IMG/VR virus record: IMGVR_UViG_3300046787_000408
Span: 124,001-188,000 of that record
Length of the DNA: 64,000 nucleotides
Reading direction: 5' to 3' (one strand)
DNA from: a virus
Below, piece after piece: positions 1 to 64,000 of this stretch; the stretch's first letter is position 1, and the number at the start of each line of letters is the position of its first letter. The translations under genes and the position numbers were made by a program. Below the pieces are notes generated by a model, which ran no database searches, was not told the DNA's origin, and saw nothing but the letters and a program-made list of their open reading frames with translations.

Positions 1-2
1 TG

Positions 3-131
3 TATACACAGCCCACAGTGATTTATCAGTATCCACAGCCCATGCCCGAGCGTCAGTGCTATGTGGTACGTGAAACTCGCAACTACAACGGTTCCTACAC
101 CAGAGAGATTCACTGTCATGGCCTACAGTGA
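3..131 (+). CDS. Possible C-terminal end of an upstream gene (partial)
   Basis: Frame 3 stays open from the window edge to a TGA at 129-131 and encodes about 42 residues ending in REIHCHGLQ. It would overlap the start of iscU by 14 bases, which matches the overlapping style of this genome. The peptide is not recognised and does not look like the C-terminus of the cysteine desulfurase IscS. Frame 1 is closed and frame 2 closes at about base 74. Too short to be sure; the stretch could instead be an untranslated leader of iscU. Confidence 0.3.
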   Translation, partial: YTQPTVIYQYPQPMPERQCYVVRETRNYNGSYTREIHCHGLQ

Positions 132-513
132 CAAAGTAGTAGATCACTACGAAAACCCCCGCAACGTTGGTTCGTTTGACAAAAACGACTTGGACGTGGG
201 CACTGGCATGGTAGGTGCACCTGCATGCGGTGATGTAATGAAACTGCAAATTCGAGTTCAAGATGGAATTATTACAGATGCAAGATTCAAAACCTATGGT
301 TGCGGTAGTGCAATCGCAAGTTCCTCTCTTGTTACCGAGTGGGTTAAAGGCAAGACGTTGGACCAGGCCGCAGCTCTTAAAAATTCAGAGATTGCTGAAG
401 AACTTGCACTGCCCCCAGTCAAAATCCATTGTAGCATCCTTGCTGAAGACGCCATCAAAGCCGCAGTAGACGACTATCGTAAACGTCATGAAAATACAAC
501 ACAGTCACAGTGA
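118..513 (+). CDS. iscU: IscU-type iron-sulfur cluster scaffold protein
   Basis: Scaffold on which Fe-S clusters are assembled before transfer to client proteins in the cytoplasm. The 131-residue product begins MAYSDKVVDHYENPRN, almost as E. coli IscU does. It keeps the three cluster cysteines (C37 in GAPACGDV, C62 in YGCGSA, C105 in IHCS), D39, and the LPPVK motif (residues 98-102) recognised by the chaperone HscA. An in-frame ATG at 61 exists, but family alignment and the GAGAG just upstream favour 118. No iscS or hscBA is visible, so the protein probably relies on the host desulfurase and chaperones. It leads a cluster with two radical SAM genes and iscA, which fits a role in supplying Fe-S to phage enzymes. 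Full length with all ligands, so probably functional. Confidence 0.93.
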   Translation: MAYSDKVVDHYENPRNVGSFDKNDLDVGTGMVGAPACGDVMKLQIRVQDGIITDARFKTYGCGSAIASSSLVTEWVKGKTLDQAAALKNSEIAEELALPPVKIHCSILAEDAIKAAVDDYRKRHENTTQSQ

Positions 514-1060
514 ACATCTAGCAGAATACGCAACTCATCTAAAGAATCTTACCGAGCAAGATAGATATACACGGTTTGGTTATGCCGCATCACCGGCTGC
601 CATTGACTCCATGATCTTGAACATGCTGTATAATCAGAGTCAACATCATTTGTTTACGTATCGCATTGACAATCGTGTTGTGGGCTTTGGGCATTTGGCA
701 CGTGAAGGAGCCGACTGGGAACTGGCAGTTAGTATAGATCATGAGTACCAAGGACGAGGTATTGCCAACGAACTAATGTCACACATGATTGCTTGGGGCA
801 AGGTACACGGAGTTCATTCAGTGTTCATGCATTGTATTACAGACAATCAAAAAATACAACATCTGGCTCGCAAGCATGGATTAAAAACCATGAGTCGTGC
901 CGGGCATGAAATAACTGCACAAGTAGAACTGCCAGATCCCACTGTGCTAGATTATACCGCAAACTTTGTAGCTGAACAACAAGAGCTAGCCCAGGGAATT
1001 GCAAAGCTACAACGCACCTGGCTCAGGAATTGGTTGAAGCCTAGTAATCATGCAGTATGA
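488..1060 (+). CDS. GNAT-family N-acetyltransferase
   Basis: Predicted acetyl-CoA-dependent acetyltransferase of 190 residues. The acetyl-CoA-binding motif A is visible as QGRGIA (residues 88-93) after a beta-strand-like ELAVSIDHEY, and the order of strands and helices fits the GNAT fold. Substrate is unknown. The ATG lies 26 bases inside the end of iscU, and the gene overlaps the following radical SAM gene by 11 bases, so the three are probably translated from one message. A tail of about 40 residues after the core is helical and unassigned. Confidence 0.75.
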   Translation: MKIQHSHSEHLAEYATHLKNLTEQDRYTRFGYAASPAAIDSMILNMLYNQSQHHLFTYRIDNRVVGFGHLAREGADWELAVSIDHEYQGRGIANELMSHMIAWGKVHGVHSVFMHCITDNQKIQHLARKHGLKTMSRAGHEITAQVELPDPTVLDYTANFVAEQQELAQGIAKLQRTWLRNWLKPSNHAV

Positions 1061-2051
1061 AATCAATCATCTGCATCTTGAACTAAGCTCACTATGCAAT
1101 GCACGATGTCCTTTTTGTCCCAGGACTGTGCAGGGATACCCTGTAAACCAGGGATTCGTTGAGACCAATCTAAGTCTTGCTGACTTTAAAAAAACATTTG
1201 TACCTCCTCGCCTTGGACGAGTGCATCAAACCGTGATCAACGGCAACTTTGGGGACTTTGTAATGAATCCCGAAAGTATAGATATTATCAAGTATCTACG
1301 CCGCAGCCGACACAACATGGATATTCGTATTCATACCAACGGCAGTGCAAGGGATCGTGAATTCTGGCACACTCTAGGTAACATTGGAGTCACAGTACTG
1401 TTTGGTATTGACGGTCTAGAGGACACACATGCCTTGTATCGTCAAGATACCAACTTTGATAATATCATACGAAATGCTGAAACTTTTATAAGTGCAGGCG
1501 GCAATGCTATTTGGAGTATCAATCAGTTTGATCACAACCAAGCACAACTTCCTGAAATTCATGCCCTGGCTGAAAAAATAGGATTCTCAGAAGTGCAGGT
1601 TCGCCCCACTGCACGTGACAACGGACCAGTGTACAATCGTCGTGGACAAAAAGTTGCTGGTATCAAGACTGATTGGAACTGGCCTGATCAGCTGGATAAA
1701 TCTTTTATTGAAATAAAAGTTGCTCAACAAGTTGCTGCACACAAAAAAACAGTCAATATTGCATGCTGGGCAATTCAAGAACGCAGTGTGTACATGGCTG
1801 CTGACGGGCATGTGTATCCTTGTTGTTGGACTGGCCACAATCCTGCTGAGTACAGATCTCCCAACACAGTTTCTGTCTGGAACAACGAGTTGGTTAAATA
1901 TGTTAGACATAACCATGCGCCCACAGTTGGTATAGAAGCAGCATTAGATTGGTTTGACGATCTGGCTGCATCGTGGAATACGCATGACCAACCAAGAGTA
2001 TGTCAACACAATTGCCAACATGATAACACTAACACCATCAGCAGCCCGTAA
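1050..2051 (+). CDS. Radical SAM protein with SPASM-like C-terminus
   Basis: Radical SAM enzymes bind a [4Fe-4S] cluster and cleave SAM to a 5'-deoxyadenosyl radical. The cluster motif C-x3-C-x2-C is at the N-terminus (C16, C20, C23 in LCNARCPFC). A second cysteine set near the C-terminus (about C237, C256, C257, C318, C322) resembles a SPASM auxiliary-cluster domain. The enzyme is 333 residues; the substrate cannot be read from sequence. It sits between iscU and iscA and overlaps iscA by 32 bases, which fits a need for clusters. Related architectures modify peptides or sugars. Confidence 0.82.
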   Translation: MQYEINHLHLELSSLCNARCPFCPRTVQGYPVNQGFVETNLSLADFKKTFVPPRLGRVHQTVINGNFGDFVMNPESIDIIKYLRRSRHNMDIRIHTNGSARDREFWHTLGNIGVTVLFGIDGLEDTHALYRQDTNFDNIIRNAETFISAGGNAIWSINQFDHNQAQLPEIHALAEKIGFSEVQVRPTARDNGPVYNRRGQKVAGIKTDWNWPDQLDKSFIEIKVAQQVAAHKKTVNIACWAIQERSVYMAADGHVYPCCWTGHNPAEYRSPNTVSVWNNELVKYVRHNHAPTVGIEAALDWFDDLAASWNTHDQPRVCQHNCQHDNTNTISSP

Positions 2052-2340
2052 AATTTCACAAACACTACAAAAACGTGGCCACGGCCACGGCATACGCCTT
2101 GGCGTAAAAACTACAGGATGCTCGGGGCTGGCATATGTACTGGAATTTGTAGATACCCCTAATCCAGAAGATCAGTGCGTAGATTGCAATGGATGTCAAG
2201 TATTCATCGACCCCAAGAGTTGTGTGTACATGCAAGGCATGACTGTGGACTTTGTGCGTAATGGACTGAATGAGGGATTTGAATTCCGCAACCCCAACGA
2301 ACGAGATAGATGCGGATGTGGGGAAAGTTTTAGAGTATGA
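2020..2340 (+). CDS. iscA: IscA-type iron-sulfur carrier
   Basis: A-type carrier delivering Fe-S clusters or iron to target enzymes. The ATG at 2020 gives 106 residues, co-linear with the 107-residue E. coli IscA; an upstream in-frame ATG at 1954 would add a tail absent from the family. The three conserved cysteines are present: C34 (TTGCSG) and C98/C100 (RCGCGESF). Unusually, the middle carries an extra C-x2-C-x2-C (C53, C56, C59 in QCVDCNGCQ) and C68, which I do not recall in E. coli IscA. It starts inside the upstream radical SAM gene and overlaps the next radical SAM gene by four bases (ATGA), so it is embedded in the radical SAM operon. Confidence 0.92.
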   Translation: MITLTPSAARKISQTLQKRGHGHGIRLGVKTTGCSGLAYVLEFVDTPNPEDQCVDCNGCQVFIDPKSCVYMQGMTVDFVRNGLNEGFEFRNPNERDRCGCGESFRV

Positions 2341-3710
2341 TTGAACAAGTACAAGACCAGATGTCCAAGCGCATGCAATGGGCACTAGATCATCCTACAA
2401 TTTGTCTGGCACCATACAACACTATAGATATGCGTCACAGCAGCTACAAAAAACAAGAAATATATCAAACTTGTTGTTGTAATCTTGACGGAGCATTGTT
2501 TGTACCAAGTGCTGGTGATGATGTATTTGCTGAAATCAAACAACAGCAGCTTGAAGGAGAATGGCCATCTGCTTGCTACCGATGCTGGAAAGAAGAGCAA
2601 AACGGTGGACAAAGTGAGAGACTACGTGCATTTGCAGAAATCCCGCAAGATAGATTTGAAAATTTTGTACTAGATCAAACCATTGCTGAATTTGAATTTC
2701 GTATAAAATTCAGCAACCTTTGCAGTCTTGCATGTCGCAGTTGCAGTGCATCTGAGAGCAGTACTTTTGCCAAGATAGTCAATGCCGACACAGACAAATT
2801 ATACGAGATAGATATCAGCGATAATGACGCTCATTGGCAGTTTGTTGTTACTCGTATTCCTGAGTTGATAAAAAAAGCAGAACACTTCTTTGTGCATTTT
2901 ATTGGCGGGGAAACACTGATGCAACCGGGCATGACTCGATTGCTACAATGGATGGTTAGAACAAAATTGGCACCCAGAGTCAATATTAGACTAACCACAG
3001 CAATGACAGTAAACCCCAGTGATGAACTCATGAGTTTGCTGACAAAATTCAACAGTGTAGACATAAATCTCAGTATAGACAGCGTGGGTGAAAACTATCA
3101 ATATGTTCGTTGGCCAGCAAGGTTCTCAAAGATTGAAACCAACCTTGACACATTGATTGGTTATGGGGCAAAGTTAACTGTAAAAAACGGACGAAAAATA
3201 CGTATACCCAAATGGAAATGTGCAGTGAGTCCAGTGTTCAGTTTGAACAACATTTTTTACATTGACAACTGGTTGGATTATTGGCACCAATGGTATCAAC
3301 AACACGGTATTGTGTTTCACAACTTTGTGGCCAATTTAACCATGCAAACCAATCATCTAGATGTACAAGCATTACCTGCACAATATAGACCACAGTTGGC
3401 AGAATCTTTAAGAAGTTGTTTGTCGCATCCTATATTTGTTGCATATCCAACTGAGCTAGGAGCAATCTACAGATTTTTAACAATCACAATTGCAGAGTTA
3501 GAAAACAATCAGCATGAGCCCGAACTGTGGGAAAAGTTTCTGCGTCATACTGCATATTTTGATCAAAAGACTAAACTCACCTTTGCAAAATTCAACGAAA
3601 GGTTGTATAATATATTAAGCACAGATGATCAAGAAAAATTCAAAACTATCTTGATCGATTCCAGCACATCGTCTAGCCTGAGTCAGGCCATGACATTTAG
3701 AAAAAATTAA
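2337..3710 (+). CDS. Twitch-domain radical SAM protein
   Basis: 457 residues with the organisation of phage 'twitch domain' radical SAM proteins: an N-terminal segment with ICLAPYN and a CCC cluster (about residues 46-48), a C-x2-C followed by E-x3-G-x2-S-x-R (CYRCWKEEQNGGQSERLR), then the radical SAM C-x3-C-x2-C (about C129, C133, C136 in NLCSLACRSC) and the FIGGETL motif. The substrate is unknown. It shares the CRxC and GGET elements with the protein at 43551-44825, so the two are likely distant paralogues. Start ATG overlaps the iscA stop. Confidence 0.8.
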   Translation: MIEQVQDQMSKRMQWALDHPTICLAPYNTIDMRHSSYKKQEIYQTCCCNLDGALFVPSAGDDVFAEIKQQQLEGEWPSACYRCWKEEQNGGQSERLRAFAEIPQDRFENFVLDQTIAEFEFRIKFSNLCSLACRSCSASESSTFAKIVNADTDKLYEIDISDNDAHWQFVVTRIPELIKKAEHFFVHFIGGETLMQPGMTRLLQWMVRTKLAPRVNIRLTTAMTVNPSDELMSLLTKFNSVDINLSIDSVGENYQYVRWPARFSKIETNLDTLIGYGAKLTVKNGRKIRIPKWKCAVSPVFSLNNIFYIDNWLDYWHQWYQQHGIVFHNFVANLTMQTNHLDVQALPAQYRPQLAESLRSCLSHPIFVAYPTELGAIYRFLTITIAELENNQHEPELWEKFLRHTAYFDQKTKLTFAKFNERLYNILSTDDQEKFKTILIDSSTSSSLSQAMTFRKN

Positions 3711-4426
3711 TGTATAATCCCAAGTTTGAATACCATCCCATTCCTCGCGTAGAAGTAAATGGCAAGAGATTTTATGCCACACCTGACGGCAACAAGTTAC
3801 CCAGTGTAACAACTATCCTTGACAAGACCAAGCCTGCTGAAAGTCGTATTGCTCTAGCAAATTGGCGCAAGGCAGTTGGCGAGCAAAAAGCACAGCAGAT
3901 CACAACAGAAGCTGCCAATCGAGGCACACGCATGCACACCTATCTTGAAGACTATGTCAAGAACGGTGAGATTAAAGAACGTACCACAAACCCTTATTCA
4001 TGGGCCAGTCATGCCATGGCGCACGAAGTGGTTACCAAAGGTCTGTGCAATGTTACTGAGTTTTGGGGAATTGAGGTACCACTTTACTTCCCTGCAGTAT
4101 ATGCTGGCACAACTGATGGTGCAGGCATGCACTTGAATCAAGAAGCTATTCTGGACTACAAGCAAAGCAACAAGCCCAAAAAACGAGAATATATTGACGA
4201 CTATTTCTTGCAACTGTGTGCCTATGCCGAAGCGCACAATGAACTGTACGGGACCAAAATCCGCAAGGGTGTGATTCTAATGTGTGTGAAACCAGACATG
4301 GACGAGCAGTTCAACATTACAAAACCGCCACAATATCAAGAATTTGTGTTGGAAGGTGCAGAGTTTGATCGATATCGCAGCCTTTGGTGGCATCGAGTTG
4401 AGCAGTACTACATGCTAAATATGTAA
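3710..4426 (+). CDS. PD-(D/E)XK superfamily exonuclease
   Basis: Predicted nuclease of 238 residues, of the Cas4/RecB-like type common in T4-like phages. Visible core elements are RGTRMHTYLE (a helix usually before the active site), GTTDG (about residues 132-136) and ILDYKQSNK (about 146-154), where the D-x-K signature would bind metal. A C-terminal helix-rich segment with YFLQLCAYAEA matches the QxxxY helix of this family. Likely role: DNA processing during phage recombination, repair or host DNA degradation. The ATG shares its first base with the preceding TAA. Confidence 0.75.
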   Translation: MYNPKFEYHPIPRVEVNGKRFYATPDGNKLPSVTTILDKTKPAESRIALANWRKAVGEQKAQQITTEAANRGTRMHTYLEDYVKNGEIKERTTNPYSWASHAMAHEVVTKGLCNVTEFWGIEVPLYFPAVYAGTTDGAGMHLNQEAILDYKQSNKPKKREYIDDYFLQLCAYAEAHNELYGTKIRKGVILMCVKPDMDEQFNITKPPQYQEFVLEGAEFDRYRSLWWHRVEQYYMLNM

Positions 4427-4444
4427 TCAATTGAGGATTACACT

Positions 4445-6223
4445 GTGGCCATTTTACAAATATCTAGAATTACCCAACGCAAGGGACTTGAGCAAGATCT
4501 TCCGCAACCGCTAGCAGGCGCTGAATTTGGCTGGGCAGTTGACCAGCGCAGACTGTATATTGGTAACGGGGAACTGGTAGATGGCGCCCCAGTAGTGGGC
4601 AACACTGAAATTCTTACAGAATTTAGTGATCTGCTAGCATATTCTACAGCTTACACATATGAAGGCAACGCTGGTGGCTATGTTGTGCAAACAGGTGCAA
4701 CGTCCGGCAGTCCTATTAGTCAAAGTCTACAGAGTCGATTGGACAGCTATGCTGTGGTTACTGATTTTGGTGCTGTGGGCGATGGTATTACTGATGATAC
4801 CGCAGCAGTTAATCGTGCGTTATTTCAAATCTATTGCCGAGAAGTAAACCCACAAATACGCCGCAGCTTGTTCTTCCCAGCTGGCGTATATCTAATTACT
4901 GGCACACTGTTGATTCCTCCATATGCATTGTTGTATGGTGAAGGTAGTGATTCTAGTATAATTCGTTTTCAAGTTGACACTTTCAGTGGCTCAGGTACCG
5001 TGGGAAATATTGCATATCAAGCAGGTGTGTTGGTCAAATACAGTGGCGACTACTATCGCTCTCTAGGTGAAGTACCAGTAGGTGTAAGTATCGACAATAC
5101 TATATACTGGCAACCAGAAACCTTGCCAGAGTATGTGATCCGTACATCTGACAGTCTACAACAAGTGGGCGGAAGTATTGGTACCAACGGAGGTATTTCT
5201 CCTCGCAACGTTGAAATCACCAACATGAGTGTGCAAACATTAAACGTAGGCGATATGTCTGCGATACCGCCAGCACCGCACAGTATCAGCTTGACAGAAA
5301 ATGCTGAACAAATCACCTATCAGAATGTTAATTTTGTTGGGCCGCTTACTACTGACGATATTTCAGTTAGTACTGATGAACTTAGTTGTGTGCGATTTGC
5401 CAGCACAGGGTCAAGTCCTTGCACCCAGATCAAGTTTGACAACTGTAAGTTTTCCAACGCGGTTTATGCATTTGCTACTGATCAAGTGGTCAAAGGCGTT
5501 ACAGTCAGCAACAGTTACTTTGACACACTGCATCAAGGTGCAGTGCTTGAAACCAATCCTACTGGCGTGCGTTTGGTACAAAACACGTTTGATCAAATCT
5601 ATGCACAAGGTATTGTGTTTGATGGCACATCATTGAACGCTTCTGCGTATAATACTTTCTATAACGTTGGTAATTCGATCTTGGCGTCAGCTGGGTTCTC
5701 TATCATTGATATTGACGGCGATAACAACGTCAGCATTGGTGACATGTTTGAACGCACCACTGCACAATCTGCAACATATCCTAGAATCAATCTAACTAGA
5801 TCCAACAGTATTGCGTTGGGCATGAACATTCGTGGTATTGCATTTACCATTGATGGTGTTAGTAATACCACAGTAGCTAACCAGATGAACCTAGGCAATT
5901 ATCAGCGCACTGCTGGTATTGACTCTGTGTTGGCTGACAACAATGCCGGTACACTGTTTGTGGTTTCTACCAGCACTATCAAGGCATTCCGTGTAGACTA
6001 CACTATTGCTCGAGGTGTTACTTTTAGAACTGGTAGCATGTTGGTAGTAAATGGCACCACTAGCGGTTTCACTTATACTGACGACTATTCAGAAAATGCA
6101 ACAACTGGTGTTACCCTCACAGCCACTGAAGCCAGTCCTGGCGGTAATATCACTGTGGCGTATGCTACAACTTCAACCGGTGCAGCCGGAACTATCACTT
6201 ACTCAATTACACACTTAGCATAA
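4445..6223 (+). CDS. Tail fibre/spike with pectate-lyase-like beta-helix
   Basis: 592-residue structural protein that probably binds or cuts host surface polysaccharide. The first 45 residues (ITQRKGLEQDLPQPLAGAEFG then RRLYIGNG) match the particle-binding N-terminus of phage tail fibre/hyaluronidase-type proteins. A pectate-lyase-3 signature, DFGAVGDGITDD, starts near residue 108 and is followed by FFPAGVYLI and a long run of short beta-helix repeats. The C-terminus is a smaller beta domain. The start is GTG at 4445 with TTGAGGAT upstream. Catalytic residues of the depolymerase cannot be assigned by eye, so a purely adhesive role is possible. Confidence 0.82.
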   Translation: MAILQISRITQRKGLEQDLPQPLAGAEFGWAVDQRRLYIGNGELVDGAPVVGNTEILTEFSDLLAYSTAYTYEGNAGGYVVQTGATSGSPISQSLQSRLDSYAVVTDFGAVGDGITDDTAAVNRALFQIYCREVNPQIRRSLFFPAGVYLITGTLLIPPYALLYGEGSDSSIIRFQVDTFSGSGTVGNIAYQAGVLVKYSGDYYRSLGEVPVGVSIDNTIYWQPETLPEYVIRTSDSLQQVGGSIGTNGGISPRNVEITNMSVQTLNVGDMSAIPPAPHSISLTENAEQITYQNVNFVGPLTTDDISVSTDELSCVRFASTGSSPCTQIKFDNCKFSNAVYAFATDQVVKGVTVSNSYFDTLHQGAVLETNPTGVRLVQNTFDQIYAQGIVFDGTSLNASAYNTFYNVGNSILASAGFSIIDIDGDNNVSIGDMFERTTAQSATYPRINLTRSNSIALGMNIRGIAFTIDGVSNTTVANQMNLGNYQRTAGIDSVLADNNAGTLFVVSTSTIKAFRVDYTIARGVTFRTGSMLVVNGTTSGFTYTDDYSENATTGVTLTATEASPGGNITVAYATTSTGAAGTITYSITHLA

Positions 6224-6648
6224 TGTGGGCCAAAACTTTTGCTGAACGACTGGCTAGCTGGTCGAATCTTCGTCGCCAGTGCGAAACACTGGATACAGAA
6301 TCTGCCCTTGGGGCCATTAATTCCTGGTGGTTTGAAACGCCATGGACTCCATATCACTTGCACTGGGACGATCGGGCAAATTGGCCCGATCCATGGCAAT
6401 TACTTGATGACAACTTGTACTGTAGCCTTGCTCGGGGCATGGGAATCATGTATACTATAGCTATGTTGGACCGTGAAGATCTGCAGGATGCGGTGCTTGT
6501 AGAGGTGGATGGTGACAATTTAGTCCTGGTCAGTCAAGAAAAATATATATTGAATTGGGACCGAGACACTGTCGTAAATATCAACCTGAGTCCCAAGAAA
6601 ACTCGGCACAGTATTACCCAGTCTCAAATAAAACTACAAATTAAGTAA
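6223..6648 (+). CDS. Hypothetical phage protein after tail fibre
   Basis: 141-residue Trp-rich protein, not recognised. Its ATG shares a base with the TAA of the tail fibre gene (TAATG), so it is translationally coupled to it and may be a tail fibre accessory or chaperone; that is inference from position only. The C-terminal third is basic with polar residues (SPKKTRHS). Confidence 0.7.
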   Translation: MWAKTFAERLASWSNLRRQCETLDTESALGAINSWWFETPWTPYHLHWDDRANWPDPWQLLDDNLYCSLARGMGIMYTIAMLDREDLQDAVLVEVDGDNLVLVSQEKYILNWDRDTVVNINLSPKKTRHSITQSQIKLQIK

Positions 6649-6655
6649 GAACAGA

Positions 6656-8977
6656 ATGAAAATTATCACCGTTGTTAAACGCAGTGGCCAGCGTGAACCC
6701 TTGGCCTTGGAAAAATGGCAAACGCAAATTGCCAAAATATGCTCTGGCATTGCTGACGTAAGTCAAAGCATGGTAGAGATCAAAGCACAGTTACATTTTT
6801 ATGATGGTATTACCACCAAAGAAATTGACGAAATTACCTTACGTGCTATTGTGGACTTGATTGACGTTGAGTCTAACCCAGATGTAGGGCATACCAATTA
6901 CCAGTATGTGGCCGGAAAACAACGTCTCAGCATGTTGCGCAAAGACGTTTACGGCAGCTACGAGCCTCCCCACTTATATGAGATCGTGAAGCGCAACGTG
7001 GCCACAGGCCTGTACACTCCTGAACTCCTGGAATGGTACGATGAAGCTGATTGGAACCGCATGAACGACATGATAGATCATGCCAAGGACGAACAATACA
7101 GCTATGCGGCTATTGAACAATTGATTGAAAAGTACTTGGTCAAGAACCGCAGTACAAAGGAAACATATGAGACTCCGCAAGTTCGTTACATGGTTGCAGC
7201 CGCAACTGTCTTTCACAAAGAAGAACCAAACAGCGCAAGAATGCGCTACATCAAAGAATACTATAATGCTGCCAGTGATGGTCTTTTCACTCTTGCTACT
7301 CCTGTGCTGGCTGGGCTTGGCACTCCAACTAAACAGTTTAGTAGTTGTGTGCTTATCCGTAGCGATGACGACCTTGACTCTATTTTTGCTAGTGGCGAGA
7401 TGATGGCCAAGTATGCTAGCAAACGTGCTGGCATTGGCTTAGAGATCGGACGCTTGCGTTCACTAGGTGCACCTATCCGTGGTGGCGAAATCCAACACAC
7501 AGGTATGATCCCATTCTTGAAGAAGTGGTTTGGCGACCTGCGTTCATGTTCACAAGGAGGCATTCGCAATGCTAGTGCAACTGTTTTCTATCCCATATGG
7601 CATCTTCAATTCGATGACCTCATTGTGCTCAAGAACAATCAAGGAACCGAAGAGACCCGTGTCCGACACATGGACTATGGCGTGGTGCTTAGTGCTTTTT
7701 TCTGGCGTAGATTTAAACACAAACAAGATATCACGTTCTTTGACCCTAACGAAGTGCCGGATCTATACGAGGCCTTCTACCGAGATACTGCTCGCTTTGA
7801 AGAACTTTATGTTCAATACGAATCGCGTAAGGATTTGAGAAAGAAAGTCATGAGCGCTGAAGAAGTGTTCAAAGGCGGCATTCTCAAAGAGCGTACTGAT
7901 ACCGGACGCATCTATCTTGTGTTTATTGACAACGTCATGAACCAAGGCCCGTTTGATCCTGAGTACCACACCATTTATCAAAGTAACCTTTGCTGTGAAA
8001 TTCTACTCCCTACTAAGTCTTTTAAACGTCTTGATGATCCTGATGGTCGCATTGCTCTATGCACGTTGGGTAGTATTAACTGGGGAGCTTTCCGCAATCC
8101 AGAAGATATGCGTAGGGCTTGCCGTATTCTTCACAGGAGTCTTAACAATATCCTCGATTATCAAGACTTTTTGAGTATTCAATCCAAGTTGAGTAATGAT
8201 GAGATTCGCCCACTGGGTATTGGTCTTACCAACTTGGCATACTGGCATGCCAAGCGTGGACTACAATACGGTGAAAAGGATGCACTAGCTGAAGTCAAGT
8301 CTTGGATGGAGCACCAGGCCTACTATCTCACTGAAATGAGTGTGGAGCTGGCCAAGGAGCGTGGTCGTTGCGAAGGTAGTGACAAAACACGATACGGACA
8401 AGGTGTGTTCCCGTGGGAATTACGAGCCAACGGCGTTAACGAATTGACCAATTTTACACCTGAACTGAACTGGGAAGGGCTACGTGCTGAAATGCGAGCT
8501 TACGGTGTTCGAAATGCTACCAGCATGGCAATTGCTCCTGTAGAAAGTTCAAGTGTGGTAATCAACTCAACCAACGGTATTGAAATGCCCATGAGCTTGA
8601 TCAGTGTCAAAGAATCAAAAGCTGGTAGCCTTACACAAGTTGTGCCCGAGTACCACAAACTCAAGAACAAGTATCAACTGATGTGGGCACAAAAAGACTG
8701 CGACGGCTATTTGAAAACTGCCGCAGTGTTAGCAGCTTATGTGGACCAGTCAATCTCAACAAACACATTCTACAATCCTGCACACTTTGAAGGCCGCAAA
8801 GTTCCTACTACACTGATTGCCAAGAACTTGATGCAAGCACACATGTGGGGTTTGAAAACATTCTACTACAGCTTGATCAACAAGCAAGGGTCAAAGCAAG
8901 TAGACGAAGCAGCACCAGCAGCACTAGAAGTCATTGATTTTGATGATGAGGAATCATGCGAAAGCTGCAAACTATGA
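6656..8977 (+). CDS. nrdA: Class Ia ribonucleotide reductase alpha subunit
   Basis: Reduces ribonucleoside diphosphates to deoxy forms for phage DNA synthesis. 773 residues. The N-terminal region resembles an ATP-cone allosteric domain. Catalytic cysteines are visible: C231 in SSCVLI, C446 in SNLCCE and C469 in RIALCTL; the 23-residue spacing of the last two is the same as C439/C462 in E. coli. N444 and E448 flank C446 as expected. The C-terminus ends CESCKL, the thiol pair that is re-reduced by glutaredoxin or thioredoxin, and a glutaredoxin gene lies downstream. First gene of the nrdA-dadA-glyA-nrdB cluster. Confidence 0.96.
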   Translation: MKIITVVKRSGQREPLALEKWQTQIAKICSGIADVSQSMVEIKAQLHFYDGITTKEIDEITLRAIVDLIDVESNPDVGHTNYQYVAGKQRLSMLRKDVYGSYEPPHLYEIVKRNVATGLYTPELLEWYDEADWNRMNDMIDHAKDEQYSYAAIEQLIEKYLVKNRSTKETYETPQVRYMVAAATVFHKEEPNSARMRYIKEYYNAASDGLFTLATPVLAGLGTPTKQFSSCVLIRSDDDLDSIFASGEMMAKYASKRAGIGLEIGRLRSLGAPIRGGEIQHTGMIPFLKKWFGDLRSCSQGGIRNASATVFYPIWHLQFDDLIVLKNNQGTEETRVRHMDYGVVLSAFFWRRFKHKQDITFFDPNEVPDLYEAFYRDTARFEELYVQYESRKDLRKKVMSAEEVFKGGILKERTDTGRIYLVFIDNVMNQGPFDPEYHTIYQSNLCCEILLPTKSFKRLDDPDGRIALCTLGSINWGAFRNPEDMRRACRILHRSLNNILDYQDFLSIQSKLSNDEIRPLGIGLTNLAYWHAKRGLQYGEKDALAEVKSWMEHQAYYLTEMSVELAKERGRCEGSDKTRYGQGVFPWELRANGVNELTNFTPELNWEGLRAEMRAYGVRNATSMAIAPVESSSVVINSTNGIEMPMSLISVKESKAGSLTQVVPEYHKLKNKYQLMWAQKDCDGYLKTAAVLAAYVDQSISTNTFYNPAHFEGRKVPTTLIAKNLMQAHMWGLKTFYYSLINKQGSKQVDEAAPAALEVIDFDDEESCESCKL

Positions 8978-10149
8978 AAACAGTAGCAGTAATTGGTGCT
9001 GGCATCACTGGCATCACCACAGCATATTATCTTGCTCGAGAAGGTTATAGTGTTGCTGTGTTTGAGCAAGAGCCGCATCCTGCAATGCGTACCAGTTTTG
9101 CCAATGGTGGTCAGGTATCTGTTAGCAACTCAGAAGTATGGAACACATGGAGCAATGTCAAGAAAGGCATCAAATGGATGTTCCGGAAGGATGCTCCACT
9201 CTTGATCCGTCCCAGGCTGGATTGGGCACAGTGGAAGTGGATGGCCAAGTTCTTGTACAACACTGCTCGAGGTGCTTACGAAAAAAACACAGCCAAAACT
9301 ATTCGCATGGGGCTTGCTGCCCGAGCCTTGTACGAAGAAATTCAGCAAGAAGAAAACATCAAGTTTGATGCCAGCAAGTGCGGTATCCTGCACTACTACA
9401 AAGATGAACAATACTTTGAAGCTGCCAAACAAGCCAAGAAGATTTACAACGACAACGGCCTAGACTGGAACATCCTGTCTACTACTCAGGCCTACAGCAT
9501 GGATCCTGCCCTGAGCGATGTACCTGTCATGATAGGTGGAGCATGGACCAAGACTGACTGGACTGGCGATATACACAAGTTCTGCTATGAACTTGCAGAA
9601 GTGTTAAAGACCAAATACAATGTGCAGTTTCGTTACAACTGGCAAATCAAACACATTGAAGAAATGTCCTGGTATGACGCAGTGGTTGTTGCCAATGGTG
9701 TTGGCAGTACTGCATTGGCCAAGACTGCAGGCGACTCAATTGATGTGTATCCTGTCAAGGGCTATTCAATCACTATCAACAACGTTGACCCCAAGCTCTT
9801 GCCCCGTGTAAGCTTGTTGGATGATCAGGCCAAGATCGTTACAAGTACATTGGGCAACAGATTCCGTGTTGCAGGTACTGCTGAATTGGCAGGCGAAAAC
9901 TACGACATCCGCAGAGATCGAATCAAGCCTTTGCTGGATTGGGTACATACCAATTTTCCCAAGATCAACACACATGACTACTCCAGTTGGGCATGCTTGA
10001 GACCAATGACTCCTGACATGATGCCTATTGTCAAACAGAGCGACAAAAACGCCAAGGTGTTTTACAATACAGGACACGGTCATTTGGGTTGGACACTGGC
10101 TCCAGCAACTGCTCAAGAAATAACCAACCTAATAAAAAGCAAAATATGA
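8974..10149 (+). CDS. dadA: FAD-dependent D-amino acid dehydrogenase (DadA-like)
   Basis: 391-residue flavoprotein of the DAO/DadA family, which oxidatively deaminates amino acids, typically D-alanine or glycine-type substrates. The Rossmann FAD motif VAVIGAGITGITTAYYLA is at the N-terminus, followed by FEQE, and the C-terminal RPMTPDMMPIV and TGHGHLGWTLAPATA motifs are typical of DadA. The ATG at 8974 overlaps the nrdA stop (ATGA); an in-frame ATG at 8956 is also possible. It is about 40 residues shorter than E. coli DadA. Its place between nrdA and glyA suggests a link to one-carbon or amino acid supply, or to D-Ala from the cell wall; this is inference. Confidence 0.85.
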   Translation: MKTVAVIGAGITGITTAYYLAREGYSVAVFEQEPHPAMRTSFANGGQVSVSNSEVWNTWSNVKKGIKWMFRKDAPLLIRPRLDWAQWKWMAKFLYNTARGAYEKNTAKTIRMGLAARALYEEIQQEENIKFDASKCGILHYYKDEQYFEAAKQAKKIYNDNGLDWNILSTTQAYSMDPALSDVPVMIGGAWTKTDWTGDIHKFCYELAEVLKTKYNVQFRYNWQIKHIEEMSWYDAVVVANGVGSTALAKTAGDSIDVYPVKGYSITINNVDPKLLPRVSLLDDQAKIVTSTLGNRFRVAGTAELAGENYDIRRDRIKPLLDWVHTNFPKINTHDYSSWACLRPMTPDMMPIVKQSDKNAKVFYNTGHGHLGWTLAPATAQEITNLIKSKI

Positions 10150-11297
10150 TTGACAATAAAATTTTAGAAATCCTTGATAGAGAAGCACAACGGCAAGATA
10201 CTACTATTGAACTGATTGCCAGCGAAAACTTTGCCAGCAAAGAAGTTATGCAACTATCCGGTAGCATCTTTACCAACAAGTACGCAGAAGGTATTCCAGG
10301 CAAGCGTTACTACAATGGCTGCGAGTATGTTGACCAAGTAGAAAACTTGGCTATTGAATACGCTACAAAACTATTCAACTGTGCCTACGCCAATGTGCAA
10401 CCACACTCAGGTGCCAACGCTAACCTAGCAGTGTTCAAAGCTTTCCTAAAGCCAGGCGACTGTGTGTTGGGTATGGACTTGGCTTCAGGTGGACATCTAA
10501 GTCACGGTGCCAAGGTCAACGTGAGCGGTGCATGGTTTGATGCCATCAGTTACGGTGTAGACAACAACGGCTTTATTGATTATCATGCTGTACAAGAAAT
10601 GGCTTCTTTTGCTAAACCCAAAATGATTGTGGCCGGAGCAAGTGCATATAGTCAAGTGATTGACTGGGCTCGCTTTCGCAAGATTGCAGACTCAGTTGAT
10701 GCGATTCTAGTAGCAGACGTAAGTCATTACTCAGGACTGATTGCAGGTGGAGAGTATCCAAGCCCATTCCCTTACGCTGATGTAGTTACATCTACCACAC
10801 ACAAGACCCTGCGTGGGCCACGTGGCGGTATCATATTGTGGAACAATGATGACTACACCAAGAAGCTTAACGGCGCAGTGTTTCCAGGCACACAAGGTGG
10901 GCCACTAATGCACATCATTGCAGCCAAAGCACAATGTTTCTATGAAGCACTACAGCCAGAGTTCAAACTGTATGCCAAACGCATTCGTATCAATGCACAC
11001 GCCATGGCACAAGCATTTCTAGATGCAGACGTTGATGTAGTAAGCGGTGGCACACAATGCCATATGTTCACAGTAGATCTACGCAAAGAGCAGCTGAGTG
11101 GTCGCGAATACGCTGACCTGCTTGAAGCACATGGTATCACTGCTAACAAGAACGGGGTGCCTGGTGAGACTCGTAGTTTTGTAGAAACATCAGGAGTACG
11201 GATTGGCGTAGCAGCCGAAACTACTCGCGGCCATGATGAAGCATGGTTTAAAGAATTAGCTGCCAAAATGGTAGCTATTCTGCGTAATGGAAAGTAA
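10146..11297 (+). CDS. glyA: Serine hydroxymethyltransferase
   Basis: PLP enzyme converting serine and tetrahydrofolate to glycine and 5,10-methylene-THF, the one-carbon donor for thymidylate. 383 residues against 417 in E. coli. Visible are ELIASENFAS near the N-terminus, the glycine-rich YAEGIPGKRYYNGCEYVD region, the LVADVSHYSGLIAGG strand, and the PLP lysine K220 in STTHKTLRGPRGG. The start overlaps the dadA stop (ATGA). An ATG at 10089 in the same frame is inside dadA and has no family support. No thymidylate synthase is in this window. Confidence 0.95.
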   Translation: MIDNKILEILDREAQRQDTTIELIASENFASKEVMQLSGSIFTNKYAEGIPGKRYYNGCEYVDQVENLAIEYATKLFNCAYANVQPHSGANANLAVFKAFLKPGDCVLGMDLASGGHLSHGAKVNVSGAWFDAISYGVDNNGFIDYHAVQEMASFAKPKMIVAGASAYSQVIDWARFRKIADSVDAILVADVSHYSGLIAGGEYPSPFPYADVVTSTTHKTLRGPRGGIILWNNDDYTKKLNGAVFPGTQGGPLMHIIAAKAQCFYEALQPEFKLYAKRIRINAHAMAQAFLDADVDVVSGGTQCHMFTVDLRKEQLSGREYADLLEAHGITANKNGVPGETRSFVETSGVRIGVAAETTRGHDEAWFKELAAKMVAILRNGK

Positions 11298-11312
11298 AAT
11301 AAAGAGAATAAC

Positions 11313-12413
11313 ATGAGCAAACAACAATACAACCTAGCCGCCAAGACTGACTATTTGAATCGCAAGATGTTTCTAGATCCAGCTGGCCCAGTTACCATTC
11401 AACGTTTTGAAGAAGTCAAGTACAACAAGCTGGCCAAGTTTGAACAAGAAGCACGTGGATTCTTTTGGGTGCCAGAAGAAGTCAGCTTGACCAAAGATTC
11501 GCAAGATTTTAAAGATGCTAGTGACACTGTCAAGCACATCTTTACATCAAACCTGTTGCGTCAAACAGCATTAGACAGTTTTCAAGGTCGTGGCCCTACT
11601 CAGATTTTCTTACCTGTAGTTAGTCTTCCTGAATTGGAAGCATTGATGTTGAATTGGGGCTTCTTTGAAACCAACATTCACAGTCGCAGTTACAGTCACA
11701 TCATTCGTAACATCTACAACGTGCCCAAGGAAGTATTCAATACTATTCATGACACACAAGAGATTGTGGACATGGCCAGCTCAGTGGGCAAGTACTACAA
11801 TGACCTGCATACAATCAACTGCCGCAAGGAAGTGGGCGAGACAGTTACCGAACAAGAACACATTGATGCTATTTGGTTGGCATTGAACGCTAGCTATGCA
11901 CTAGAAGCTTTCCGCTTCATGGTCAGCTTTGCAACAAGTTTGGCCATGGTTGAAAACCGTATCTTTATCGGCAACGGAAACATCATCAGTTTGATTTTAC
12001 AAGACGAGATCGGACACAAAGACTGGACAGCTTGGATTATCAACCAAGTGGTCAAGGAAGATCCTCGTTTTGCTGCTGCCAAGATCCGTTGCGAAGCTGA
12101 AGTTTACCAAATGTATCTGGATGTTATCCGTGAAGAAAAGGACTGGGCTAAGTACCTGTTCAAACACGGTCCGGTGATTGGTCTCAACGCCAACATCTTG
12201 ATTGACTTTGTGGACTACACTGCCAAGAACGCCTTGCATGAGATTGGCATCAAGTATCTTGAACTAGCACCAAAGTCCACACCTATTCCTTGGTTCAACA
12301 AACACGTGGACACCAGCAAGAAACAAACTGCACTGCAAGAGAACGAAAGTACTAACTATGTTATCGGCGTCATGAGTGACTCGCTTGATTATGATGAATT
12401 GCCAAGTCTTTAA
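11313..12413 (+). CDS. nrdB: Class Ia ribonucleotide reductase beta subunit
   Basis: 366-residue diiron-tyrosyl radical subunit partnering NrdA. Expected elements are LDSFQGRGP, the radical Tyr (Y127 in IHSRSYSH), FRFMVSFATSLAMVEN and the second helix pair QDEIGHKDW (E-x2-H). In the first ligand helix the spacing is E119-TNI-H123 (E-x3-H), one residue longer than the E-x2-H of E. coli (SETIH), while H to Y spacing is kept. This could be a lineage variant with a local bulge or could alter metal binding. The gene starts 15 bases after glyA and ends TAATG with the next gene. Confidence 0.94.
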   Translation: MSKQQYNLAAKTDYLNRKMFLDPAGPVTIQRFEEVKYNKLAKFEQEARGFFWVPEEVSLTKDSQDFKDASDTVKHIFTSNLLRQTALDSFQGRGPTQIFLPVVSLPELEALMLNWGFFETNIHSRSYSHIIRNIYNVPKEVFNTIHDTQEIVDMASSVGKYYNDLHTINCRKEVGETVTEQEHIDAIWLALNASYALEAFRFMVSFATSLAMVENRIFIGNGNIISLILQDEIGHKDWTAWIINQVVKEDPRFAAAKIRCEAEVYQMYLDVIREEKDWAKYLFKHGPVIGLNANILIDFVDYTAKNALHEIGIKYLELAPKSTPIPWFNKHVDTSKKQTALQENESTNYVIGVMSDSLDYDELPSL

Positions 12414-12991
12414 TGTTTAAATTCAATGACGATTATTTTGCACACAAAATTCCAAATCTAGAACTGTGCAAAAGTATACTTGGGCCAGTCGAACATGCTA
12501 TAGAAATTGGCAGTCACGAAGGTCGGTCTGCTTGCTGGATCATGGAGAACATGTTGACCTCAACTGGTCAACTGTGTTGCATAGATCCATTCAACAGTTT
12601 GCCAACCAAGGCGTTGTTTGAGCAAAATATTGCACACGCTGCTGCCAGTGGCAAGCGTTATGAAACCATAGTAGATTACAGCTATGTGGGACTAGCAAGA
12701 TTGATAGCTCAACGTAGACAGTTTGATTTTATCTATATTGACGGCGCTCATCACAACTGTGAAGTTATTACTGATGCTGTAATGAGTTGGAAGTTGTTGA
12801 GAGATGGGGGTATCATGGTATTCGATGACTATTTTCCTCTAACTGATGGCATGATCCCACCTAGTCCCAAGGCAGCAATTGATTCGTTTCAAGACCTGTT
12901 TTCCAAAGACTTTGAATTGCTGTTTGCTAACACTCAAGTTGGCGTAAGAAAATTTGTTAACGAGCGAGGAGATTTTTATGCAAGTGAATGA
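12413..12991 (+). CDS. Class I SAM-dependent methyltransferase
   Basis: 192 residues. The SAM-binding motif I is IEIGSHEGRSA (residues 30-40), followed by an acidic strand end in LCCIDPF and a motif FIYIDGAHH (about 105-113) typical of the Methyltransf_24 group, then GGIMVFDDYF. Acceptor substrate unknown; relatives act on sugars, peptides or small molecules. The start codon shares its A with the nrdB stop, so it is translated with the nucleotide operon. Confidence 0.8.
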   Translation: MFKFNDDYFAHKIPNLELCKSILGPVEHAIEIGSHEGRSACWIMENMLTSTGQLCCIDPFNSLPTKALFEQNIAHAAASGKRYETIVDYSYVGLARLIAQRRQFDFIYIDGAHHNCEVITDAVMSWKLLRDGGIMVFDDYFPLTDGMIPPSPKAAIDSFQDLFSKDFELLFANTQVGVRKFVNERGDFYASE

Positions 12992-13388
12992 TGAATGGTT
13001 TAAGGACGGGTTCCAAACTTATAAACACCCTACCCCAATCAGTTACACAACTGCTACTGATAACGGCACAGTAGATACACTAGAAGGACCTGTGGATTAC
13101 ACAGTGGGCCACAAGATTATTACAGGCCCCAAAGGCGAGAAGTATCCTGTTAGCCCTATCAAGTTTAACGCCTACTATAACGACAACAGTGATGGCACAG
13201 CAACACCCAAGAAGATCATGAAAGTTGCAAAGCTTGCTGACCATGACGGTGTTGTGCGAGCGTCATGGGGCAACTTGGAATACACTCGCGGTAATGACTA
13301 CATTGTGAAACACGGGCCTGGTGACTACGGTGTTGTCAAAACAGATATATTTGCAAAAACTTACGATAAATCAAAAGAAGGAAATTGA
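12978..13388 (+). CDS. PGDYG-motif protein
   Basis: 136-residue protein of unknown function carrying the sequence PGDYGVVK near its C-terminus, the namesake of the PGDYG family found in phages and proteobacteria. The ATG at 12978 is preceded by GAGGAGATTTTT, a good ribosome-binding site, and lies 14 bases inside the methyltransferase gene. It also carries GPKGEKYPVSPIKF; the chain is rich in beta-prone residues. Confidence 0.75.
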   Translation: MQVNDEWFKDGFQTYKHPTPISYTTATDNGTVDTLEGPVDYTVGHKIITGPKGEKYPVSPIKFNAYYNDNSDGTATPKKIMKVAKLADHDGVVRASWGNLEYTRGNDYIVKHGPGDYGVVKTDIFAKTYDKSKEGN

Positions 13389-13389
13389 A

Positions 13390-13611
13390 ATGAAAGCTAT
13401 TGTATGGAGCAAGGACCAGTGTCCTTATTGTGTTCAAGCCAAGAGTCTATTAGAGAGCCGTGGTATTGAATACGAAGAACGTAATGTGTCCAAAGACTGG
13501 ACCCGAGAACAACTATTAGAAGCTGTGCCAACAGCTCGAACACTACCACAGATCTTCCTAGACGAAGAACATGTGGGCGGATTTACTGAACTTAGAAAGA
13601 AACTAGCATAA
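13390..13611 (+). CDS. grx: Glutaredoxin
   Basis: 73-residue thiol oxidoreductase. The active site is C11-P-Y-C14; the cis-proline motif TLPQIF and the GG of VGGFTEL that contact glutathione are present. The start at 13390 is preceded by GAAGGA. Likely reductant of the phage NrdA C-terminal cysteines, as in T4 where NrdC does this. The stop overlaps the next start (TAATG). Confidence 0.93.
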   Translation: MKAIVWSKDQCPYCVQAKSLLESRGIEYEERNVSKDWTREQLLEAVPTARTLPQIFLDEEHVGGFTELRKKLA

Positions 13612-13916
13612 TGCAAATAGCACTCGAACACAATCAAGTATACACATTCAAAATGAACTCTGGCGAAGAAATGGTTGCCAAAGTAAAAATGTCCGGTGGC
13701 GACTGGATCACTGTAGAAGAACCAGTAAGTATTGCTCCGGGTCCACAAGGCATGGGTCTAGTACCTAGTTTGTTCACCGCAGATCCCAAGGAAGAAATCA
13801 AACTAAATACCAATAGCGTGTCTCTTGTGTCTAAAACAGATGATTCAGTCAAGATGAAATACTTAGAGGCCACAACAGGTATTAAAGTACCTGAAAAGAA
13901 ACTGATACTAGGATAA
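13611..13916 (+). CDS. Small beta-barrel protein, possibly Sm-like
   Basis: 101 residues. VYTFKMNSGEEMVAKVK followed by WITVEEPVSI resembles the first strands of an Sm/LSm-type beta barrel (a G-E-x-hydrophobic turn then a regular strand pair). RNA binding is therefore possible, but this is inference. Located between glutaredoxin and the PAAR spike gene. Confidence 0.7.
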   Translation: MQIALEHNQVYTFKMNSGEEMVAKVKMSGGDWITVEEPVSIAPGPQGMGLVPSLFTADPKEEIKLNTNSVSLVSKTDDSVKMKYLEATTGIKVPEKKLILG

Positions 13917-13917
13917 C

Positions 13918-14217
13918 ATGCCAGCAGCACAGCGTCGTGGTGATTTAAATGCAGGAGAAGGAGCAGCTCAAGGCGGAGTCGGCTCAGTACGTGTGAATAA
14001 TCTTCCAATTATGATCCCTAATCAGCCTGTGACTGCACATCCTCCTTATGGAAAAAAAGGAGCAAAAACAGTGCATAATGACGGGAGTCAAAAAACAGCT
14101 GGCGGCGTTGCATCTGTTAGAGCTGGTAACAAACCAGTAGTAGTAACCACCAACAAAGACACATGCGGACATGCTCGAGTTGGTGGGTCGCCCAATGTGT
14201 TTGTGGGTGGTCGCTAA
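13918..14217 (+). CDS. PAAR-domain spike-tip protein
   Basis: 99-residue, Gly-, Val- and Pro-rich protein with the features of PAAR proteins that cap the membrane-piercing spike of contractile tails: RRGD near the start, repeated V-x-V-N-x-L-P-hydrophobic turns, CGHARVGGSPNVFVGGR at the end. T4 gp5.4 is the counterpart. It precedes the large structural gene directly (TAATG-like overlap at 14217), so a baseplate/spike module is likely. Confidence 0.85.
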   Translation: MPAAQRRGDLNAGEGAAQGGVGSVRVNNLPIMIPNQPVTAHPPYGKKGAKTVHNDGSQKTAGGVASVRAGNKPVVVTTNKDTCGHARVGGSPNVFVGGR

Positions 14218-16808
14218 TGAGTTATACCCCACTGCAACTGATAGCAGGAGCAGGCGTGCTGGCCAATGTTGGCATTGCTAAACCTGTAGCACTGACCAGT
14301 TCAGTGGCATCTTATTTGTCATTGGCTTTTGTTGAAAACTTGATTGACACAGTATCGTTGGCCAATACCTGGGGAGTTAGTAACAGCATTGTGACCACAC
14401 TACAAACTCTGAGTGCTAACACTTGTCCTGCATTAAGTGCTAGTATTCCCACTGCCTATGCTAACACTGTGGTAAGTGTGCAGGAAGATCCTATTATTCC
14501 TGTGGTAGTTACCGGCGGCTTTGGAAACTTGATCATAAACACTGCTGATAGATATTTAGGCAACGGAGACTTGAGTCAATTTGCCGGGGTGTTTTCGGCC
14601 GCAGTAGGATATCAACAGCAAAGTACTGAATTGATCTACAGTGCAGTAAACGCTACTACATATCTTGGTCCTTCATTCACCAACATGACCAATTTGATCA
14701 CTTGCGACATGACTGGAGTATCTCTTGCACTGCCTGCCTTGGCATCTGATCTTGCACACTTGGGCAATGCATATGGCCTTGGTGAAATTGATCTAGTGCT
14801 TACACCTGCAGGATTGTTGCAACAACTGTCTAGGCAAGCTGGAATTGCACAAGGTACTATTCCTTCTGTTGAAATAGCCTTGCTGGCAGCAGGCCTTACA
14901 CCTGACGAAATTGATCAATTGGCTACTCCATCAGGCACACAAACGTTGACTCTGACAGAATTTGACGTGTTGCAAAAGAAAGCTTATCAGGGCATGCGCC
15001 AAGTCACAGGGGAAGGGCTACAGAATGTCTTGGACATACTAAGCGTTACCACACCTGGATTTGACTCTACCAACCCGTTGGTAAACATGAGTCAATTGCT
15101 GGACCCTGTACAAATATTCCCTGACAGCTATCCCTCTTTGTTGACTCCAACAGCCAGCGGATCTGCACTGATATACCAAGCTGACGCCACAATCAACCCT
15201 GCTATCATTGTTCAGAATCCAACTGGCTGCGACCAGCTGGCCAAGATTATTCCTCCGGACCAAGCAGTGGCCACAAGAGCAGTGGTAGCATCCTTGAGCC
15301 AGATCAAAGGAATTGAAAACATTGACCTGCCAGAACTGGCAGAGGCAGCGGCCAAGATTGAAACACTTAAAGGACTGCCGTTGGTGCAAGACTTGACTCA
15401 GCCAGTGCCAAGTACCACAACGACCTACTATCAAGGTTCTTTTGCTACAGGCACAGGAGAATTTGGTACCTTTACCATCAACGACTTGTTGGGTATTGCA
15501 TCAGGAGCTGGTGTGGCTGATCTAATGAGTGAAGTTACTGCAACTCTAAACTCCATGACACTGACCAGTTTGACCAGCATCTATTCTAACATGCTTGATA
15601 CTGTGCAAGGCGACTACGGTACATTTGCAGGGCCAGTGACTATTCCTAGTGGCCCGGCTGCAGGAGTGTATGCGGATGGTAATGATGCATTCACAACCGG
15701 CTTGATTCCAGCAGCCAATACCATAATTACTGGATTGATTTCCACGTACCCAGTAGAAACCACAACACTAAACTCAGCGTTCAACTCAATCTGTCAACAA
15801 ATTGAAACTGAAGGTGAGAACCAAAGTCGTGCTGGCATAAACTATGACGGTGTAACGCCGAATAGTCAAACCAGTGTGTTGAGTTTTGTGGGCGGCCTGG
15901 CACAGTACGGACAAAGTGATTCTCCCGGCGGCCCAGCTGAGTTTTTGAACACTGTGGCTGACACCAGTTACTTGAGTGGCCAAGCCATTGTGGGTGCATT
16001 GCGCGAAGGTAGAAATAATGCTGCATTGAACACTGCTGGAATCACTGCTATCAATCAAGTGCCAGGTACATGGCCAGGACCTGCTGATGTGGGATCTTCT
16101 GCTACAGTGATAACTGATCAAGTACCAGCACTGGCTCCACCAACTCCACTACCAGCACCTGAGTTTCAAACTCCTGAAAGTTCATTGTCCACTGACTACT
16201 CAGTAGCACAGGCAATAGATCCAACTGCCCCAATGCCAACTCAACAAGTTGCGATTTTGGGTATCAATGGCACTACAAATGCCACGGTGTTGGCTGCACA
16301 GTCATTTTTGTTGCAGGTGAGAATACTGCCAGCAGATAATAGTTTAACAGCAGTGATATCATCTTCAGCATCTGCAACCACTATGTCTGTCCGTGTAATT
16401 GACGCTGCGGCACTAGAAGGTGGAGTGTATTATTCAGTACCTGGATGGATGATTCCTACTTCAGGACTAGCAACTATCACAATCACTGTTGGTAGTGCGC
16501 AGGCCAGTACCTTGGTAAATGCAGTGGCCTCTATCACAACTGAATCAGTCACTGTAAACCAGACTGGCTGGTTCAACACACCCAACAACATTGCCAGCGG
16601 TAGCACCGCGGTGTTGACTATTACTGGTACCGCACTAGCAGCATATACCTATTCTGGTGCGTTTGGCAGCGGATCTGGCACATTGGACTCATCGGGTCAG
16701 GCCACAGTGTCTGGTCTTGCGGCACCACCAGTGGGCACTTACCAGATACAAGTAACGTATCCGGCTACAGGGAATGTGGTAACACAATTGTTTGCAGTGC
16801 ATGGTTGA
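14217..16808 (+). CDS. Large virion structural protein with C-terminal Ig-like domain
   Basis: 863 residues, rich in Ala, Ser, Thr and Gly with few charged residues, low in Lys/Arg, as in baseplate or tail proteins. The last roughly 75 residues (AVLTITGTALAAYTYSG, then VGTYQIQVTYPATG) look like an Ig-like or cadherin-like beta-sandwich. The central part has many LxxL and PVVVTGGFGN-type turns. It is coupled to the PAAR gene and followed by a strong terminator, so the two form the end of a late transcription unit. Exact role (baseplate wedge, hub or fibre) unknown. Confidence 0.75.
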   Translation: MSYTPLQLIAGAGVLANVGIAKPVALTSSVASYLSLAFVENLIDTVSLANTWGVSNSIVTTLQTLSANTCPALSASIPTAYANTVVSVQEDPIIPVVVTGGFGNLIINTADRYLGNGDLSQFAGVFSAAVGYQQQSTELIYSAVNATTYLGPSFTNMTNLITCDMTGVSLALPALASDLAHLGNAYGLGEIDLVLTPAGLLQQLSRQAGIAQGTIPSVEIALLAAGLTPDEIDQLATPSGTQTLTLTEFDVLQKKAYQGMRQVTGEGLQNVLDILSVTTPGFDSTNPLVNMSQLLDPVQIFPDSYPSLLTPTASGSALIYQADATINPAIIVQNPTGCDQLAKIIPPDQAVATRAVVASLSQIKGIENIDLPELAEAAAKIETLKGLPLVQDLTQPVPSTTTTYYQGSFATGTGEFGTFTINDLLGIASGAGVADLMSEVTATLNSMTLTSLTSIYSNMLDTVQGDYGTFAGPVTIPSGPAAGVYADGNDAFTTGLIPAANTIITGLISTYPVETTTLNSAFNSICQQIETEGENQSRAGINYDGVTPNSQTSVLSFVGGLAQYGQSDSPGGPAEFLNTVADTSYLSGQAIVGALREGRNNAALNTAGITAINQVPGTWPGPADVGSSATVITDQVPALAPPTPLPAPEFQTPESSLSTDYSVAQAIDPTAPMPTQQVAILGINGTTNATVLAAQSFLLQVRILPADNSLTAVISSSASATTMSVRVIDAAALEGGVYYSVPGWMIPTSGLATITITVGSAQASTLVNAVASITTESVTVNQTGWFNTPNNIASGSTAVLTITGTALAAYTYSGAFGSGSGTLDSSGQATVSGLAAPPVGTYQIQVTYPATGNVVTQLFAVHG

Positions 16809-16810
16809 TT

Positions 16811-16840
16811 AAAAAGTAGTACTTGAGTACTACTTTTTTT
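16811..16840 (+). terminator. Rho-independent terminator
   Basis: Stem AGTAGTAC/GTACTACT with loop TTGA, followed by a run of seven T. It ends the PAAR/structural unit and directly abuts the next promoter. The same hairpin sequence recurs at 18420 and, with changes, at 45437 and 63258. Confidence 0.85.
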
Positions 16841-16843
16841 TGG

Positions 16844-16872
16844 TTGACTCAAAATTCCCAATTTGCTATAAT
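16844..16872 (+). promoter_or_regulatory. Sigma70-like promoter, cassette copy 1 (leaderless)
   Basis: TTGACT, 17-base spacer, TATAAT. The ATG of the next gene begins seven bases after the -10 box, about where transcription should start, so the message would have no leader. Confidence 0.85.
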
Positions 16873-16878
16873 TAGGGT

Positions 16879-17079
16879 ATGAAAAATGCAACATTGAACC
16901 GCCCAGAACTACTGAACGAATTTGAAGTCATCCTAGTAGGGGACTACATGGAAAAGAATCATCCCAATGTCTTGTACACAATGACACCCGGAAACAACTG
17001 TATTTGGGTGTACTACGGAAGTATTAACATGTACTTTGTGTTTCGTGACGGAAAAATTGCTGACATTCAAATTGACTAA
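16879..17079 (+). CDS. Small hypothetical protein
   Basis: 66 residues, not recognised, Asn/Tyr-rich with a C-terminal strand-like VFRDGKIADIQID. No Shine-Dalgarno is possible because the promoter -10 box ends six bases before the ATG; apparently expressed from a leaderless message. First of the small early-type genes. Confidence 0.7.
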   Translation: MKNATLNRPELLNEFEVILVGDYMEKNHPNVLYTMTPGNNCIWVYYGSINMYFVFRDGKIADIQID

Positions 17080-17084
17080 AACGG

Positions 17085-17113
17085 TTGACCAAAAATGCCC
17101 AATTTGCTATAAT
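17085..17113 (+). promoter_or_regulatory. Sigma70-like promoter, cassette copy 2
   Basis: TTGACC, 17-base spacer AAAAATGCCCAATTTGC, TATAAT, followed by the shared leader ATACACATAGCAAAGC and AAAACAGGAG. Drives the seven-gene run 17146-18423. Confidence 0.9.
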
Positions 17114-17145
17114 ATACACATAGCAAAGCAAAACAGGAGTTGATG

Positions 17146-17433
17146 ATGAGCAAAGCAGATCACACAGTTTACATCTACAAAACAGATCGTCGCACCAAGT
17201 CAGGCGAACGTCTGGTCAGCACTAGTGTTTGGCGCAACCGTGATGCTGCCGAAATGAAGCGCGAAGTCCGGGAACTGCAATACGAACTGTGGCCAGTGAG
17301 CAAGGGGTTCCGTATTGAGTTTCACCCCACAATGAAGACTGTGAAGAACTTGATGACTGGTGCAGACGTACAAATTGATCGCGACACACCCTGGTGTTGC
17401 AACCCAGCATCAGAATCTTACTGGAGCATGTAA
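17146..17433 (+). CDS. Small hypothetical protein
   Basis: 95 residues, basic in the middle, with a C-terminal TPWCCNPASESYWSM. Two adjacent ATGs exist (17143, 17146); the second has the same six-base spacing to AGGAG seen in other cassette copies and is preferred. Function unknown. Confidence 0.72.
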   Translation: MSKADHTVYIYKTDRRTKSGERLVSTSVWRNRDAAEMKREVRELQYELWPVSKGFRIEFHPTMKTVKNLMTGADVQIDRDTPWCCNPASESYWSM

Positions 17434-17434
17434 A

Positions 17435-17581
17435 ATGATGGACCATTTTGTTGTGCGTTATATTCCCGGGGGCATGAGCTTGTATCACAGTGGATACTGG
17501 TTGTGCCGACTGTGGGACTTGAGCAATGGCACAGTTCACGAAGCTCCTATTAAAATGTTGCAAAAGGCAGACTACAAATGA
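17435..17581 (+). CDS. Very small hypothetical protein
   Basis: 48 residues starting MMDHFVVRYIPGG, one base after the previous stop, with GGAG eight bases upstream. No family recognised. Ends overlapping the next gene (ATGA). Confidence 0.62.
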   Translation: MMDHFVVRYIPGGMSLYHSGYWLCRLWDLSNGTVHEAPIKMLQKADYK

Positions 17582-17727
17582 ATGAGAAGCAAATTGAAGC
17601 CTTGTTTGAATGGTTAGATCATCAAACATACAGTGGAGAACCCGGCACTGATGGTGAATACATTCGCATGGAAGAAATGCGTCAGTACCTACCCGAAGCA
17701 ATTAAGAAAATTATGGAGCAGGAATGA
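17578..17727 (+). CDS. Very small acidic protein
   Basis: 49 residues, MNEKQIEALFEWLDHQ to AIKKIMEQE, acidic and helical. It overlaps both neighbours by four bases (ATGA at each end), which supports it as a real gene in a coupled operon. Function unknown. Confidence 0.65.
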   Translation: MNEKQIEALFEWLDHQTYSGEPGTDGEYIRMEEMRQYLPEAIKKIMEQE

Positions 17728-17957
17728 ACGAACGAATTCGAGAACTTCGCCGACAGGCTACTTTAGTAGAAACATATACCTCTAACGACGGTTCAATTCA
17801 CGAAGGCAAGAGCGTGGATCTTGAAAAGTTCGCCGAGTTGATTGTGAAAGAATGTTTAACTTTTGTTGAGCCTATGCCAGGGTCAGGCGACATTGACGAT
17901 TTGGCATTGGAAGCGGCCCGTGAAGGTATTAAAGAACATTTCGGAGTTGAAGAATGA
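17724..17957 (+). CDS. Small phage protein, MNERI-EKFAELI family, copy 1
   Basis: 77 residues. It shares MN-x-RI-x-EL-x2-QA at the N-terminus and EKFAELI-x2-ECL in the middle with the protein at 18241-18423, a short family seen repeatedly in phages of proteobacteria. The extra C-terminal segment GSGDIDDLALEAAREGIKE is acidic. Function unknown. Confidence 0.72.
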   Translation: MNERIRELRRQATLVETYTSNDGSIHEGKSVDLEKFAELIVKECLTFVEPMPGSGDIDDLALEAAREGIKEHFGVEE

Positions 17958-18082
17958 TTTCACTATTTTTATATTGTGCTCTAGGTGCTGCCCTGGCCGC
18001 TAGCGGTGTCAGCGTGATTGACAAGCCTTGGCAATTCTTGCTAATCCTGGCCATTGTGCTTGGCATTGACCACGCTCGTTGA
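17954..18082 (+). CDS. Very small membrane protein
   Basis: 42 residues, predicted to have two short hydrophobic stretches (residues 2-19 and 26-38) around SVIDKPWQ. ATGA overlap with the previous gene. Probably inner membrane; role unknown. Confidence 0.6.
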   Translation: MISLFLYCALGAALAASGVSVIDKPWQFLLILAIVLGIDHAR

Positions 18083-18091
18083 AGGATTAGA

Positions 18092-18241
18092 ATGAACTTG
18101 TGGACCATTATTGATGCTATCATCACAGCACCTGCTTGGATCGTGGGGCATATTGTACAATCGTATGTCAATGCCTACAAGCACGGTGGTGAATGCTATG
18201 TCAAAAACGTGCGAAAATATTGGATGGGCGGTGTCAAATGA
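18092..18241 (+). CDS. Very small hypothetical protein
   Basis: 49 residues, MNLWTIIDAIITAPAW then a basic Tyr-rich tail KNVRKYWMGGVK. The N-terminal half is amphipathic or membrane-associated. GAAGGA lies seven to twelve bases upstream of the ATG. Overlaps the next start region. Confidence 0.6.
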   Translation: MNLWTIIDAIITAPAWIVGHIVQSYVNAYKHGGECYVKNVRKYWMGGVK

Positions 18242-18423
18242 TGAACCAACGAATTCAAGAACTCATGACTCAAGCTGGCACAGACACCAGCGGCAAGTGG
18301 ATGAGCGTGGACAATGCTGAAAAATTTGCTGAACTGATCTTGCAAGAATGCTTGACCGTTGCACTTTACGGGGACGAACATGCTCAAGCGCGAATCAACA
18401 TAAAAACCCTGTTTCAAAAGTAG
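18241..18423 (+). CDS. Small phage protein, MNERI-EKFAELI family, copy 2
   Basis: 60 residues, paralogue of 17724-17957 by MNQRIQEL-x2-QA and EKFAELILQECL. The adjacent ATG at 18238 is an alternative start. The last bases form the left arm of the hairpin at 18420. Confidence 0.7.
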   Translation: MNQRIQELMTQAGTDTSGKWMSVDNAEKFAELILQECLTVALYGDEHAQARINIKTLFQK

Positions 18424-18437
18424 TACTTGAGTACTAC
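18420..18437 (+). terminator. Terminator-like hairpin without strong T-run
   Basis: GTAGTACTTGAGTACTAC is the same hairpin as at 16813 but is followed by AAAATTTC rather than a T-run, so it may only attenuate or protect the message end. Confidence 0.5.
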
Positions 18438-18448
18438 AAAATTTCTGG

Positions 18449-18477
18449 TTGACCAAAATTGCCCAATTTGTTATAAT
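18449..18477 (+). promoter_or_regulatory. Sigma70-like promoter, cassette copy 3
   Basis: TTGACC, 17 bases, TATAAT, with the full shared leader ATACACATAGCAAAGC then AAAACAGGAGTTGAA before the ATG. Confidence 0.9.
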
Positions 18478-18508
18478 ATACACATAGCAAAGCAAAACAG
18501 GAGTTGAA

Positions 18509-18865
18509 ATGACAGCCAAAGCACTCAAGAAGTTCACTGCAATCGCAGAGCAAGCCCAAGTACAAATCAACAAGTTCAAGGTGGAACTGGACAAGGATCC
18601 TGCTCATGCGCTGAGCTGGGGCAACGGTGTCTTCCAAAGTGCTGCCCGTCTCAAGGTAGCAGGCATGCTGGTGTATGCATTTACCGAACGTGAAGGCGAA
18701 GTTGTGTGTTCTGTAGAAGCTGCTCGTGAAACACTCCTGGATCGTGTGATGAACAAGGCACGCTACCCTGCCCAAAGCACCAGCCCTACCAGCAACCTGA
18801 TGGAACAGTACGAAGCTGCCGCTTATGCAGAAGCTCTGGACGAACTGCGATACTTCACTGAATAA
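18509..18865 (+). CDS. Small hypothetical protein
   Basis: 118 residues, mostly helical, with Ala- and Glu-rich segments (MEQYEAAAYAEALDELRYF at the end). Strong AGGAG five bases upstream. Not recognised. Confidence 0.75.
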   Translation: MTAKALKKFTAIAEQAQVQINKFKVELDKDPAHALSWGNGVFQSAARLKVAGMLVYAFTEREGEVVCSVEAARETLLDRVMNKARYPAQSTSPTSNLMEQYEAAAYAEALDELRYFTE

Positions 18866-18874
18866 GGAGTTGAA

Positions 18875-19150
18875 ATGACTAGCATCAAAGACGTTAATTC
18901 TGCAATCATGTTTGGTAACTTTACCAATACTGAACTCACCAGCATCATCGACGCTGTGAAATATGCTCGTGCTCAACTCACGCAGAAAACCAAACGCAGT
19001 CTCATGCTAGGTGACACTGTGAAGTTTACTAGCAACCGAAACGGTGTGACTTATCGTGGCACCGTTCGCAAAATTGCCATCAAGTTTGTGACAGTTGACA
19101 CTGGTCAAATGTTGTTCAAGGTTCCTGCTAACATGCTGGAGGCAGTGTAA
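18875..19150 (+). CDS. Small protein with SH3/KOW-like barrel
   Basis: 91 residues. The C-terminal half LGDTVKFTSN, YRGTVRKI, KFVTVDTG has the turn pattern of a KOW or SH3-like barrel, often nucleic-acid binding. AGGAG lies six bases upstream. Function inferred only from pattern. Confidence 0.72.
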   Translation: MTSIKDVNSAIMFGNFTNTELTSIIDAVKYARAQLTQKTKRSLMLGDTVKFTSNRNGVTYRGTVRKIAIKFVTVDTGQMLFKVPANMLEAV

Positions 19151-19563
19151 TGGGACTGGATATGTACGCCTACGTGGCAAGCAAAGCAAAACAGCATGAT
19201 GAGTTTTACGAAAGTGCTGTGTTTGACAAAGAGTCTAACGAAATGGTGAATACTAACGTATCCAAGCCACGTGAAATTGCTTACTGGCGTAAGCATCCTA
19301 ATCTGCATGGTTGGATGGAAAAACTTGCCCAGGACAAGGGACTAAGTTACGATTCATTCAACGGTGTTGAGATGGAACTTACCTACCAAGACCTTGACGA
19401 ACTTGAACGTGCAGTAACACACAAACAACTGCCGGCAACTGATGGTTTCTTCTTTGGTAACCCTTCAGACGAATACTACTACGAAAGTGACCTGGAGTTT
19501 ATCAAGAATGCTCGTGCTGAGTTGTTCTTGGGGCTGAAAGTGTTTTATAATAGTTCATGGTAA
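19150..19563 (+). CDS. Phage protein of the MGLDMY family
   Basis: 137 residues starting MGLDMYAYV, a small family common in phages, with YWRKHPNLHGWMEKL and a C-terminal YYYESDLEFI. Function unknown. The ATG shares a base with the previous TAA. Confidence 0.75.
   Translation: MGLDMYAYVASKAKQHDEFYESAVFDKESNEMVNTNVSKPREIAYWRKHPNLHGWMEKLAQDKGLSYDSFNGVEMELTYQDLDELERAVTHKQLPATDGFFFGNPSDEYYYESDLEFIKNARAELFLGLKVFYNSSW
19522..19551 (+). promoter_or_regulatory. Weak sigma70-like promoter
   Basis: TTGTTC, 18-base spacer, TATAAT inside the end of the previous gene, 34 bases before the radical SAM start. The -35 is poor. Confidence 0.4.
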
Positions 19564-19571
19564 TACCGGTC

Positions 19572-19579
19572 CATAAATA
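19572..19579 (+). promoter_or_regulatory. T4-late-like box CATAAATA
   Basis: One mismatch from the T4 late -10 element TATAAATA; it ends six bases before the ATG at 19586, which has no Shine-Dalgarno. If used, the transcript starts at the start codon. Confidence 0.4.
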
Positions 19580-19585
19580 TTGGCT

Positions 19586-21100
19586 ATGAATTCTGTTGAT
19601 GTAATATTCTGTTCTCTTCCTGCACTTTTTGTTGATAGGCTCCCTGCCGCACCAGCACTACTAAAGGCAACAGCTGAGGACGCTGGATATTCTGCATCCT
19701 CAGTTGATTTAAATCTTGAGTTTTTTATTAACCAAGCAAATCAAAATACGGACAATTACAATCAATTGTCTTTGATCTTTACACCTAACAGTGCAGCCAC
19801 CAAAGAGTCAAGTGAAGCAATGACCCAATGGGTCCAAGATAGTGTACAATACATTAAAAAAGTCAATCCTAAGATTATTGGGTTAAGTGTGTTCACGGTG
19901 TTTCAACACCGTGCCGCTGTGGCATTATCTATTGCTCTACGCGGCGCAATGCCTGAATCAAAAATTATAATGGGCGGGTATGGGCTGAATGTAAACAGTA
20001 ACGGGTTACAAACTAGTTCACTGATAAAGAAATTTGATTTACTAAAACCGTTTTGGCAACTGGCCAAAGAAAAAAATTTAGCTGATGAAGTATTTCTTGG
20101 CACTGCTCTAGAAGATCTAGTCAATTACTTGCAACGTACACTGGGCGGATCCAACAACTTCCGTGAAAAATATCAAAAGGAAAAACCGGTACTGTTTAAC
20201 ACTCCGGTGCCCAATTACGACGATTATAAATTAGACAAATATGTTTGGAATGATGGTCCAGCATTGCCTATAACCGGTAGCCGCGGGTGTGTTCGTGATT
20301 GCACATTTTGCGATGTTGGGGGGCAATTTGGAAAGTTTACATTTAGAACCGGCAAAGATATTGCCAATGAGATAATTGAATTATCTCAAAGATATAACGT
20401 TAATACATTTGACTTTACTGACAGTTTGGTCAACGGTAGTTTAAAATCGTTCCAAGAATGGTTGAGACCAATTGCAGGATATAATGATTCTGTAGAAACA
20501 TATAAAAAAATAAAATGGTACGGGCAGTACATTTGCCGCCCGCAGACTGAAGTATCAAACACCATTTATGATTTGATTGTTAGATCCGGTTGTGTAAATC
20601 TTACCATTGGTGTTGAAAGTGGTAGCAATGAAGTACTCAAGGCCATGAACAAAAACATGACCACCGAAGATGTACTGGCAGAGCTAGAGCAATTTAAAAT
20701 ACATGGAATACAAGGACAGTTACTGATGCTGTCAGGCTTTTATAACGAAACACCAGAGAGATATAACGAAACATTAAAATTCATTGTTAAGTTACAACAT
20801 TACATAGCCTCTGGTGCAGTTTCGGCTATTAGCATGGGCCCACCGCTGTATATAAATGAGCTGATGCCATTGCATCACTTGGCAGAGGAAGTAGGAGTCA
20901 TATTAGATCCAACTGATACCAAGAATTGGTCTATTGAAGGTGACCCATCTAACACACTGGTTGAACGGTATTATCGCCGTCTTGTTGCGCAACTTGTGCT
21001 GGACAAGCTTGGAGTGCCAATGAACGGAAATTCAATACTTAATATGTTTCAATCAAAATTGAGCCTAGAAAAAATGAAAAATCAAATAATCAATGTATAA
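19586..21100 (+). CDS. B12-binding-type radical SAM protein
   Basis: 504 residues. The N-terminal part resembles a cobalamin-binding domain (IIGLSVFTVFQHRAAVALS, then IIMGGYGLNV), although the DxHxxG motif is not evident. The radical SAM cluster motif is GCVRDCTFC (C-x3-C-x2-C), followed by GVESGSNEVLKAMNK, typical of the class that includes methyltransferases and glycan or lipid-modifying enzymes. The TTG at 19580 is a less likely start than the ATG at 19586. Its partner gene 21093 overlaps by eight bases. It is a distant paralogue of 59645-61615 (shared FTDSLVNG/FIDSLVNG and GVESGS). Confidence 0.83.
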   Translation: MNSVDVIFCSLPALFVDRLPAAPALLKATAEDAGYSASSVDLNLEFFINQANQNTDNYNQLSLIFTPNSAATKESSEAMTQWVQDSVQYIKKVNPKIIGLSVFTVFQHRAAVALSIALRGAMPESKIIMGGYGLNVNSNGLQTSSLIKKFDLLKPFWQLAKEKNLADEVFLGTALEDLVNYLQRTLGGSNNFREKYQKEKPVLFNTPVPNYDDYKLDKYVWNDGPALPITGSRGCVRDCTFCDVGGQFGKFTFRTGKDIANEIIELSQRYNVNTFDFTDSLVNGSLKSFQEWLRPIAGYNDSVETYKKIKWYGQYICRPQTEVSNTIYDLIVRSGCVNLTIGVESGSNEVLKAMNKNMTTEDVLAELEQFKIHGIQGQLLMLSGFYNETPERYNETLKFIVKLQHYIASGAVSAISMGPPLYINELMPLHHLAEEVGVILDPTDTKNWSIEGDPSNTLVERYYRRLVAQLVLDKLGVPMNGNSILNMFQSKLSLEKMKNQIINV

Positions 21101-21704
21101 TTTAGATCATCTGATTCCGTTAGACATACTTGAGATGATGCAACTAGATAGGTTTGATTTTGTATTAACCTTGACATCAGAACCATGTAATAGTCGATGG
21201 CCCAACGCCAAAGTATCTGTAAACAATGAAGTTGTATTCGATGGGATAATAAAAGAATATCAACAAATCAACTATAATGCCAAATTTGATAATATCAATG
21301 AGGTATATGTAGATATAGAATATTACAATAAACAAGATAATGATACAACAGTTGATGCAAATGGTAGTATTATTGAAAACAAATCAATAACAATATCCGA
21401 GCTAACAGTAAATGATATCAACTTGGTCAAGACCAGGACTATCTATAATTTGGGATTTTTCCACCAGAATTTATCTCCAGAAAAACAACAGTATTTTATT
21501 GACCACGGAATCAACTTTGGTCCTAGTCACACCCTGCACCTGGCAGAAAATGGTGTTTGGAAATTGAAATTCCAAATGCCAGTAATGCAAGAGTTTGTTA
21601 GACACAAAGCATCCCAGGCACCAAGCGAGAGATGGCCAAATCCCAAGCTTTTGTCGGAAATTTATGCCTTGATTGAAGACATACGCCGGTTGACCAAAAA
21701 GTAA
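21093..21704 (+). CDS. Beta-rich partner of radical SAM protein
   Basis: 203 residues, strongly beta-prone and Asn/Asp-rich. The pattern AKVSVNNEVVFDG, then SITISELTVNDINL, then LAENGVWKLKFQMP parallels the smaller protein at 44794-45141, which also follows a radical SAM gene, and the C-terminal domain of the radical SAM protein at 59645. A carbohydrate-binding-like beta-sandwich is the best guess; function unknown. Base composition is more AT-rich than neighbours. Confidence 0.72.
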   Translation: MYNLDHLIPLDILEMMQLDRFDFVLTLTSEPCNSRWPNAKVSVNNEVVFDGIIKEYQQINYNAKFDNINEVYVDIEYYNKQDNDTTVDANGSIIENKSITISELTVNDINLVKTRTIYNLGFFHQNLSPEKQQYFIDHGINFGPSHTLHLAENGVWKLKFQMPVMQEFVRHKASQAPSERWPNPKLLSEIYALIEDIRRLTKK

Positions 21705-21718
21705 AAAAATGCTACAAT
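21690..21718 (+). promoter_or_regulatory. Sigma70-like promoter for DNA ligase
   Basis: TTGACC, 17 bases, TACAAT, then 33 bases to the ligase ATG with AAGGGG about nine bases upstream of it. Confidence 0.75.
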
Positions 21719-21751
21719 ACTAGTCAAGTAACAAGAACCAAGGGGTTAAAT

Positions 21752-23119
21752 ATGATTGATTATGCAGACGAAAGGTTTAACGGCGTCATGAGTTCCAGCT
21801 GGATTCGTGATCTGGAGAGTAGTGACAGCCGGATCCATAAAGAAAAAGTCATCGAAAAAGCCCTGATGGCCGCAAAGTTGGGCAGTGCTGATGCACAAAT
21901 TTTCTTGTTCAATTGTTATCAAGCCTACAATCCTTTCTACACATTCAACATAAAACAAGTACCAGAGACCAAAGGCTTGACCAACCAGCTTAATCCGTGG
22001 CCAGTGTTTTGGGCCTTGCTGGAAAATCTGCGTACCCGTAGCATCACTGGTGGCGCGGCCCGTGCTAGAATTCAAGAAGTTTCTGAGCAATTTGACAGCG
22101 AAGAATGGAACTTGGTGTGCCGTCCTGTGATCATCAAAGATCTACGTTGCGGTATTTCTGAAAAGACCATCAACAAAGTTGTGGGCAAAACAGAGTGGAA
22201 AATCCCTGTGTTTGGTGTTCAGCTGGCACAAGACAGTACTGATCAGCCCAAGAAAATGAAAGGCATCAAGCGTCTCGAAGTCAAGCTGGACGGCGTGCGT
22301 GTGATTGCTGTGGTAACTGGTGCCACTTGCACACTGTACAGTCGCAACGGCAAAACTTTTGAAAACTTTCCGCAGATTGCTGAAGCAGTCGAAGACGCTC
22401 GCAAGGCGTTTCAATACGGTCGCGGTACTGGCGGTAACTTTGTGCTGGACGGTGAGATTGTGGGCGAGAGCTTTCAAAAGCTCATGAAGCAAGCACACCG
22501 CAAGAGTGATGCCCAAACTGATGGTATGGTGTATCACATCTTTGACATTATTCCTTTGGATGCACTCAAAGAAGGCCACTGGAACGTAAAACAACAAGCT
22601 CGCTTGGAATGGTTAGATGCAGCTCGCGACGCTTTGGAACAGACCACTTGTTTGCGAATCATGCCTGGCATGAATGTGGATCTAGACACCGCAGAAGGGC
22701 ATGACGTCATGCGCCGTTTTGCTGAAGCAAGTGTTGAGCAAGGCTACGAAGGCATCATGATCAAGAATCTAGATGCTCCTTATATTTGCAAACGTAGTGA
22801 TTCATGGATGAAATGGAAACCCACAATCACAGTGGACTTGACCATTGTGGGTTTTGAAGAAGGAACTGGTCGCAATGAGGGCCGGTTGGGTGCTATAATT
22901 TACGAAGGAGTTGACAATGAACGAAACATTCGGGTTAATGTTGGTACTGGCTATAGTGATAGCGATCGTGATGAGTTTTGGGCCGCACGGGATCGGTTAC
23001 TTGGTGTCATCGGTGAAGTTGAAGCTGATGCAGTTACGCAAAACCAAGACGGAACATACTCACTGAGATTCCCCCGTCACAAACGATTCCGTGGTTTTGA
23101 AGCAGGAGAAAAACTGTGA
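21752..23119 (+). CDS. ATP-dependent DNA ligase
   Basis: 455 residues, similar in size and order to T4 gp30 (487). The adenylated lysine is K178 in LEVKLDGVR (K-x-D-G motif). Other nucleotidyltransferase motifs follow: YSRNGKTF, FVLDGEIVG, YEGIMIKN and SWMKWKP, then an OB-fold domain with RNEGRLGAI. It seals nicks in phage replication and repair. Confidence 0.95.
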   Translation: MIDYADERFNGVMSSSWIRDLESSDSRIHKEKVIEKALMAAKLGSADAQIFLFNCYQAYNPFYTFNIKQVPETKGLTNQLNPWPVFWALLENLRTRSITGGAARARIQEVSEQFDSEEWNLVCRPVIIKDLRCGISEKTINKVVGKTEWKIPVFGVQLAQDSTDQPKKMKGIKRLEVKLDGVRVIAVVTGATCTLYSRNGKTFENFPQIAEAVEDARKAFQYGRGTGGNFVLDGEIVGESFQKLMKQAHRKSDAQTDGMVYHIFDIIPLDALKEGHWNVKQQARLEWLDAARDALEQTTCLRIMPGMNVDLDTAEGHDVMRRFAEASVEQGYEGIMIKNLDAPYICKRSDSWMKWKPTITVDLTIVGFEEGTGRNEGRLGAIIYEGVDNERNIRVNVGTGYSDSDRDEFWAARDRLLGVIGEVEADAVTQNQDGTYSLRFPRHKRFRGFEAGEKL

Positions 23120-23232
23120 AGACTTTTTTTGCAGTTACTGGATTTTTGTTTTGGGGTATGTTTGCGTTGGGATCAATCAATGCAATTGACTTCCATGTGT
23201 GTGCCAAGGCACCAGGACAGTGTACAAAATGA
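23116..23232 (+). CDS. Very small secreted peptide, GTG start
   Basis: 38 residues. The GTG overlaps the ligase stop (GTGA) and is preceded by AGGAGA. Residues 1-23 form a signal-peptide-like segment ending in GSINA, leaving a short mature peptide of about 15 residues with two cysteines (HVCAKAPGQC). Stop overlaps the next ATG. A periplasmic peptide or a small membrane anchor; function unknown. Confidence 0.6.
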   Translation: MKTFFAVTGFLFWGMFALGSINAIDFHVCAKAPGQCTK

Positions 23233-23423
23233 GCAAAAAAATTGAAATTGACTCTGACACCGCAGATCGCATTACTTTGATCGCGCTGAAAGAACAGCGC
23301 AAGTATCTCAAAAAAGAGCTAGCACAGTTCAACAAAGGCGAGTACTTGCATCCTGAAGATGTTGTATACAATACTCGCCTGGTGCAGTCTCTGGATCTTG
23401 TTATCAAACATTATGGTGGTTAA
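23229..23423 (+). CDS. Small helical protein
   Basis: 64 residues, MSKKIEIDSDTADRITLIALKEQ, charged and helical, of a type common in phage genomes (DNA-metabolism regions). Coupled to its neighbours by ATGA overlap upstream and zero spacing downstream. Confidence 0.68.
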   Translation: MSKKIEIDSDTADRITLIALKEQRKYLKKELAQFNKGEYLHPEDVVYNTRLVQSLDLVIKHYGG

Positions 23424-23822
23424 ATGAAAGTTGGTCTTAGCCTTAGTCGTTGCATTCGCGACATTGTAGAAAAACGTGTTAATATCAAAGATGTGCTGAT
23501 ACTGATTACTCGCACAGACTTTGATCCCACGGTAAAAGAACAGTGGGGAAGCATTTGGGAAGGCTACAACACAATCAATCCTGAATGGTATGGTCTGGAT
23601 CACGACGTGGTGTTTGATGTAGTCATGACTTTGTGGAGTACTGGTCGTATTCACCAGCCACGCAAGTTTGATGCATACCCGCAACGTCGACGAGAGTTTT
23701 GGCTGGAAACTGTGTTGCCTGACTCAGAACTAGAATCTCGCCCGGCTGTGAAAGAAGCATGGGATCAGTTCCAACTGTTGGCCGGGCTTACTAGCACCAA
23801 AATAGACAAGAGTTACCAATGA
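23424..23822 (+). CDS. Hypothetical phage protein with REAxxQFQL-type tail
   Basis: 132 residues. The C-terminus VKEAWDQFQLLAGLT matches VREAYEQFQLVCELT in the next gene, so the two share a short helical tail motif, probably an interaction element. Function unknown. Confidence 0.72.
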   Translation: MKVGLSLSRCIRDIVEKRVNIKDVLILITRTDFDPTVKEQWGSIWEGYNTINPEWYGLDHDVVFDVVMTLWSTGRIHQPRKFDAYPQRRREFWLETVLPDSELESRPAVKEAWDQFQLLAGLTSTKIDKSYQ

Positions 23823-24289
23823 AGAAGATCTACTATGTCAAAGAAGGTCGCAGGTACAAACCTGTGGCCGAGTACGACAACGATCTCATGGATAGTTTTC
23901 ACAAGGGCAATCATCTTGTGATGTGCTATCCAGGTGGTACTAGTCGCAGGTTCGATATTGATCCAGACCTGGCACCCATGATTGCGGCAGGGCGAGTGGC
24001 TGAAGATGCTATGTGCAAGGCCATGATGGATGCTAGTGAATTAAGACCACAGCGAACTCCTCTTACAGAAGGACAACGCAAGGCCTGGAAGAAATTGGCC
24101 AAAGAGTTTGGCGATGAGCTCTGCACCTTGCAAGGATCTAGCACACGTGATATTGTGGAAGCTGGAGTAAAGGCCATGCAGGAAGAAGCACTCAAACTAA
24201 TGCAACACCAAGCAGTTCGTGAGGCCTACGAACAGTTTCAGCTAGTATGTGAATTGACCAAAAATACCAAAACAGTTGACACCCGCTGA
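23819..24289 (+). CDS. Hypothetical phage protein sharing the QFQL tail
   Basis: 156 residues; N-terminal strand-rich YYVKEGRRYKPVAEYD, central helices and the tail VREAYEQFQLVCELT also present in the preceding protein. Overlaps that gene by four bases. Its last codons contain the -35 of the promoter at 24276. Confidence 0.72.
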   Translation: MKKIYYVKEGRRYKPVAEYDNDLMDSFHKGNHLVMCYPGGTSRRFDIDPDLAPMIAAGRVAEDAMCKAMMDASELRPQRTPLTEGQRKAWKKLAKEFGDELCTLQGSSTRDIVEAGVKAMQEEALKLMQHQAVREAYEQFQLVCELTKNTKTVDTR

Positions 24290-24304
24290 TTGTTTGAGTA
24301 TAAT
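24276..24304 (+). promoter_or_regulatory. Sigma70-like promoter of the structured RNA region
   Basis: TTGACA (perfect), 17 bases, TATAAT (perfect). Transcription would begin near 24311, at the 5' arm of the long helix described at 24309-24541. Confidence 0.85.
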
Positions 24305-24308
24305 TACT

Positions 24309-24541
24309 GTGCATGCTGGAAGTATATCGTGGTTGCGGGGGGTTTAAAAACCCGTGGCTGTCCGCGTAATGGCCACAAGATGTGACACTGACCTCGACGA
24401 AAGTCAAAACCGGCTGGTACCCGGGAGTAAGCCAAGGGGATAAAAACAGTGATAAGTGTCTTGTACATGTTAACATTTTGATCTCTAAATATTATGTCAA
24501 ATTCCCTAAACTCACTTAAAGAAACGGCTTCCAGCATGCAC
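24309..24541 (+). ncRNA. Candidate structured RNA closed by a 14-bp helix
   Basis: The longest non-coding stretch in the window (24290-24493). The 5' arm GTGCATGCTGGAAG (24309-24322) is perfectly complementary to CTTCCAGCATGCAC (24528-24541). Inside are GTGG/CCAC (24329-24332 with 24373-24376) enclosing GCGG/CCGC (24335-24338 with 24362-24365) and a GGGTTT/AAACCC hairpin; GACACT/AGTGTC (24384-24389 with 24455-24460) encloses a GNRA hairpin GACGAAAGTC (24396-24405) and GGCT/AGCC (24412-24415 with 24430-24433). A perfect promoter starts transcription at its 5' end. The 3' arm contains an ATG (24536) and overlaps the start region of the next gene, so it could be a cis-regulatory leader or an independent RNA. 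No known RNA family recognised. Confidence 0.55.
24486..24491 (+). promoter_or_regulatory. TAAATA box next to start codon
   Basis: TAAATA two bases before the ATG at 24494, inside the structured RNA region. Same motif-to-ATG arrangement as at 19572 and 59635; may be chance here. Confidence 0.25.
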
Positions 24542-24781
24542 CCTCATCGTGTGCTGTTTGAACTGGTTACAGTACAAGACTGGTACAAGGTTATTCACGA
24601 AGCCAATGCCTTGTACGGTTCTCACAACTGGAAAGGTCAGCCGCGAGTCAAGCGCAAACTAGAGCAAAATCACTGGCTGAAAAAGACAGTCCCAGTATGG
24701 TTTGATGTACCTGATCCTGCGTTTGCAACCTGGGTGTCTGTTAAGCACAGCTTGATCGCCAAGAACGTGGTCACTAAATAA
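24494..24781 (+). CDS. Small hypothetical protein
   Basis: 95 residues from ATG 24494, or 81 from the internal ATG at 24536; neither has a clear Shine-Dalgarno. The core LFELVTVQDWYKVIHEANALYG, SHNWKG, then VPVWFDVPDPAFATW loosely follows the strand-helix-strand pattern of the L-R/K-W small proteins found elsewhere in this window. The 3' arm of the 14-bp helix covers codons 12-16. Function unknown. Confidence 0.65.
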   Translation: MSNSLNSLKETASSMHPHRVLFELVTVQDWYKVIHEANALYGSHNWKGQPRVKRKLEQNHWLKKTVPVWFDVPDPAFATWVSVKHSLIAKNVVTK

Positions 24782-24784
24782 TCA

Positions 24785-26377
24785 ATGTTTCTTAGTTATA
24801 TCACTTTGGCTGTAGCACTGAGCCTGTCAGTTATTGCTGCCTACTACTCAATTGCAGGCCTGGCTGCTATTTTTGCTGCGGCCGTGATTCCCATTGTTGT
24901 AATGGGATCAATCCTAGAACTAGGCAAAGTTGTGGTCACACTGTGGCTGCATGAGTATTGGCGGCAGTGCCGTTTTCTCATGAAAATGTACTTGGTGCCT
25001 GCTGTGGCAGTGCTAATGCTAGTGACCAGCATGGGCATCTTTGGTTTCTTGAGCAAAGCACACTCAGACCAAAGCCTAGTGTCAGGCGATGTACAAAGCA
25101 AAATTGCAGTCTACGACGAAAAGATCAAGGTATCACAGGACAATATAGATGTTAATCGCAAAGCACTTAAACAACTCGATGAGGCGGTGGACCAAGTCAT
25201 GGGCCGCTCGAGTTCAGAAACGGGTGCAGACAAAGCCGTTGCTATACGCAAATCCCAAGCGAAAGAAAGAACTAGACTACTGGCTGAAATTGCAGCCGAG
25301 CAGAAAACAATTAGTGATCTCAGACAAGAACGAGCTCCCATTGCGGCTGAAGTACGCAAGGTTGAAGCTGAAGTAGGTCCTATCAAGTACATTGCTACAC
25401 TGATCTACGGTGACAACCCAGATGCCAACTTGCTGGAAAAAGCAGTGACATGGGTTATTATGTTGTTGGTTATAGTGTTTGATCCTTTGGCCATCATGAT
25501 GCTGTTGGCTGCAACAGAAAGTCTAAAGTGGGAAAAGCAAAGACTGTTTGACTTGCTCAAGATGCCTGTGCCGGAGCCAGAACCTGATCTTAAAGTGGTC
25601 AATCAAATGCTGGCCGCCGCGGCAACGATTCCTGAACCACAGGAGCCGGTTGTAGAGCCAAAGTCTGGGCCCATGAAGTTTTTTGATCCAGGCGAGCATC
25701 CCAAAGACTACGACGAGACTGAGGTGCCGGTGCCAGAACCTGTACCAGAGAAAACCCTACTAGAACAGCATCCGTATCTTGGACTAGGATTTTCAAACTT
25801 TAAAGATCTCAAGCCAATGCCGTATATACCCGAAAGAAAACTAGAAGTATATTCGGGCAACCCTGATGATTTCAAAGAGCCATGGAGTGAAGAAGACCGG
25901 CTACGTTTGGCCGCAGTTATGGAAACATTCCTTGACAAGAATCAAGATGAAGATCCTGAACTAAGCGATGACCATCCCAGTGTCAAAGCAGCCATGGTCA
26001 AATGGAAATTGGCCAACCCAGGTGCCACTCTCAAAGAACAACGTGCAATGTTTGCTCGTGGCGAGATTGCTGAATTACCTTGGCTAGCTCTAATTGATAA
26101 CAATGCTAGTGAATCAGGTTTTGGGTTGACATTGCCAGCTACTGCTCACAAAGGCGATACCTGGGTATTAACTAGTACATTGCCTAATCGGGTATATAAG
26201 TTTAATGGTAACAAGTGGATTTCAGTTGACAAAACTCAAACAGATAACTATACTTACAACGAAGCATACCTGGACCACCTAATAGCCAAGCTAGAATCTG
26301 GTGAATACGATATAGAATTGCTCAGCAGTAATGAGCAAGAACAGATTACTCAACGTCTACAAAAGAAAACAATATGA
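24785..26377 (+). CDS. Membrane protein with coiled coil (DUF4407-like topology)
   Basis: 530 residues. Hydrophobic segments near residues 3-25, 26-45, 68-90 and 222-246 with a charged coiled coil between the third and fourth ([18 protein letters not shown] to [17 protein letters not shown]), the layout seen in DUF4407 proteins. The cytoplasmic C-terminal half is Pro/Glu-rich ([15 protein letters not shown]) and ends with a small beta domain containing [16 protein letters not shown]. Function unknown; similar proteins occur in large myophages. TAAATA lies four bases before the ATG, overlapping the previous stop. Confidence 0.75.
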
Positions 26378-27564
26378 AATCAAACGACTCTATCTACAAT
26401 TGCAGTTTCTGTGGCAAACACAAAGATGTTGTGACCAAACTAATCGTGGGCGTAAATGTCGCCATCTGTAACGAATGTGTGGACCTGTGCCAAAACTTAC
26501 TGGTAGACACCCCGGTAGAAATCACAGCCCCCAGCACACCCAGCCTGGATCCGCGCAAGATTCGTGAGCATCTAGACCAGTATGTGATTGGACAGGATCA
26601 AGCCAAGATCCTGTTGAGTGTGGCTATTGCCAATCACTACAAGCGCATTGCCAATCAAGATCCCGAACACGAAATTGAAAAAGCCAACATTCTCATGCTT
26701 GGCCCCACAGGCTCGGGCAAAACACTTTTGGCACGTACCGTGGCTCGGTATCTTGACGTGCCGTTTGTGATTGCAGATGCCACCAGCTTGACCGAAGCTG
26801 GATACGTAGGCGACGATGTGGAAAGCTTGATCTCAAGATTGTTTGCTGCATCAGGCGGTGACATTGAAAAGACACAACGTGGTATTGTGTTTGTGGATGA
26901 GATTGACAAGATCAGTCGCAAAAGCGAAGGCACTAGTATCACTCGTGATGTGTCCGGAGAAGGTGTGCAACAAGCCTTGTTAAAATTGGTAGAAGGTACC
27001 AAGTGCAGAGTCATGCCCACAGGCGGACGCAAACATCCTTCGGGGGAAACAGTAGAAATTGATACTACCAATATCTTGTTTATTGCAGGCGGCGCATTTG
27101 TAGGCATGGAAAATATTGTCAAGAGCCGTGTGAAAGGCACCAGTATTGGTTTCAGTGCTGATGTACGTACAGATGAAAAAGCTCAGCTGAGCCAGACCAC
27201 TCCTGATGACTTGGTACGCTTTGGCTTGATCCCTGAATTTGTGGGACGTTTTCCAGCTTGGGTTGCACTGCAAGAACTGGACAAAACAGATCTTGTGCGT
27301 ATTCTTAAAGAAGTCAAACACAACTATGTGAGTCAGTATCAGTGGTTGTTCAAGCAAGATGAAGTTGAGCTGGAGTTCTCAAAAGACAGCTTGGACTTGA
27401 TCGCTGAGCGCACTATCAAGAACAAAACAGGCGCACGTGGCCTGCACAGTGAACTAGAGCGTGTGTTGTTACCGCACATGTACAATCTAGCTCGCTATCG
27501 CTCAGATGGTATCAAGCATGTGGATATTGATCAAGCTCTGGTAAATAGTCCCAAGGAACTCTAA
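26374..27564 (+). CDS. clpX: ClpX, AAA+ unfoldase of the ClpXP protease
   Basis: 396 residues. An N-terminal C4 zinc finger (C10, C13, C32, C35) selects substrates and adaptors; Walker A is GPTGSGKT (110-117), Walker B FVDEID (173-178), the substrate-gripping pore loop GYVG (143-146) and, importantly, the IGF tripeptide (258-260) that docks on ClpP. All key elements are present, so it should be an active unfoldase able to pair with host or phage ClpP. Two ClpP-type genes lie at 39814 and 42935 and clpS at 29310. ATGA overlap with the membrane protein gene. Confidence 0.96.
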
Positions 27565-27570
27565 AGGATT

Positions 27571-27795
27571 ATGGAAAAATTACACGGTAGATCAGTATTG
27601 GTACAGGATGGCAACGTAGATCGTGCCTTGCGCAAGTTCAAGAAAAAGATAGCTGCTTCGGGGCTGTTGAATGACCTGCGTGATCGAGAGCACTATGTTA
27701 AGCCTACCACGGCTCGCAAACTCAAAGCAAGTGCTGCCAAGAGCCGCTGGCGCAAGAAAATGCGTGAACAAGAACTGCCCAAAAAACAGTTTTAA
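27571..27795 (+). CDS. rpsU: Ribosomal protein bS21 homologue
   Basis: 74 residues, very basic. ALRKFKKKIAASGLLNDLR and REHYVKPTTARKLKASAAK align with E. coli bS21 (ALRRFKRSCEKAGVL and EFYEKPTTERKRAKAS). bS21 sits by the 3' end of 16S rRNA near the anti-Shine-Dalgarno and is needed for initiation on many mRNAs. Phage copies are known and are thought to replace the host protein. It lies just downstream of clpX with AAAGGATT upstream and ends TAATG with the next gene. Confidence 0.93.
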   Translation: MEKLHGRSVLVQDGNVDRALRKFKKKIAASGLLNDLRDREHYVKPTTARKLKASAAKSRWRKKMREQELPKKQF

Positions 27796-28031
27796 TGTAT
27801 ATTGAGTTTAGGTACAAACCTTCAAATATTCTCACAGCCGCAATCAACCATGAAATGCATGCATGGTCAGATCGCTACAGTATTCCTTACTTTACCAAAA
27901 CAGTCAAGTATGGCAAAAGATTCACGTTTGATGATGATGCACACTACAGTTTCTTTGCCATGACTTGGAATCCCACAATGTCTTTGCCCGAATACCACTT
28001 GATTGAACCAATGAAAATTGACAGAAAATGA
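27795..28031 (+). CDS. Small protein, divergent L-R/K-W family member
   Basis: 78 residues. RFTFDDDAHYSFFAMTWNP matches the C-terminal pattern F-x-F-x-(D/E)-x-D-A-x2-F-x-L-(R/K)-W of the small proteins at 46475-48943, but with 17 residues beyond the W. Translationally coupled to rpsU. Function unknown. Confidence 0.68.
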   Translation: MYIEFRYKPSNILTAAINHEMHAWSDRYSIPYFTKTVKYGKRFTFDDDAHYSFFAMTWNPTMSLPEYHLIEPMKIDRK

Positions 28032-28040
28032 GATTTCCTG

Positions 28041-28048
28041 TATAAATA
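28041..28048 (+). promoter_or_regulatory. T4-late-like promoter box TATAAATA
   Basis: Exact match to the T4 late -10 element, 64 bases before the Hsp20 ATG and just after the previous gene. T4 late promoters need only this box plus the phage sigma and clamp. Confidence 0.6.
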
Positions 28049-28112
28049 CATTTGTAGTGCCGATGGTCGGGCTACATTTCAAAACGTCATACTTGCTTAA
28101 TAGGAGAAAAAC

Positions 28113-28568
28113 ATGACAAAAACTCTAACCCTTCGTTCTTTCGACATTCCTGCAATTCACAAATTTGGTATCGGTTTCGATAACATGTTTGATGAACTCA
28201 TGCGTGTAAGTGCCCAACAAGGCAATACCAACTACCCACCTTATAACATTGTGCAAGTCAATGAAGACGAGTACATGATCAGTGTGGCTGTAGCAGGCTT
28301 TAGTCTTGACAACCTAAGCGTGACCAAGGACAAAAAAGTCTTGATCATTGAAGGCAAGCAAACTACAGGCGATGTTGCTGATGAAGAAGTAGTCAACTAC
28401 TTGCACAAAGGCATCAGCGAGCGCAGTTTCCGCAGAGAATTTCAATTGGCAGATCATGTGGAAATTACCAATGCACACCTTGAACTTGGTATCTTGAACG
28501 TGCGTTTAAAGCGTGAAGTCCCAGAAGAAGCCAAGCCAAAGAGCATTGCGATCACTTATACTTCTTGA
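28113..28568 (+). CDS. Small heat-shock protein Hsp20 (IbpA-type)
   Basis: 151-residue holdase chaperone. The alpha-crystallin domain spans about residues 42-140 (YNIVQVNEDEYMISVAVAG, FSLDNLSVTKDKKVLIIEG, then NAHLELGILNVRLKRE), with the C-terminal anchoring motif region KSIAITY. T4-like cyanophages often carry an Hsp20. TAGGAG lies nine bases upstream of the ATG. It follows a TATAAATA box, so late expression is likely. Confidence 0.93.
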   Translation: MTKTLTLRSFDIPAIHKFGIGFDNMFDELMRVSAQQGNTNYPPYNIVQVNEDEYMISVAVAGFSLDNLSVTKDKKVLIIEGKQTTGDVADEEVVNYLHKGISERSFRREFQLADHVEITNAHLELGILNVRLKREVPEEAKPKSIAITYTS

Positions 28569-28574
28569 TCACAA

Positions 28575-28582
28575 CGTAAATA
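28575..28582 (+). promoter_or_regulatory. Late-like box CGTAAATA
   Basis: Two changes from TATAAATA, 36 bases before the ATG at 28619 and immediately before the hairpin at 28583. Confidence 0.3.
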
Positions 28583-28610
28583 CAGTGGCAAGGCAACTTG
28601 CCACTGTTTA
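28583..28610 (+). terminator. Strong hairpin after hsp20
   Basis: Perfect 10-bp stem CAGTGGCAAG/CTTGCCACTG with GCAA tetraloop, followed by TTTA. Weak T-run, so it may terminate partially or stabilise the hsp20 message. Confidence 0.5.
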
Positions 28611-28618
28611 GGAACACC

Positions 28619-29323
28619 ATGGCTAGAATAGAACACAATCTTATCTCTGCTGAAGAGATCAAGTTATTCAAACAATATTACAACACATTTTCTGCAGACA
28701 AATATGTAAATGCCACCACAAACGGTGAGGTCGCAGACGGTTGTGCCATGAATGATCAAGAACCTATAATTGATCATAGGCTGTTGATCGAACCTTCAAA
28801 AAGTCAGCAATGTTGGGATATTGTACAAAGAGTCACCCATCACTTTTTGCCCGGATGCGAAAATATATGGGCCAACTATCAGCGCCAAAGTTTGCCTCAC
28901 AGAACACATGTGGACGATTACTGCAAACATTTTGATGTCCCTACATATACTATTATTATTGCACTGGATACACATCCTGAATTCAATGTAATACTATGCA
29001 AAGAAGAAGCAGATAGTAACGCCCATCTAAGTCAGATGTTAAAGGATTGGGCTACACCTGCACCTGATCCAGCAACCAAGATCTGCAACATCAGTGAAAC
29101 AGAAGATCTTGAACATTCAATTGACCCAGTTCATCAGCAATACTTTCTAGACTGGTTGACACCCGATGGTGTTTTCCGTTATACTGCTGGTAGTGGTGTA
29201 TTCTTCTTGGCATCACAGATACATTGCTCAGGAAACTGGCACAAGTACAACAAGTTTATCAACAAAGACCTCGTGCAAATTCATGCACACTACAACAAAG
29301 GAACAAGCAATGTCTCAATCTGA
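28619..29323 (+). CDS. Putative 2OG-Fe(II) oxygenase-like protein
   Basis: 234 residues from ATG 28619 (a TTG at 28598 lies within the hairpin and is unlikely). THVDDY gives a candidate H-x-D iron pair (H97, D99) and the C-terminal QIHCSGNWHKYN offers the distal histidine. Two other proteins here (33011, 48960) have the same H-x-D...H layout. Substrate unknown. Overlaps clpS by 14 bases. Confidence 0.6.
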   Translation: MARIEHNLISAEEIKLFKQYYNTFSADKYVNATTNGEVADGCAMNDQEPIIDHRLLIEPSKSQQCWDIVQRVTHHFLPGCENIWANYQRQSLPHRTHVDDYCKHFDVPTYTIIIALDTHPEFNVILCKEEADSNAHLSQMLKDWATPAPDPATKICNISETEDLEHSIDPVHQQYFLDWLTPDGVFRYTAGSGVFFLASQIHCSGNWHKYNKFINKDLVQIHAHYNKGTSNVSI

Positions 29324-29621
29324 AACAAAAACACGTATCAAACCTTCTGAGGCAGTGAAAGAACCGCCAATGTACAAGGTGATTTATCTCAATGACAACC
29401 AAACTACCATGGAGTTTGTTGTAGAAAGTTTGATGGAGTTTTTTGACTACAACGAAGAAACTGCGTTTACTATTACCACAGATATTCACGAAGAAGGTTC
29501 AGCAGTGGTAGCAGTGCTACCATTTGAAATTGCTGAACAAAAAGGAATTGAAGTCACAGTGAGCGCTCGAGCTCTAAGTTTCCCGTTGCAGATCAAACTT
29601 GAGCCAGATACTGTTCAATAA
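29310..29621 (+). CDS. clpS: ClpS-like N-degron adaptor
   Basis: 103 residues. The ClpS core begins at about residue 18: MYKVIYLNDNQTTMEFVVES matches the family signature (Y-x-V-x-x-x-N-D-D-x-T-T-x-E-F-V), with the downstream helix and IAEQKGIEVT. ClpS normally delivers N-end-rule substrates to ClpAP. No ClpA is seen here, so it may redirect host ClpA. The N-terminal extension that engages ClpA is present but short. The start ATG overlaps the previous gene and AAAGGA is upstream. Confidence 0.9.
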   Translation: MSQSETKTRIKPSEAVKEPPMYKVIYLNDNQTTMEFVVESLMEFFDYNEETAFTITTDIHEEGSAVVAVLPFEIAEQKGIEVTVSARALSFPLQIKLEPDTVQ

Positions 29622-30406
29622 TCCACAGTGATTCGCAAGGGGTAGTACACATGCTGACCCCAAGCTGAGTTACATCTGCCTCTACAGTTGTTGACATAGC
29701 GAATCCCTCCTCGAACCTGATCCACTGATCCAGGATAGTGGCCAAAGCACCAAGTGTGTATTTTGTGTTCGCTATCAACAGTCAGTGCCTGTTGCATGAG
29801 CCTGTTGCCCATGGTATTGAATGCGAGTTTACCTTCAAGATTGATATCATGTGCAATCAGCACAGGGTCAGGCACAGTGTGAGTAACCATTACAATTTTC
29901 TTGACATCTGGATGAGTTTGTAGTCGCTTGACTGAATTTACCATGTACATGGCATCTGTGTTGGACATTCTACTAATGGATTTGATTGCTTCGTTACTGA
30001 GGTTGCGCTGCTCTTGAAATTGCTGTGCGCTGCCAGTGGGGTCAATCCCAAGATCAAAATCAAACCCCCACCAGCCGCTGGTGCCCAAGATTGCCACACC
30101 GTCTACCACAACCACATTGTCTTGAAGATATACCACATTGGGTATTCGATTGATTTTGTGGGCTAGATCTGCATAGCTGTAGCTCAGGTTCTCTAGATGT
30201 TGTTCATGTTCGTCATTGCCGTCAATATAAAACACGGCTTGATAGCTACGGCCCAGTTCTCGCAAGGTTTCAACAGTGTGCCTGCGATCACGACTGATGT
30301 TTCCAGCTACTATACAGATTGGACTGGTAGGCATTACTTTCCAGTCAACTGCGGGCCACGTTTCCACGTGCAAATCAGAAATTAAGTCAAATGTAAAAGT
30401 CATCAT
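29615..30406 (-). CDS. Degenerate calcineurin-like metallophosphoesterase
   Basis: 263 residues with the outline of a metallophosphoesterase but altered motifs: ISDLHVE (D-x-H kept), GNIS instead of GD, GNDEH instead of GNHE, THT kept in TVPD, and GHYPG instead of GHTH. Several metal ligands are therefore changed and activity may be lost or altered. A second, fully canonical paralogue is at 51157-51969. Only minus-strand gene in this area; its end overlaps clpS by seven bases (convergent). Confidence 0.72.
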   Translation of the reverse strand: MMTFTFDLISDLHVETWPAVDWKVMPTSPICIVAGNISRDRRHTVETLRELGRSYQAVFYIDGNDEHEQHLENLSYSYADLAHKINRIPNVVYLQDNVVVVDGVAILGTSGWWGFDFDLGIDPTGSAQQFQEQRNLSNEAIKSISRMSNTDAMYMVNSVKRLQTHPDVKKIVMVTHTVPDPVLIAHDINLEGKLAFNTMGNRLMQQALTVDSEHKIHTWCFGHYPGSVDQVRGGIRYVNNCRGRCNSAWGQHVYYPLRITVDY

Positions 30407-30427
30407 ACATATTTAAAAGGAAAATAC

Positions 30428-30790
30428 ATGTACATTATTTTTGGAGACACCGCTACTCAAATTCCCGACGGTCATACTGTGTTAGAGTTGGATACTGTTC
30501 GCCGACCACCGGACAACATCCCTGTGACTGCATACTGTGTGATTGATAAAATTCCCTTGCAGGAATTTCCTATTGCTGAAGCCAACAAAAAACTACATGG
30601 CGAGTTGTTACAGCATTATCGAGCTCAGGAATGGGACCAATGCGGACAAGCTATTCAAACCTTGTTGGGCAAATGGAACTGTGAGCTAGACAGCTTTTAT
30701 GTGAACCTTGGTCAGCGTGTGGAACATTACCGCAGCAATCCTCCGCCAGCAGACTGGGACGGAACCTATACCAAAGCTGCCGGTAAATAA
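30428..30790 (+). CDS. Hypothetical phage protein
   Basis: 120 residues, MYIIFGDTATQIPDGHTVLELDT with the C-terminal NPPPADWDGTYTKA. AAAGGAAA upstream of the ATG. Not recognised; position before the glycosyltransferase-like gene may be incidental. Confidence 0.7.
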   Translation: MYIIFGDTATQIPDGHTVLELDTVRRPPDNIPVTAYCVIDKIPLQEFPIAEANKKLHGELLQHYRAQEWDQCGQAIQTLLGKWNCELDSFYVNLGQRVEHYRSNPPPADWDGTYTKAAGK

Positions 30791-30811
30791 TAAACTATAT
30801 CAGGAGTTGAT

Positions 30812-31660
30812 TTGAAAACAGCAAGAATCGTGCCGGTAGGCGCACATCGTATTGGTAATGCTTGCCTGTCTTTGCAGTTTGATCTTAACCTTGACCAGTT
30901 TGACAACACTTATATCGTGAGCCCTTTACCGGGTAGCCGATTGCAAAAAGTGTTTGAACACTACAACATCAACACCACAGGGTTTGTGTATCTCACAGAC
31001 CAAGACTTGATCAATTCATACCCGCAAATCAACAACTGGTACCTTACCAATGATTACCGAGGTAGTTGGTTGTTTCAACAAGCGCTGAAATTAGCCAGTA
31101 TAGACTACGTGGATGCAGATCTTGTGTTTGTGCAAGACGCTGATACATTTTGCACCCAGCCCTACTCTTGCCTAGTTGACCAAGAACTAAATCTATTTTA
31201 TCAACCCAACATTAGTCATCACTGGGGATATTATAAAGCTGCTGAGAATCTCACTGGCTTGCCAAGACCCTATCCGCATTCGTTTGTGTGCGACATGATG
31301 CCAGTGCTCAAAAAAGACTGGCTCAGCTTACGGAATCAAATTACCAGCACATTCTCAGGACACTGGTTAGATACAGTTATTGATCAAACCCCTTGGGATT
31401 ACAGTGCTGGAGTCAAGTGGTTTAGCGAATATGAACTGTTGGCCAATTGGTCTGGTTATCAAAATCCCAACATTGTTTTGACTCAGCAACAACGATTTGA
31501 ATTCAAGAATCTTGAAGCACTTACTCATCGAGATTTCCCGCCAGTGTTTAACGTGATCAGTGACAAGAATCCCATGGGACAGATTCTACCATTTGACTAT
31601 GCTACAGACACTGTGTACAATCTTGATGCTGTACTAGATCGTTTGAATCGCAACGCCTGA
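30812..31660 (+). CDS. Glycosyltransferase-like protein (DUF6492 type), TTG start
   Basis: 282 residues. A candidate DxD metal/nucleotide-sugar motif appears in VFVQDADTFC (about D110-D112), with NNWYLTNDYRGSWLFQQALK before it and a C-terminal HRDFPPVFN, as in DUF6492 GT-A-like proteins. The TTG start has CAGGAG five to ten bases upstream and no better start is nearby. It precedes a UDP-sugar dehydrogenase gene, consistent with a glycan-modification module. Confidence 0.7.
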   Translation: MKTARIVPVGAHRIGNACLSLQFDLNLDQFDNTYIVSPLPGSRLQKVFEHYNINTTGFVYLTDQDLINSYPQINNWYLTNDYRGSWLFQQALKLASIDYVDADLVFVQDADTFCTQPYSCLVDQELNLFYQPNISHHWGYYKAAENLTGLPRPYPHSFVCDMMPVLKKDWLSLRNQITSTFSGHWLDTVIDQTPWDYSAGVKWFSEYELLANWSGYQNPNIVLTQQQRFEFKNLEALTHRDFPPVFNVISDKNPMGQILPFDYATDTVYNLDAVLDRLNRNA

Positions 31661-31666
31661 GTGTTT

Positions 31667-31688
31667 ATTTTGCCACCCACGGCAAAAT
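31667..31688. terminator. Intergenic stem-loop
   Basis: ATTTTGCC/GGCAAAAT stem with loop ACCCAC, just after the glycosyltransferase-like gene. No T-run, so termination is uncertain. Confidence 0.35.
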
Positions 31689-31713
31689 CCCATAAATTAA
31701 ATTATCGTAGTGG

Positions 31714-31742
31714 TTGTTCAAACCACCTGTAAGTTGTATAAT
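31714..31742 (+). promoter_or_regulatory. Sigma70-like promoter for the sugar dehydrogenase
   Basis: TTGTTC, 17 bases, TATAAT; the -35 overlaps a small GTGGTT/AACCAC inverted repeat (31710-31725) that could be an operator. Confidence 0.55.
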
Positions 31743-31764
31743 CTATCTAAAGGAACACTCATAC

Positions 31765-33003
31765 ATGAAAAAAATTGGATTTATCGGAATCGGTAAACTT
31801 GGCCTTGACTGCGCCGAAGTTATGGCTGAAAAGCATGAAGTTCGTGGCTACGACATTTACCCAAGAACCAGTAGCACAGTAAAAGTCTGTGATATTGACG
31901 AATTGGTAAACGAAAGCGAATGGATCTTTATCGCAGTACCTACACCACATGCTGAAGGCTACGATGGTTCAGTACCTTCAAGCCACATGACACCACGAGA
32001 CTTTGGCCATGATGCTGTGATTGATGCCATCAACAAAGTTAATCAGCATGCTAAGACCAGCAAGAAAGTTGTGCTAATCTCCACAGTGCTACCAGGTACT
32101 ACACGTGCCAAGTTTGTACCACTGTTGGACAAGAAACATCAGTTCTTGTACAATCCGTATTTGATTGCAATGGGTTCTGTAAAGTGGGACATGGCCAATC
32201 CTGAGATGGTTATCATTGGTACAGAAGATGGCGAGCTTACCGGCATTGCAGGCGAACTGATTGCCTTGTACAAAACAATCATGAACAACGACCCACGCTA
32301 CGAAATTGGTACCTGGGACGAATGTGAAGCTATCAAGATCTTCTACAACACCTACATTTCAGCCAAGGTTGGTATCGTTAACATGATCCAAGACTTTGCA
32401 ATGAAGATTGGCAACATCAACGTTGACGTTGTTACTAATGCTCTTGCACGAAGCACCATGCGTTTGCAAGGTCCCAAGTACATGACAGCAGGCATGGGCG
32501 ATGCAGGTGCATGCCACCCACGTGATAACATTGCACTACGTTGGTTGGCAGAACACTACGAAGTGGGCTATGACTTGTTTGACACAATCATGCATGCTCG
32601 TGAAATCCAGGCCCGGAACTTGGGCTTGTTCCTGGTTGAGCAAGCAAAAGCCACAGGACTGCCTATTGTGATTCATGGCAAAGCATACAAGCCAGATGTT
32701 GAATACTGCATTGGCTCATACTCAACCTTGGTTGGGCACTATGTCAAAGAAGCAGGCATGCCTGTGGTGTATGTTGATCCTCTTGCAGATAACATGGACG
32801 AAGTAGTCAAAGAAGTCAGCGGCCCAGCTGTGTTCCTTTGGGCACACAACCGCAAGATCACTTATGAATACACAGGCGAACAAAAAGATACACAGGCCTA
32901 CTGCGATATCCAACCTGGATCAGTTATTGTTGATCCATGGCGCAAACTAGCATCTACACCTGAGTACAAAGTTGTTCATTATGGCAACACCCGCGGCGTT
33001 TAA
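31765..33003 (+). CDS. UDP-glucose/GDP-mannose dehydrogenase family protein
   Basis: 412 residues. N-terminal NAD-binding GFIGIGKLGLDCAEVMA; IAVPTP; the STVLPGT segment; catalytic lysine region NTYISAKVG; catalytic cysteine C250 in GDAGACHPRDN; and the C-terminal GKAYKPDV. The enzyme oxidises a nucleotide sugar to the uronic acid, for example UDP-glucose to UDP-glucuronate. The ATG at 31765 has AAAGGAA upstream; an in-frame ATG at 31714 falls in the promoter. Likely part of capsule or surface-glycan interference. Confidence 0.88.
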   Translation: MKKIGFIGIGKLGLDCAEVMAEKHEVRGYDIYPRTSSTVKVCDIDELVNESEWIFIAVPTPHAEGYDGSVPSSHMTPRDFGHDAVIDAINKVNQHAKTSKKVVLISTVLPGTTRAKFVPLLDKKHQFLYNPYLIAMGSVKWDMANPEMVIIGTEDGELTGIAGELIALYKTIMNNDPRYEIGTWDECEAIKIFYNTYISAKVGIVNMIQDFAMKIGNINVDVVTNALARSTMRLQGPKYMTAGMGDAGACHPRDNIALRWLAEHYEVGYDLFDTIMHAREIQARNLGLFLVEQAKATGLPIVIHGKAYKPDVEYCIGSYSTLVGHYVKEAGMPVVYVDPLADNMDEVVKEVSGPAVFLWAHNRKITYEYTGEQKDTQAYCDIQPGSVIVDPWRKLASTPEYKVVHYGNTRGV

Positions 33004-33006
33004 ATA
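33001..33006 (+). promoter_or_regulatory. TAAATA box four bases before an ATG
   Basis: TAAATACCACATG; the TAA is also the stop codon of the upstream gene, so the box may be coincidental. Confidence 0.2.
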
Positions 33007-33010
33007 CCAC

Positions 33011-33499
33011 ATGGATCAGTTCTGGGATGATGAGTTTAAAACTCTAGACTACATCTCAGAACCCTTCAACGATCCAGCCACAGTGGCATTGTGGCAGCAA
33101 CAAGGATACCACAACAAGATTTGTGGAGACTTGTGCGACATGCGTCACAGACTACCCACCTGGGCCAATCGATTCATCAATATCTACACTGAACTAGGAT
33201 GGAAAGATATTGGCCTGGCCTTTTACAGAATGCCCACAGGCACAGTGATGCCAGTTCACAGTGATCTATACAAACGCTATATTGAACTGTTTGATTTGCA
33301 AGGCCGCGAACACACTATCAAACGTGCGTTGTTGTTGCTAGAAGACTGGAAGTCCGGGCACTACCTTGAAGTTGACAATAAAGCATACACAAACTGGCGT
33401 GCAGGTGATGTGGTAGAGTGGGTGTACGACACTCCGCACATGGCCGCCAACCTTGGTCTCGAAGACCGTTACACTTTGCAAATTACAGGACACGTATGA
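33011..33499 (+). CDS. Putative aspartyl/asparaginyl hydroxylase-like oxygenase
   Basis: 162 residues from ATG 33011; an ATG at 32981 would overlap the dehydrogenase by 23 bases and add ten residues. PVHSDLYKR gives H83-x-D85 and the C-terminal TPHMAANLGLEDRYTLQIT gives a distal His and Arg, the 2OG-Fe(II) jelly-roll pattern seen in aspartyl hydroxylase-like phage proteins. Substrate unknown. Overlaps the next gene (ATGA). Confidence 0.65.
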   Translation: MDQFWDDEFKTLDYISEPFNDPATVALWQQQGYHNKICGDLCDMRHRLPTWANRFINIYTELGWKDIGLAFYRMPTGTVMPVHSDLYKRYIELFDLQGREHTIKRALLLLEDWKSGHYLEVDNKAYTNWRAGDVVEWVYDTPHMAANLGLEDRYTLQITGHV

Positions 33500-34413
33500 T
33501 ATCCAGTTACGACGAATACAGCACACTGAAAAAAATTGTGGTTGGTGATGCTACCTATGCCAACTGGCCTGTTCATGATCCAGTGTTCAGTGCCGAAGCT
33601 GAACACACTCTTTGGAAAGAAACTCCACTGCCCTCGGGACCGGTACCGCAACATATCATTGACGAAGCCAATCAAGATCTCCAGGGCTTATGCAATATTT
33701 TGGTTCAGCACGGTGTAGAAGTTGTTCGCCCCAGTACTTTAAATTTTCAAACACACGATGGTATGTACAACTACTGCCCTCGAGATCGATTCATTGTGCA
33801 TGGCAGTACAATTATTGATCCGGCCATGATGTATCCTTGCAGAGACATGGAATATCAGTGCTACATTGACATACTAGAACAAGCAGAATCAATTGTTCAC
33901 ATGCCACGAAATGCAGGCATGGTAATGGATGCAGCCAATGTGTTACGGGTGTCCAAACACAAGTGGCTGTTTTTAGAATCTTCTTCAGGAAACCGTGCCG
34001 CATACGAATGGTTGTGCAATCAGGTGCCAGATGTGGAGATTGAGTTGTGCAACTTTTATGCAGGGGTGCATATTGATTCAACTATTGTGGCGCTAAATGC
34101 TGATACATTTATTGTAAATGGCAGTAGAGTCAGCAATGCTACCTTGCCCAAAATGCTACAAGATAAAACAGTGTTGTATGTAAATCAAGTGGTGCCTCAA
34201 GGGTTCCATGAATACCCTTACGCATCAAAATGGATTGCCCTAAACATGTTGAGCATCAATCCACATACGGTGATTGTGGATGCTGCCCAAACTGAATTAA
34301 TTCACAACCTGGAAAACCAACTGGGCATGACTGTTATCCCACACACTTTACGACACAGCCGAACTTTGGGTGGTGGTTTTCACTGTACAACACTGGATCT
34401 TGTGCGTGGTTGA
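33496..34413 (+). CDS. Amidinotransferase-like protein
   Basis: 305 residues resembling glycine or inosamine-phosphate amidinotransferases, which move the amidino group of arginine to an amine. KIVVGDATYANWP at the start, the MPRNAGMVMDAANVLRV segment (Asp/Asn contact region), YAGVHIDSTIVALN (catalytic His) and GGGFHCTTLD with the catalytic Cys C297 near the C-terminus are all present. The product could be a guanidino sugar or guanidino compound. Next to sugar dehydrogenase and oxygenase genes. Confidence 0.82.
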   Translation: MISSYDEYSTLKKIVVGDATYANWPVHDPVFSAEAEHTLWKETPLPSGPVPQHIIDEANQDLQGLCNILVQHGVEVVRPSTLNFQTHDGMYNYCPRDRFIVHGSTIIDPAMMYPCRDMEYQCYIDILEQAESIVHMPRNAGMVMDAANVLRVSKHKWLFLESSSGNRAAYEWLCNQVPDVEIELCNFYAGVHIDSTIVALNADTFIVNGSRVSNATLPKMLQDKTVLYVNQVVPQGFHEYPYASKWIALNMLSINPHTVIVDAAQTELIHNLENQLGMTVIPHTLRHSRTLGGGFHCTTLDLVRG

Positions 34414-34438
34414 CCAATATTCAGCTTTGTTGTATAAT
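34410..34438 (+). promoter_or_regulatory. Sigma70-like promoter (leaderless)
   Basis: TTGACC, 17 bases, TATAAT; ATG of the UvdE gene begins seven bases after the box. Confidence 0.8.
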
Positions 34439-34444
34439 ACAAGC

Positions 34445-35476
34445 ATGAATACACCTAAATTTGGCTTTTGTTGCAAGTGGCTTAATGACCCGTCCGAATG
34501 TGGCGGCATGAAAGTCAATGCAAAAGATCGGGACCTTAACGGGCGTTCAACTACCATGCGCTGGCTTCGCGAGCACAAGAGTGAGGCTGAACAACGTCAG
34601 TGGGACATTATGAATCACAATGCTCGTGCGGCCTTGCTCATGATTGAGCGTGTGGCCACACTGCCACTTGAGCGCAGAATGGTGCGACTGGGTTCAGAAA
34701 TGTTGCAAGGTTACACACACGAAGACTGGATCCCATTCTGGCAACAGGCAGATGTGCAAGCACACTGCGAAAAGATCTTTGCTCCTGTAGGTGCTCGTGC
34801 CCGAGAACTAGGCGTGAGGCTCAGCTTCCACCCCGGACAGTTTTGTGTGCTGGCCAGTGAAAGTGACGAAATTGTTGAACGAAGCATCCTAGAATTTGAG
34901 TATCATGCAGACATGGCTCGTTGGATGGGCTATGGTGCTACATGGCATGATCATGGATTCAAGATCAACGTGCATTTGAGCGGCAAAGGTGGTGTCGCTA
35001 AATTCCTGCAGACCCTAGGTCGCCTTACTCCAGAGGCCAGGAATTTGATTACCATCGAAAATGATGAAATGACTAATGGACTCGATTCTACTTTACTTGT
35101 GGCTGAGCGTGTTGCTCTTGTTTTGGATGTACACCACCACTGGATCAACTCAGGCGAATACATCAACCCTAATGACTCTCGTGTTATGCGGGTGTTGGAG
35201 TCTTGGCGTGGTGGGCGTCCTGTTCTTCACTACTCAGTTAGTCGTGAAGATATTTTGGTTGGGCATGATCGAAGCGTTCGACCAGACCTTGCTCAACTTC
35301 TTGATGCAGGCTTTAAAAAGCAAAAGCTCCGGGCTCACAGTGATATGATGTGGAACACAGCATGCAATGACTGGGTCTTGGGCTTTGCTGATCAATTTGA
35401 TATTCAATGCGAGGCCAAGGGCAAAAATCTTGCCAGCCAACAAGTGTACGACCAGTATGTTGCACAGCACTCTTGA
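34445..35476 (+). CDS. uvsE: UV damage endonuclease (UvdE/UvsE)
   Basis: 343-residue TIM-barrel endonuclease that nicks 5' of UV photoproducts. Metal-binding motifs are visible in order: LSFHPGQFCVLAS, INVHLSGKGG, ITIENDE, VLDVHHHW, HYSVSRED and AHSDMMW. The ATG is seven bases after a TATAAT box, so the message is apparently leaderless. Common in phages exposed to light. Confidence 0.93.
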   Translation: MNTPKFGFCCKWLNDPSECGGMKVNAKDRDLNGRSTTMRWLREHKSEAEQRQWDIMNHNARAALLMIERVATLPLERRMVRLGSEMLQGYTHEDWIPFWQQADVQAHCEKIFAPVGARARELGVRLSFHPGQFCVLASESDEIVERSILEFEYHADMARWMGYGATWHDHGFKINVHLSGKGGVAKFLQTLGRLTPEARNLITIENDEMTNGLDSTLLVAERVALVLDVHHHWINSGEYINPNDSRVMRVLESWRGGRPVLHYSVSREDILVGHDRSVRPDLAQLLDAGFKKQKLRAHSDMMWNTACNDWVLGFADQFDIQCEAKGKNLASQQVYDQYVAQHS

Positions 35477-35738
35477 TTGGATCCGTAGTGACTTTAAGTC
35501 TCACCGAGTTCGCTTTGTTGTTGAGCTTCTTGCTTGGGCTATCAGTATTGGTTGCAGTATTACTATGGCACTCACAGTCCCCAATCCTCCGCTTCTTGCT
35601 CTTTATCCCGTTTGGATCTCTGGTTGCGCTATGTATGCTTGGGCTAGTTGGACTCGGAAATCTTTTGGCATGCTCGCTAACTATATTCTGTTAACCACAA
35701 TTGATAGTGTTGGCCTGATTCGTATGTTGATCCAATAA
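35457..35738 (+). CDS. Small inner-membrane protein
   Basis: 93 residues; two or three hydrophobic segments (about residues 20-36, 43-60, 70-92) after a basic N-terminal DFKSHRVRFVVE. A widely distributed phage membrane protein of unknown role. Overlaps uvsE by 20 bases. Confidence 0.75.
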   Translation: MLHSTLDWIRSDFKSHRVRFVVELLAWAISIGCSITMALTVPNPPLLALYPVWISGCAMYAWASWTRKSFGMLANYILLTTIDSVGLIRMLIQ

Positions 35739-35766
35739 AAAAGCCCCTTTCGGGGCTTTTTATTTT
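35736..35766. terminator. Bidirectional rho-independent terminator
   Basis: AAAAAGCCCC, TTTC loop, GGGGCTTTTT: T-rich on both strands, between two convergent genes. Confidence 0.9.
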
Positions 35767-36071
35767 TGTGCCGGCTTGCGGGCTCGGGGTTTTTTGGCTG
35801 ATGTAATTGCAGCTGGCGTTGTGGCCGGCTTGGCTGCTGGTTTTGCTACTGGCTTGGCTCGTGGTTTACGAGCAGGTTTAGCAGTGGCTTCGACTCGATC
35901 GTTGGCTGGTTTACCAACTTCAGCAGGTGCGGCCACAACAGGTGCAGCCTCCATCACTGGAGCAACCTGTACAGGTGTTTCCACTTTGTAAGGTACTGCT
36001 TCTGGTTGTACTGCTGGCGCCTGTGCCGCAGGGCTGGGGTTTTTAAACCAATCAAAAATTGCTTTTAGCAT
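35760..36071 (-). CDS. Ala/Pro/Lys-rich basic protein
   Basis: 103 residues. The first 12 residues (MLKAIFDWFKNP) may be an amphipathic anchor; the centre is Pro/Val/Glu-rich, and the C-terminal 40 residues are repeated K-P-A-(K/R/A) units like histone H1 or AlgP tails. It could bind DNA or RNA. AGGAGA is correctly spaced upstream on the minus strand. Divergent from the phasin gene. Confidence 0.75.
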   Translation of the reverse strand: MLKAIFDWFKNPSPAAQAPAVQPEAVPYKVETPVQVAPVMEAAPVVAAPAEVGKPANDRVEATAKPARKPRAKPVAKPAAKPATTPAAITSAKKPRARKPAQK

Positions 36072-36120
36072 AAAGTTCTCCTATGCAGTATTTACTATCG
36101 ATACAGCAGACACTGTAAAA

Positions 36121-36138
36121 TTAGTGAATGATCACTAA
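36121..36138. promoter_or_regulatory. Inverted repeat, possible operator
   Basis: TTAGTGA-ATGA-TCACTAA between the divergent basic-protein and phasin genes; 7-bp perfect arms are of repressor-binding type. Confidence 0.4.
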
Positions 36139-36162
36139 ACAGATGCAAGAACGCGATCTATG

Positions 36163-36192
36163 TTGCACTGCAACATAAATATATGTTACAAT
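36163..36192 (+). promoter_or_regulatory. Promoter region of phasin gene
   Basis: TTGCAC, 18 bases, TACAAT, with an overlapping late-like CATAAATA box (36174-36181). Sixty-two bases of leader follow before the ATG. Confidence 0.5.
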
Positions 36193-36254
36193 AACACATA
36201 GGACGCTGGATAGGCCGGGTTCTATAACTAACTCGCTTAAATTAGGAGAAACAC

Positions 36255-36530
36255 ATGTTTACAGCAGACGCAATCATCGACACCGTGCAAAACGGTAAAA
36301 AGCAATTTGTCAACACTTTCGTTCAGAACGAAACTGCAAAAGACGCAATGGTTAAATTCATTGACGCTCAAGCTGACTACACCAAGAAGGCAGCTAAAGT
36401 TGGAATGGACACATTTACCACTTTGACTTCAGAAGCAGTCAAAGCCGGACAAGAAGCCATGAAGTTTGATTACACCAAATTTGGTGAAGGCATTATGAAA
36501 GCTTACACAGCTACTACAGCCAAAAAGTAA
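36255..36530 (+). CDS. Phasin-like protein
   Basis: 91 residues, helical and amphipathic without cysteine or proline (VNTFVQNETAKDAMVKFID, AGQEAMKFDYTKFG), resembling phasins that coat polyhydroxyalkanoate granules. TTAGGAGAA upstream gives a strong ribosome-binding site. A phage copy could act on host storage granules or serve as a small chaperone-like protein. Own promoter and terminator. Confidence 0.7.
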   Translation: MFTADAIIDTVQNGKKQFVNTFVQNETAKDAMVKFIDAQADYTKKAAKVGMDTFTTLTSEAVKAGQEAMKFDYTKFGEGIMKAYTATTAKK

Positions 36531-36546
36531 TACTAAAGTAGTACTT

Positions 36547-36572
36547 TAAAAGCCCCAAATTTGGGGCTTTTT
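36547..36572 (+). terminator. Rho-independent terminator after phasin
   Basis: AAAAGCCCCAAATTTGGGGCTTTTT, a long perfect stem ending in T5. Confidence 0.9.
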
Positions 36573-36577
36573 CACGG

Positions 36578-36606
36578 TTGACCAAAAATGCCCAATTTGC
36601 TATAAT
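36578..36606 (+). promoter_or_regulatory. Sigma70-like promoter, cassette copy
   Basis: TTGACC, 17 bases identical to those at 17091, TATAAT, then ATACACATA and AAAAGGAG. Confidence 0.9.
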
Positions 36607-36636
36607 ATACACATATTAACGCAAAAGGAGCCAGAC

Positions 36637-36912
36637 ATGAAAGCACTTCAAGCCTACATTGACAACAAGAACAAATACATGGCATTGTTCCAGGGCAAGC
36701 GCATTGATCCCTTGTACGAAGTTCAAACTGCCGCTGGTCGTAAGCGTGTGGCAGAGACAATCGACTGTGCTCTGAGCCCAGAAAATCTAAGCTGTGATGG
36801 TGAACTGCCCCGTGCAGAAGTTAACCGTCGCTATCGTGAACTCACAGCGGCCGCAAAGGACTTGATCAAACTTGACCCTAGCATGGCTCAGTATATGTAC
36901 GAATTTGGTTGA
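36637..36912 (+). CDS. Small hypothetical protein
   Basis: 91 residues, charged and helical (MKALQAYIDNKNKYMALFQG). AAAGGAG upstream. The stop lies within the next promoter. Function unknown. Confidence 0.72.
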   Translation: MKALQAYIDNKNKYMALFQGKRIDPLYEVQTAAGRKRVAETIDCALSPENLSCDGELPRAEVNRRYRELTAAAKDLIKLDPSMAQYMYEFG

Positions 36913-36937
36913 CTCAAAATGCCCAATTTGTTATAAT
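36909..36937 (+). promoter_or_regulatory. Sigma70-like promoter, cassette copy
   Basis: TTGACT, 17 bases, TATAAT, then ATACACATAGCAACAAGGAG. The -35 overlaps the previous stop codon. Confidence 0.9.
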
Positions 36938-36963
36938 ATACACATAGCAACAAGGAGCCAGCA

Positions 36964-37104
36964 ATGCAACGTGAAATTGGTTACATGGAAGGGTATCGCA
37001 TGATGCGAGCAGTAGGCGCAGACTGGCTGAGTTCTGTGTTTATGGCCTTTGTTTGGGTCCTGCGTGGCGACCAAATCACTGTTGAGAATGGGAATGACGA
37101 ATGA
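36964..37104 (+). CDS. Very small hypothetical protein
   Basis: 46 residues, MQREIGYMEGYRMMRAVGAD then a hydrophobic SVFMAFVWVLRG. AAGGAG upstream and ATGA overlap with the next gene support it. Function unknown. Confidence 0.65.
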   Translation: MQREIGYMEGYRMMRAVGADWLSSVFMAFVWVLRGDQITVENGNDE

Positions 37105-37496
37105 ATCTAACCAAATTTAGTCGTGATCGTATGATGGTAACTGCCAGTCGTTGGACAGTGCCTCGGGATTACTTTGATCCCATGTACAATTACTTGGTGC
37201 ATGGTTTTGCTCCGGGAAGCTTCTGGTCAGCAGTGTTGGCCAATGACTTTATGCGGGCCGTACAGCACAGCCATCCTAGCAACACCATCGACGCCCTGAA
37301 ACACACTGTGGGCTGGATTCAGGACAGTTTTCCCGAGCAAAGCTACGGTGACAGTGATAAAGTTATTCTTTGGCAGGGGCTAGAGCCTATCCAACGTCGC
37401 CGAATCCTGGAATCCACAGACATGATCTACACCGAACACCAAGAAGTCATGTTGGCTCTGCAAGGCAAGCAATCATATGAACCCATGCTGTACTGA
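37101..37496 (+). CDS. Hypothetical phage protein
   Basis: 131 residues; VHGFAPGSFWSAVLANDFM and SHPSNTIDALKHTVGWI are typical of a small phage family of unknown function that appears in early regions. Coupled to the preceding gene. Confidence 0.74.
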   Translation: MNLTKFSRDRMMVTASRWTVPRDYFDPMYNYLVHGFAPGSFWSAVLANDFMRAVQHSHPSNTIDALKHTVGWIQDSFPEQSYGDSDKVILWQGLEPIQRRRILESTDMIYTEHQEVMLALQGKQSYEPMLY

Positions 37497-37525
37497 TTGA
37501 CCAATAATTCCCGTTTTGCTATAAT
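37497..37525 (+). promoter_or_regulatory. Sigma70-like promoter, cassette copy
   Basis: TTGACC, 17 bases, TATAAT, then ATACACATAAAGAAAGGAG. Confidence 0.88.
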
Positions 37526-37550
37526 ATACACATAAAGAAAGGAGCACATC

Positions 37551-37748
37551 ATGACATACACAGTGGCAAGAATGAATGGACGATGGGTTCATGTGATGCG
37601 TTTTGCTCGCAATGTGGCCTTTAGTGCAGAACGTGATTGGTTCATGGTGTGTTTCGATTGGGAACAACCCAACCGACGCCGCTCACATTTTCGGTGGGTG
37701 CCTGCCAGCACTCGTTTTGACGCCGTTCGAGAATTTGTAGGAGCATAG
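37551..37748 (+). CDS. Small hypothetical protein
   Basis: 65 residues, rich in Arg, Phe and Trp (basic). AAAGGAG nine bases upstream. Function unknown. Confidence 0.68.
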   Translation: MTYTVARMNGRWVHVMRFARNVAFSAERDWFMVCFDWEQPNRRRSHFRWVPASTRFDAVREFVGA

Positions 37749-37749
37749 C

Positions 37750-37995
37750 ATGGGCTGGGTAGTTTACGATGTTGATTCTGGTCGCATGATCAAGTATTAC
37801 AAAAAGCCTGGCCCTGCTAAGTCTGAAGTAACACGACAGCGAAAGTTCAATTCAGAAATGCAAGCATCGTATGGCAACCATCGAATGCTCGAGTACGCAG
37901 CCTGCTCCTATCGTGACTATGAAGGACAACTCATGGGTCTGCGTGGTGCAGACTTTAAATTCTGGCAATTTTGCAACGCACAACCCAACACTTGA
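37750..37995 (+). CDS. Small hypothetical protein
   Basis: 81 residues, MGWVVYDVDSGRMIKYYKKP; the N-terminal half is strand-like and basic. One-base gap after the previous stop. Found in the same early-type operon. Confidence 0.7.
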   Translation: MGWVVYDVDSGRMIKYYKKPGPAKSEVTRQRKFNSEMQASYGNHRMLEYAACSYRDYEGQLMGLRGADFKFWQFCNAQPNT

Positions 37996-38020
37996 CCAAT
38001 AATTCCCATTTTGTTATAAT
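37992..38020 (+). promoter_or_regulatory. Sigma70-like promoter, nearly leaderless
   Basis: TTGACC, 17 bases, TATAAT, with the next ATG nine bases after the box. Confidence 0.82.
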
Positions 38021-38029
38021 TACACTACT

Positions 38030-38179
38030 ATGAAGCCCATATCCTTTACACTGCAAGCACCGCGACAGCGTCGACATCAAGCACTGTTTGATCAAAACCT
38101 GCCGTTTCGTGGCCGTGTGGAACAGCCCAAAACAGTGTACAAGCGCAAACCCAAACACAAAAAACAGGAGCAAGAATGA
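38030..38179 (+). CDS. Very small basic protein
   Basis: 49 residues ending in a Lys/Arg-rich tail (YKRKPKHKKQEQE). Overlaps the next ATG (ATGA). Little or no leader, so no Shine-Dalgarno. Could bind nucleic acid. Confidence 0.62.
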   Translation: MKPISFTLQAPRQRRHQALFDQNLPFRGRVEQPKTVYKRKPKHKKQEQE

Positions 38180-38358
38180 CTGAATCTAAATTAGATGGAC
38201 GCTCCTCTGTTGAGGTGGAGCTGGACCGTGAAGAATGGTATCAGCTCATGATGCTAGCACATGAACGTGATATCACCTTGAATCAACTAGTGGAACAAAT
38301 CTTGCGTGACTTTATCCAGGAGCATCACAATGGCACGTTGCCTGCACCTACCGTTTAA
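38176..38358 (+). CDS. Ribbon-helix-helix-like DNA-binding protein
   Basis: 60 residues. SVEVELDREEWYQLMMLAHE then DITLNQLVEQILRDFI is the strand-helix-helix pattern of RHH repressors (ParD/CopG type). Probably a small transcriptional regulator. CAGGAG is upstream of the ATG. Confidence 0.72.
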   Translation: MTESKLDGRSSVEVELDREEWYQLMMLAHERDITLNQLVEQILRDFIQEHHNGTLPAPTV

Positions 38359-38569
38359 GCAAAATAATCCACGCTCGGTACGTGGTGCAGTCAAACGGGG
38401 ATGGCATGTGGTTGAGGTCGACTTGCGTAAACGTGATGTCAGCTGGATGGCCTTGTGCTTGTGGGCCGAACGTGGCCTTGGTGGGTATTGGGTTGCTAGT
38501 CATTGGCTCAAACAGTTTGCATTTGAGTCCGGAGCAGACGCAGTGGCATTCAAACTAAAGTGGGCATGA
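38330..38569 (+). CDS. Small protein, L-R/K-W family member
   Basis: 79 residues from ATG 38330 with CAGGAG upstream, inside the end of the RHH gene. The C-terminus QFAFESGADAVAFKLKWA matches the family motif in the array at 46475-48943. The middle carries MALCLWAERGLGG. Function unknown. Confidence 0.68.
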   Translation: MARCLHLPFKQNNPRSVRGAVKRGWHVVEVDLRKRDVSWMALCLWAERGLGGYWVASHWLKQFAFESGADAVAFKLKWA

Positions 38570-38570
38570 T

Positions 38571-39161
38571 ATGAAAAAGTTGATTTTTGCATTGTGTGCG
38601 ATTCCTTTGCTGGCCACAGCACAAGACTCTTGTCACCTAACCAGCCGAACTGACACACGAGCCACCACAGTGTTGAAACAAGTAGTGGTCCTAGAACAAA
38701 CTGTTACTCGCGAACAGTATGGCTGGCAACGGTGTCGTGCTAGAGTGCAAGCGCAGGCCGACAACACTGTGTATACCGGCGAAGGTAGTTTTAGTTGGGC
38801 CGATGGTAGAAGCATGGAAGAAAGTTGCGGCATGGCCCAACAACGAGCCAAAGATTCTATCCTGGAACAACTGGGCAGTCTGCAGATCAGCAGTAACAAG
38901 GCCATGGTGTGTAATGATGGCGTCATAGCCGAGCCCGGCACCCCTGTTGTCAAAACAAAATTTGCTGTGGGCTATGTGGGACAAAGACACGAATTTCCTG
39001 TGTACAATCATGGACGCAGAGCGTTCAGCCACAGTCGCCATCCGGGTAGCACTTGCCTACAGTTTATAAATCAAGTTGGTGCCATTGGCGGCACCATTTG
39101 CCAGACCAGCCAAAACCTTTGGGTAGTGGTTGACATCATTAACCCTTATCGTGTACAATAA
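38571..39161 (+). CDS. Secreted hypothetical protein
   Basis: 196 residues with a clear signal peptide (MKKLIFALCAIPLLATAQ). The mature part has seven cysteines and repeated Q/T-rich strands, suggesting a disulfide-stabilised periplasmic domain. It precedes a lipoprotein gene, so both may remodel the envelope or block superinfection (inference). Confidence 0.74.
   Translation: MKKLIFALCAIPLLATAQDSCHLTSRTDTRATTVLKQVVVLEQTVTREQYGWQRCRARVQAQADNTVYTGEGSFSWADGRSMEESCGMAQQRAKDSILEQLGSLQISSNKAMVCNDGVIAEPGTPVVKTKFAVGYVGQRHEFPVYNHGRRAFSHSRHPGSTCLQFINQVGAIGGTICQTSQNLWVVVDIINPYRVQ
39130..39159 (+). promoter_or_regulatory. Sigma70-like promoter for lipoprotein
   Basis: TTGACA, 18 bases, TACAAT within the end of the secreted-protein gene. 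Confidence 0.6.
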
Positions 39162-39188
39162 CACATTCTAACTTTTTGAAAGACATCC

Positions 39189-39767
39189 ATGCGTAAACTT
39201 TTGATCTTGATCCCTGTTGTGGCTCTCATGGCAGCATGCAGTTCAACTCCTACAGAAACTTATGACCGCAGGGCTTATGAAGCTGAACAAAAGCGTGAGC
39301 AATATGCAGAACGAGCTATTGACAAAGCACCCAAGTGGATGACCGAATTGCCCAAATCCAATGCCGCAGTTTATGCCAATGGCACAGCAGTGAGTGGAGA
39401 CTTTAGCATGGCAGATGAAAAAGCCAAGACTATTGCATTTGGTAAAATCTGTATGGCAGCAGGTGGCGAAGTTGACAAGAACAGTCGAATGTTTCGTGCA
39501 GATGTAGGCGAACAAAGCGTTGAAAACAGTTCGGTTGCAATTCGCTCAATGTGTCGCACTGTGGACGTAACTGGCGCCGAAGTAGTAGAGGTCAAACGTT
39601 TGTCAGAAGGCAGTCGATTCCGTAGCTATGTGCTGGTAGCATTGCCCACAGGCACAGCCAATCCTATTCAGCAACGACGAGATCAGAATCGAGCACAGCG
39701 AGCGGCACAGGCGCAGAGTGATGCAGCATTTCGTGAGCTAGATGCTAGACCGCGACGCCAAGACTAA
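39189..39767 (+). CDS. LPP20-like lipoprotein
   Basis: 192 residues. The lipobox LMAAC (cleavage before C18) predicts a membrane-anchored lipoprotein. The mature domain (PKWMTELPKSNAAVYANGTA, then AKTIAFGKICMAAGG, then VLVALP) follows the LPP20 family pattern. The C-terminal 25 residues are Arg/Ala/Gln-rich. Possible role in superinfection exclusion or envelope change, inferred only. Confidence 0.8.
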   Translation: MRKLLILIPVVALMAACSSTPTETYDRRAYEAEQKREQYAERAIDKAPKWMTELPKSNAAVYANGTAVSGDFSMADEKAKTIAFGKICMAAGGEVDKNSRMFRADVGEQSVENSSVAIRSMCRTVDVTGAEVVEVKRLSEGSRFRSYVLVALPTGTANPIQQRRDQNRAQRAAQAQSDAAFRELDARPRRQD

Positions 39768-39772
39768 CAGTC

Positions 39773-39780
39773 CATAAATA
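39773..39780 (+). promoter_or_regulatory. Late-like box CATAAATA
   Basis: Overlaps the start of the terminator at 39780, so its use as a plus-strand promoter is doubtful. Confidence 0.2.
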
Positions 39781-39803
39781 AAAGCAGCCCCAGGCTGCTT
39801 TTT
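39780..39803 (+). terminator. Rho-independent terminator
   Basis: AAAGCAGCCCCAGGCTGCTTTTT, stem AAGCAGCC/GGCTGCTT with T-run, between the lipoprotein and clpP1. Confidence 0.9.
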
Positions 39804-39813
39804 CATTTATACT

Positions 39814-40386
39814 ATGACACAAACAACAGAAATTCTTGAATCCAATCATACTCAATCTCTCAATGACAATGGTATGTATGTGTTCATGGGCGAGGTAACA
39901 CAAGAGGCTATCTGTCCTATTATAGAGTGGATCTTGCACGAAAACTTTGTGACCAAGAAAAAGAAAAAAGAACTGTTGTTGATGATCTGTAGCGAAGGTG
40001 GCGATACCAGTGCGGCATTTGCCTTGATTGATGTAATGCGTAGCAGTGCCATTCCTGTCAAGACTGTGGGGCTGGGCATGATTGCCAGTGCTGGATTGTT
40101 GATGTTTATTGCAGGAACACCAGGGCGCAGGATACTCACTCCCAACACTAGTATTTTAAGTCATCAGTTTAGCTGGTACAATGAAGGCAAGGCACACGAA
40201 CTGTTTGCCACAATGAAAGAGTTTGAGCTTACCCAGGCTAGAATGTTGGCCCACTATCAGGCCTGCACTGGGCTAACAGCTGAACAGGTGCGTACCAGTT
40301 TATTGCCACCCCAAGATGTATGGCTGAGTGCGCAAGACGCATTGGCCTTGCATATTTGTGACTTTGTGGCAGAACTAGCCCGTTAG
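39814..40386 (+). CDS. ClpP-family protease, divergent copy
   Basis: 190 residues. Catalytic triad by alignment: S92 in GMIASAGLLM, H117 in LSHQFS and D168 in QDVWLSAQDA. The oxyanion motif SEGGDTSAA replaces the usual SPGG-x-V-x-A. A KKKKKE segment (residues 48-53) is unusual. Probably an active serine protease that could form homo- or hetero-heptamers with the canonical ClpP at 42935. Start ATG lies just after a terminator. Convergent overlap of four bases with the next gene. Confidence 0.88.
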   Translation: MTQTTEILESNHTQSLNDNGMYVFMGEVTQEAICPIIEWILHENFVTKKKKKELLLMICSEGGDTSAAFALIDVMRSSAIPVKTVGLGMIASAGLLMFIAGTPGRRILTPNTSILSHQFSWYNEGKAHELFATMKEFELTQARMLAHYQACTGLTAEQVRTSLLPPQDVWLSAQDALALHICDFVAELAR

Positions 40387-41249
40387 GCTTGTCCGGTCCA
40401 GACAGCATACAAGCCAGCTTCTGAGTTGTAGTTACTGCCGTATACTCGACTCAACTTGGTGTTGACCACTGCTTCCAGTTCTGTGCCTGTTGTGTTTGGC
40501 TGAACGTCAAACGCAAAGTAGTCATACCCATCTCTGCCTTTGCCCATATGTTGGCCACCTAATTGTCCCATGATAATGTCAATATTCTTGTTGGCCTGTG
40601 CTGGTGTTGTATTACTAAATCTGTTTCGTTCTGCATTAGGGTCTATGTCATCTTCATCTATAGCAAAGTAACCCTTCATTTGCACCCCAGGAATGCCAGC
40701 CAAGCTGACCCAGTTTCGTCTGCCACCAGGTGTTTGACTTGTGCCTGCCAAGAGTGGACGCTTGAGAATTGTGAGCACAATACCGTACAGGGCTTTGGCT
40801 AGACTCATGCCGCGATAGTCTTCATCTACTGTGATAGTATCGACTTGTACTGCACCTTTGAGCGGGAAACTATTCACGCTGCTTACTGACAGTTTGCCGA
40901 TCAACTGTCCAGGAGTATTCAAGTCTCGCTGGCTGCGTTGCCAATCCCAAACTCTACGCTCATACTGGTAGACAGTCTCTCTTCGGTCACGAACTGGTTT
41001 GGGTTGAACACCTCTTTCTTTTTGAGCAAGAAAGTCTTTACCGTTTTGATCCCAAAGTTTGATATCAATGCCACCATATCTACCTTCGCTAGTTGAATAA
41101 AGTAAACCACTACCACCGGGTAGTTTCTTTATTTGCTTGCCCGTCTGCTTGTCAGTTAGCGAAGATTTACCACCCGAATACGCCCCTTGGGGGATTCTTT
41201 CAATTTCGTCCAGTTCCTGGTTTTCGTTTAAAAATTCATTTGCTCTCAT
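40383..41249 (-). CDS. Probable virion protein with GNAT-like segment, MRANEFL start
   Basis: 288 residues. N-terminus MRANEFLNENQELDE is the 'MRAxEF' leader seen on many internal virion or injected proteins of large myophages. The region VDTITVDEDYRGMSLAKALY resembles GNAT motif A. Convergent with clpP1 and followed on the same strand by the next gene in reverse order (transcribed after 42873-41251). Confidence 0.65.
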   Translation of the reverse strand: MRANEFLNENQELDEIERIPQGAYSGGKSSLTDKQTGKQIKKLPGGSGLLYSTSEGRYGGIDIKLWDQNGKDFLAQKERGVQPKPVRDRRETVYQYERRVWDWQRSQRDLNTPGQLIGKLSVSSVNSFPLKGAVQVDTITVDEDYRGMSLAKALYGIVLTILKRPLLAGTSQTPGGRRNWVSLAGIPGVQMKGYFAIDEDDIDPNAERNRFSNTTPAQANKNIDIIMGQLGGQHMGKGRDGYDYFAFDVQPNTTGTELEAVVNTKLSRVYGSNYNSEAGLYAVWTGQA

Positions 41250-41250
41250 G

Positions 41251-42873
41251 TTAGATCCTTGCAGCTCGGCCCAGTACTTCGGGGCTCATGTTGGGTTGTG
41301 CAGTGGACTTGGCAGTTCGTGCTCCAGGACCTCGCAGTCGAGGTGTTTGTGTTACTGCATCAAGCTTGTCAGTGTCACCAGGTCCCATGTTATCACCTAG
41401 TTCACCTGCGGTGCTGTCGCCAGGTGCATCTGTTGTTGCTGTGTGTTCTTTGTTGTCAACAACTTTTGGTTCTTTGTTGATGTTAAACACCAACTTGCCT
41501 GCGGAGCTAGATGTTGAACTATAACTCTTTTGTGCCTCTAGCGTAACTTCAGTAAACAACTTGCTAGGCCAAACAGTAGTAAAGCCTTGGATAATAAATT
41601 GTCCATCTTTAGACTTGGTAGCATCAGTGTACATCTGAACAAATGCTGAGTTGTTTAAAATGTCTGCGGCTGCGTCAGAAAAATTAGTTTTCATATTGAT
41701 CTCGTTGCAGACCTTGTAGGCAATAGAACTCACCAAGTGATTTAATGGAACTACTTTGCTAGGATCGTCAGCTGTGCGATCTTTGTAGATCTGTTTGAGA
41801 TTCTTTGATATTGGGGCTTGACTGATGTCGAAATTTTTAACGCCAGCATACTGTTTGAGTGACATTACTTGTGGAATTTCATCTTCATTAATGATACCAA
41901 ACTGCACAGCTAGATTTAGTGGCCCTGAATTGTGATCACCGTTGTGAATGGTTTTAAGAATAGCAATCACCTCCGGATAATTCTGTGCAAATTGGGTCAT
42001 ACCAGCGGCTTCTAATTCGCGTACAGCAGTCAATAGGTTCACAGAACTTGCCATGGCACCTTTAGCACCCTTGCTTGACAATTTGATTTGTTTGCCTTCA
42101 GGACTGACCAGCAATGAGTCATACAGCTCGCCAGAGACGTTTTGGTTAAAACTAACCACACAGTCAGAAAATCCATTTTTCCCCATGAAAATTTCAGCAG
42201 CCTTGGCAGCATTTCCTTTGACCTGCCCGCCGTTGATCAACACAGCTGGTTGCAGCATTTCGCAAAAGTAGTCTCGGAAACCTTTGAAATCCATCCCTTC
42301 GCCGTCTACTGCTACTGGGAATTTTGGGGAACTCATAATAGTTGCAGCCGCTCGGTATTCAGCACTTTGCTCACCAAACTTGGCACCAATCTGTGCTAGA
42401 ATGCTGTCAGGAGTTTGACTCTTGAACTCAGTGAGTACATCACTGGGTTTGTATCCAGCTTTTTCTTTGGATCCACGAGCATCAGTTTGACTAAAGTTTC
42501 CAGGAATATCTTTGGTTTGAAAAAATGTGTTTTGAGTTCTAACAGGCTTGATGTCTTGGGCAAATTTTGCTAGATATCGAGTTCCAACCGCAGTGTTAAA
42601 TGCCGCAATACCAAATGCTTTTAACCTTGCATTGGGCTGATTGACTTTTTCAATCGGATGTCCTACTGATTGTTCAACTTGATCAAACGCTGCCATCATT
42701 TCCTCGGTGGAATTGAAACTGCCAACTTCTGGGTAAAATGTTAAGTTTTGGAAAGTAATTTTGTCGTCAGACGAAGTACCACCTGATCGGGCATATACTT
42801 CTCCGGGGTTGCGGGCGCTAAGTCCACGTGATTCGGTAAGGATGTTATCGAGTAAATTGAGTAGGTCTCTCAT
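41251..42873 (-). CDS. Large hypothetical protein, possible nuclease fold
   Basis: 540 residues. Starts MRDLLNLLDNILTES, again a short amphipathic leader with an (I/L)-x-E site (LTE) as used by T4 prohead protease. The middle has ELYDSLLVSPEGKQIKLSSK followed by GAKGAMASSVNL, reminiscent of a PD-(D/E)XK core (D...I-K-x-S-S-K). The C-terminal 70 residues are disordered (Thr/Asp/Gly-rich). May be an injected virion protein; function unproven. Confidence 0.68.
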   Translation of the reverse strand: MRDLLNLLDNILTESRGLSARNPGEVYARSGGTSSDDKITFQNLTFYPEVGSFNSTEEMMAAFDQVEQSVGHPIEKVNQPNARLKAFGIAAFNTAVGTRYLAKFAQDIKPVRTQNTFFQTKDIPGNFSQTDARGSKEKAGYKPSDVLTEFKSQTPDSILAQIGAKFGEQSAEYRAAATIMSSPKFPVAVDGEGMDFKGFRDYFCEMLQPAVLINGGQVKGNAAKAAEIFMGKNGFSDCVVSFNQNVSGELYDSLLVSPEGKQIKLSSKGAKGAMASSVNLLTAVRELEAAGMTQFAQNYPEVIAILKTIHNGDHNSGPLNLAVQFGIINEDEIPQVMSLKQYAGVKNFDISQAPISKNLKQIYKDRTADDPSKVVPLNHLVSSIAYKVCNEINMKTNFSDAAADILNNSAFVQMYTDATKSKDGQFIIQGFTTVWPSKLFTEVTLEAQKSYSSTSSSAGKLVFNINKEPKVVDNKEHTATTDAPGDSTAGELGDNMGPGDTDKLDAVTQTPRLRGPGARTAKSTAQPNMSPEVLGRAARI

Positions 42874-42901
42874 TGTGTTTCCTGGAAGATTATAGTATAC
42901 T
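42873..42901 (+). promoter_or_regulatory. Candidate promoter for clpP2
   Basis: TTGTGT, 17 bases, TATACT in the divergent intergenic region. Weak -35. Confidence 0.4.
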
Positions 42902-42934
42902 TATCCTAGTGCATTACTTAACATAGGAGAATTT

Positions 42935-43558
42935 ATGCCCAGTTTGATCCCCATGGTTGTTGAACAAACCTCTAAAGGCGAGCGCAGTTATGACATCTAT
43001 AGTCGCTTGCTCCGAGACCGTATTATTATGCTGGACACTGATGTTAACGAACACTCGGCCAGTTTGATTGTGGCTCAGTTGTTGTTTTTGGAAAGTGAGG
43101 ACTCTGCCAAAGATATCAGCTTGTATATCAACAGTCCCGGCGGACTGGTAACTGCAGGATTGGCTATATACGATACTATGCAATTTATTCGTCCAGACGT
43201 GCAAACCATTGTGATTGGCCAAGCTGCCAGCATGGGTAGTTTTCTAGGCCAAGCTGGTGCCCCGGGCAAGCGTTTTGTACTGCCTGAGTCGCGTACCATG
43301 ATTCACCGTGTTAGTTCAGGTACACCGGGCACACGTGGCTCAGTACATGTACAAGAGCTGCAATTTGAAGATGCCAAACGCACTTACGACGAAAGCCAGC
43401 GTATCAATCAGCGCCTTACTGAGTTGTATGTGCGTCACAACACAGCAGGCAAAACCTATGATGAACTGTTTGAAACCATGAAGTTTGACACGTTCCTTAG
43501 TGCAGAACAAGCAGTTGAGTTTGGTCTTGCAGACAAGGTGGTCCAAAAGCGTGTTTAA
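42935..43558 (+). CDS. clpP: ClpP protease subunit, canonical
   Basis: 207 residues, close to bacterial ClpP. Motifs: [12 protein letters not shown]-like helix, [13 protein letters not shown]99 in [10 protein letters not shown]124 in MIHRVSSG and D185 in [10 protein letters not shown]. The E. coli precursor triad is S111, H136, D185. With the phage ClpX (IGF loop intact) it could build a complete phage ClpXP. AGGAG at 42925 gives a good start signal. Confidence 0.95.
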
Positions 43559-44825
43559 GCAAAACTTTTGCTCTAGCCCTTGGATTCACATGCGCATTAC
43601 CAATGATGGTAGCATGGTGTATTGCCGCTGGAGCAACAAGTTTAACGGTACTGCCAACATACGAGATGTTGATCCTGTAGATTTTTTCCAGCAACACATG
43701 GCTCCACTACGGAGAGATTTGTTACAAGGCCATCAGTTGCCGGGCTGTAATGAATGTTATCAAATGGATCAACATGGAAAAATTTCAGGACGACAACGGC
43801 AGTTGCTAAAAACTGGTGTTCGCTTGGAGCAGTTTGAAAAAACCATGCAAAGCTCGCCCTGGTCGCAAGAATGGGCCAGCAATTACAACACCGGAGTTAC
43901 AGAACAGTTGCCCCAAGATTGGCAAATTGATCTAGGCAACTACTGCAACAGCGCCTGTGTATTTTGCTCGCCACGTGACAGTTCTCGCCTGGCTGCAGAA
44001 TGGAAAAAGATTGGGTTGATTGATCAGCTGCCACAGTCAAATTGGACTGATGATTCTGCGTTGGTTGATAAATTTACCAATCTACTGCGCCAATCCAAAC
44101 ATGTGCAGTACTTGCATTTTATTGGCGGCGAAACAGTAATAACGCCAGCCTTTAAGACCATACTGAAATCGCTGATAGCTGCTGGGTTAAATCACACAGC
44201 CACCATTGGGTTTACCACCAATCTAACTGTATGGGACCAAGAAGTTGCTGACTTACTGTGTGAGTTTTCGGGAGTCAATCTGGGCATGAGCGTGGAGGCG
44301 TTTGACCCAGTTAACGATTATGTGCGCTGGCCATCCAGGATAGAGCATGTGATGGCCACACGAGATAAATGGGTAGACCTAGCACGCCAACAAAATTGGC
44401 TGGTGCAATTACGGGTTACACCCACACTGTTGACCATTTCTCGATTGTTGAGTGTGTACCAATATGCATGGCAGCAAAATATTGCTGTGGAAAGCTGTAA
44501 TTTTTTGCAAAGGCCAGACTATCTGCGACCATCAGTATTGCCACTTGAGTTTAGACAACACTGTGCAAACCACCTACAGGACTGGGCTGGTCAATTTAGC
44601 AAGCACGATTCCCTAGTGATCAACACCCGAGATCCCAATGCTGCTCAACAGCAAATTTTACAAGATCTGCAGAGCTATGCAAACTATCTTGTGCATGAGC
44701 CAGACGAAAGTTCAAGACTACCGGATGCAATAGCATTCTTGAAAAAACTAGAAGGCAGTCGCAAAAACTCTATTTTGAATTATTTGCCCGAATATGAACA
44801 ACTATTTAGATCTGCTGGATACTGA
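43551..44825 (+). CDS. Twitch-domain radical SAM protein
   Basis: 424 residues from a GTG at 43551 ([15 protein letters not shown]), eight bases inside clpP2, with AAGGTGG nine bases upstream. N-terminal twitch elements are C..PW.H, YCRW and CNEC; the radical SAM motif is [10 protein letters not shown] (C-x3-C-x2-C) and FIGGETV follows. Clearly related to 2337-3710. Followed, with 32 bases of overlap, by a small beta-rich protein gene. Substrate unknown. Confidence 0.82.
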
Positions 44826-45141
44826 CCTTGAGATCAGCATTGAGCTGGTGTTGAAATCAACTGATGGTCATGCACAAGTCTTGATCAACGGTGTTGTGAT
44901 ATACAACGGCAACGTGACGGGAACAGTTAACTTGTGTCACACTGTTCCAGTGCTACACCCAATTGCACTAGAAGTGCATCATCGTGGTGTATATCTGGAC
45001 AGTTTGAAATTTGATGGGTGGGAATCAAGACCCCAGTATGCTTGGGAAATCAACAATGTGTTTTGTCTAGATACCAAGGTGCCATTTTATCAATGGCAAC
45101 ATACTGCAACAGCACAGGGCTGGTTGTTGACCCCTCAGTAA
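44794..45141 (+). CDS. Beta-rich partner of radical SAM protein
   Basis: 115 residues of alternating strands: AQVLINGVVIYNGNVTG, PIALEVHHRGVYLDSLKFDG, then WEINNVFCLDTKVPFYQW. Same strand order as the partner protein at 21093-21704. A carbohydrate-binding-like beta-sandwich fits; function unknown. Confidence 0.7.
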   Translation: MNNYLDLLDTDLEISIELVLKSTDGHAQVLINGVVIYNGNVTGTVNLCHTVPVLHPIALEVHHRGVYLDSLKFDGWESRPQYAWEINNVFCLDTKVPFYQWQHTATAQGWLLTPQ

Positions 45142-45230
45142 TCCCAGCGCCCTTGGTTGATTCGTTGCGCCGCACGAGCTTGGCCAATTTCTTGCAGAAT
45201 TTCGTAGACTATAGCAAACATACGTTTCAT
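45135..45230 (-). CDS. Very small protein, minus strand
   Basis: 31 residues, MKRMFAIVYEILQEIGQARA, amphipathic and basic. ATGA overlap with the upstream minus-strand gene and GGAGG about nine bases before the ATG support it. Convergent with 44794-45141 by seven bases. Unknown function. Confidence 0.5.
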   Translation of the reverse strand: MKRMFAIVYEILQEIGQARAAQRINQGRWDY

Positions 45231-45385
45231 AACAGACCTCCGCGGTTCATTTTGGAGTACTGACGCTCCAGGTATTCTACTTCAGCAACCGAAGTAGGAC
45301 GATGAGATTGAATATAACTATCCAATCGGGTTTGATAATTTTGTGCAAATAGTTGGGTAAACCATGCAAGTATAGCAGTGAACAT
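45227..45385 (-). CDS. Small DUF3563-like protein
   Basis: 52 residues from the internal ATG: a hydrophobic MFTAILAWFTQLF then YIQSHRPTSVAEVEYLERQY, similar to DUF3563 proteins of betaproteobacteria (helix with D/E-L/YLER). GAAGGA upstream on the minus strand. Possible membrane-associated regulator. Confidence 0.6.
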   Translation of the reverse strand: MFTAILAWFTQLFAQNYQTRLDSYIQSHRPTSVAEVEYLERQYSKMNRGGLL

Positions 45386-45436
45386 TTTGTGTTTTTCCTT
45401 CTCAGTATTTACCACTAGTGGTTTCTACTGATAAAA

Positions 45437-45454
45437 GTAGTACTCAAGTATTAC
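45437..45454 (+). terminator. Hairpin of the promoter cassette
   Basis: GTAGTACTCAAGTATTAC, an imperfect copy of the hairpins at 16813 and 18420, directly before the promoter; no T-run. Confidence 0.4.
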
Positions 45455-45465
45455 AAAATTTCTGG

Positions 45466-45494
45466 TTGACTCAAATTGCCCAATTTGCTATAAT
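45466..45494 (+). promoter_or_regulatory. Sigma70-like promoter, cassette copy, upstream of the small-gene array
   Basis: TTGACT, 17 bases, TATAAT and the full leader ATACACATAGCAAAGC, AAAACAGGAG. No further promoter of this type is seen before 49628, so it probably drives the whole array to 48943. Confidence 0.9.
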
Positions 45495-45526
45495 ATACAC
45501 ATAGCAAAGCAAAACAGGAGTTGACC

Positions 45527-45778
45527 ATGCAAATCAAGCGTTTCAAACAAGCCCAGCGTTTTCGTGTTATTGTTGGTCCCGCATGTTTTTATGCCACAGC
45601 AAAGCAAATTCGCAATGGGGTTGGTGACTTTGTAAACTGCAATGCCGCAACCCAAAAGGCCCTGGAGACACTGGAATTTCAACGTAGCGGCGGCTACAAG
45701 AACGCCGGAGTGCTGGAGTTTTCAACCGGGCTTGCAGGTACATGGGAAGGTCTGAATGTGCAACTCAACGTGGCCTAA
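45527..45778 (+). CDS. Small hypothetical protein
   Basis: 83 residues, MQIKRFKQAQRFRVIVG, basic N-terminus, C-terminal strands (GVLEFSTGLAGTW). ATG chosen with AGGAG seven bases upstream; a TTG at 45521 is also in frame. Confidence 0.7.
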   Translation: MQIKRFKQAQRFRVIVGPACFYATAKQIRNGVGDFVNCNAATQKALETLEFQRSGGYKNAGVLEFSTGLAGTWEGLNVQLNVA

Positions 45779-45788
45779 GGAAAACAAA

Positions 45789-45896
45789 ATGAAACTATAC
45801 ACTGTGCATTGGACTCAAACTTACAACACTTGGCCAGAGCCTGTAATGGATCTCACTCAAGCTCGTGAACTGTTAGCAAGGATCATGGCAAAATGA
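45789..45896 (+). CDS. Very small hypothetical protein
   Basis: 35 residues, MKLYTVHWTQTYNTWPEPV then a helix QARELLARIMAK. AAGGAAAA upstream and ATGA overlap with the next gene. Confidence 0.55.
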   Translation: MKLYTVHWTQTYNTWPEPVMDLTQARELLARIMAK

Positions 45897-46099
45897 AACT
45901 GGTAATCAACCATTTATATTCTGAAAATGCAGACGGCCGCATCAAGTCTGTGCGTGGTGGACGCGATCTGCAAAAGGCTCGCACACTCGAGCGTCAAGGG
46001 TTTGCTCGTGTAAAACTAGTGAGCAACACATTTGCTGGCTACGGTGGTAGCCGTGATGTTGGTTACATTCTCAACAAATACGAAGTGACATTTCTATGA
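45893..46099 (+). CDS. Small hypothetical protein
   Basis: 68 residues, basic, Gly/Arg-rich (SVRGGRDLQKARTLERQGF). Coupled by four-base overlaps at both ends. Function unknown. Confidence 0.68.
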   Translation: MKLVINHLYSENADGRIKSVRGGRDLQKARTLERQGFARVKLVSNTFAGYGGSRDVGYILNKYEVTFL

Positions 46100-46458
46100 A
46101 ATGGTTTGCTGAAACAACTGACTACAAAGACTCTGTGCCCAACGGTATCTACTTGCTGGATGACAGCAAGACCAAGATGTATGCATTCAAGCCCCGCGGC
46201 ACAGACGACATCAAAACGTTCAAAAACTTTATCCGCATTGACACCCGTGGTCGCAAGTTTGTTGTGAACCCGGTGCAGTTCGAAACCAAGGTCAAAGAAC
46301 CTGCACCCGAAGGTCGCTCATGGACAGTGAAAGGTAGCAAAGGCGATGAATACAAAATCACAGAGCACAGTGGAAATCTATCATGCACATGTTCCGGTTT
46401 CCGATTCCGTGGCGACTGTAAGCACGTCAAAGATCCCAGTATTCGTCAAGCGGTTTGA
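46096..46458 (+). CDS. SWIM-type zinc-finger protein
   Basis: 120 residues. The C-terminal half has CTCSGFRFRGDCKHV, the C-x-C-x(n)-C-x-H signature of SWIM domains, which bind nucleic acids or proteins. The N-terminal part contains repeated Phe/Lys strands (YAFKPRGTDDIKTFKNFI). Common among phages; role unknown. It precedes the L-R/K-W array. Confidence 0.8.
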   Translation: MKWFAETTDYKDSVPNGIYLLDDSKTKMYAFKPRGTDDIKTFKNFIRIDTRGRKFVVNPVQFETKVKEPAPEGRSWTVKGSKGDEYKITEHSGNLSCTCSGFRFRGDCKHVKDPSIRQAV

Positions 46459-46474
46459 TGTCAACAGTGTAGAC

Positions 46475-46630
46475 ATGTTCCGGGATGGGCACTGGGCTGA
46501 AATGATTGAATGGTGTGAGAACAATCTCTATCACGGCGGCCACTACGAGCCCAACTGGCATGCACAGTATCCCAGCTTTTACTTTTGGGACGAAAAGGAA
46601 TATTCACTGTTCCTGTTGAGGTGGTCATGA
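46475..46630 (+). CDS. Array protein 1 (L-R-W small-protein family)
   Basis: 51 residues from ATG 46475. Contains MIEWCENNL and the terminal FYFWDEKEYSLFLLRWS. In-frame sequence upstream (PVFVKRFDVN) looks like the first strand of the family, so translation may begin earlier at a GTG (46409) inside the SWIM gene. The last codons TTG-AGG-TGG-TCA-TGA also form the ribosome-binding site of the next gene. Function unknown. Confidence 0.62.
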   Translation: MFRDGHWAEMIEWCENNLYHGGHYEPNWHAQYPSFYFWDEKEYSLFLLRWS

Positions 46631-46839
46631 CAGCAAGATACAGTCGCAGCCGAGATCTCCTCCATCGTGTGACAGTGCCGCATTCGGGCGGTTGGGTGTG
46701 GGGCAAGGATCAAAGGTTTGTGTGGTGCGAGCAAAACTGTCAAGACAATTACAGGGGTGCCATGTTTCGTCGGGATCAAACTGTGTGGCATTTTAAATCC
46801 CAACAGGATGCTGTGTTGTTTGCGCTGAAGTGGGGTTGA
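46627..46839 (+). CDS. Array protein 2 (L-R/K-W family)
   Basis: 70 residues: RFVWCEQNCQDNY then WHFKSQQDAVLFALKWG. ATGA overlap with gene 1. Its end uses AAG rather than AGG in the motif, and the next gene starts with GTG two bases after the stop. Confidence 0.7.
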   Translation: MTARYSRSRDLLHRVTVPHSGGWVWGKDQRFVWCEQNCQDNYRGAMFRRDQTVWHFKSQQDAVLFALKWG

Positions 46840-46841
46840 TC

Positions 46842-47087
46842 GTGAAGTTAAATGTAACCAAATTCCGCAGTGTTGATTATTACATCGTTGAAATAGACGA
46901 AGACCATCAGTCTGGCGATACATGGTATGAACGCAGTTTTCCAGATGTTGATTCCTGGTGCGAGCACACATTTGGCGAACAAGACTTGTGGGGAGAAACT
47001 CCTGTCACAGGTTGGAAGCGTATGCGTAATCAATATTTCTTTACAGAAGAAGGCAAACGCGATTGGTTTGTTATGAGGTGGTCATGA
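46842..47087 (+). CDS. Array protein 3 (L-R/K-W family), GTG start
   Basis: 81 residues: YYIVEIDED first strand, VDSWCEHTFGEQDLW helix, and YFFTEEGKRDWFVMRWS end. GTG at 46842 is preferred; another GTG at 46830 lies inside gene 2. Confidence 0.68.
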   Translation: MKLNVTKFRSVDYYIVEIDEDHQSGDTWYERSFPDVDSWCEHTFGEQDLWGETPVTGWKRMRNQYFFTEEGKRDWFVMRWS

Positions 47088-47314
47088 CAGACAACCGCTT
47101 GCATAATGTACCAGTGCGATTGAAAACAAGAAACTTGATATGGAATACAGAAGCCCGACTTATCGAACTCAACGAATTACGAGCATGGTTAGACGAAATT
47201 ACAGAGTGGCAACCGGACATGTATGAACTAAAGTTTCACAGTTCCGGACGTCAATGTGTTGCATGGTTTGCTGATGAACAGCATGCCGTGCTTTGTGCTT
47301 TGAGGTGGACATGA
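47084..47314 (+). CDS. Array protein 4 (L-R/K-W family)
   Basis: 76 residues: VRLKTRNLIWN, a helix without the W-C pair (LRAWLDEITEW), and WFADEQHAVLCALRWT. Overlaps both neighbours by four bases. Confidence 0.7.
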   Translation: MTDNRLHNVPVRLKTRNLIWNTEARLIELNELRAWLDEITEWQPDMYELKFHSSGRQCVAWFADEQHAVLCALRWT

Positions 47315-47541
47315 GAGTAAATATTGAACCTTATTGGAAAAAGCTGGCCAATTGGTATTGGGAAAATGCTGGCGGCTACGAAGGTGTTGGCATGAGTATC
47401 TGGGACATGCTTGAACGTGATTACAGTGCTCGAAAAGTTTACCACGGTGAGCGTGGTGGCAAACTTGGCCTAAAGAAACAAATGATTGTTGAGTTCCCTA
47501 GCGAGCAAATGTATACCTTGTTTGCATTGAGGTGGTCATGA
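47311..47541 (+). CDS. Array protein 5 (L-R/K-W family)
   Basis: 76 residues; the N-terminus is divergent (YWKKLANWYWENAGG) but the end IVEFPSEQMYTLFALRWS is typical. Confidence 0.7.
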   Translation: MRVNIEPYWKKLANWYWENAGGYEGVGMSIWDMLERDYSARKVYHGERGGKLGLKKQMIVEFPSEQMYTLFALRWS

Positions 47542-47855
47542 TCACAAGCATTTGGAGACACGAAGATGACGTTTGCCCCAGAGTCAGCGGGCATTACCTG
47601 GCCTATAAATTGCCATCCCTGGGTGATGACGAAGAGGGCTATGGATTGTATTACTGGGACAACTATTATACAGAATGGCGAGAGACCCAGGCTCCGCACT
47701 CTCACTCTATCCGAGTCAGCATCTGGACTCCTTGCCCCGACCATGATCCGGGTACCCATATTTCACGACAACCAGTGCAGGCAGAAATTGAAGCCTGGCG
47801 CAATGTGTGCAATGCAATTGACCAATACAACTTGATCACAAAGTTAACACAATGA
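47538..47855 (+). CDS. Hypothetical protein inside the array
   Basis: 105 residues, the one array member lacking the L-R/K-W end. GHYLAYKLPSLGDDEEGYG and RETQAPHSHSIRVSIWTPCPD suggest a small beta domain of the kind seen in phage DUF551-like proteins. Coupled by ATGA overlaps on both sides. Function unknown. Confidence 0.68.
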   Translation: MITSIWRHEDDVCPRVSGHYLAYKLPSLGDDEEGYGLYYWDNYYTEWRETQAPHSHSIRVSIWTPCPDHDPGTHISRQPVQAEIEAWRNVCNAIDQYNLITKLTQ

Positions 47856-48280
47856 ACATTATCAAAGATGTAACTGAAGGCATAGAACCTTTCCCGTTCC
47901 TTTCGTACCAACAAGCACTCTGGGACCGACTGAATCAAGGTGGATTCAAACAGGGTCAAATATCTTTGTATGCTTCGGGTCGGCGGACTGGCAAGAGTCT
48001 CTATCAGAAAATGGTGCTCAACAAATTGTATGGTACTAACCTTTGCAAAGAAATTGTATTACCCATGAAGCCAGAACCCAAGTACAAGTTCAGTCGTGCC
48101 AAGTGGTATGAAGCAAAACTACCCGGTGACGGACAGGCAGTATTTGCTTGGTGTACTGAACAATTTGGTCCCGAGCCATACTACCCCGATGCTTGGTCAC
48201 GCTGGTACTTTAACGTGAATAGAACATTTAGATTCCGTGATGCCAAAGACTACGAATGGTTCCTGTTGAGGTGGGCATGA
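47852..48280 (+). CDS. Array protein 7: P-loop-like segment fused to L-R-W domain
   Basis: 142 residues. The first 60 residues end in ISLYASGRRTGKSLYQKM, a near P-loop (R-R-T-G-K-S; it lacks the first Gly of the exact Walker A), as at the N-terminus of DnaB/RecA-like phage ATPases. The second half is the array domain: RAKWYEAKL, VFAWCTEQFGP and FRFRDAKDYEWFLLRWA. No Walker B is visible, so ATPase activity is unlikely. A fusion or remnant. Confidence 0.7.
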   Translation: MNIIKDVTEGIEPFPFLSYQQALWDRLNQGGFKQGQISLYASGRRTGKSLYQKMVLNKLYGTNLCKEIVLPMKPEPKYKFSRAKWYEAKLPGDGQAVFAWCTEQFGPEPYYPDAWSRWYFNVNRTFRFRDAKDYEWFLLRWA

Positions 48281-48477
48281 CAGTAACACTACCCTATGAT
48301 CCTGATTGGAAAGCTTTGGCATGGGCTAAAGAATATTGTTCAAGTTATATCACCAACAAGGCCAGTAATACCACAAGACTAAAGCCGGTGTCTGGTGGTT
48401 GGGTTAATGATTCTAGCATTGTTTATTATTTTAGTGATGAACAAGATGCTGTAATGTTTGCATTAAGGTGGTTATGA
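48277..48477 (+). CDS. Array protein 8 (L-R/K-W family)
   Basis: 66 residues: LAWAKEYCSSYITN in place of W-C, then VYYFSDEQDAVMFALRWL. ATGA overlap. Confidence 0.7.
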   Translation: MTVTLPYDPDWKALAWAKEYCSSYITNKASNTTRLKPVSGGWVNDSSIVYYFSDEQDAVMFALRWL

Positions 48478-48713
48478 CCGAAACTCAGCAACAATACAGT
48501 CATTTGGATTATGAAGTCATGCTTCAGAAGGACCAGTGTCGTAAAGTCATGCGATGGTGCGAAGAACAACACGGTCCACGATGGGAAGCTATAGGCAATA
48601 GATCTGGTGTATGGACGGTATTTTGGGCAGGCAGAGGACACACTGATCAGTATAGATTCTGTTTTGCACATGAAAAAGATATGATGATGTTTGTATTAAG
48701 GTGGTCAAAATGA
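48474..48713 (+). CDS. Array protein 9 (L-R/K-W family)
   Basis: 79 residues: DYEVMLQKDQ, VMRWCEEQHGPRW, and FCFAHEKDMMMFVLRWSK. The extra Lys codon moves the next start by three bases. Confidence 0.7.
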   Translation: MTETQQQYSHLDYEVMLQKDQCRKVMRWCEEQHGPRWEAIGNRSGVWTVFWAGRGHTDQYRFCFAHEKDMMMFVLRWSK

Positions 48714-48943
48714 ATTCTAAACAACGACGAGCAGATCGCAAAGAGTGGCGCTATGAGGTCACCATCAACGATTCACAATCCTTTGTGAATTATGACGCTA
48801 TGTTTGATTGGTGTGTTGCCAACTACGGCAACACTCGCGGTATCAGTCCCAACGGTTGGCGTGAAAAACATGGGCATTTTGGCACTTGTTGGCAGTTCAA
48901 CGATTCACGTAAGGCCATGGCATTTGCACTAAAGTGGAAATGA
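48710..48943 (+). CDS. Array protein 10 (L-R/K-W family)
   Basis: 77 residues: basic N-terminus (SKQRRADRKEWRYEV), MFDWCVANYGNTRG, and WQFNDSRKAMAFALKWK. Last gene of the array; uses AAG in the motif and has no coupled gene downstream. Confidence 0.7.
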   Translation: MNSKQRRADRKEWRYEVTINDSQSFVNYDAMFDWCVANYGNTRGISPNGWREKHGHFGTCWQFNDSRKAMAFALKWK

Positions 48944-48947
48944 ATTT

Positions 48948-48955
48948 TATAAGTA
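48948..48955 (+). promoter_or_regulatory. Late-like box TATAAGTA
   Basis: One base from TATAAATA, four bases before the ATG at 48960, which has no Shine-Dalgarno. Confidence 0.35.
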
Positions 48956-48959
48956 CTTT

Positions 48960-49631
48960 ATGAAATTTAACTCTCAAGTTATCCCTGACTTTTTAAGTGA
49001 ACAAGAAATTGCCTTGATTGAACAAGTGGTCGAAGCCAATCGAACAGAGTCTGACACTTACCGCGACATCAATCCAGTCTCAGGCCACAGTGCTGTGACA
49101 CACAGCATTCACCTAAACCATCCGTCTTATCGTGCTGTGGCTAACATTTTGGTACCCCGGTTTCAGCAACAGTTTGGTCCGGATATTAGTCTAGACAATG
49201 CACACATTTTGGATGCCTATGTTCCTTATGGTATCCACACTGATGTCATGAGTGCTGGATTTGATCCCAATGGCACCAAAGATGCTGCTTGGACCTTTAT
49301 CATTCCCTTGGACAATTATGATTCTAGTACCTTGGTATTTTCACAGCAACACGATACCATCAAGACCCTAGATCGCTGGATCGCTGAAACTGGGGCAGTA
49401 CCACATGGCATTGATGATGATTTGCATCAACAGTATTTGACACACGTGGATCGATTGGATTTACGGTACTTGGATGTGGAAGATATTTTTCCTTGGCGCA
49501 AGGGCAGTTTGTTTGCTGCATCTAGGCGAAAGTTTCACACCAGCGATAATTTCCCAGCCAAAGGAGTCAAATGCAAACGAGCTATTGTTATTTGGTCAAC
49601 TGTACCAAAGCAATATAATCAAAACACTTGA
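48960..49631 (+). CDS. 2OG-Fe(II) oxygenase-like protein
   Basis: 223 residues. Iron ligands H93-x-D95 (YGIHTDV) and distal H193 (KFHTSD), with R207 in CKRAIVIW for 2-oxoglutarate, match the jelly-roll 2OG oxygenase pattern. WTFIIPLDNYDSSTLVF is a typical core strand pair. Substrate unknown. Third such protein in the window and the best supported. Confidence 0.75.
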   Translation: MKFNSQVIPDFLSEQEIALIEQVVEANRTESDTYRDINPVSGHSAVTHSIHLNHPSYRAVANILVPRFQQQFGPDISLDNAHILDAYVPYGIHTDVMSAGFDPNGTKDAAWTFIIPLDNYDSSTLVFSQQHDTIKTLDRWIAETGAVPHGIDDDLHQQYLTHVDRLDLRYLDVEDIFPWRKGSLFAASRRKFHTSDNFPAKGVKCKRAIVIWSTVPKQYNQNT

Positions 49632-49656
49632 TTATGTTCAACAGCTAGTATACAAT
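49628..49656 (+). promoter_or_regulatory. Sigma70-like promoter
   Basis: TTGATT, 17 bases, TACAAT; leader of 57 bases contains a GCTGC/GCAGC hairpin. Confidence 0.6.
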
Positions 49657-49713
49657 AGTGACATGCTGCATGGGGCAGCTATATTTGATTTAACTTAATT
49701 CGAAAGAACCATT

Positions 49714-49983
49714 ATGCGTTTTAATCCAGAAACCAAAACATTCAAACTGTTTACCGCTCTTCGCACAGGCGAAGCCATCACTCCCGCAGCCGCTGCCAAG
49801 CGTTTCGGTATCAAGAACATGAGCGCTGAAGTCAGCCGTGTTCGTCAAGGAGGTTTCGCAGTGTATGCAAACACTCGCGTGGCCGGCAATGGTGTCAAGG
49901 TCACCGAGTACCAAATGGGTAAGCCAAGCCGCAAGTTGATTGCTGCCGGCTACAAGGCCATGGCATTGGGCTTGGTTGACTGA
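49714..49983 (+). CDS. Winged-helix/HTH DNA-binding protein
   Basis: 89 residues. TLRTG-type helix then GEAITPAAAAKRFGIKNMSAEVSRVRQGG is a helix-turn-helix with a basic recognition helix, followed by a wing-like VYANTRVAGNGVKVTEYQMG. Probably a small transcription regulator. Strong expression signals and its own terminator. Confidence 0.8.
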   Translation: MRFNPETKTFKLFTALRTGEAITPAAAAKRFGIKNMSAEVSRVRQGGFAVYANTRVAGNGVKVTEYQMGKPSRKLIAAGYKAMALGLVD

Positions 49984-50000
49984 TAAGCAGTTAGTATTAC

Positions 50001-50030
50001 CAAAAAGCCCGCTAATTTGGCGGGCTTTTT
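50001..50030 (+). terminator. Rho-independent terminator
   Basis: AAAAAGCCCGC, loop, GCGGGCTTTTT (stem AAAAGCCCGC/GCGGGCTTTT region) after the HTH gene. Confidence 0.9.
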
Positions 50031-50031
50031 C

Positions 50032-50060
50032 TTGACCATTCGTGCAAGATACTGTATAAT
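50032..50060 (+). promoter_or_regulatory. Sigma70-like promoter
   Basis: TTGACC, 17 bases, TATAAT, then AAAGGAGATAG before the ATG at 50081. Confidence 0.85.
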
Positions 50061-50080
50061 ACACATGTAAAGGAGATAGT

Positions 50081-50533
50081 ATGTTTTTGAAACTACTGGA
50101 AAAATTGGGTCGCAAACGCATTGTGTTGGACCGTGTGGACAACGAACCCTACCTGGAACGCTACTACCTGTTTCTCAAAGACCGTGAGCGTTTTCCCTTC
50201 AATGTGTTCTTGCACAAGTTTCTCAAGAGTGACCCAGACGATGTACATGATCATCCCTGGCCCTATGCAACCCTGATCCTGAAAGGTGGATACTATGAAT
50301 GGCTTCCTCAATTTAACAGCAAAGGCGAAAAAATCGGTGAGCTCCAAGTTTGGCGAGGACCCGGCCATTTTCGTATATCTCGCGCTAACAGCTATCATCG
50401 TATTGAGCTTGACCCTGGGGTAACAGCATGGACCTTGTTCATGCCCGGTATCAAACAACGTGACTGGGGCTTCTTGGTCAAGAACAAATGGGTACAGTGG
50501 GAACAATATTTGAAACAAAGGAAGGCAGCATGA
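50081..50533 (+). CDS. Cupin-type protein (cysteine dioxygenase-like)
   Basis: 150 residues. DDVHDHPWPYATLILKGGYYEW provides the H-x-H and Glu of a cupin metal site, and GPGHFRISRANSYHRIEL the third His. A small phage cupin; the dioxygenase label is only by resemblance. Substrate unknown. Confidence 0.75.
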   Translation: MFLKLLEKLGRKRIVLDRVDNEPYLERYYLFLKDRERFPFNVFLHKFLKSDPDDVHDHPWPYATLILKGGYYEWLPQFNSKGEKIGELQVWRGPGHFRISRANSYHRIELDPGVTAWTLFMPGIKQRDWGFLVKNKWVQWEQYLKQRKAA

Positions 50534-50820
50534 ACTGGCTCAAACGACGACTTCGCAACTGGCTCAATGATCCAGATGCACCCGAGGAGGTCTATGCTAC
50601 TACTAAATCAAGCAACCGACTAGTATCTCGCAGTGACATAGACAGCGAAGACGGTCTCAGCATCACTGTGCGCAATGCAATTGGCGGACGTATTGTGACG
50701 TTCCGACACTATGACCGCAAAACAGATCGAAGCAATCACAAGCTATATATTGTGCCCGACGATCAAGACTTTGAACGTGAACTGGGCAAGATGATCACAC
50801 TGGAAAGCATGCGAGGTTGA
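50530..50820 (+). CDS. Hypothetical phage protein
   Basis: 96 residues, MNWLKRRLRNWLNDPD then NAIGGRIVTFRHYDRKTDRS and LYIVPDDQDFERELGKMI. AAAGGAAG upstream, ATGA overlap. A small phage family of unknown function. Confidence 0.72.
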   Translation: MNWLKRRLRNWLNDPDAPEEVYATTKSSNRLVSRSDIDSEDGLSITVRNAIGGRIVTFRHYDRKTDRSNHKLYIVPDDQDFERELGKMITLESMRG

Positions 50821-50821
50821 T

Positions 50822-51160
50822 ATGGAATATTTTTTGGCATTTTTAGCGGGTATGATAACAGCAATGTTGATCTTGCGATGGGCTGTTCGCCGTGTGATTG
50901 ATCGTGTGGTAGACCGATTGCTGCCAGAAGTAGTCCAAGAAACTGATCAAGATGACGGCATTCGACTCAAATTAGAGTTTGACCAAAACACTTATTTCAC
51001 GTATAATACAGAAAACAATCAGTTTGTATGCCAGGCAACAACCGTGCAACAGTTGCGCGAACGCTTGAGTGAAATGTTTCCGGGACAAACTGCCACAATT
51101 GTTGAAGGTGATCCAGTAATACTGGCCGCTTTGCAACAAGAACTTGAACGCACAAAATGA
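50822..51160 (+). CDS. Small membrane-anchored protein
   Basis: 112 residues with an N-terminal transmembrane helix (YFLAFLAGMITAMLILRW) then a cytoplasmic domain with strands and a terminal helix. Unknown function. Confidence 0.7.
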   Translation: MEYFLAFLAGMITAMLILRWAVRRVIDRVVDRLLPEVVQETDQDDGIRLKLEFDQNTYFTYNTENNQFVCQATTVQQLRERLSEMFPGQTATIVEGDPVILAALQQELERTK

Positions 51161-51969
51161 AAATTTCAATTGCATCAGATCTACACCTTGAGTTTGGAGA
51201 CTTGGACTTTGACAACAGCGAAGGTGCTGATGTTTTGATTCTCAGCGGAGATATTCTAGTAGTAGAAGATCTGCGTGACTATGACGCCAACAACATCATG
51301 GGCGAAAGCACCAAGAGTCAGCGTTGGCATCAGTTCATGCAACGATGCAGTGAGCGATTCCCACATGTGATCTATGTGCTGGGCAATCACGAACACTATC
51401 ACGGTAACTTCAGCAAAAACAAAACTCGCTTGGCAGAACGTTTGGCCTACTTGCCCAACTTGCATGTACTGGAACGTGATGTGTTTCGGGTAGACGACGT
51501 GACCTTTATTGGTGGCACATTATGGACTGACATGAACAATGGTGATCAGCTGACCATTTATCACATGCGCACCATGATGAACGACTTTCGTGTGATCTGG
51601 AACGAAGCCAAGGCTCGTAGATTCTCGCCCCAGGATGCATTTGAAGAACACTTCAAAACCAAGCAGTATATCAGCACTATTGTAGAAGGCAAAGCGGACC
51701 AAAAGTTTGTGGTATGCGGACACCATGCCCCCAGTCACCTTAGCATTCATGCACGGTACGGCAACGACCAAATCATGAACGGTGGCTACTACTCAGACCT
51801 AAGTGAGTTTATTTTGGATCGTCCGCAGATTTGTCTTTGGACGCATGGACACACTCACCATCCTTTTGACTACATGATTGGCGACACTCGTGTGGTTTGT
51901 AACCCACGTGGCTATATTGGTCACGAACCGGAGGCAGACTCATGGCAACTGAAAACAGTGGAGATATAA
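51157..51969 (+). CDS. Calcineurin-like metallophosphoesterase
   Basis: 270 residues with intact motifs: SDLHLE, LSGDIL, LGNHEHYHG, CGHHAP and THGHTHHPFD. Predicted phosphodiesterase or phosphatase; substrate unknown. Paralogue of the degenerate protein at 29615-30406. Overlaps genes on both sides. Confidence 0.9.
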   Translation: MKISIASDLHLEFGDLDFDNSEGADVLILSGDILVVEDLRDYDANNIMGESTKSQRWHQFMQRCSERFPHVIYVLGNHEHYHGNFSKNKTRLAERLAYLPNLHVLERDVFRVDDVTFIGGTLWTDMNNGDQLTIYHMRTMMNDFRVIWNEAKARRFSPQDAFEEHFKTKQYISTIVEGKADQKFVVCGHHAPSHLSIHARYGNDQIMNGGYYSDLSEFILDRPQICLWTHGHTHHPFDYMIGDTRVVCNPRGYIGHEPEADSWQLKTVEI

Positions 51970-52094
51970 AGCCGCCTTTGTTTCAGAGCATGTTGGCTCG
52001 CCTGGAACATATACGCACCAAACGACGACTCAAGGCAGCGTTTGCGCGAAAGCCTAGACCTGCTAGAGTCAAACCCAAGGATGAAAATGAATAA
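51942..52094 (+). CDS. Very small basic protein
   Basis: 50 residues, MATENSGDIKPPLFQSMLAR then a Lys/Arg-rich tail (RTKRRLKAAFARKPRPARVK). CGGAGG seven bases upstream. Overlaps the metallophosphoesterase end in another frame. May bind nucleic acid. Confidence 0.6.
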   Translation: MATENSGDIKPPLFQSMLARLEHIRTKRRLKAAFARKPRPARVKPKDENE

Positions 52095-52341
52095 TCAAGA
52101 AATTCCAGCAAAAGGCCAACGCGGTATTCTGATATCAGGATTTGGTGGCGGAGTATACTTTAGACAGTATGCTGAGGATCATTCGTTTGTGGACTACGAA
52201 GTCACCAACTATGATGTGGAGATCGAAATCCTAGACCCGCATGCTGCCTTGATACGCAATGAGCGTGGCGATTTCTTGGACTATACTGCGGAGAGCATGC
52301 GTGTCGTATCAAAAAGTAACACTAACAGCAAAACAGATTAA
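52087..52341 (+). CDS. Hypothetical phage protein
   Basis: 84 residues, QRGILISGFGGGVYFRQYAE and DYEVTNYDVEIEILDPHAALI; a small strand-rich phage family. Start 52087 has AAGGATG upstream. Confidence 0.68.
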   Translation: MNNQEIPAKGQRGILISGFGGGVYFRQYAEDHSFVDYEVTNYDVEIEILDPHAALIRNERGDFLDYTAESMRVVSKSNTNSKTD

Positions 52342-52501
52342 AGAGTTGGCAGTGTGGATCTCACTCAATGGCAGTATTGAGCGAGTGACCATTGAAGAAA
52401 CCAACGACTCTGGGATTGGCCTCAACCACACAGCGATTTATCATACTCAACAAGTTGAACGCACATACTCTCAAAACATAACAGACGTAGGAGCCTGGTA
52501 A
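52301..52501 (+). CDS. Small hypothetical protein, GTG start
   Basis: 66 residues from GTG 52301 with GGAGAG upstream, overlapping the previous gene in another frame. KVTLTAKQIKELAVWISLNG is helical. Function unknown. Confidence 0.6.
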   Translation: MSYQKVTLTAKQIKELAVWISLNGSIERVTIEETNDSGIGLNHTAIYHTQQVERTYSQNITDVGAW

Positions 52502-53211
52502 TGAAAATCTATCTATCAAAACCCCGAGATCACTGGATCTCACCATATACCATGTTGGACTACATGTTTTTCTGGACCGACTGGTCAAAGTGCAGTCGAG
52601 ACAAAAGTATTCGCGGCCTTGACGACCGCACTTATGTGGAGCGTCCAGAATGGTGCGAAAAGTGGAGTGACCGCTTGGTGCCCCTCAGCAAGGCAATTCA
52701 CTGGGTATGGGATCGAGTGCATCCTGAAATCAAGATTGTCAAGATTGATTACTGGGATACCTGGAGCATGGACCATACTCTGAGTCCTATTATCCTGCCC
52801 ATGCTCAAGCAACTCAAAGAAAAGAAACATGGTAGTCCATTTGTGGATGACGAAGATGTGCCCGAACACCTGCGTAGCACAGCGGCACCGCCCAAAGAAA
52901 ACGAGTGGGACACAGATGAAAACCACTTCAAGCGCTGGGACTGGGCCATGGACGAAATGATCTTTGCGTTTGAGTGCAAAGTAGATGATAGTTGGGAAGA
53001 TGCTTTCCGTTCAGGCGAACATGACATCAAATGGATTCCCGTAGACGCAGCCGGCAACGAAGTGCCCAAAGGAGAGCACAAGTACTATCAAATGGGTAAA
53101 GGTCCCAATGACACTTACCAGTGCGACTATGATGCCATGAAGGTGGTGGAAGCTCGTATCCAAAACGGATTCCGACTGTTTGGCAAGTACTACCAAGCAC
53201 TTTGGGATTGA
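52501..53211 (+). CDS. Hypothetical phage protein, Trp-rich
   Basis: 236 residues with many Trp/Asp/Lys, containing DYMFFWTDWSKC, KIVKIDYWDTWSMDHTLSPI and WDWAMDEMIFAFECKVDDSW. This family recurs in large phages; no function known. The end contains the -35 of the next promoter. Confidence 0.75.
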   Translation: MKIYLSKPRDHWISPYTMLDYMFFWTDWSKCSRDKSIRGLDDRTYVERPEWCEKWSDRLVPLSKAIHWVWDRVHPEIKIVKIDYWDTWSMDHTLSPIILPMLKQLKEKKHGSPFVDDEDVPEHLRSTAAPPKENEWDTDENHFKRWDWAMDEMIFAFECKVDDSWEDAFRSGEHDIKWIPVDAAGNEVPKGEHKYYQMGKGPNDTYQCDYDAMKVVEARIQNGFRLFGKYYQALWD

Positions 53212-53236
53212 CCATTGACCAACAGTGTGTTACAAT
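53208..53236 (+). promoter_or_regulatory. Sigma70-like promoter (leaderless)
   Basis: TTGACC, 17 bases, TACAAT; the ATG at 53242 is five bases after the box. Confidence 0.7.
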
Positions 53237-53241
53237 AGCTT

Positions 53242-53931
53242 ATGACTACTCAAGACTTGACACTAGACTGGGACGACTTTAAAGCGGTATTCAAGCCCGA
53301 ACCCGAGCCGGACGTGACATTCAAAGATGACCCTGTTGCCCTGGCCTGGGCAGTGTATCGTTTGTATTTGAAAAATCCAGCAAACCGCTGGGCTGACTTT
53401 GCTGACGTTGAAGTCACTGCGGAAGATCGTGCAGTAGCACAAGAAATTCGCAGTTACTACACTGGTCGCATCTTGATGGATACCATGAAGTCCAAAAACC
53501 CCATGAGCGAGTTTAGAAAAAAGCTGTACGGACTTTTAATTGGCGAAACTGGACTCAAGAAAAAAGACATTGGCCTGCTGTATAGACTGCCGTACTTTTA
53601 TGTTGAAGACACTGATCTGGACCAAGTTATTGCACAAACCCAGTCAGCATCTGTAATGTTTGGTAAGGAGTTGGCAGGCACATTTACTTTGATCAAGCGC
53701 ATACTGGTCAGTCGACGCTCTGGGGACTATGTACAGTTTTGGCTACGACATCACAAGCGCATGGATCCGTTTTTGATTGTGGTCAAGACAGACAATCCCT
53801 TGTTGAATTTGCTGGAGAGCGTACTGGAAAATCCAGTACAGTTGAGCGCAACAGCATACCACAAAACGCACCGCGGATACCACCGCAACAGGTATTTTCA
53901 TCAGCTTGGCAACGTCAAGCTGGTAAATTAA
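53242..53931 (+). CDS. Hypothetical protein
   Basis: 229 residues, LTLDWDDFKAVFKPEPEPD, a helical core, and a basic His-rich tail (YHKTHRGYHRNRYFHQ). Appears leaderless. Not recognised. Confidence 0.7.
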   Translation: MTTQDLTLDWDDFKAVFKPEPEPDVTFKDDPVALAWAVYRLYLKNPANRWADFADVEVTAEDRAVAQEIRSYYTGRILMDTMKSKNPMSEFRKKLYGLLIGETGLKKKDIGLLYRLPYFYVEDTDLDQVIAQTQSASVMFGKELAGTFTLIKRILVSRRSGDYVQFWLRHHKRMDPFLIVVKTDNPLLNLLESVLENPVQLSATAYHKTHRGYHRNRYFHQLGNVKLVN

Positions 53932-53947
53932 TTTAAAGAAGGAAACT

Positions 53948-55048
53948 ATGAGCTATCTATTTACAAGTGAAAGCGTGTCAGAAGGACACCCAGATAAAAT
54001 TGCCGATGCAATTTCAGATGCAATTCTTGACTTGGTCATGGCCAAGCAAGATCCAGCATTGCGATGTGCATGCGAGACTTTGGTCACAACCAACCGTGTG
54101 ATTATTGCTGGTGAGTACAAAGGTGTACTGCATCCTGCTGAAGTTGAAAGTGCTGTACGCAAAGTGATCAAAAACGTGGGCTATGAACAGTCAGGCTTTG
54201 ACTGGCGCACTGTTGAAATCACCAACTTGTTGCACGGACAAAGTGCTGATATTGCCTTGGGCACTGATAACTTTGGTGCAGGCGATCAAGGCTTGATGTT
54301 TGGATATGCTTGCAACGAAACTGACACTTACATGCCCAGTGCCATTTACTGGAGTCATCGTATTGTAGAGCAATTGACACAAGCCCGCAAAGACGGCGTT
54401 CTAACATTTTTGGGCCCTGATGCAAAAAGTCAAGTAACCTTTGAATACAATGACGACGGTTCACCCAAACGCATTGCCAAGGTGGTATGTAGCACACAAC
54501 ACTCAGAAGAAACCAGTATTGAAACTGTGCGTAATGTAGTAGGTGCATTTATCAAAAGTGTTTTGCCCGGAAAGTATGTAGATGATCAAACAGAATTCTT
54601 TATCAACCCTACTGGTCGATTTGTTATTGGCGGTCCCGATGGTGATACTGGGCTTACTGGCCGTAAGATTATTGTTGATACCTATGGTGGCTATAGCCCT
54701 CATGGTGGGGGAGCCTTCAGTGGCAAAGATCCTACTAAGGTTGATCGAAGCGCTGCCTACATGATGCGCTACATTGCCAAGAACATTGTGGCTAGTGGTA
54801 AAGCACCTTGGGCTACTTGTCAAATCAGCTATGCAATTGGACTTGCACAACCCATGAGTTTTTATGTTGAGTGTGAAGACCTAGCACTAGCACGTGAACT
54901 GACTGAGTTGATTCCCACCTTGGTTGATTTGACCCCTGCAGGTATTATCAAGCGTTTTGACCTGTTCCGTCCAATCTACAGTGGCACCACAAACTATGGT
55001 CACTTTGGCCGGGCTGACTTGCCTTGGGAACGACTGGACTTGTTCTAA
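53948..55048 (+). CDS. metK: S-adenosylmethionine synthetase
   Basis: 366 residues. Motifs SEGHPDKIADAISDAILD, GAGDQGLMFGYA, GPDGDTGLTGRKIIVDTYGG and GGGAFSGKDPTKVDRSAAY mark ATP and methionine binding. Makes SAM, the substrate of the radical SAM enzymes and methyltransferases in the window. AGAAGGAAA upstream. Confidence 0.96.
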   Translation: MSYLFTSESVSEGHPDKIADAISDAILDLVMAKQDPALRCACETLVTTNRVIIAGEYKGVLHPAEVESAVRKVIKNVGYEQSGFDWRTVEITNLLHGQSADIALGTDNFGAGDQGLMFGYACNETDTYMPSAIYWSHRIVEQLTQARKDGVLTFLGPDAKSQVTFEYNDDGSPKRIAKVVCSTQHSEETSIETVRNVVGAFIKSVLPGKYVDDQTEFFINPTGRFVIGGPDGDTGLTGRKIIVDTYGGYSPHGGGAFSGKDPTKVDRSAAYMMRYIAKNIVASGKAPWATCQISYAIGLAQPMSFYVECEDLALARELTELIPTLVDLTPAGIIKRFDLFRPIYSGTTNYGHFGRADLPWERLDLF

Positions 55049-55068
55049 CCCAACAAGTTGAAAACACT

Positions 55069-55302
55069 GTGTTGACTATAAACCGAGTGTTACTTGAGCA
55101 TATCACACCAACTGAAGCTATAGAGTTCAAGCTTCAGTTGGTGCGTGATGGCCTGATCCTGGATCAAGATTTTTGCTGGGCATACCACCAAGCATATTAT
55201 GATAATTTTTCTAGTGATGCTGTGATCCCCAGGCATGCTACGTTTGATTTTAAAGACGGTGCCACAGCAACATTTTATCAGCTCAAATGGATCAAAACAT
55301 AA
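55069..55302 (+). CDS. Small protein, L-R/K-W-like family member, GTG start
   Basis: 77 residues from GTG 55069. HATFDFKDGATATFYQLKWIKT matches the family end. A perfect 14-bp inverted repeat lies within its first codons (55106-55143). Confidence 0.6.
   Translation: MLTINRVLLEHITPTEAIEFKLQLVRDGLILDQDFCWAYHQAYYDNFSSDAVIPRHATFDFKDGATATFYQLKWIKT
55106..55143. repeat. Perfect 14-bp inverted repeat
   Basis: CACCAACTGAAGCT, ten-base loop, AGCTTCAGTTGGTG, 58 bases after the metK stop and inside the next coding region. No T-run. Could be an RNA processing or attenuation hairpin. Confidence 0.7.
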
Positions 55303-55311
55303 CTAACAATA

Positions 55312-55542
55312 ATGCTGGCCACTGCACTCCCGGATCGTGAAAAAAACAGCTTTGCTCACAGCAAAGAAATTACCAAACCTTTTGGCAGTTTAGACAACAT
55401 AATTTGCTGGTGCAAAACTGAACTCTTAGATGAATGGCGTTGGGAACTGATTGAAGTTAGCACAGATCAACGACCCGGACGATACGTGTTTTATTTTGAT
55501 AGCGAACGAGATCTGTTTGCTTTTGTATTACATTGGTCATGA
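55312..55542 (+). CDS. Small protein, L-R/K-W family member
   Basis: 76 residues: NIICWCKTELLD and YVFYFDSERDLFAFVLHWS. Clear family member away from the array, with H in place of R/K. Confidence 0.68.
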   Translation: MLATALPDREKNSFAHSKEITKPFGSLDNIICWCKTELLDEWRWELIEVSTDQRPGRYVFYFDSERDLFAFVLHWS

Positions 55543-55543
55543 C

Positions 55544-55572
55544 TTGACCACAATTGAATCTTTTGTTACAAT
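55544..55572 (+). promoter_or_regulatory. Sigma70-like promoter
   Basis: TTGACC, 17 bases, TACAAT, with CGGAG before the ATG at 55599. Confidence 0.72.
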
Positions 55573-55598
55573 AACAGCATTACAACACGGAGTTCACT

Positions 55599-55865
55599 AT
55601 GAGTTTGCCCAAGACTGTGACCATGACACGCACTGGCGGACGTTACTGGCGTGCATTGGCATTTAGACTGGTCATGACTTGGCCAGTTCTGCCTTTTGTG
55701 CTGATCATGCTACTGGTAGCAATCATCAATCCTTTTTGGTTTCGTGATTCAATGTTTACCTGGATTGAACGTCAAATAAATGCATTTTCGCGATGGCGTG
55801 ACTACCGCCAATATGCCATATATCTAGGCGCCGATCCTAGAATGTGGCATACACTAAAGGGATAA
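55599..55865 (+). CDS. Small membrane protein
   Basis: 88 residues; one hydrophobic segment (LVMTWPVLPFVLIMLLVAII) followed by an amphipathic, aromatic-rich tail. An internal ATG at 55623 is a possible alternative start. Confidence 0.68.
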   Translation: MSLPKTVTMTRTGGRYWRALAFRLVMTWPVLPFVLIMLLVAIINPFWFRDSMFTWIERQINAFSRWRDYRQYAIYLGADPRMWHTLKG

Positions 55866-55866
55866 T

Positions 55867-56145
55867 ATGAAAATTATCAAGCTGAATCGTCGTTATCGAG
55901 TACACAAAGATCACGGCTATCAAGCAGGGTTGCGCTTTAACGGCCATAGTCAACCCACACAAGAAAAGATTCAAGCAATTGAATCTGTGTGTCGTGGTAT
56001 TTTTGGCAACAGCGGATGGTTCCCTGCGACATCGGATTGGACCAGCTATCGTGCCAAACCCAACGGCACTAGACCTTGCCCTTATTTTATTATGTTTCGT
56101 CGTGAGTCAGACATGACCATGATTTTGTTGAAAGCTCAATTATGA
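55867..56145 (+). CDS. Small protein, divergent L-R/K-W-like end
   Basis: 92 residues, basic; PYFIMFRRESDMTMILLKAQL keeps the F-x-F...D-x2-hydrophobic-L-K pattern without the final W. Function unknown. Confidence 0.66.
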   Translation: MKIIKLNRRYRVHKDHGYQAGLRFNGHSQPTQEKIQAIESVCRGIFGNSGWFPATSDWTSYRAKPNGTRPCPYFIMFRRESDMTMILLKAQL

Positions 56146-56381
56146 ACAAAAAGCAAATCACCCTGGATAACCTAACACCAGAACAAGCAGAGATGATGGA
56201 TATTCTGTGGAGTCTGTCTGACTTTGCTGATGTGGAGGCTTGGCAATCAACGCTTGATCCAGCAGAGTTGGAAATGAGCAACACACTCATGAGACTGGTG
56301 ATTCTAGAAACTGTAGACGACATCTTTGCTGAAGATGTAGCCCAAGCAGCCAACTACCTGAAACGTTTTCGCTTGCAATGA
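56142..56381 (+). CDS. Small acidic phage protein
   Basis: 79 residues, ITLDNLTPEQAEMMDILWSL, acidic and helical, a recurring small phage family. Coupled by ATGA overlaps. Confidence 0.72.
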   Translation: MNKKQITLDNLTPEQAEMMDILWSLSDFADVEAWQSTLDPAELEMSNTLMRLVILETVDDIFAEDVAQAANYLKRFRLQ

Positions 56382-56722
56382 TTGACGACGAAGATCCTCG
56401 CCCCCAGCAGTTTGCCATCATGTGGGACTGCTACGGACTTGAAGCCTGTGAACGTGTACCCAATCCGGCTGATGCAACATTCGCCTTGCTTAAAGGTAAG
56501 AAGCCTCCTGAGTTACCTAATCTGTTGCATTGGCAACTCCGAGCACGTTATAATACTCAGAGGCACTACGAAATTTACATTATCACTGCCACTGCGGGTA
56601 TTGACACAGACGATATTCGTGAGATGTTTGAAAACGATCCACAATCGGCTGCTGACACAATTAGGCGTATTGGTTACAAATTTCACAGTGATCGTGAGAC
56701 AAAAGAAAGAGAAATTACATGA
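56378..56722 (+). CDS. Hypothetical phage protein
   Basis: 114 residues, MIDDEDPRPQQFAIMWDCYG, often found next to the preceding family in phages. A +1-frame open stretch over the same bases is a shadow. Confidence 0.72.
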   Translation: MIDDEDPRPQQFAIMWDCYGLEACERVPNPADATFALLKGKKPPELPNLLHWQLRARYNTQRHYEIYIITATAGIDTDDIREMFENDPQSAADTIRRIGYKFHSDRETKEREIT

Positions 56723-57450
56723 ACCTACACAGACTACTAGACCGCTTGGAAGAGTGGTATCGCTATCCACAACCTACACAACAGCAAAAACAACTGCTAG
56801 GCCTGTACACCGATGTGATTGATACAGAGTTTACTGCAACTCGATTGGCCAGTGAGGAATCTGCTAGATATGTACTAGAACACATGCGAGCCGTTCCCAA
56901 CTTTGACACTGACTATGACCTTCACAAGTGGGTGTGCGAAACACAATTGCACCCCAGCTTGGACCGCGGTATGGTCTTGGAGTTTGGTGTTGCTACTGGT
57001 CGTACACTGAATCAGTTTGCATACTGGTTGCCAGATCAAATGGTGCATGGCTTTGATGGATTTGAAGGCTTGCCTGAAGACTGGACCAGCAGAATGCGCA
57101 AGGGATTCTTTGCAAGAAGCAAACTTCCTAGAGTTCGTAGCAACTGCAAGTTGCACGTTGGATGGTTTGATCAAACACTACCAGGCTTTGTACTACAACA
57201 AGGTCGGCGTCCTGTGCAATTGTTGCACGTGGATTGTGATTTGTACTCCAGCACAGTTACCGTTTTAAACAACTTGAAAGACAACCTTGTACCTGGCACA
57301 GTGATCATCTTTGACGAGTACATGAACTATCCCGGATGGCAATTGGACGAGTTCCGCGCTTGGCAAGAGCATGTGGCCAAGCACAAGATCAAATATGAAT
57401 ACATTGGGCGAGTCAGCAAACATCAAAAGGTTGCAGTACGTATCTTGTAA
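56719..57450 (+). CDS. TylF-like SAM-dependent methyltransferase
   Basis: 243 residues. SAM motif VLEFGVATGRTLNQFA, then HGFDGFEGLPEDW, LLHVDCDLYSST and IIFDEYMNYPGW are characteristic of TylF/macrocin O-methyltransferases acting on sugars. Metal ligands are suggested by the D residues in DCDLYSS and FDEY. Followed by a terminator. Confidence 0.85.
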   Translation: MNLHRLLDRLEEWYRYPQPTQQQKQLLGLYTDVIDTEFTATRLASEESARYVLEHMRAVPNFDTDYDLHKWVCETQLHPSLDRGMVLEFGVATGRTLNQFAYWLPDQMVHGFDGFEGLPEDWTSRMRKGFFARSKLPRVRSNCKLHVGWFDQTLPGFVLQQGRRPVQLLHVDCDLYSSTVTVLNNLKDNLVPGTVIIFDEYMNYPGWQLDEFRAWQEHVAKHKIKYEYIGRVSKHQKVAVRIL

Positions 57451-57469
57451 ACCAAAGTATTACTTTTTG

Positions 57470-57497
57470 AAAAACCCGCAAATTATGCGGGTTTTTT
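57470..57497 (+). terminator. Rho-independent terminator
   Basis: AAAAACCCGCA, loop, TGCGGGTTTTTT, after the methyltransferase. Confidence 0.9.
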
Positions 57498-57507
57498 CAT
57501 TTAACAG

Positions 57508-57536
57508 TTGACCTATTTCTATAGTTTTGTTATACT
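57508..57536 (+). promoter_or_regulatory. Sigma70-like promoter
   Basis: TTGACC, 17 bases, TATACT, upstream of a long leader. Confidence 0.72.
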
Positions 57537-57631
57537 ATGGATACGGTGAAAGATTGCACCGGCTAATCAAAACACAACAACGTGACATGGGGTCACCGAG
57601 TTGTAACGATTACGAACTAAAGGAAATCACA
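57537..57631 (+). promoter_or_regulatory. Long leader with two small hairpins
   Basis: About 90-base 5' leader of the ParB-like gene with CGGTG/CACCG (57544-57561) and GTGAC/GTCAC (57582-57596) stems, then AAAGGAAA. May be regulatory; no family recognised. Confidence 0.35.
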
Positions 57632-58822
57632 ATGGCAACAGCTACTGCATCTTACGCGGCTACTAAAAATGCTCGCTACTCTAACTCTGCTTCTAACCTG
57701 ATTGACCTGGTACAACGCTACAACGATACCGTTGCCGCACTGCCAGTCCAAGCACAGCGCAATTGGCAAAGCAAACTGGCCAAAGCACTGGCAACATTTA
57801 AAAAGAACCACCCTGGACTCAAGAGCGTTAACGATCGCTCCAAGTTTCGTTTGTGCAAGAGTCTTGTTTGTAAACTCAAGGACATTGTGATTGATACCAC
57901 AATGCAACGCGAGCCAAACCTGGACTGGATCATTACCATCATTACCAACTTCCGTGCATACCAAGCACAACCTATTCAGGTGTATGGTACTGCCAACGGG
58001 CAATGGGGTGGGTGGGATGGCCAGCACACTTCTATTGCACTGTACTTGATTGCAACTGTTGGACTGGGCGAACCGTTTGAAGACGTTGAAGTTCCAATCA
58101 ACATTTACGACATCACAAGCCGTGGCGAGATTCGCGGTAACTTTATCAACAACAACACCACAGTTGGTAAAAACGCAGGCAAAAAGCCCTTGGACATCAT
58201 TGACATCTTTATGCAAAAGATTTATGGTGTTGAAGTTGACGGTGTCAACGAGCCCGAGTGGATTGATGCACACACCAAGTGGAAGCACATTGCCAACGCA
58301 GGCATGTTCTTGACTGCTGAAAAATTCAACGATACTGATCAAGTTGGTGCGATTAGTCGTCTCAACGAACTTGATGACGCTTCAGTAGAAGTGGTGCGAC
58401 AGTTTGCAGTGTATGGCAAGTACATTGTTGACAGTCAACAACGCCCTATCAACAGCAAGGAAATTCCTATCATTATTGAGTTTTTGAACTTGTGCGAGCA
58501 ACAGGATATCAGCTACAGTGACGCAGAGATTGAAGACTTGGCTCAACATTGTATTGACTTGTTCCAGGCCAACTTTGATGCCAAAGGTGTTTTCTGGAGC
58601 ACAGCACACCAAGCCAACTTGAATGCTTATAACAAAACCTACAAGGGTATTGCCAAGCACATGTGGCCTGATGCTCCGCGCAACAGCAAGAACACACCAC
58701 AAGGTACTGCATTTTTCTGGCACCAGTTGAAAACCACTTGGGCTCCAACACAAGGCAAGGGTTTTAAGTTTCCCAAGCAACCGTTCTCTGTGTACACACC
58801 TGACGTCAAGGACTTGTTCTAA
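57632..58822 (+). CDS. ParB-like domain protein (DGQHT)
   Basis: 396 residues. WGGWDGQHTSIALYLIATVG resembles the DGQ-H-R-x-x-A motif of ParB/DndB-like nucleases, preceded by an IQVYG segment. The C-terminus contains AFFWHQLKTTWAPTQGKG. Paired with an HNH nuclease gene starting two bases downstream. Role in DNA processing or defence is inferred. Confidence 0.72.
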   Translation: MATATASYAATKNARYSNSASNLIDLVQRYNDTVAALPVQAQRNWQSKLAKALATFKKNHPGLKSVNDRSKFRLCKSLVCKLKDIVIDTTMQREPNLDWIITIITNFRAYQAQPIQVYGTANGQWGGWDGQHTSIALYLIATVGLGEPFEDVEVPINIYDITSRGEIRGNFINNNTTVGKNAGKKPLDIIDIFMQKIYGVEVDGVNEPEWIDAHTKWKHIANAGMFLTAEKFNDTDQVGAISRLNELDDASVEVVRQFAVYGKYIVDSQQRPINSKEIPIIIEFLNLCEQQDISYSDAEIEDLAQHCIDLFQANFDAKGVFWSTAHQANLNAYNKTYKGIAKHMWPDAPRNSKNTPQGTAFFWHQLKTTWAPTQGKGFKFPKQPFSVYTPDVKDLF

Positions 58823-58823
58823 T

Positions 58824-59375
58824 ATGAAAACGCTAATGGAACGTGTCAACAGTTTTGCACAAAAGAAGCCTACTCCAGTCAAACGTGGTGGTGCAAGTTA
58901 TGATGCTACTCAACAATTTTGCAAAAGCGAGATTGAGCGGTATGTGGCAATGTACAAACAACTCAAGGTAGAGGATCAGACTGCACGACTTATTCGTGAC
59001 ATGATTGATGTGTTGTTGCGCCGATATCATGGATATAGTATCAAAGAAAACATTGGTGCTCACTACTACGAAACTGGACTGGCACATAACACCAAGACTG
59101 AATTTGAGCATGTGATTCCTGCTTCGGTAGCTCGTGATTTGTTGTTGTTTGATCGTATCACAGTTGACGAAGCTCTCAACATTCCAACCTGCCGCTTGAG
59201 TGCCACCAAGCACAAAAAGTTGAATTCAACCAAGTTAGGGTCAACTACACCGGACATTTACTGGTTCTGGCAACGTTATCAGTCCCTGGGTATCCAAGTG
59301 GAAACACATGACGGTACTCCAGTTGATACTGTGACCTGGAACTTGGACAGTCATTACAAACATTTTGAGGTATAA
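58824..59375 (+). CDS. HNH-family endonuclease
   Basis: 183 residues. TEFEHVIPASVA and the later CRLSATKHKKLN give the H...N...H layout of a beta-beta-alpha metal nuclease. Acts with or after the ParB-like protein. Basic elsewhere. Probably not a homing enzyme, as it is coupled to its neighbour rather than inserted in a gene. Confidence 0.75.
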   Translation: MKTLMERVNSFAQKKPTPVKRGGASYDATQQFCKSEIERYVAMYKQLKVEDQTARLIRDMIDVLLRRYHGYSIKENIGAHYYETGLAHNTKTEFEHVIPASVARDLLLFDRITVDEALNIPTCRLSATKHKKLNSTKLGSTTPDIYWFWQRYQSLGIQVETHDGTPVDTVTWNLDSHYKHFEV

Positions 59376-59376
59376 C

Positions 59377-59610
59377 ATGAGTCAACTTGAACTTCACGGA
59401 CGAGCATGGACAGTATTTGATCCTGCAAATCAACAACATCGTGCTTGGTATTATGATTTTGTAAAAAGCGGCACCTGGGGTCGATGCCCAGTTAGATTTG
59501 TAGTGCCAGAGGACCACGGTAACTTGGTCACAATGATACAACGCAATCTTGTGACCTACTACGTTACACAGGAATTTCAACGCAAACGAAAACGCCGTAG
59601 CGCAGGCTAA
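59377..59610 (+). CDS. Small phage protein
   Basis: 77 residues, HRAWYYDFVKSGTWGRCPVRF and NLVTMIQRNLVTYYV with a basic tail RKRKRRSAG; a small conserved phage family. TTGAGGT is upstream. Confidence 0.72.
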   Translation: MSQLELHGRAWTVFDPANQQHRAWYYDFVKSGTWGRCPVRFVVPEDHGNLVTMIQRNLVTYYVTQEFQRKRKRRSAG

Positions 59611-59634
59611 TTTGACTGGGAGCTCATGGGGCGG

Positions 59635-59640
59635 TAAATA
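59635..59640 (+). promoter_or_regulatory. TAAATA box before a radical SAM gene
   Basis: TAAATATTGT then ATG at 59645, the same arrangement as at 19572. Confidence 0.35.
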
Positions 59641-59644
59641 TTGT

Positions 59645-61615
59645 ATGACCACTTTGAGAACCGCTATCAACAACAAAGTCTTTGCAATACAGCCAGCCCC
59701 GGCCCCAACACTAGATGTAGTTCCGTTACCACAATCCGATTGTCCACATACTCAAATGTTGAGTGCAGTGGAATCTCTCAGCAAAGGTCGTGCGCAAAAG
59801 AATCTAAGTTCAGTAATAATTCACCCAACTACTCGAACAAAACGAGTTGCAATGGTTATGACTCCTTTTTGGAGCGTGGATATTGCCCCTTACAACATTG
59901 CTAGACTCACTGCACTAGCCAAGCAAGCTGGCTTTGCAACATGTGCTTATGACCTTAATGTGGAAGCATATCACGAACTTGGCGAAGAACTGTGGAGCCC
60001 ATATACTGACTGGAAATGGGACAAAGAAGAACCATACTGGAGTCAAGTGCATCCAGTGATTGAGCCAGTGCTACTAAAGCACATTGATCGCATAGTAGCG
60101 TTTGCACCTGACATTATTGGTTTTAGCCTGTACTACACCAACAACAACTGTGCCAATTGGGTTGTGGAACGCTTGCGAGAACGTTTGCCCAACGCAGTGT
60201 TTCTAGCAGGTGGTTCACAGGCCATACAAGAAAAAGTCAAACGTCCCGAACTGTATGACCACATTGTGGTTGGTGAAGGCGAAATGATTTTTCTAGATAT
60301 ACTTGAAAAAGTTGAAACTGGCAAAGTTATACCAGAGCATATACTACGTCATCCCAAAGAACAACGCATAGATCTAGATTCCATGCCTTGGCCTGACTAC
60401 AGTGACTTGCCCTTGGATCTGTACAGACTTGGCACTTCAGTGGGCTCAGAAATCAGTCGAGGATGTGTGGCCAAATGTCAGTTCTGCAGTGAAACTACGT
60501 TTTGGCGTTATCGTGGTCGTTTGGCTGGTAATGTTGTGGACGAGATTGAATACCAGTATCATACGTTTGGTGTTAGAACCATTTGGTTTATTGACAGTTT
60601 GGTCAATGGCAATCTCAATGAACTACGTGCATTTGCTCGTGGAGTCGTTGAAAAAGGACTAGTGGATCTGCACTGGGTAGGCTACTGCCGCAATGACGGT
60701 CGCATGGATCTGGAATATTTTCAAGACCTCAGAGCCAGTGGCTGCGACATGTTGAACTTTGGTGTAGAGTCAGGTAGCCAAAAAGTGTTGGACATTATGA
60801 AAAAGAATGTCAAGCGCGAGTCTGTAGAACAAAATCTTCAAGACATAACCACCGCAGACATTAGTGCATTTACCAACTGGTTTGTGGGATTCCCCGGAGA
60901 AGATCGTCAAGACTTTGCAGACACCATGACCCTGATGTGGCGCACTCGCAAGACCAACATTGCAGGATACGCTGTGCAGACCTGTAATGTGCTGCCGGAT
61001 ACTCCGTTGAGTCAGAATAGAGAAAAGTTTGGAATCAGTCCTGGTCACTTTGGTGCCTTGTGGACTACAGAAGACTATACCAACACTGCCGCACACAGAC
61101 TAGTGCGACTCAAAAGTGTTAACATTCTGATGAACCACATGCGGCGCCATGTAAAAGATCTCAAATACTCACAAAAGATTGAACGCCCCGGAGTGGAAAC
61201 TCACTACACATTGGCCTACAATCCCTCCAATTCCAGAGATGTTATTCCCTACGAAACAAACTTTGATTACAACATTATCAAAACCAACATCAATCCAGTA
61301 GCCGATACCTTGGTCAACGAAATATGGCCACTGTTGCGAGTGCTTTGGCTTGCTCTAGGTGAGTTTGAATTGACCTTGCAGTTTGATCATGAGCAGGATC
61401 TTGCAGAGTTTGGCCCAGTGCGTGTGTTCCACGAAGGTGCCCGATACAATGCCACACACTGGTTCAAGATAAAACGCAACGGTGATTGGCATGCCAAGTT
61501 TGAGTATGACCTTGATGCTCGCGGACCAAATGGCTTTGCTGATGTTAACGGATTCCATTATGGGTTTAGACTGGGCTGGGAAAAACGTGACAACTGGGCA
61601 AGACCACAAGGTTGA
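59645..61615 (+). CDS. B12-binding-type radical SAM protein with C-terminal beta domain
   Basis: 656 residues. N-terminal cobalamin-binding-like region (DIIGFSLYYTNNN, AVFLAGGSQAI, VVGEGEMIF); radical SAM motif SRGCVAKCQFC; GVESGSQKVLDIMKKN. The last 120 residues are strand-rich (LRVLWLALGEFELTLQF, HWFKIKRNGDWHAKFEYDL), like the separate beta-rich partners of the other radical SAM genes, so here the domain is fused. ATG 59645 preferred over 59612. Confidence 0.83.
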   Translation: MTTLRTAINNKVFAIQPAPAPTLDVVPLPQSDCPHTQMLSAVESLSKGRAQKNLSSVIIHPTTRTKRVAMVMTPFWSVDIAPYNIARLTALAKQAGFATCAYDLNVEAYHELGEELWSPYTDWKWDKEEPYWSQVHPVIEPVLLKHIDRIVAFAPDIIGFSLYYTNNNCANWVVERLRERLPNAVFLAGGSQAIQEKVKRPELYDHIVVGEGEMIFLDILEKVETGKVIPEHILRHPKEQRIDLDSMPWPDYSDLPLDLYRLGTSVGSEISRGCVAKCQFCSETTFWRYRGRLAGNVVDEIEYQYHTFGVRTIWFIDSLVNGNLNELRAFARGVVEKGLVDLHWVGYCRNDGRMDLEYFQDLRASGCDMLNFGVESGSQKVLDIMKKNVKRESVEQNLQDITTADISAFTNWFVGFPGEDRQDFADTMTLMWRTRKTNIAGYAVQTCNVLPDTPLSQNREKFGISPGHFGALWTTEDYTNTAAHRLVRLKSVNILMNHMRRHVKDLKYSQKIERPGVETHYTLAYNPSNSRDVIPYETNFDYNIIKTNINPVADTLVNEIWPLLRVLWLALGEFELTLQFDHEQDLAEFGPVRVFHEGARYNATHWFKIKRNGDWHAKFEYDLDARGPNGFADVNGFHYGFRLGWEKRDNWARPQG

Positions 61616-61640
61616 CTGCTAGATGTAACTGTGCTATAAT
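61612..61640 (+). promoter_or_regulatory. Sigma70-like promoter
   Basis: TTGACT, 17 bases, TATAAT with a 28-base leader to 61669. Confidence 0.75.
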
Positions 61641-61668
61641 ACGATCAATAAACTACTAGAAAGTCCCT

Positions 61669-62091
61669 ATGTTGTATTTTTCATATGGTATGAACACCAA
61701 CCCTAAAGAAATGGCACAACGCTGTCCAGGCGCAAAGTCGCTTGGGCATGCTCGCTTGGTCAATCACTCGTTTCGATTTGCACGACATGCAGATGTAGAA
61801 CCGTGTGCTGACAGTTTTGTAGACGGAGTGTTGTGGGAAATCACAGACGAACATCTAAAAGCACTGGATCAACTTGAGGGCTATCCTTTCTACTACGATC
61901 GCGTGGTGAGTTCGGTTGTGCATGGTACTAGAACCTTTCATGCTCTAGTGTACCGCATGCAGTCGGGTCATCAAATTGATAAACCCACTCGTGGATATTA
62001 TGAGTTGGTCTATAACGGTTACCAAGCACACAATGTGCCCACAGACCAGTTGGAAAACAGCTTGGAATTTCGCGACATTGAATTTGGTTGA
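61669..62091 (+). CDS. Gamma-glutamylcyclotransferase-like protein
   Basis: 140 residues. YFSYGMNTN is the substrate-binding YGxN-type motif and LDQLEGYP carries the catalytic Glu of the GGCT/AIG2 fold. Acts on gamma-glutamyl amines; the phage role is unknown. Confidence 0.85.
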   Translation: MLYFSYGMNTNPKEMAQRCPGAKSLGHARLVNHSFRFARHADVEPCADSFVDGVLWEITDEHLKALDQLEGYPFYYDRVVSSVVHGTRTFHALVYRMQSGHQIDKPTRGYYELVYNGYQAHNVPTDQLENSLEFRDIEFG

Positions 62092-62116
62092 CCAATAATT
62101 CGCAAAATGCTATAAT
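62088..62116 (+). promoter_or_regulatory. Sigma70-like promoter (leaderless)
   Basis: TTGACC, 17 bases, TATAAT; next ATG five bases after the box. Confidence 0.8.
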
Positions 62117-62121
62117 ACAGC

Positions 62122-62352
62122 ATGAAAAAAGATTTAAACTGGTATCTAAAGTGGATCGGAACTGTGATCCTGATTGTGGGCACGGCTGTCAACAGCATGG
62201 GATTTTATCCCGAAGGCCCAATAATTCTAGCCCTGGGCGGGGTAATTTGGTTGGTGGTTAGCATACGTTGGCGCGAAGCCAGTTTGATTGTGACTAATGC
62301 CGTAATGTTGTCCACAGGACTTGCAGGTCTTGCTTGGCACTATTTTAAGTAA
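62122..62352 (+). CDS. Small membrane protein
   Basis: 76 residues with three hydrophobic segments (about 10-28, 33-48, 55-72), a recurring phage membrane protein. No leader, no Shine-Dalgarno. Confidence 0.72.
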   Translation: MKKDLNWYLKWIGTVILIVGTAVNSMGFYPEGPIILALGGVIWLVVSIRWREASLIVTNAVMLSTGLAGLAWHYFK

Positions 62353-62372
62353 AAAGTACTAGTTTTTTCTGG

Positions 62373-62401
62373 TTGACCAAAATTTGCCTTTTTGCTATAA
62401 T
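62373..62401 (+). promoter_or_regulatory. Sigma70-like promoter, cassette copy
   Basis: TTGACC, 17 bases, TATAAT, then ATACACATACAGCAACAAAC, AGGAG. Confidence 0.88.
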
Positions 62402-62432
62402 ATACACATACAGCAACAAACAGGAGTAATTC

Positions 62433-62879
62433 ATGGGCACTCGTAGTCGTATCGGCGTTATGCATGGTGACAAGTGTAAATCAGTTTACTGCCACTGGGA
62501 TGGTTATCTGGATCATAACGGCAAGATCCTGCAAGAGCACTTTGACAGTGCCAAGGCCAATCATTTAGTAGCCTTAGGTGACGTTTCTAGCCTGGACCGC
62601 AACGTTGAGATTCCCGAAGGCGTAGAACACACATTTGACAACCCGGTCAAAGGCATCACTAGTTTTTACGGTCGTGACCGTGGCGAGACTGGTGTTGAGT
62701 TCCGAGTGGATCACACCTTTGAAGATTTTCTGCGCCGTGCCGAAGGTTGTGGTGCCGAGTACTACTACATCATGAAAGACGGTGTATGGTATGTTGGCGA
62801 CACCTACAGCGGCACCCACTTGAGCAACAAGCTGACTCCACTGAGCGAAGCACTGGTGTGGGAGGCAATTGCTCGATGA
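62433..62879 (+). CDS. Phage protein of the MGTRSRIG family
   Basis: 148 residues starting MGTRSRIGVMHGD, then SVYCHWDGYLDHNGKIL, typical of a widespread small phage family of unknown function. CAGGAG upstream. Confidence 0.8.
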   Translation: MGTRSRIGVMHGDKCKSVYCHWDGYLDHNGKILQEHFDSAKANHLVALGDVSSLDRNVEIPEGVEHTFDNPVKGITSFYGRDRGETGVEFRVDHTFEDFLRRAEGCGAEYYYIMKDGVWYVGDTYSGTHLSNKLTPLSEALVWEAIAR

Positions 62880-63268
62880 GCGGATATCAAACAATCCTGC
62901 GTATTCGACGCATTGAAGAAACTGTAAACAAACTTGGGTTCATGTTGTCTAATTCCCGGCATGGATGGGACAACAGCAATCCTGACATGGTGGCCCTCAA
63001 ACCACGTGACGAAGATGCAGTGCCAATCTACAGCCGAGATGCTGAGGTGTTTCGTGGTACTCTAGAAGAGCTGGAAGTTTGGTTGCGAGGTGTGGAGTGG
63101 GCACGGGAGTATGACACCCATCTGCGAATCAGTGACAACGAAAAGCGAGCCAAGCACGAGGATCGTGAGCGCCGCAGAATTGCAGAAATGCGCAAGCAGG
63201 AACAACAGAAAATGATCTTGGGTGTGCTAAAGGCATCAGACCGCGAAAACAGCCGGGTAAAAAAGTAA
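62876..63268 (+). CDS. Hypothetical protein with charged C-terminal helix
   Basis: 130 residues; the last 50 form a highly charged helix (DNEKRAKHEDRERRRIAEMR), possibly coiled coil. ATGA overlap with the previous gene. Confidence 0.72.
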   Translation: MSGYQTILRIRRIEETVNKLGFMLSNSRHGWDNSNPDMVALKPRDEDAVPIYSRDAEVFRGTLEELEVWLRGVEWAREYDTHLRISDNEKRAKHEDRERRRIAEMRKQEQQKMILGVLKASDRENSRVKK

Positions 63269-63290
63269 TACTTTATAGTACTACTTTTTC
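63258..63290 (+). terminator. Terminator-like hairpin
   Basis: AGTAATACT/AGTACTACT arms (one mismatch) followed by TTTTTC, adjacent to the next promoter. Confidence 0.6.
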
Positions 63291-63293
63291 TGG

Positions 63294-63322
63294 TTGACCA
63301 AAATTTCCCAATTTGTTATAAT
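63294..63322 (+). promoter_or_regulatory. Sigma70-like promoter, cassette copy
   Basis: TTGACC, 17 bases, TATAAT, full leader ATACACATAGCAAAGC, AAAACAGGAG. Confidence 0.9.
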
Positions 63323-63354
63323 ATACACATAGCAAAGCAAAACAGGAGTTTGAA

Positions 63355-63561
63355 ATGGGTTTTGAAACAGTGGTTCTTGACAAGGTTGCAAAGGTTCTCA
63401 AATCTGACAACCGAGCTGAGTTCTTTTGTGGTACGCTCAGCGTGATTTGCACTACGCCAGAAGCTCTCAAAATCTTCAAACAACTAAACAAAGAATACAA
63501 CAACAAGGTCCAAATGAATCCCGATGGGTCTTATGGTTATACCTTTGACTTCACTGCTTGA
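63355..63561 (+). CDS. Small hypothetical protein
   Basis: 68 residues, MGFETVVLDKVAKVLKSDN then YGYTFDFTA. AGGAG seven bases upstream. Unknown function. Confidence 0.7.
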   Translation: MGFETVVLDKVAKVLKSDNRAEFFCGTLSVICTTPEALKIFKQLNKEYNNKVQMNPDGSYGYTFDFTA

Positions 63562-63570
63562 GAGACTGTG

Positions 63571-63834
63571 ATGAACATTGAAATTGAATACGATCTAACA
63601 GGCAGTGTTGTGCCCGACTATAGCATGTACTCTGAAATTGGCAATGTTGCAGTGCATGCCGTTGTGGTGGCTGCTAGAGCCAACCAGTTGACTTGGGCCC
63701 AGACCGTCCAGGCACTGCGTCTGCTGGCCGAGCAGGATCATTTTGGTGAGGCCATGGACACTGCGGTTCGCGAGTGCGTTTACGATGCCTTGGGCATTGA
63801 AGATCAACCTTTTTACGTAATTGGGAAAGTTTAA
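63571..63834 (+). CDS. Small hypothetical protein
   Basis: 87 residues, MNIEIEYDLTGSVVPDYSMY and a helical Ala/Val-rich centre. GAGAG upstream; a GTG at 63568 is also in frame. Confidence 0.7.
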   Translation: MNIEIEYDLTGSVVPDYSMYSEIGNVAVHAVVVAARANQLTWAQTVQALRLLAEQDHFGEAMDTAVRECVYDALGIEDQPFYVIGKV

Positions 63835-63835
63835 C

Positions 63836-63964
63836 ATGCGAAATTTAATCATTGGTTTTGTTCTGGGCCTGATCGTGGCCACTGTGGGCTTTGGTGGTAT
63901 CGCCCGTATCCTGGACAATGGTGTGGAAACAATCAAACACCAAAGCAAAGAATTGGCTCAATAA
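63836..63964 (+). CDS. Very small membrane protein
   Basis: 42 residues, MRNLIIGFVLGLIVATVGFG then a charged tail (NGVETIKHQSKELAQ). One transmembrane helix; a recurring phage microprotein. Starts one base after the previous stop. Confidence 0.68.
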   Translation: MRNLIIGFVLGLIVATVGFGGIARILDNGVETIKHQSKELAQ

Positions 63965-64000
63965 TTTGAGCAAAAAGAATCAAAATTCTAGCAAAAAGTG

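Follow-up and report, generated by a model that had tools for sequence, protein, structure and literature searches.

A probable new class of structured mRNA leader that enlists the first codons of a giant-phage gene

The window, as the whole stretch of 64,000 nucleotides analysed here is called, covers bases 124001–188000 of the IMG/VR virus record IMGVR_UViG_3300046787_000408 (299,983 nt). The terminase is ~54% identical to that of PA5oct/Paride-type Pseudomonas jumbo phages, and the first gene of the cluster described below has no match in INPHARED. This gene (24494–24781, plus strand) codes for a basic protein of 95 amino acids and is followed by genes for a DUF4407-like membrane protein (24785–26377), ClpX with a zinc finger (26374–27564), ribosomal protein bS21 (27571–27795, the fourth gene behind the RNA considered here), a 78-aa ORF listed between bS21 and HSP20, HSP20 itself (28113–28568) and ClpS (29310–29621). 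The order small basic protein – DUF4407-like protein – ClpX – S21 – HSP20 is kept in relatives both with and without the RNA. Hsp20 and Clp genes are named as frequent neighbours of phage bS21 genes in parts of a survey of the latter (Chen et al. 2022, PMC9723584), whose passages on upstream regions and promoters mention no RNA leader. Ahead of the cluster lies a promoter of sigma-70 type (24276–24304, plus strand), in which TTGACA (24276–24281) and TATAAT (24299–24304) are separated by 17 nt. It is the sole 12/12 match within 15000–34000 and thus the perfect promoter that the initial annotation had described. Some other signals were registered in passing: TTGACA-17-TATACT (26226–26254, 11/12) inside the DUF4407-like gene, possibly an internal promoter for clpX; at 16811–16872, a strong terminator-like hairpin and, right behind it, TTGACT-17-TATAAT whose −10 box is preceded by TG; and a radical SAM protein at 19580–21100 with a weak match to a B12-binding domain.

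Homologous loci were gathered via relatives of the 95-aa protein (211 in IMG/VR) and of an upstream protein, and the element was located in them by nhmmer. The RNA stands immediately before almost every homologue of the gene, and it accompanies this one gene family only. A covariance model of its part termed arm B (R1), run over whole records, found a single strong copy in each of 15 records out of 16; the remaining record has neither the RNA nor the gene. Neither the element nor the gene was found among cultured phages (INPHARED, DNA and protein searches) or in GTDB species genomes (pattern and protein search). In these comparisons the predicted RNA is conserved in dozens of divergent lineages of uncultivated giant phages. 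A −10 box matching in at least 5 of 6 positions precedes the element in 94% of 52 distinct homologous loci (12% for shuffled sequence) and is placed 5–8 nt ahead of its first helix, a distance near-constant in nearly all of them, which supports the transcript start predicted near 24311.

At or beside this predicted start lies the 5′ strand of the closing helix P1, GTGCATGCTGGAAG (24309–24322, plus strand), exactly complementary over 14 bp, as had been claimed, to its 3′ strand CTTCCAGCATGCAC (24528–24541, plus strand), which occupies codons 12–16 of the gene. By a hand estimate about 1e-4 such exact complements are expected in 233 nt, and scrambled 3′ arms equal the observed mean P1 score in 0.08% of trials, so that the initial judgement of an unlikely chance match holds. 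P1 forms with probability 1.00 in the unconstrained fold of the window element. Compared with shuffles, the whole element has a folding z of −2.8 carried by this helix, and the interior alone, without it, has an unremarkable folding energy (z = +0.2). Support for the inner helices is therefore comparative, energy alone not being decisive. Over 62 distinct arm pairs P1 is paired at 90.3% of positions, compared with 68.5% (maximum 72.6%) in 500 permutations of whole arms among sequences; this test and those given below ignore kinship among the sequences, and their figures are strong but are not formal probabilities. Several standard pair types occur at each of P1 positions 5–12. Even the conserved GCAUG core is altered yet paired in GCACGG/CCGUGC (L005), GUAUGG/CCAUAC (L114) and GUAGAG/CUCUAC (L196), and the AUG of the 3′ strand turns into GUG (L005), AUA (L114) or CUG/CUA with a compensatory change that keeps the pairing. 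The initial annotation placed in this strand an ATG together with the start region of the next gene. The ATG is indeed there (24536), but the gene starts at 24494 and this triplet is its in-frame codon 15.

Inside P1 the predicted architecture is a single domain holding arm A and a second domain, which is closed by helix P9; the latter would contain arm B, the ribosome entry region, the start codon and helix P8, with a pseudoknot, PK1, tying the two arms together. All features of both arms lie on the plus strand. In arm A, P4 (GUGG 24329–24332 with CCAC 24373–24376) and P3 (GCGG 24335–24338 with CCGC 24362–24365) make up the two-part helix noticed initially at 24329–24376, and both are conserved with compensatory changes: GUG/CAC, GGG/CCC, GAG/CUC, UGG/CCA, CGG/CCG and AAG/CUU in P4; GUUCA/UGAAC, AUCUA/UAGAU, GCUGA/UCAGC, UGUUU/AAACA, GCCCA/UGGGC and others in P3. 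Their joint score is 7.48 with the own partner and 6.12 (maximum 6.59) after permutation. They surround the hairpin P2 (GGGUU-UAAA-AACCC, 24340–24353), whose length varies among homologues, and a conserved CCGUGGC. The latter belongs to the segment CCGUGGCU (24352–24359), where GGCU (24356–24359) is the 5′ half of PK1; the 3′ half, AGCC (24430–24433), ends the conserved GAGUAAGCC (24425–24433) of arm B. The pseudoknot thus joins CCGUGGCW with GUAWGCC, as GGCU/AGCC in the clade of the window, GGCA/UGCC in the main group and AGCA/UGCU in another group; at 94.6% paired against 87.0% (maximum 92.0%) permuted, this is the weakest of the pairing tests. RNAalifold, applied to the first alignment, misleadingly paired the 5′ strand of P1 with GUAUGCC. 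This solution was rejected because members with GUAAGCC break it, and GUAWGCC covaries with CCGUGGCW instead. Energy also favours a GUGGC/GCCAC hairpin in the window, which on inspection by eye did not look conserved, and no support was obtained for a further helix in which GGAG, located after P1, would pair with coding-region CUCU.

Arm B is built from P5 (CACUG 24386–24390 with CAGUG 24447–24451; 86.2% of cells paired, double changes in 3 of 5 pairs), P5b (CCUC 24392–24395 with GGGG 24436–24439) and two hairpins. P5b shows double changes in all 5 pairs (UCCUU/AAGGA, UCCCU/AGGGA, UCUCA/UGAGA, UCUCU/AGAGA, UCCAA/UUGGA etc.). The GNRA-capped hairpin reported at 24396–24405 is P6 (GAC-GAAA-GUC), a conserved helix with compensated stem changes, whose loops always have four bases (GAAA, GCAA, UUCG or UUAG) on varying stems. 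P7 (CCGG-CUGGUAC-CCGG, 24410–24424) likewise varies in a compensatory manner (ACUCGG/CCGAGU, CACUGG/CCAGUG, CCAACC/GGUUGG etc.) and is paired in 90% of cells. In 69 sequences aligned to the model of arm B 82.3% of cells pair (70.2% shuffled) and double changes affect 15 of 18 pairs, in 140 cells compared with 49 ± 5 after shuffling (0 of 500 shuffles), in an alignment which is fitted to the structure and hence biased towards it, but with which a model-free hand-parsed table agrees. Sliding the partner by one column lowers pairing to 33–54%. A pairing of the Shine-Dalgarno sequence with the 5′ strand of P5b was considered but abandoned, since the changes seen in P5b lead away from such complementarity.

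Two further helices, unseen in the initial annotation, reach into the coding sequence. P9, previously unsuspected, was the top result of a covariation scan across all column pairs: GUGA (24382–24385, plus strand; consensus GNGR) pairs with UCAC (24512–24515, plus strand; consensus YCNC), which comprises a Ser/Pro codon and the next C. Each of the six N/R combinations is seen together with its complementary partner (GCGA/UCGC, GAGA/UCUC, GUGA/UCAC, GUGG/CCAC, GCGG/CCGC, GAGG/CCUC). The helix is paired in 95.6% of cases, compared with 78.9% (maximum 83.9%) on permutation, and among its few misses three look like loci with a register shifted by an extra codon. P8, a hairpin with the stem UUUGA/UCAAA (24477–24501, plus strand) as read from the window alone, holds the start codon (24494–24496) in its loop; in homologues codons 3–4 pair with codons −11/−10 (GUCAA/UUGAC, GUUGA/UCAGC, AUUGA/UCAAU), in 93.5% of cases as compared with 86.8% (maximum 90.5%) after permutation. 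The first codons of the gene thus supply the 3′ strand of each of P8, P9 and P1. Between the last two runs a conserved joining strand, UURRANNAACG (24516–24526, plus strand), also within the coding sequence. In its codon NNA the third base is A in 52 of 52 loci (entropy 0), and the first and second bases vary (1.6 bits each); its codon ACG ends with G in 49 of 52 loci. Across the same 52 loci mean third-position entropy is 0.68 bits in the N-terminal stretch before P1 and 1.79 in the folded protein domain.

These observations bear on the simplest alternative, that promoter and coding sequence are conserved here and no RNA structure functions. The element is partly coding, and relatedness inflates the permutation tests. 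On the other side, in the overlap third positions vary less than first and second ones, which is opposite to coding constraint, most pairing is lost when partners are slid by 1–3 columns, and helices lying far apart change their strand combinations together. In our view the covariation refutes this reading, and we give it next to no credence. Compensatory changes, whose absence from homologues had been named in advance as the outcome that would speak against a structured RNA, are seen in all alignable helices.

Proteins of the first-gene family have 95–105 aa and a mean pI of about 9.6. AlphaFold2 gives pLDDT <50 for nearly all residues 1–14 of the 95-aa protein, and about 90 for most of the remaining ones, which form an alpha/beta fold. 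The N-terminal residues that the RNA overlaps are predicted to be disordered. In the window the first 16 codons of the gene lie within the RNA fold, and the N-terminal extension of the protein seems for the most part to be a by-product of that fold. Foldseek gave no confident structural relative, and the protein could be matched to none of the known RNA-binding families and is no recognisable enzyme or transporter. In most homologues AAAGGA stands straight after the 3′ strand of P5 and is followed by AUG, from which the protein begins with MSVNIE... In the clade of the window this usual Shine-Dalgarno sequence is lost: the AUG at 24467, the start codon position of most homologues, opens a four-codon remnant in frame with 24494 (AUG UUA ACA UUU UGA, 24467–24481, plus strand) that ends at a stop, and the gene begins anew at 24494, within the P8 loop. 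Another, divergent clade (L012, L195, L196, L208–L224), with proteins beginning ...LHRF, has strongly expanded peripheral helices and an internal loop in P1; it scores weakly with R1 (14 bits for L012).

Some relatives of the gene have no RNA (L011, L129, L163/L166, L223 and the group L197–L207). In most of them a −10-like box immediately adjoins the start codon on its 5′ side, so that their mRNAs are probably leaderless, and there is no evident Shine-Dalgarno sequence in L163, L166, L197–L207 and L223. On the protein tree the distribution of the RNA requires at least 4 changes, and likely one more if L129, where nhmmer mis-scored retained codons, is scored correctly; on this short and unrooted tree multiple losses appear likelier than multiple gains. 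In L163 and L166 the gene begins 6–7 nt after the −10 box with AUG CAC, codons of the 3′ strand of P1, and their first codon is equivalent to the ATG at 24536. Such a junction inside P1 is what one would expect of a self-splicing intron or inserted element, the removal of which restores a leaderless gene starting with AUG-CAC. We consider this origin highly improbable: the absent segment does not have the same endpoints in every RNA-less lineage, an AUG is missing from the junction in the LHRF clade, Rfam gave no match to group I or group II introns even at a permissive threshold, in the window there is no adjoining mobility gene, and L129, also without a leader, retains the N-terminal codons, with ACC in place of ACG.

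As to known RNA classes, Rfam 15 gave no matches in the window at the gathering score and only chance hits far below it at E ≤ 10 (SNORD41 and mir-957); nine homologous loci gave none at E ≤ 2. The initial annotation, too, had seen no match to hammerhead, cobalamin or RNase P consensus elements. No description of the RNA was found in the literature. A ROSE-type thermometer, known from HSP20 leaders, was discarded, there being no Rfam match and AAAGGA being unpaired in the comparative structure; a tmRNA or tRNA was likewise discarded, since ARAGORN detects no tRNA-like domain. The initial annotation had left a choice between a riboswitch-like leader and an independent phage RNA. The first fits much better, given the position upstream of a single gene family, the single copy, the promoter and the 3′ strands made of codons. 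An RNA acting in trans, or an RNP scaffold, that is freed from the transcript's 5′ end and overlaps the gene with its 3′ strand by position only, would account for a complete closing helix at the transcript 5′ end behind a strong promoter and for a complexity beyond the usual needs of translational control. It is nevertheless improbable, as the RNA was not found apart from the first gene and three of its helices use codons of the latter, so that intact message and released RNA would compete.

A riboswitch in the strict sense, with the conserved core and pseudoknot as an aptamer for a metabolite or ion and P1/P9 as the expression platform, would agree with the large and highly conserved core, the tertiary pairing, peripheral helices of variable length and conserved joining strands (CCGUGGC, GUAWGCC and UCAAAAC among them). 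Restriction to one gene family in a single copy per phage, a first gene that is no recognisable enzyme or transporter and the lack of a matching class among those described in Rfam 15 make it rather unlikely. We entertain only tentatively the related idea of a new ligand-sensing RNA, riboswitch- or ribozyme-like, whose pseudoknotted core would use the protein's own codons as expression platform and time the bS21/ClpX/ClpS/HSP20 cluster in infection.

Taken as a whole, the segment 24309–24541 is probably a new class of cis-acting structured mRNA leader. Comparison shows its helices, which partly consist of codons, together with a promoter at constant distance, the association with one gene and the single copy; conserved RNA structure in the 5′ leader and initiation region, by which autogenous leaders are recognised, is present. 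Folding of the RNA is probably in competition with translation of the gene: once folded, the leader would hinder ribosomes from entering at the start codon that it encloses, and a translating ribosome would melt P8, P9 and P1. As the start codon is itself unpaired though enclosed by helices, we infer occlusion rather than read it from the fold. A bound factor may shift the balance, thereby setting how strongly the first gene, and perhaps the cluster, is expressed. The leader probably binds a protein encoded in its own operon: a cluster product is the simplest ligand, considering that the RNA keeps strictly to one gene and that the protein encoded there is basic. The small first-gene product is the most likely candidate and the phage bS21 a less likely one; a small molecule would be a less probable ligand. 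In the single-sequence model of the window P3, P4, P5 and P9 have probabilities <0.03, and the preferred interior fold reaches −73.4 kcal/mol versus −51.7 kcal/mol when the listed helices are scored by themselves; the comparative fold, being 22 kcal/mol worse than the optimum, may therefore be stabilised by tertiary contacts or a ligand, or represent one of two states. Since several RNA-less lineages keep the gene, the control should be dispensable.

If so, a large and structurally rich RNA class was previously missing from Rfam, and the locus offers an unusually clear case of the same stretch serving as structured RNA and as code. Since the cluster it heads encodes a phage ribosomal protein together with host-like chaperones and proteases, the RNA provides a testable handle on the takeover of translation and proteostasis by giant phages, and natural relatives with and without it at the same position form a ready comparison. 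Riboswitches resemble it in the conserved core, closing P1, variable peripheral helices, pseudoknot and 5′ leader position, and differ from it by the single gene family, the absence of a metabolic gene and the location of the P1 3′ strand inside an ORF. GOLLD, ROOL and HEARO, the large phage-associated structured RNAs, share with it the size and the occurrence in phage genomes of uncultivated origin, but the new RNA overlaps and leads an mRNA and has no match in Rfam, searched as a whole. Closest in arrangement are autogenous translational operators, such as the leaders of ribosomal proteins S4 and S15 and the operators of phage T4 gp32, RegA and coat proteins. There too structured RNA surrounds or precedes the start codon of the first gene, codons joining the fold in some operators, and the operon encodes a small basic protein; here ribosomal protein bS21 follows further down. 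The new RNA is unlike them in its much larger size (about ten helices and a pseudoknot), unrelated sequence, a regulator that is still a candidate and coding strands reaching some 28 codons in in most homologues. By its bS21 gene with Hsp20 and Clp neighbours the cluster resembles the bS21-encoding phages described in the passages cited above (PMC9723584).

What the first reader, a model, noticed from the sequence alone, without database searches (positions are those of the whole stretch)
46475..48943. Tandem array of ten tiny genes, nine sharing W-C and L-R/K-W motifs
Nine of ten consecutive overlapping genes end in F-x(1-3)-F...(D/E)...F-x-L-(R/K)-W plus 0-2 residues, and most carry a helix with W-C-x(3-4)-(F/Y/H)-G. 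Sequences between the motifs are very different, which suggests repeated duplication with fast divergence, as in anti-host or anti-defence protein sets. A common small alpha-beta fold is likely. No function is known to me for this family.
Basis: partly seen in the sequence, partly recalled or inferred. Interest (0 to 1): 0.78.

Follow-up and report, generated by a model that had tools for sequence, protein, structure and literature searches.

The report
Phage gene array with built-in ribosome sites
A giant T4-like phage carries a row of tiny, related genes of one small protein fold, in which the last conserved amino acids of each protein are also the ribosome-binding site of the next gene, and relatives gain and lose whole genes at exactly that joint; the same uncatalogued family recurs, by the hundreds, in other uncultured phages.

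Summary
Observation confirmed and larger than reported. Nine of ten overlapping genes at 46346-48943 belong to one protein family. A profile built only from other phages finds all nine (E 3e-17 to 2e-6), plus strays at 38.3 and 55.3 kb. The phage is a T4-superfamily jumbo phage (300-kb record with gp23). A relative has more than 30 copies, nearly all within about 10 kb. Over 1,300 members were found in 216 IMG/VR loci. No member tested matches Pfam, PHROGs or NCBIfam convincingly; weak relatives occur in cultured phage Atu_ph07. Two AlphaFold models of different paralogues agree on a small beta-alpha-beta-beta-alpha fold.

The motif Arg is AGG in 153/197 overlapping members, 8/44 non-overlapping ones, and 91/1181 internal Arg codons. 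The residues persist where no gene follows, so this is a protein motif also recruited as a ribosome site. Between close relatives, arrays differ by whole genes with breakpoints at this motif (19/25; null mean 2.3).

Likely role (inferred): a shuffled set of small host-binding proteins. Orthologues are under purifying selection (median dN/dS 0.17).

The parts
46346..46630 (+). array gene 1 (family member, ...LFLLRWS); start uncertain (46346 ATG or 46370 GTG), overlaps the SWIM-domain gene in another frame
   Evidence: foreign-profile E 1.6e-15; orthologues L017 and L023 67-73% identical
46627..46839 (+). array gene 2 (family member, ...LFALKWG)
   Evidence: E 1.2e-15; AlphaFold beta-alpha-beta-beta-alpha; orthologues 77-88%
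46836..47087 (+). array gene 3 (family member, ...WFVMRWS); start TTG 46836 or GTG 46842
   Evidence: E 9.8e-10; orthologue in L242, 45%
47084..47314 (+). array gene 4 (family member, ...LCALRWT)
   Evidence: E 3.5e-8; orthologue L023 11433-11663, 39%
47311..47541 (+). array gene 5 (family member, ...LFALRWS)
   Evidence: E 1.9e-6; orthologue in L126, 76%
47538..47855 (+). array gene 6, passenger without the motif; conserved in many relatives (up to 80% identity)
   Evidence: adjacent to gene 7 in the window and L010, separated from it by 4 family genes in L016
47852..48280 (+). array gene 7 (...WFLLRWA): N-terminal extension resembling the P-loop region of the phage's own helicase-like ATPase, fused to the family domain
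   Evidence: E 3.4e-17; AlphaFold domain residues 80-142 pLDDT about 83-96; N-terminus matches G000:113205, 44% over 34 aa, E 9e-5
48277..48477 (+). array gene 8 (family member, ...MFALRWL)
   Evidence: E 6.1e-10; relatives in 18 loci
48474..48713 (+). array gene 9 (family member, ...MFVLRWSK)
   Evidence: E 3.9e-11; relatives in 26 loci
48710..48943 (+). array gene 10 (family member, ...AFALKWK), end of array
   Evidence: E 2.6e-10; orthologue in L154, 67%
46616..46630 (+). example of the dual-coding joint TTGAGGTGGTCATGA: L-R-W-S-stop of gene 1 = Shine-Dalgarno GAGGTG + ATG of gene 2
   Evidence: anti-SD duplex about -8.5 kcal/mol
38306..38569 (+). stray family member 8 kb upstream (...AFKLKWA)
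   Evidence: E 1.7e-5; its relative in L184 lies near orthologues of genes 2 and 5
55024..55302 (+). stray family member (...FYQLKWIKT)
   Evidence: foreign-profile E 0.0098; L023 17492-17719 46%
55312..55542 (+). stray family member (...AFVLHWS)
   Evidence: E 1.8e-6; orthologue L023 18559-18795, 64%
27795..28031 (+). possible weak family member (motif internal, FAMTW)
   Evidence: foreign-profile E 0.0013

Best explanation
This is a modular array of paralogous accessory genes in a T4-superfamily jumbo phage. SHOWN: the proteins share ancestry, and two paralogues are predicted to share one small beta-alpha-beta-beta-alpha domain. The family's conserved C-terminal L-[RK]-W codons were recruited as the Shine-Dalgarno of the following gene, whose ATG overlaps the stop (TTG AGG TGG NNA TGA). 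Each gene is therefore a self-contained cassette that begins at an ATG and ends with the ribosome site and start overlap for whatever gene comes next. Arrays in related phages differ by gain or loss of whole genes with breakpoints at this joint, and orthologues occur in different orders. INFERRED: the shared joint sequence (often 9-43 nt) lets recombination add, delete or swap genes while keeping frame and translational coupling, which would explain why the family forms long arrays. INFERRED, less sure: the domain is a scaffold for binding varied host or defence proteins, because only core-type positions are conserved, no catalytic-looking residues recur, and content differs from phage to phage. 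The array would then be a shuffled repertoire of small host-takeover or anti-defence proteins.
For: Homology: (foreign-only profile). Fold. Codon recruitment: motif Arg codon AGG in 37/41 overlapping against 1/7 non-overlapping members. In the larger set it is 153/197 overlapping, 8/44 non-overlapping (p 2e-13) and 91/1181 internal Arg (p 2e-96); pattern-found loci were left out of this count, and members were chosen with a profile cut off before the motif. Anti-SD pairing has median -8.2 kcal/mol against -3.7 expected with synonymous Arg codons. Protein-level motif kept without overlap: 13/15, 62/93. Unit turnover: 19 of 25 indels between loci with at least 85% identical flanks fall within 11 nt of a family stop; null mean 2.3, maximum 8 in 2000 trials. 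Removing one duplicate contig and one repeated event leaves 18 of 23. L016 has four family genes between the orthologues of genes 6 and 7, which touch in the window. Gene order differs between phages. Coding genes under purifying selection.
Against: Whole-gene indels at gene ends are also what selection for intact genes would leave, and a shared end motif then creates the apparent overlap by itself. So 'recombination joint' is not separated from 'tolerated boundary'. No experiment or target links the family to host takeover or defence; orthologues show no positive selection. Some members use K (AAA/AAG) or lack the motif, so the joint is not universal. RBSs inside the upstream gene are common in compact phage genomes. 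The second AlphaFold model is of moderate confidence.
Confidence: 0.6

Rival explanations
1. The L-R-W ends are only ribosome-binding sites: a strong GAGGTG before an ATGA overlap forces these residues, so unrelated small genes converge on the same C-terminus.
For: The Arg codon tracks overlap with a following gene.
Against: Motif residues persist where no start overlaps, with the codon drifting to CGN, AGA or AAA. Homology extends over the whole domain: a profile cut off before the motif still finds the members. Two paralogues give the same fold.
Confidence: 0.05
2. Selfish or neutral expansion: because every copy brings its own joint, copies accumulate by recombination during T4-type replication, and most are only mildly useful; no defence role.
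For: Self-contained cassette layout, high turnover, differing gene sets.
Against: Orthologues are kept under purifying selection (median dN/dS 0.17, none above 1), so the proteins matter once acquired.
Confidence: 0.22
3. The domain is an RNA- or DNA-binding module (KH-, RRM- or YebC-like arrangement) used in regulation, for example of phage mRNAs.
For: The weak PDB look-alikes include KH, RRM and YebC-type domains.
Against: All Z values are under 6, and unrelated folds (phosphoglucomutase, secretin, ACT) score the same. No conserved basic surface motif was seen.
Confidence: 0.15
4. Virion-associated or internal-head proteins injected with DNA, diversified like T4 internal proteins.
For: T4-superfamily phages carry small, variable injected proteins (general knowledge).
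Against: No structural genes were identified next to the array and no targeting signature was seen; virion content was not tested.
Confidence: 0.08

Closest known systems
Start-Associated Sequences (SAS) of Cluster K mycobacteriophages (PMC3203893)
   Same: A repeated short sequence containing the Shine-Dalgarno lies a few bases before the starts of many small non-structural phage genes and can include the upstream stop codon.
   Different: In SAS the genes are not one protein family and the repeat is not described as a conserved protein motif. Here the repeat is the C-terminal codons of a homologous family.
Lineage-specific expansions in jumbo phages, e.g. about 35 zinc-ribbon copies in Bacillus phage G (PMC7824862)
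   Same: Dozens of copies of one small domain in a jumbo phage.
   Different: Different domain. No dual-coding joint or whole-gene turnover at a joint was described in the passages read.
Uncharacterised proteins of Agrobacterium phage Atu_ph07 (AUZ95034, AUZ95037, AUZ95014, AUZ95237)
   Same: Weak profile matches (E 2e-5 to 2e-4 per genome); some keep an F-x-L-R-Y-like end. A 102-aa Atu_ph07 protein matches the fold (Foldseek prob 0.98, E 0.036).
   Different: Dispersed, with longer tails; no tandem array and no LRW/ATGA joint at the ends read.
Anti-CRISPR and early host-takeover gene clusters of phages (general knowledge)
   Same: Runs of tiny, variable, co-directional genes of unknown fold or family.
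   Different: Those clusters typically mix unrelated proteins; here one fold is repeated. No inhibitory activity is shown.

Membership tests
The array family itself (beta-alpha-beta-beta-alpha, C-terminal F-x-L-[RK]-W) | Significant match to a profile that contains no sequence of this phage | tested here: met
   All nine array genes, E 3e-17 to 1.9e-6
The array family itself (beta-alpha-beta-beta-alpha, C-terminal F-x-L-[RK]-W) | Common predicted fold in divergent paralogues | tested here: met
   Genes 7 and 2 show the same order of elements; pLDDT 83-96 and about 65-79. Only two members were predicted; gene 2's alignment lacked the gene-7 orthologues
Known Pfam / PHROGs / NCBIfam family | Curated or significant profile match | tested here: not met
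   10 window proteins plus 41 diverse members: no shared family; only isolated weak hits, the best Pfam ones 0.0015-0.002 to NCBP3 for gene 8, below cut-off
T4-superfamily jumbo phage | gp23-type major capsid protein, genome over 200 kb | tested here: met
   PF07068 E 6.4e-98 in the 299,983-base record
Anti-defence / host-takeover proteins | Demonstrated inhibition of a host or defence target | not testable with these tools
   No assay; PADLOC gave only two isolated weak hits, and it lists defence, not anti-defence
KH / RRM / secretin-N-type ring-building domain | Structural match clearly above unrelated folds | tested here: inconclusive
   Best Z 4.6 and 5.7, mixed folds tied
SAS-like repeated ribosome-binding site | Conserved SD-bearing repeat a few nt upstream of start codons | tested here: met
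   TTGAGGTGGNNATGA joints; 153/197 AGG. Works like SAS, but the sequence is unrelated and also codes for protein, so this is likeness and not membership

The most novel reading that the evidence does not exclude
The L-[RK]-W/GAGGTG/ATGA joint is an evolved three-way element (protein core, ribosome site, recombination joint) that makes these arrays an integron-like but recombinase-free cassette system, with which jumbo phages assemble and swap repertoires of small anti-host or anti-defence proteins.
Probability: 0.3. Interest if true: 0.9.

Novelty: new variant of a known kind. Interest (0 to 1): 0.74.

Why it matters
A family with over 1,300 members among the loci fetched here, essentially absent from PHROGs, Pfam and NCBIfam, accounts for long stretches of hypothetical genes in uncultured large phages. 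It gives a testable explanation of how phages build and reshuffle long operons of tiny accessory genes without losing translation, and it supplies a large ready set of candidate host-interacting proteins with one scaffold. The joint sequence itself is a simple search handle for finding such arrays.

Tried and rejected
Direct alignment-based scan of IMG/VR with the 11-row alignment failed (no conserved stretch). Megablast and tblastn of the region and of single members against 50,697 phage records gave nothing significant (the E. coli and Campylobacter phage hits at E about 1 to ATPase or polynucleotide-kinase genes are taken as chance). PHROGs, Pfam, NCBIfam and PADLOC scans gave no shared family. 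The sequence profile against PDB chains gave nothing convincing. PDB structural second look: no clear relative. Prokaryote genome scan with the most conserved subfamily: no relative. The idea that LRW is only an RBS was tested and rejected. Positive selection within orthologues was tested and not seen. Literature searches found no description of such an array; the library lacks most subscription papers.

Full report
1. The observation. ORF listing and translation show ten consecutive + strand genes from about 46346 to 48943, nearly all joined by ATGA overlaps. Nine end in F/C-x-[LM]-[RK]-W plus 1-2 residues. The strict pattern F-x-[LM]-[RK]-W-x(0,2)-end occurs in only nine of 1163 window ORFs, all of them family members. 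A profile built from 49 members of other phages, none from this genome, finds all nine array genes at E 3e-17 to 1.9e-6, and also 38291-38569 and 55303-55542. The W-C motif is less general than stated: W-C in 6 of 9, the full W-C-x3-[FYH]-G in 4 of 9.

2. Where it lives. The window is part of a 299,983-base IMG/VR virus record with a T4-type gp23 (E 6e-98) and NrdA: a T4-superfamily jumbo phage. The record holds 13-14 members.

3. How widespread. Scans of IMG/VR gave related loci whose six-frame ORFs contain the same family in tandem. A 374-kb record has at least 32 matches, nearly all within about 10 kb. Searches with three conserved subfamilies and one DNA pattern of the joint brought the set to 221 loci, 216 of which hold 1337 members at 18 bits or more. 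At E<1e-8 the 1164 members above 22 bits fall into 150 linked groups, 89 of them singletons. No tested member has a convincing Pfam, PHROGs or NCBIfam match. The cultured jumbo phage Atu_ph07 has five weak profile matches and a structural one, so the family is probably older than the arrays. Most other good structural matches are proteins of uncultured phages.

4. Fold. AlphaFold of gene 7 with 62 family rows gives a C-terminal domain (residues 80-142, pLDDT 83-96) of strand-helix-strand-strand-helix; the final helix runs through the LRW motif. Gene 2, predicted from an alignment without the gene-7 orthologues, gives the same order of elements at lower confidence (about 65-79 outside the first ten residues). 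PDB comparisons give no clear relative (Z up to 4.6 and 5.7, many unrelated folds tied). Nearly invariant positions are W, F, F, L, W, which look like core positions rather than an active site (inference).

5. The motif is also the next gene's ribosome site. The codons of L-R-W-x-stop read TTG AGG TGG NNA TGA: GAGGTG is complementary to the 16S 3' end and lies a few bases before the ATG that overlaps the stop. Among members found by protein search and selected with a profile cut off before the motif, the motif Arg codon is AGG in 153 of 197 when the stop overlaps the next start, 8 of 44 when it does not (p 2e-13), and 91 of 1181 internal Arg codons of the same genes (p 2e-96). In the window's large genes AGG is 12 of 359 Arg codons. 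Predicted pairing with the anti-SD is -8.2 kcal/mol (median) against -3.7 expected for synonymous codons. Where no gene overlaps, the residues usually remain (13 of 15; 62 of 93) but the codon drifts. So the motif is first a protein motif, and was recruited as the RBS.

6. Turnover in whole units. Between loci whose flanks are at least 85% identical, 25 insertion/deletion events were found; 19 have their breakpoint within 11 nt of a family stop, against a mean of 2.3 (maximum 8 in 2000) when the same intervals are placed at random in the same arrays. One contig was counted twice (L066/L133) and one event appears in two near-identical contigs (L150/L172); removing these leaves 18 of 23. The shared sequence at a junction is, for example, TTTATGTTGAGGTGGTCATGA. 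In L016 four family genes sit between the orthologues of genes 6 and 7, which touch in the window. Orthologues of the window's genes occur in other phages in other orders. A caveat: viable indels must respect gene ends, so this does not by itself prove that the joint promotes recombination.

7. Selection. Pairwise dN/dS is 0.17 (median, 192 comparisons) for family genes and 0.10 (509) for other genes, with none above 1. These are real, maintained proteins, somewhat less constrained than neighbours; there is no sign of positive selection within orthologues.

8. Mechanism. Shown: homologous proteins, a common predicted fold in two paralogues, the dual-coding joint, and whole-gene differences at the joint. 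Inferred: the joint makes each gene a self-contained cassette that can be gained or lost without breaking the operon. Inferred with less certainty: the proteins are small binders against varied host or defence targets, because only core-type positions are conserved and content varies from phage to phage. Rivals are neutral expansion, nucleic-acid binding and injected virion proteins.

9. Compared with the known. The closest working analogue is the SAS repeats of Cluster K mycobacteriophages, which carry an SD before many small genes but are not the conserved end of one protein family. Jumbo-phage expansions of single domains are known. The combination seen here was not found in the papers searched, which are a partial library.

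Noticed in passing
46096-46458 and 46346-46630: A SWIM zinc-finger-like gene (Pfam E 0.004, below cut-off) is overlapped in another frame by array gene 1 for about 110 nt; the SWIM gene is 87-88% identical in two relatives and gene 1 keeps the same overlap there.
   Followed up: partly
47852-48070; G000:113205-113309: The N-terminal part of array gene 7 resembles the P-loop region of the phage's own helicase-like ATPase (44% over 34 aa), as if a fragment had been fused to the family domain; the P-loop is degraded in some relatives (L017 QQTGRS).
   Followed up: partly
L022 (reverse strand read) 3161 and 6641; similar AAATGG cases: A second joint type: in CGATGG or AAGATGG the R-W codons themselves contain the ATG of the next gene.
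   Followed up: no
47538-47855: The motif-less passenger gene 6 is conserved (30-80% identity) in many relatives, often directly before the gene-7 orthologue, and may be an anchor of the array.
   Followed up: partly
48960-49631: The gene after the array has no Pfam match but by eye looks like a 2-oxoglutarate/Fe(II) oxygenase (GIHTDV...).
   Followed up: no
49714-49983: Winged helix-turn-helix protein (Pfam HTH_39, E 2e-5).
   Followed up: no
Atu_ph07 (MF403008) 198223-198555, 199522-199830, 182838-183185, near 347400: Unannotated distant relatives of the family in a cultured jumbo phage; a tractable system for testing function.
   Followed up: partly
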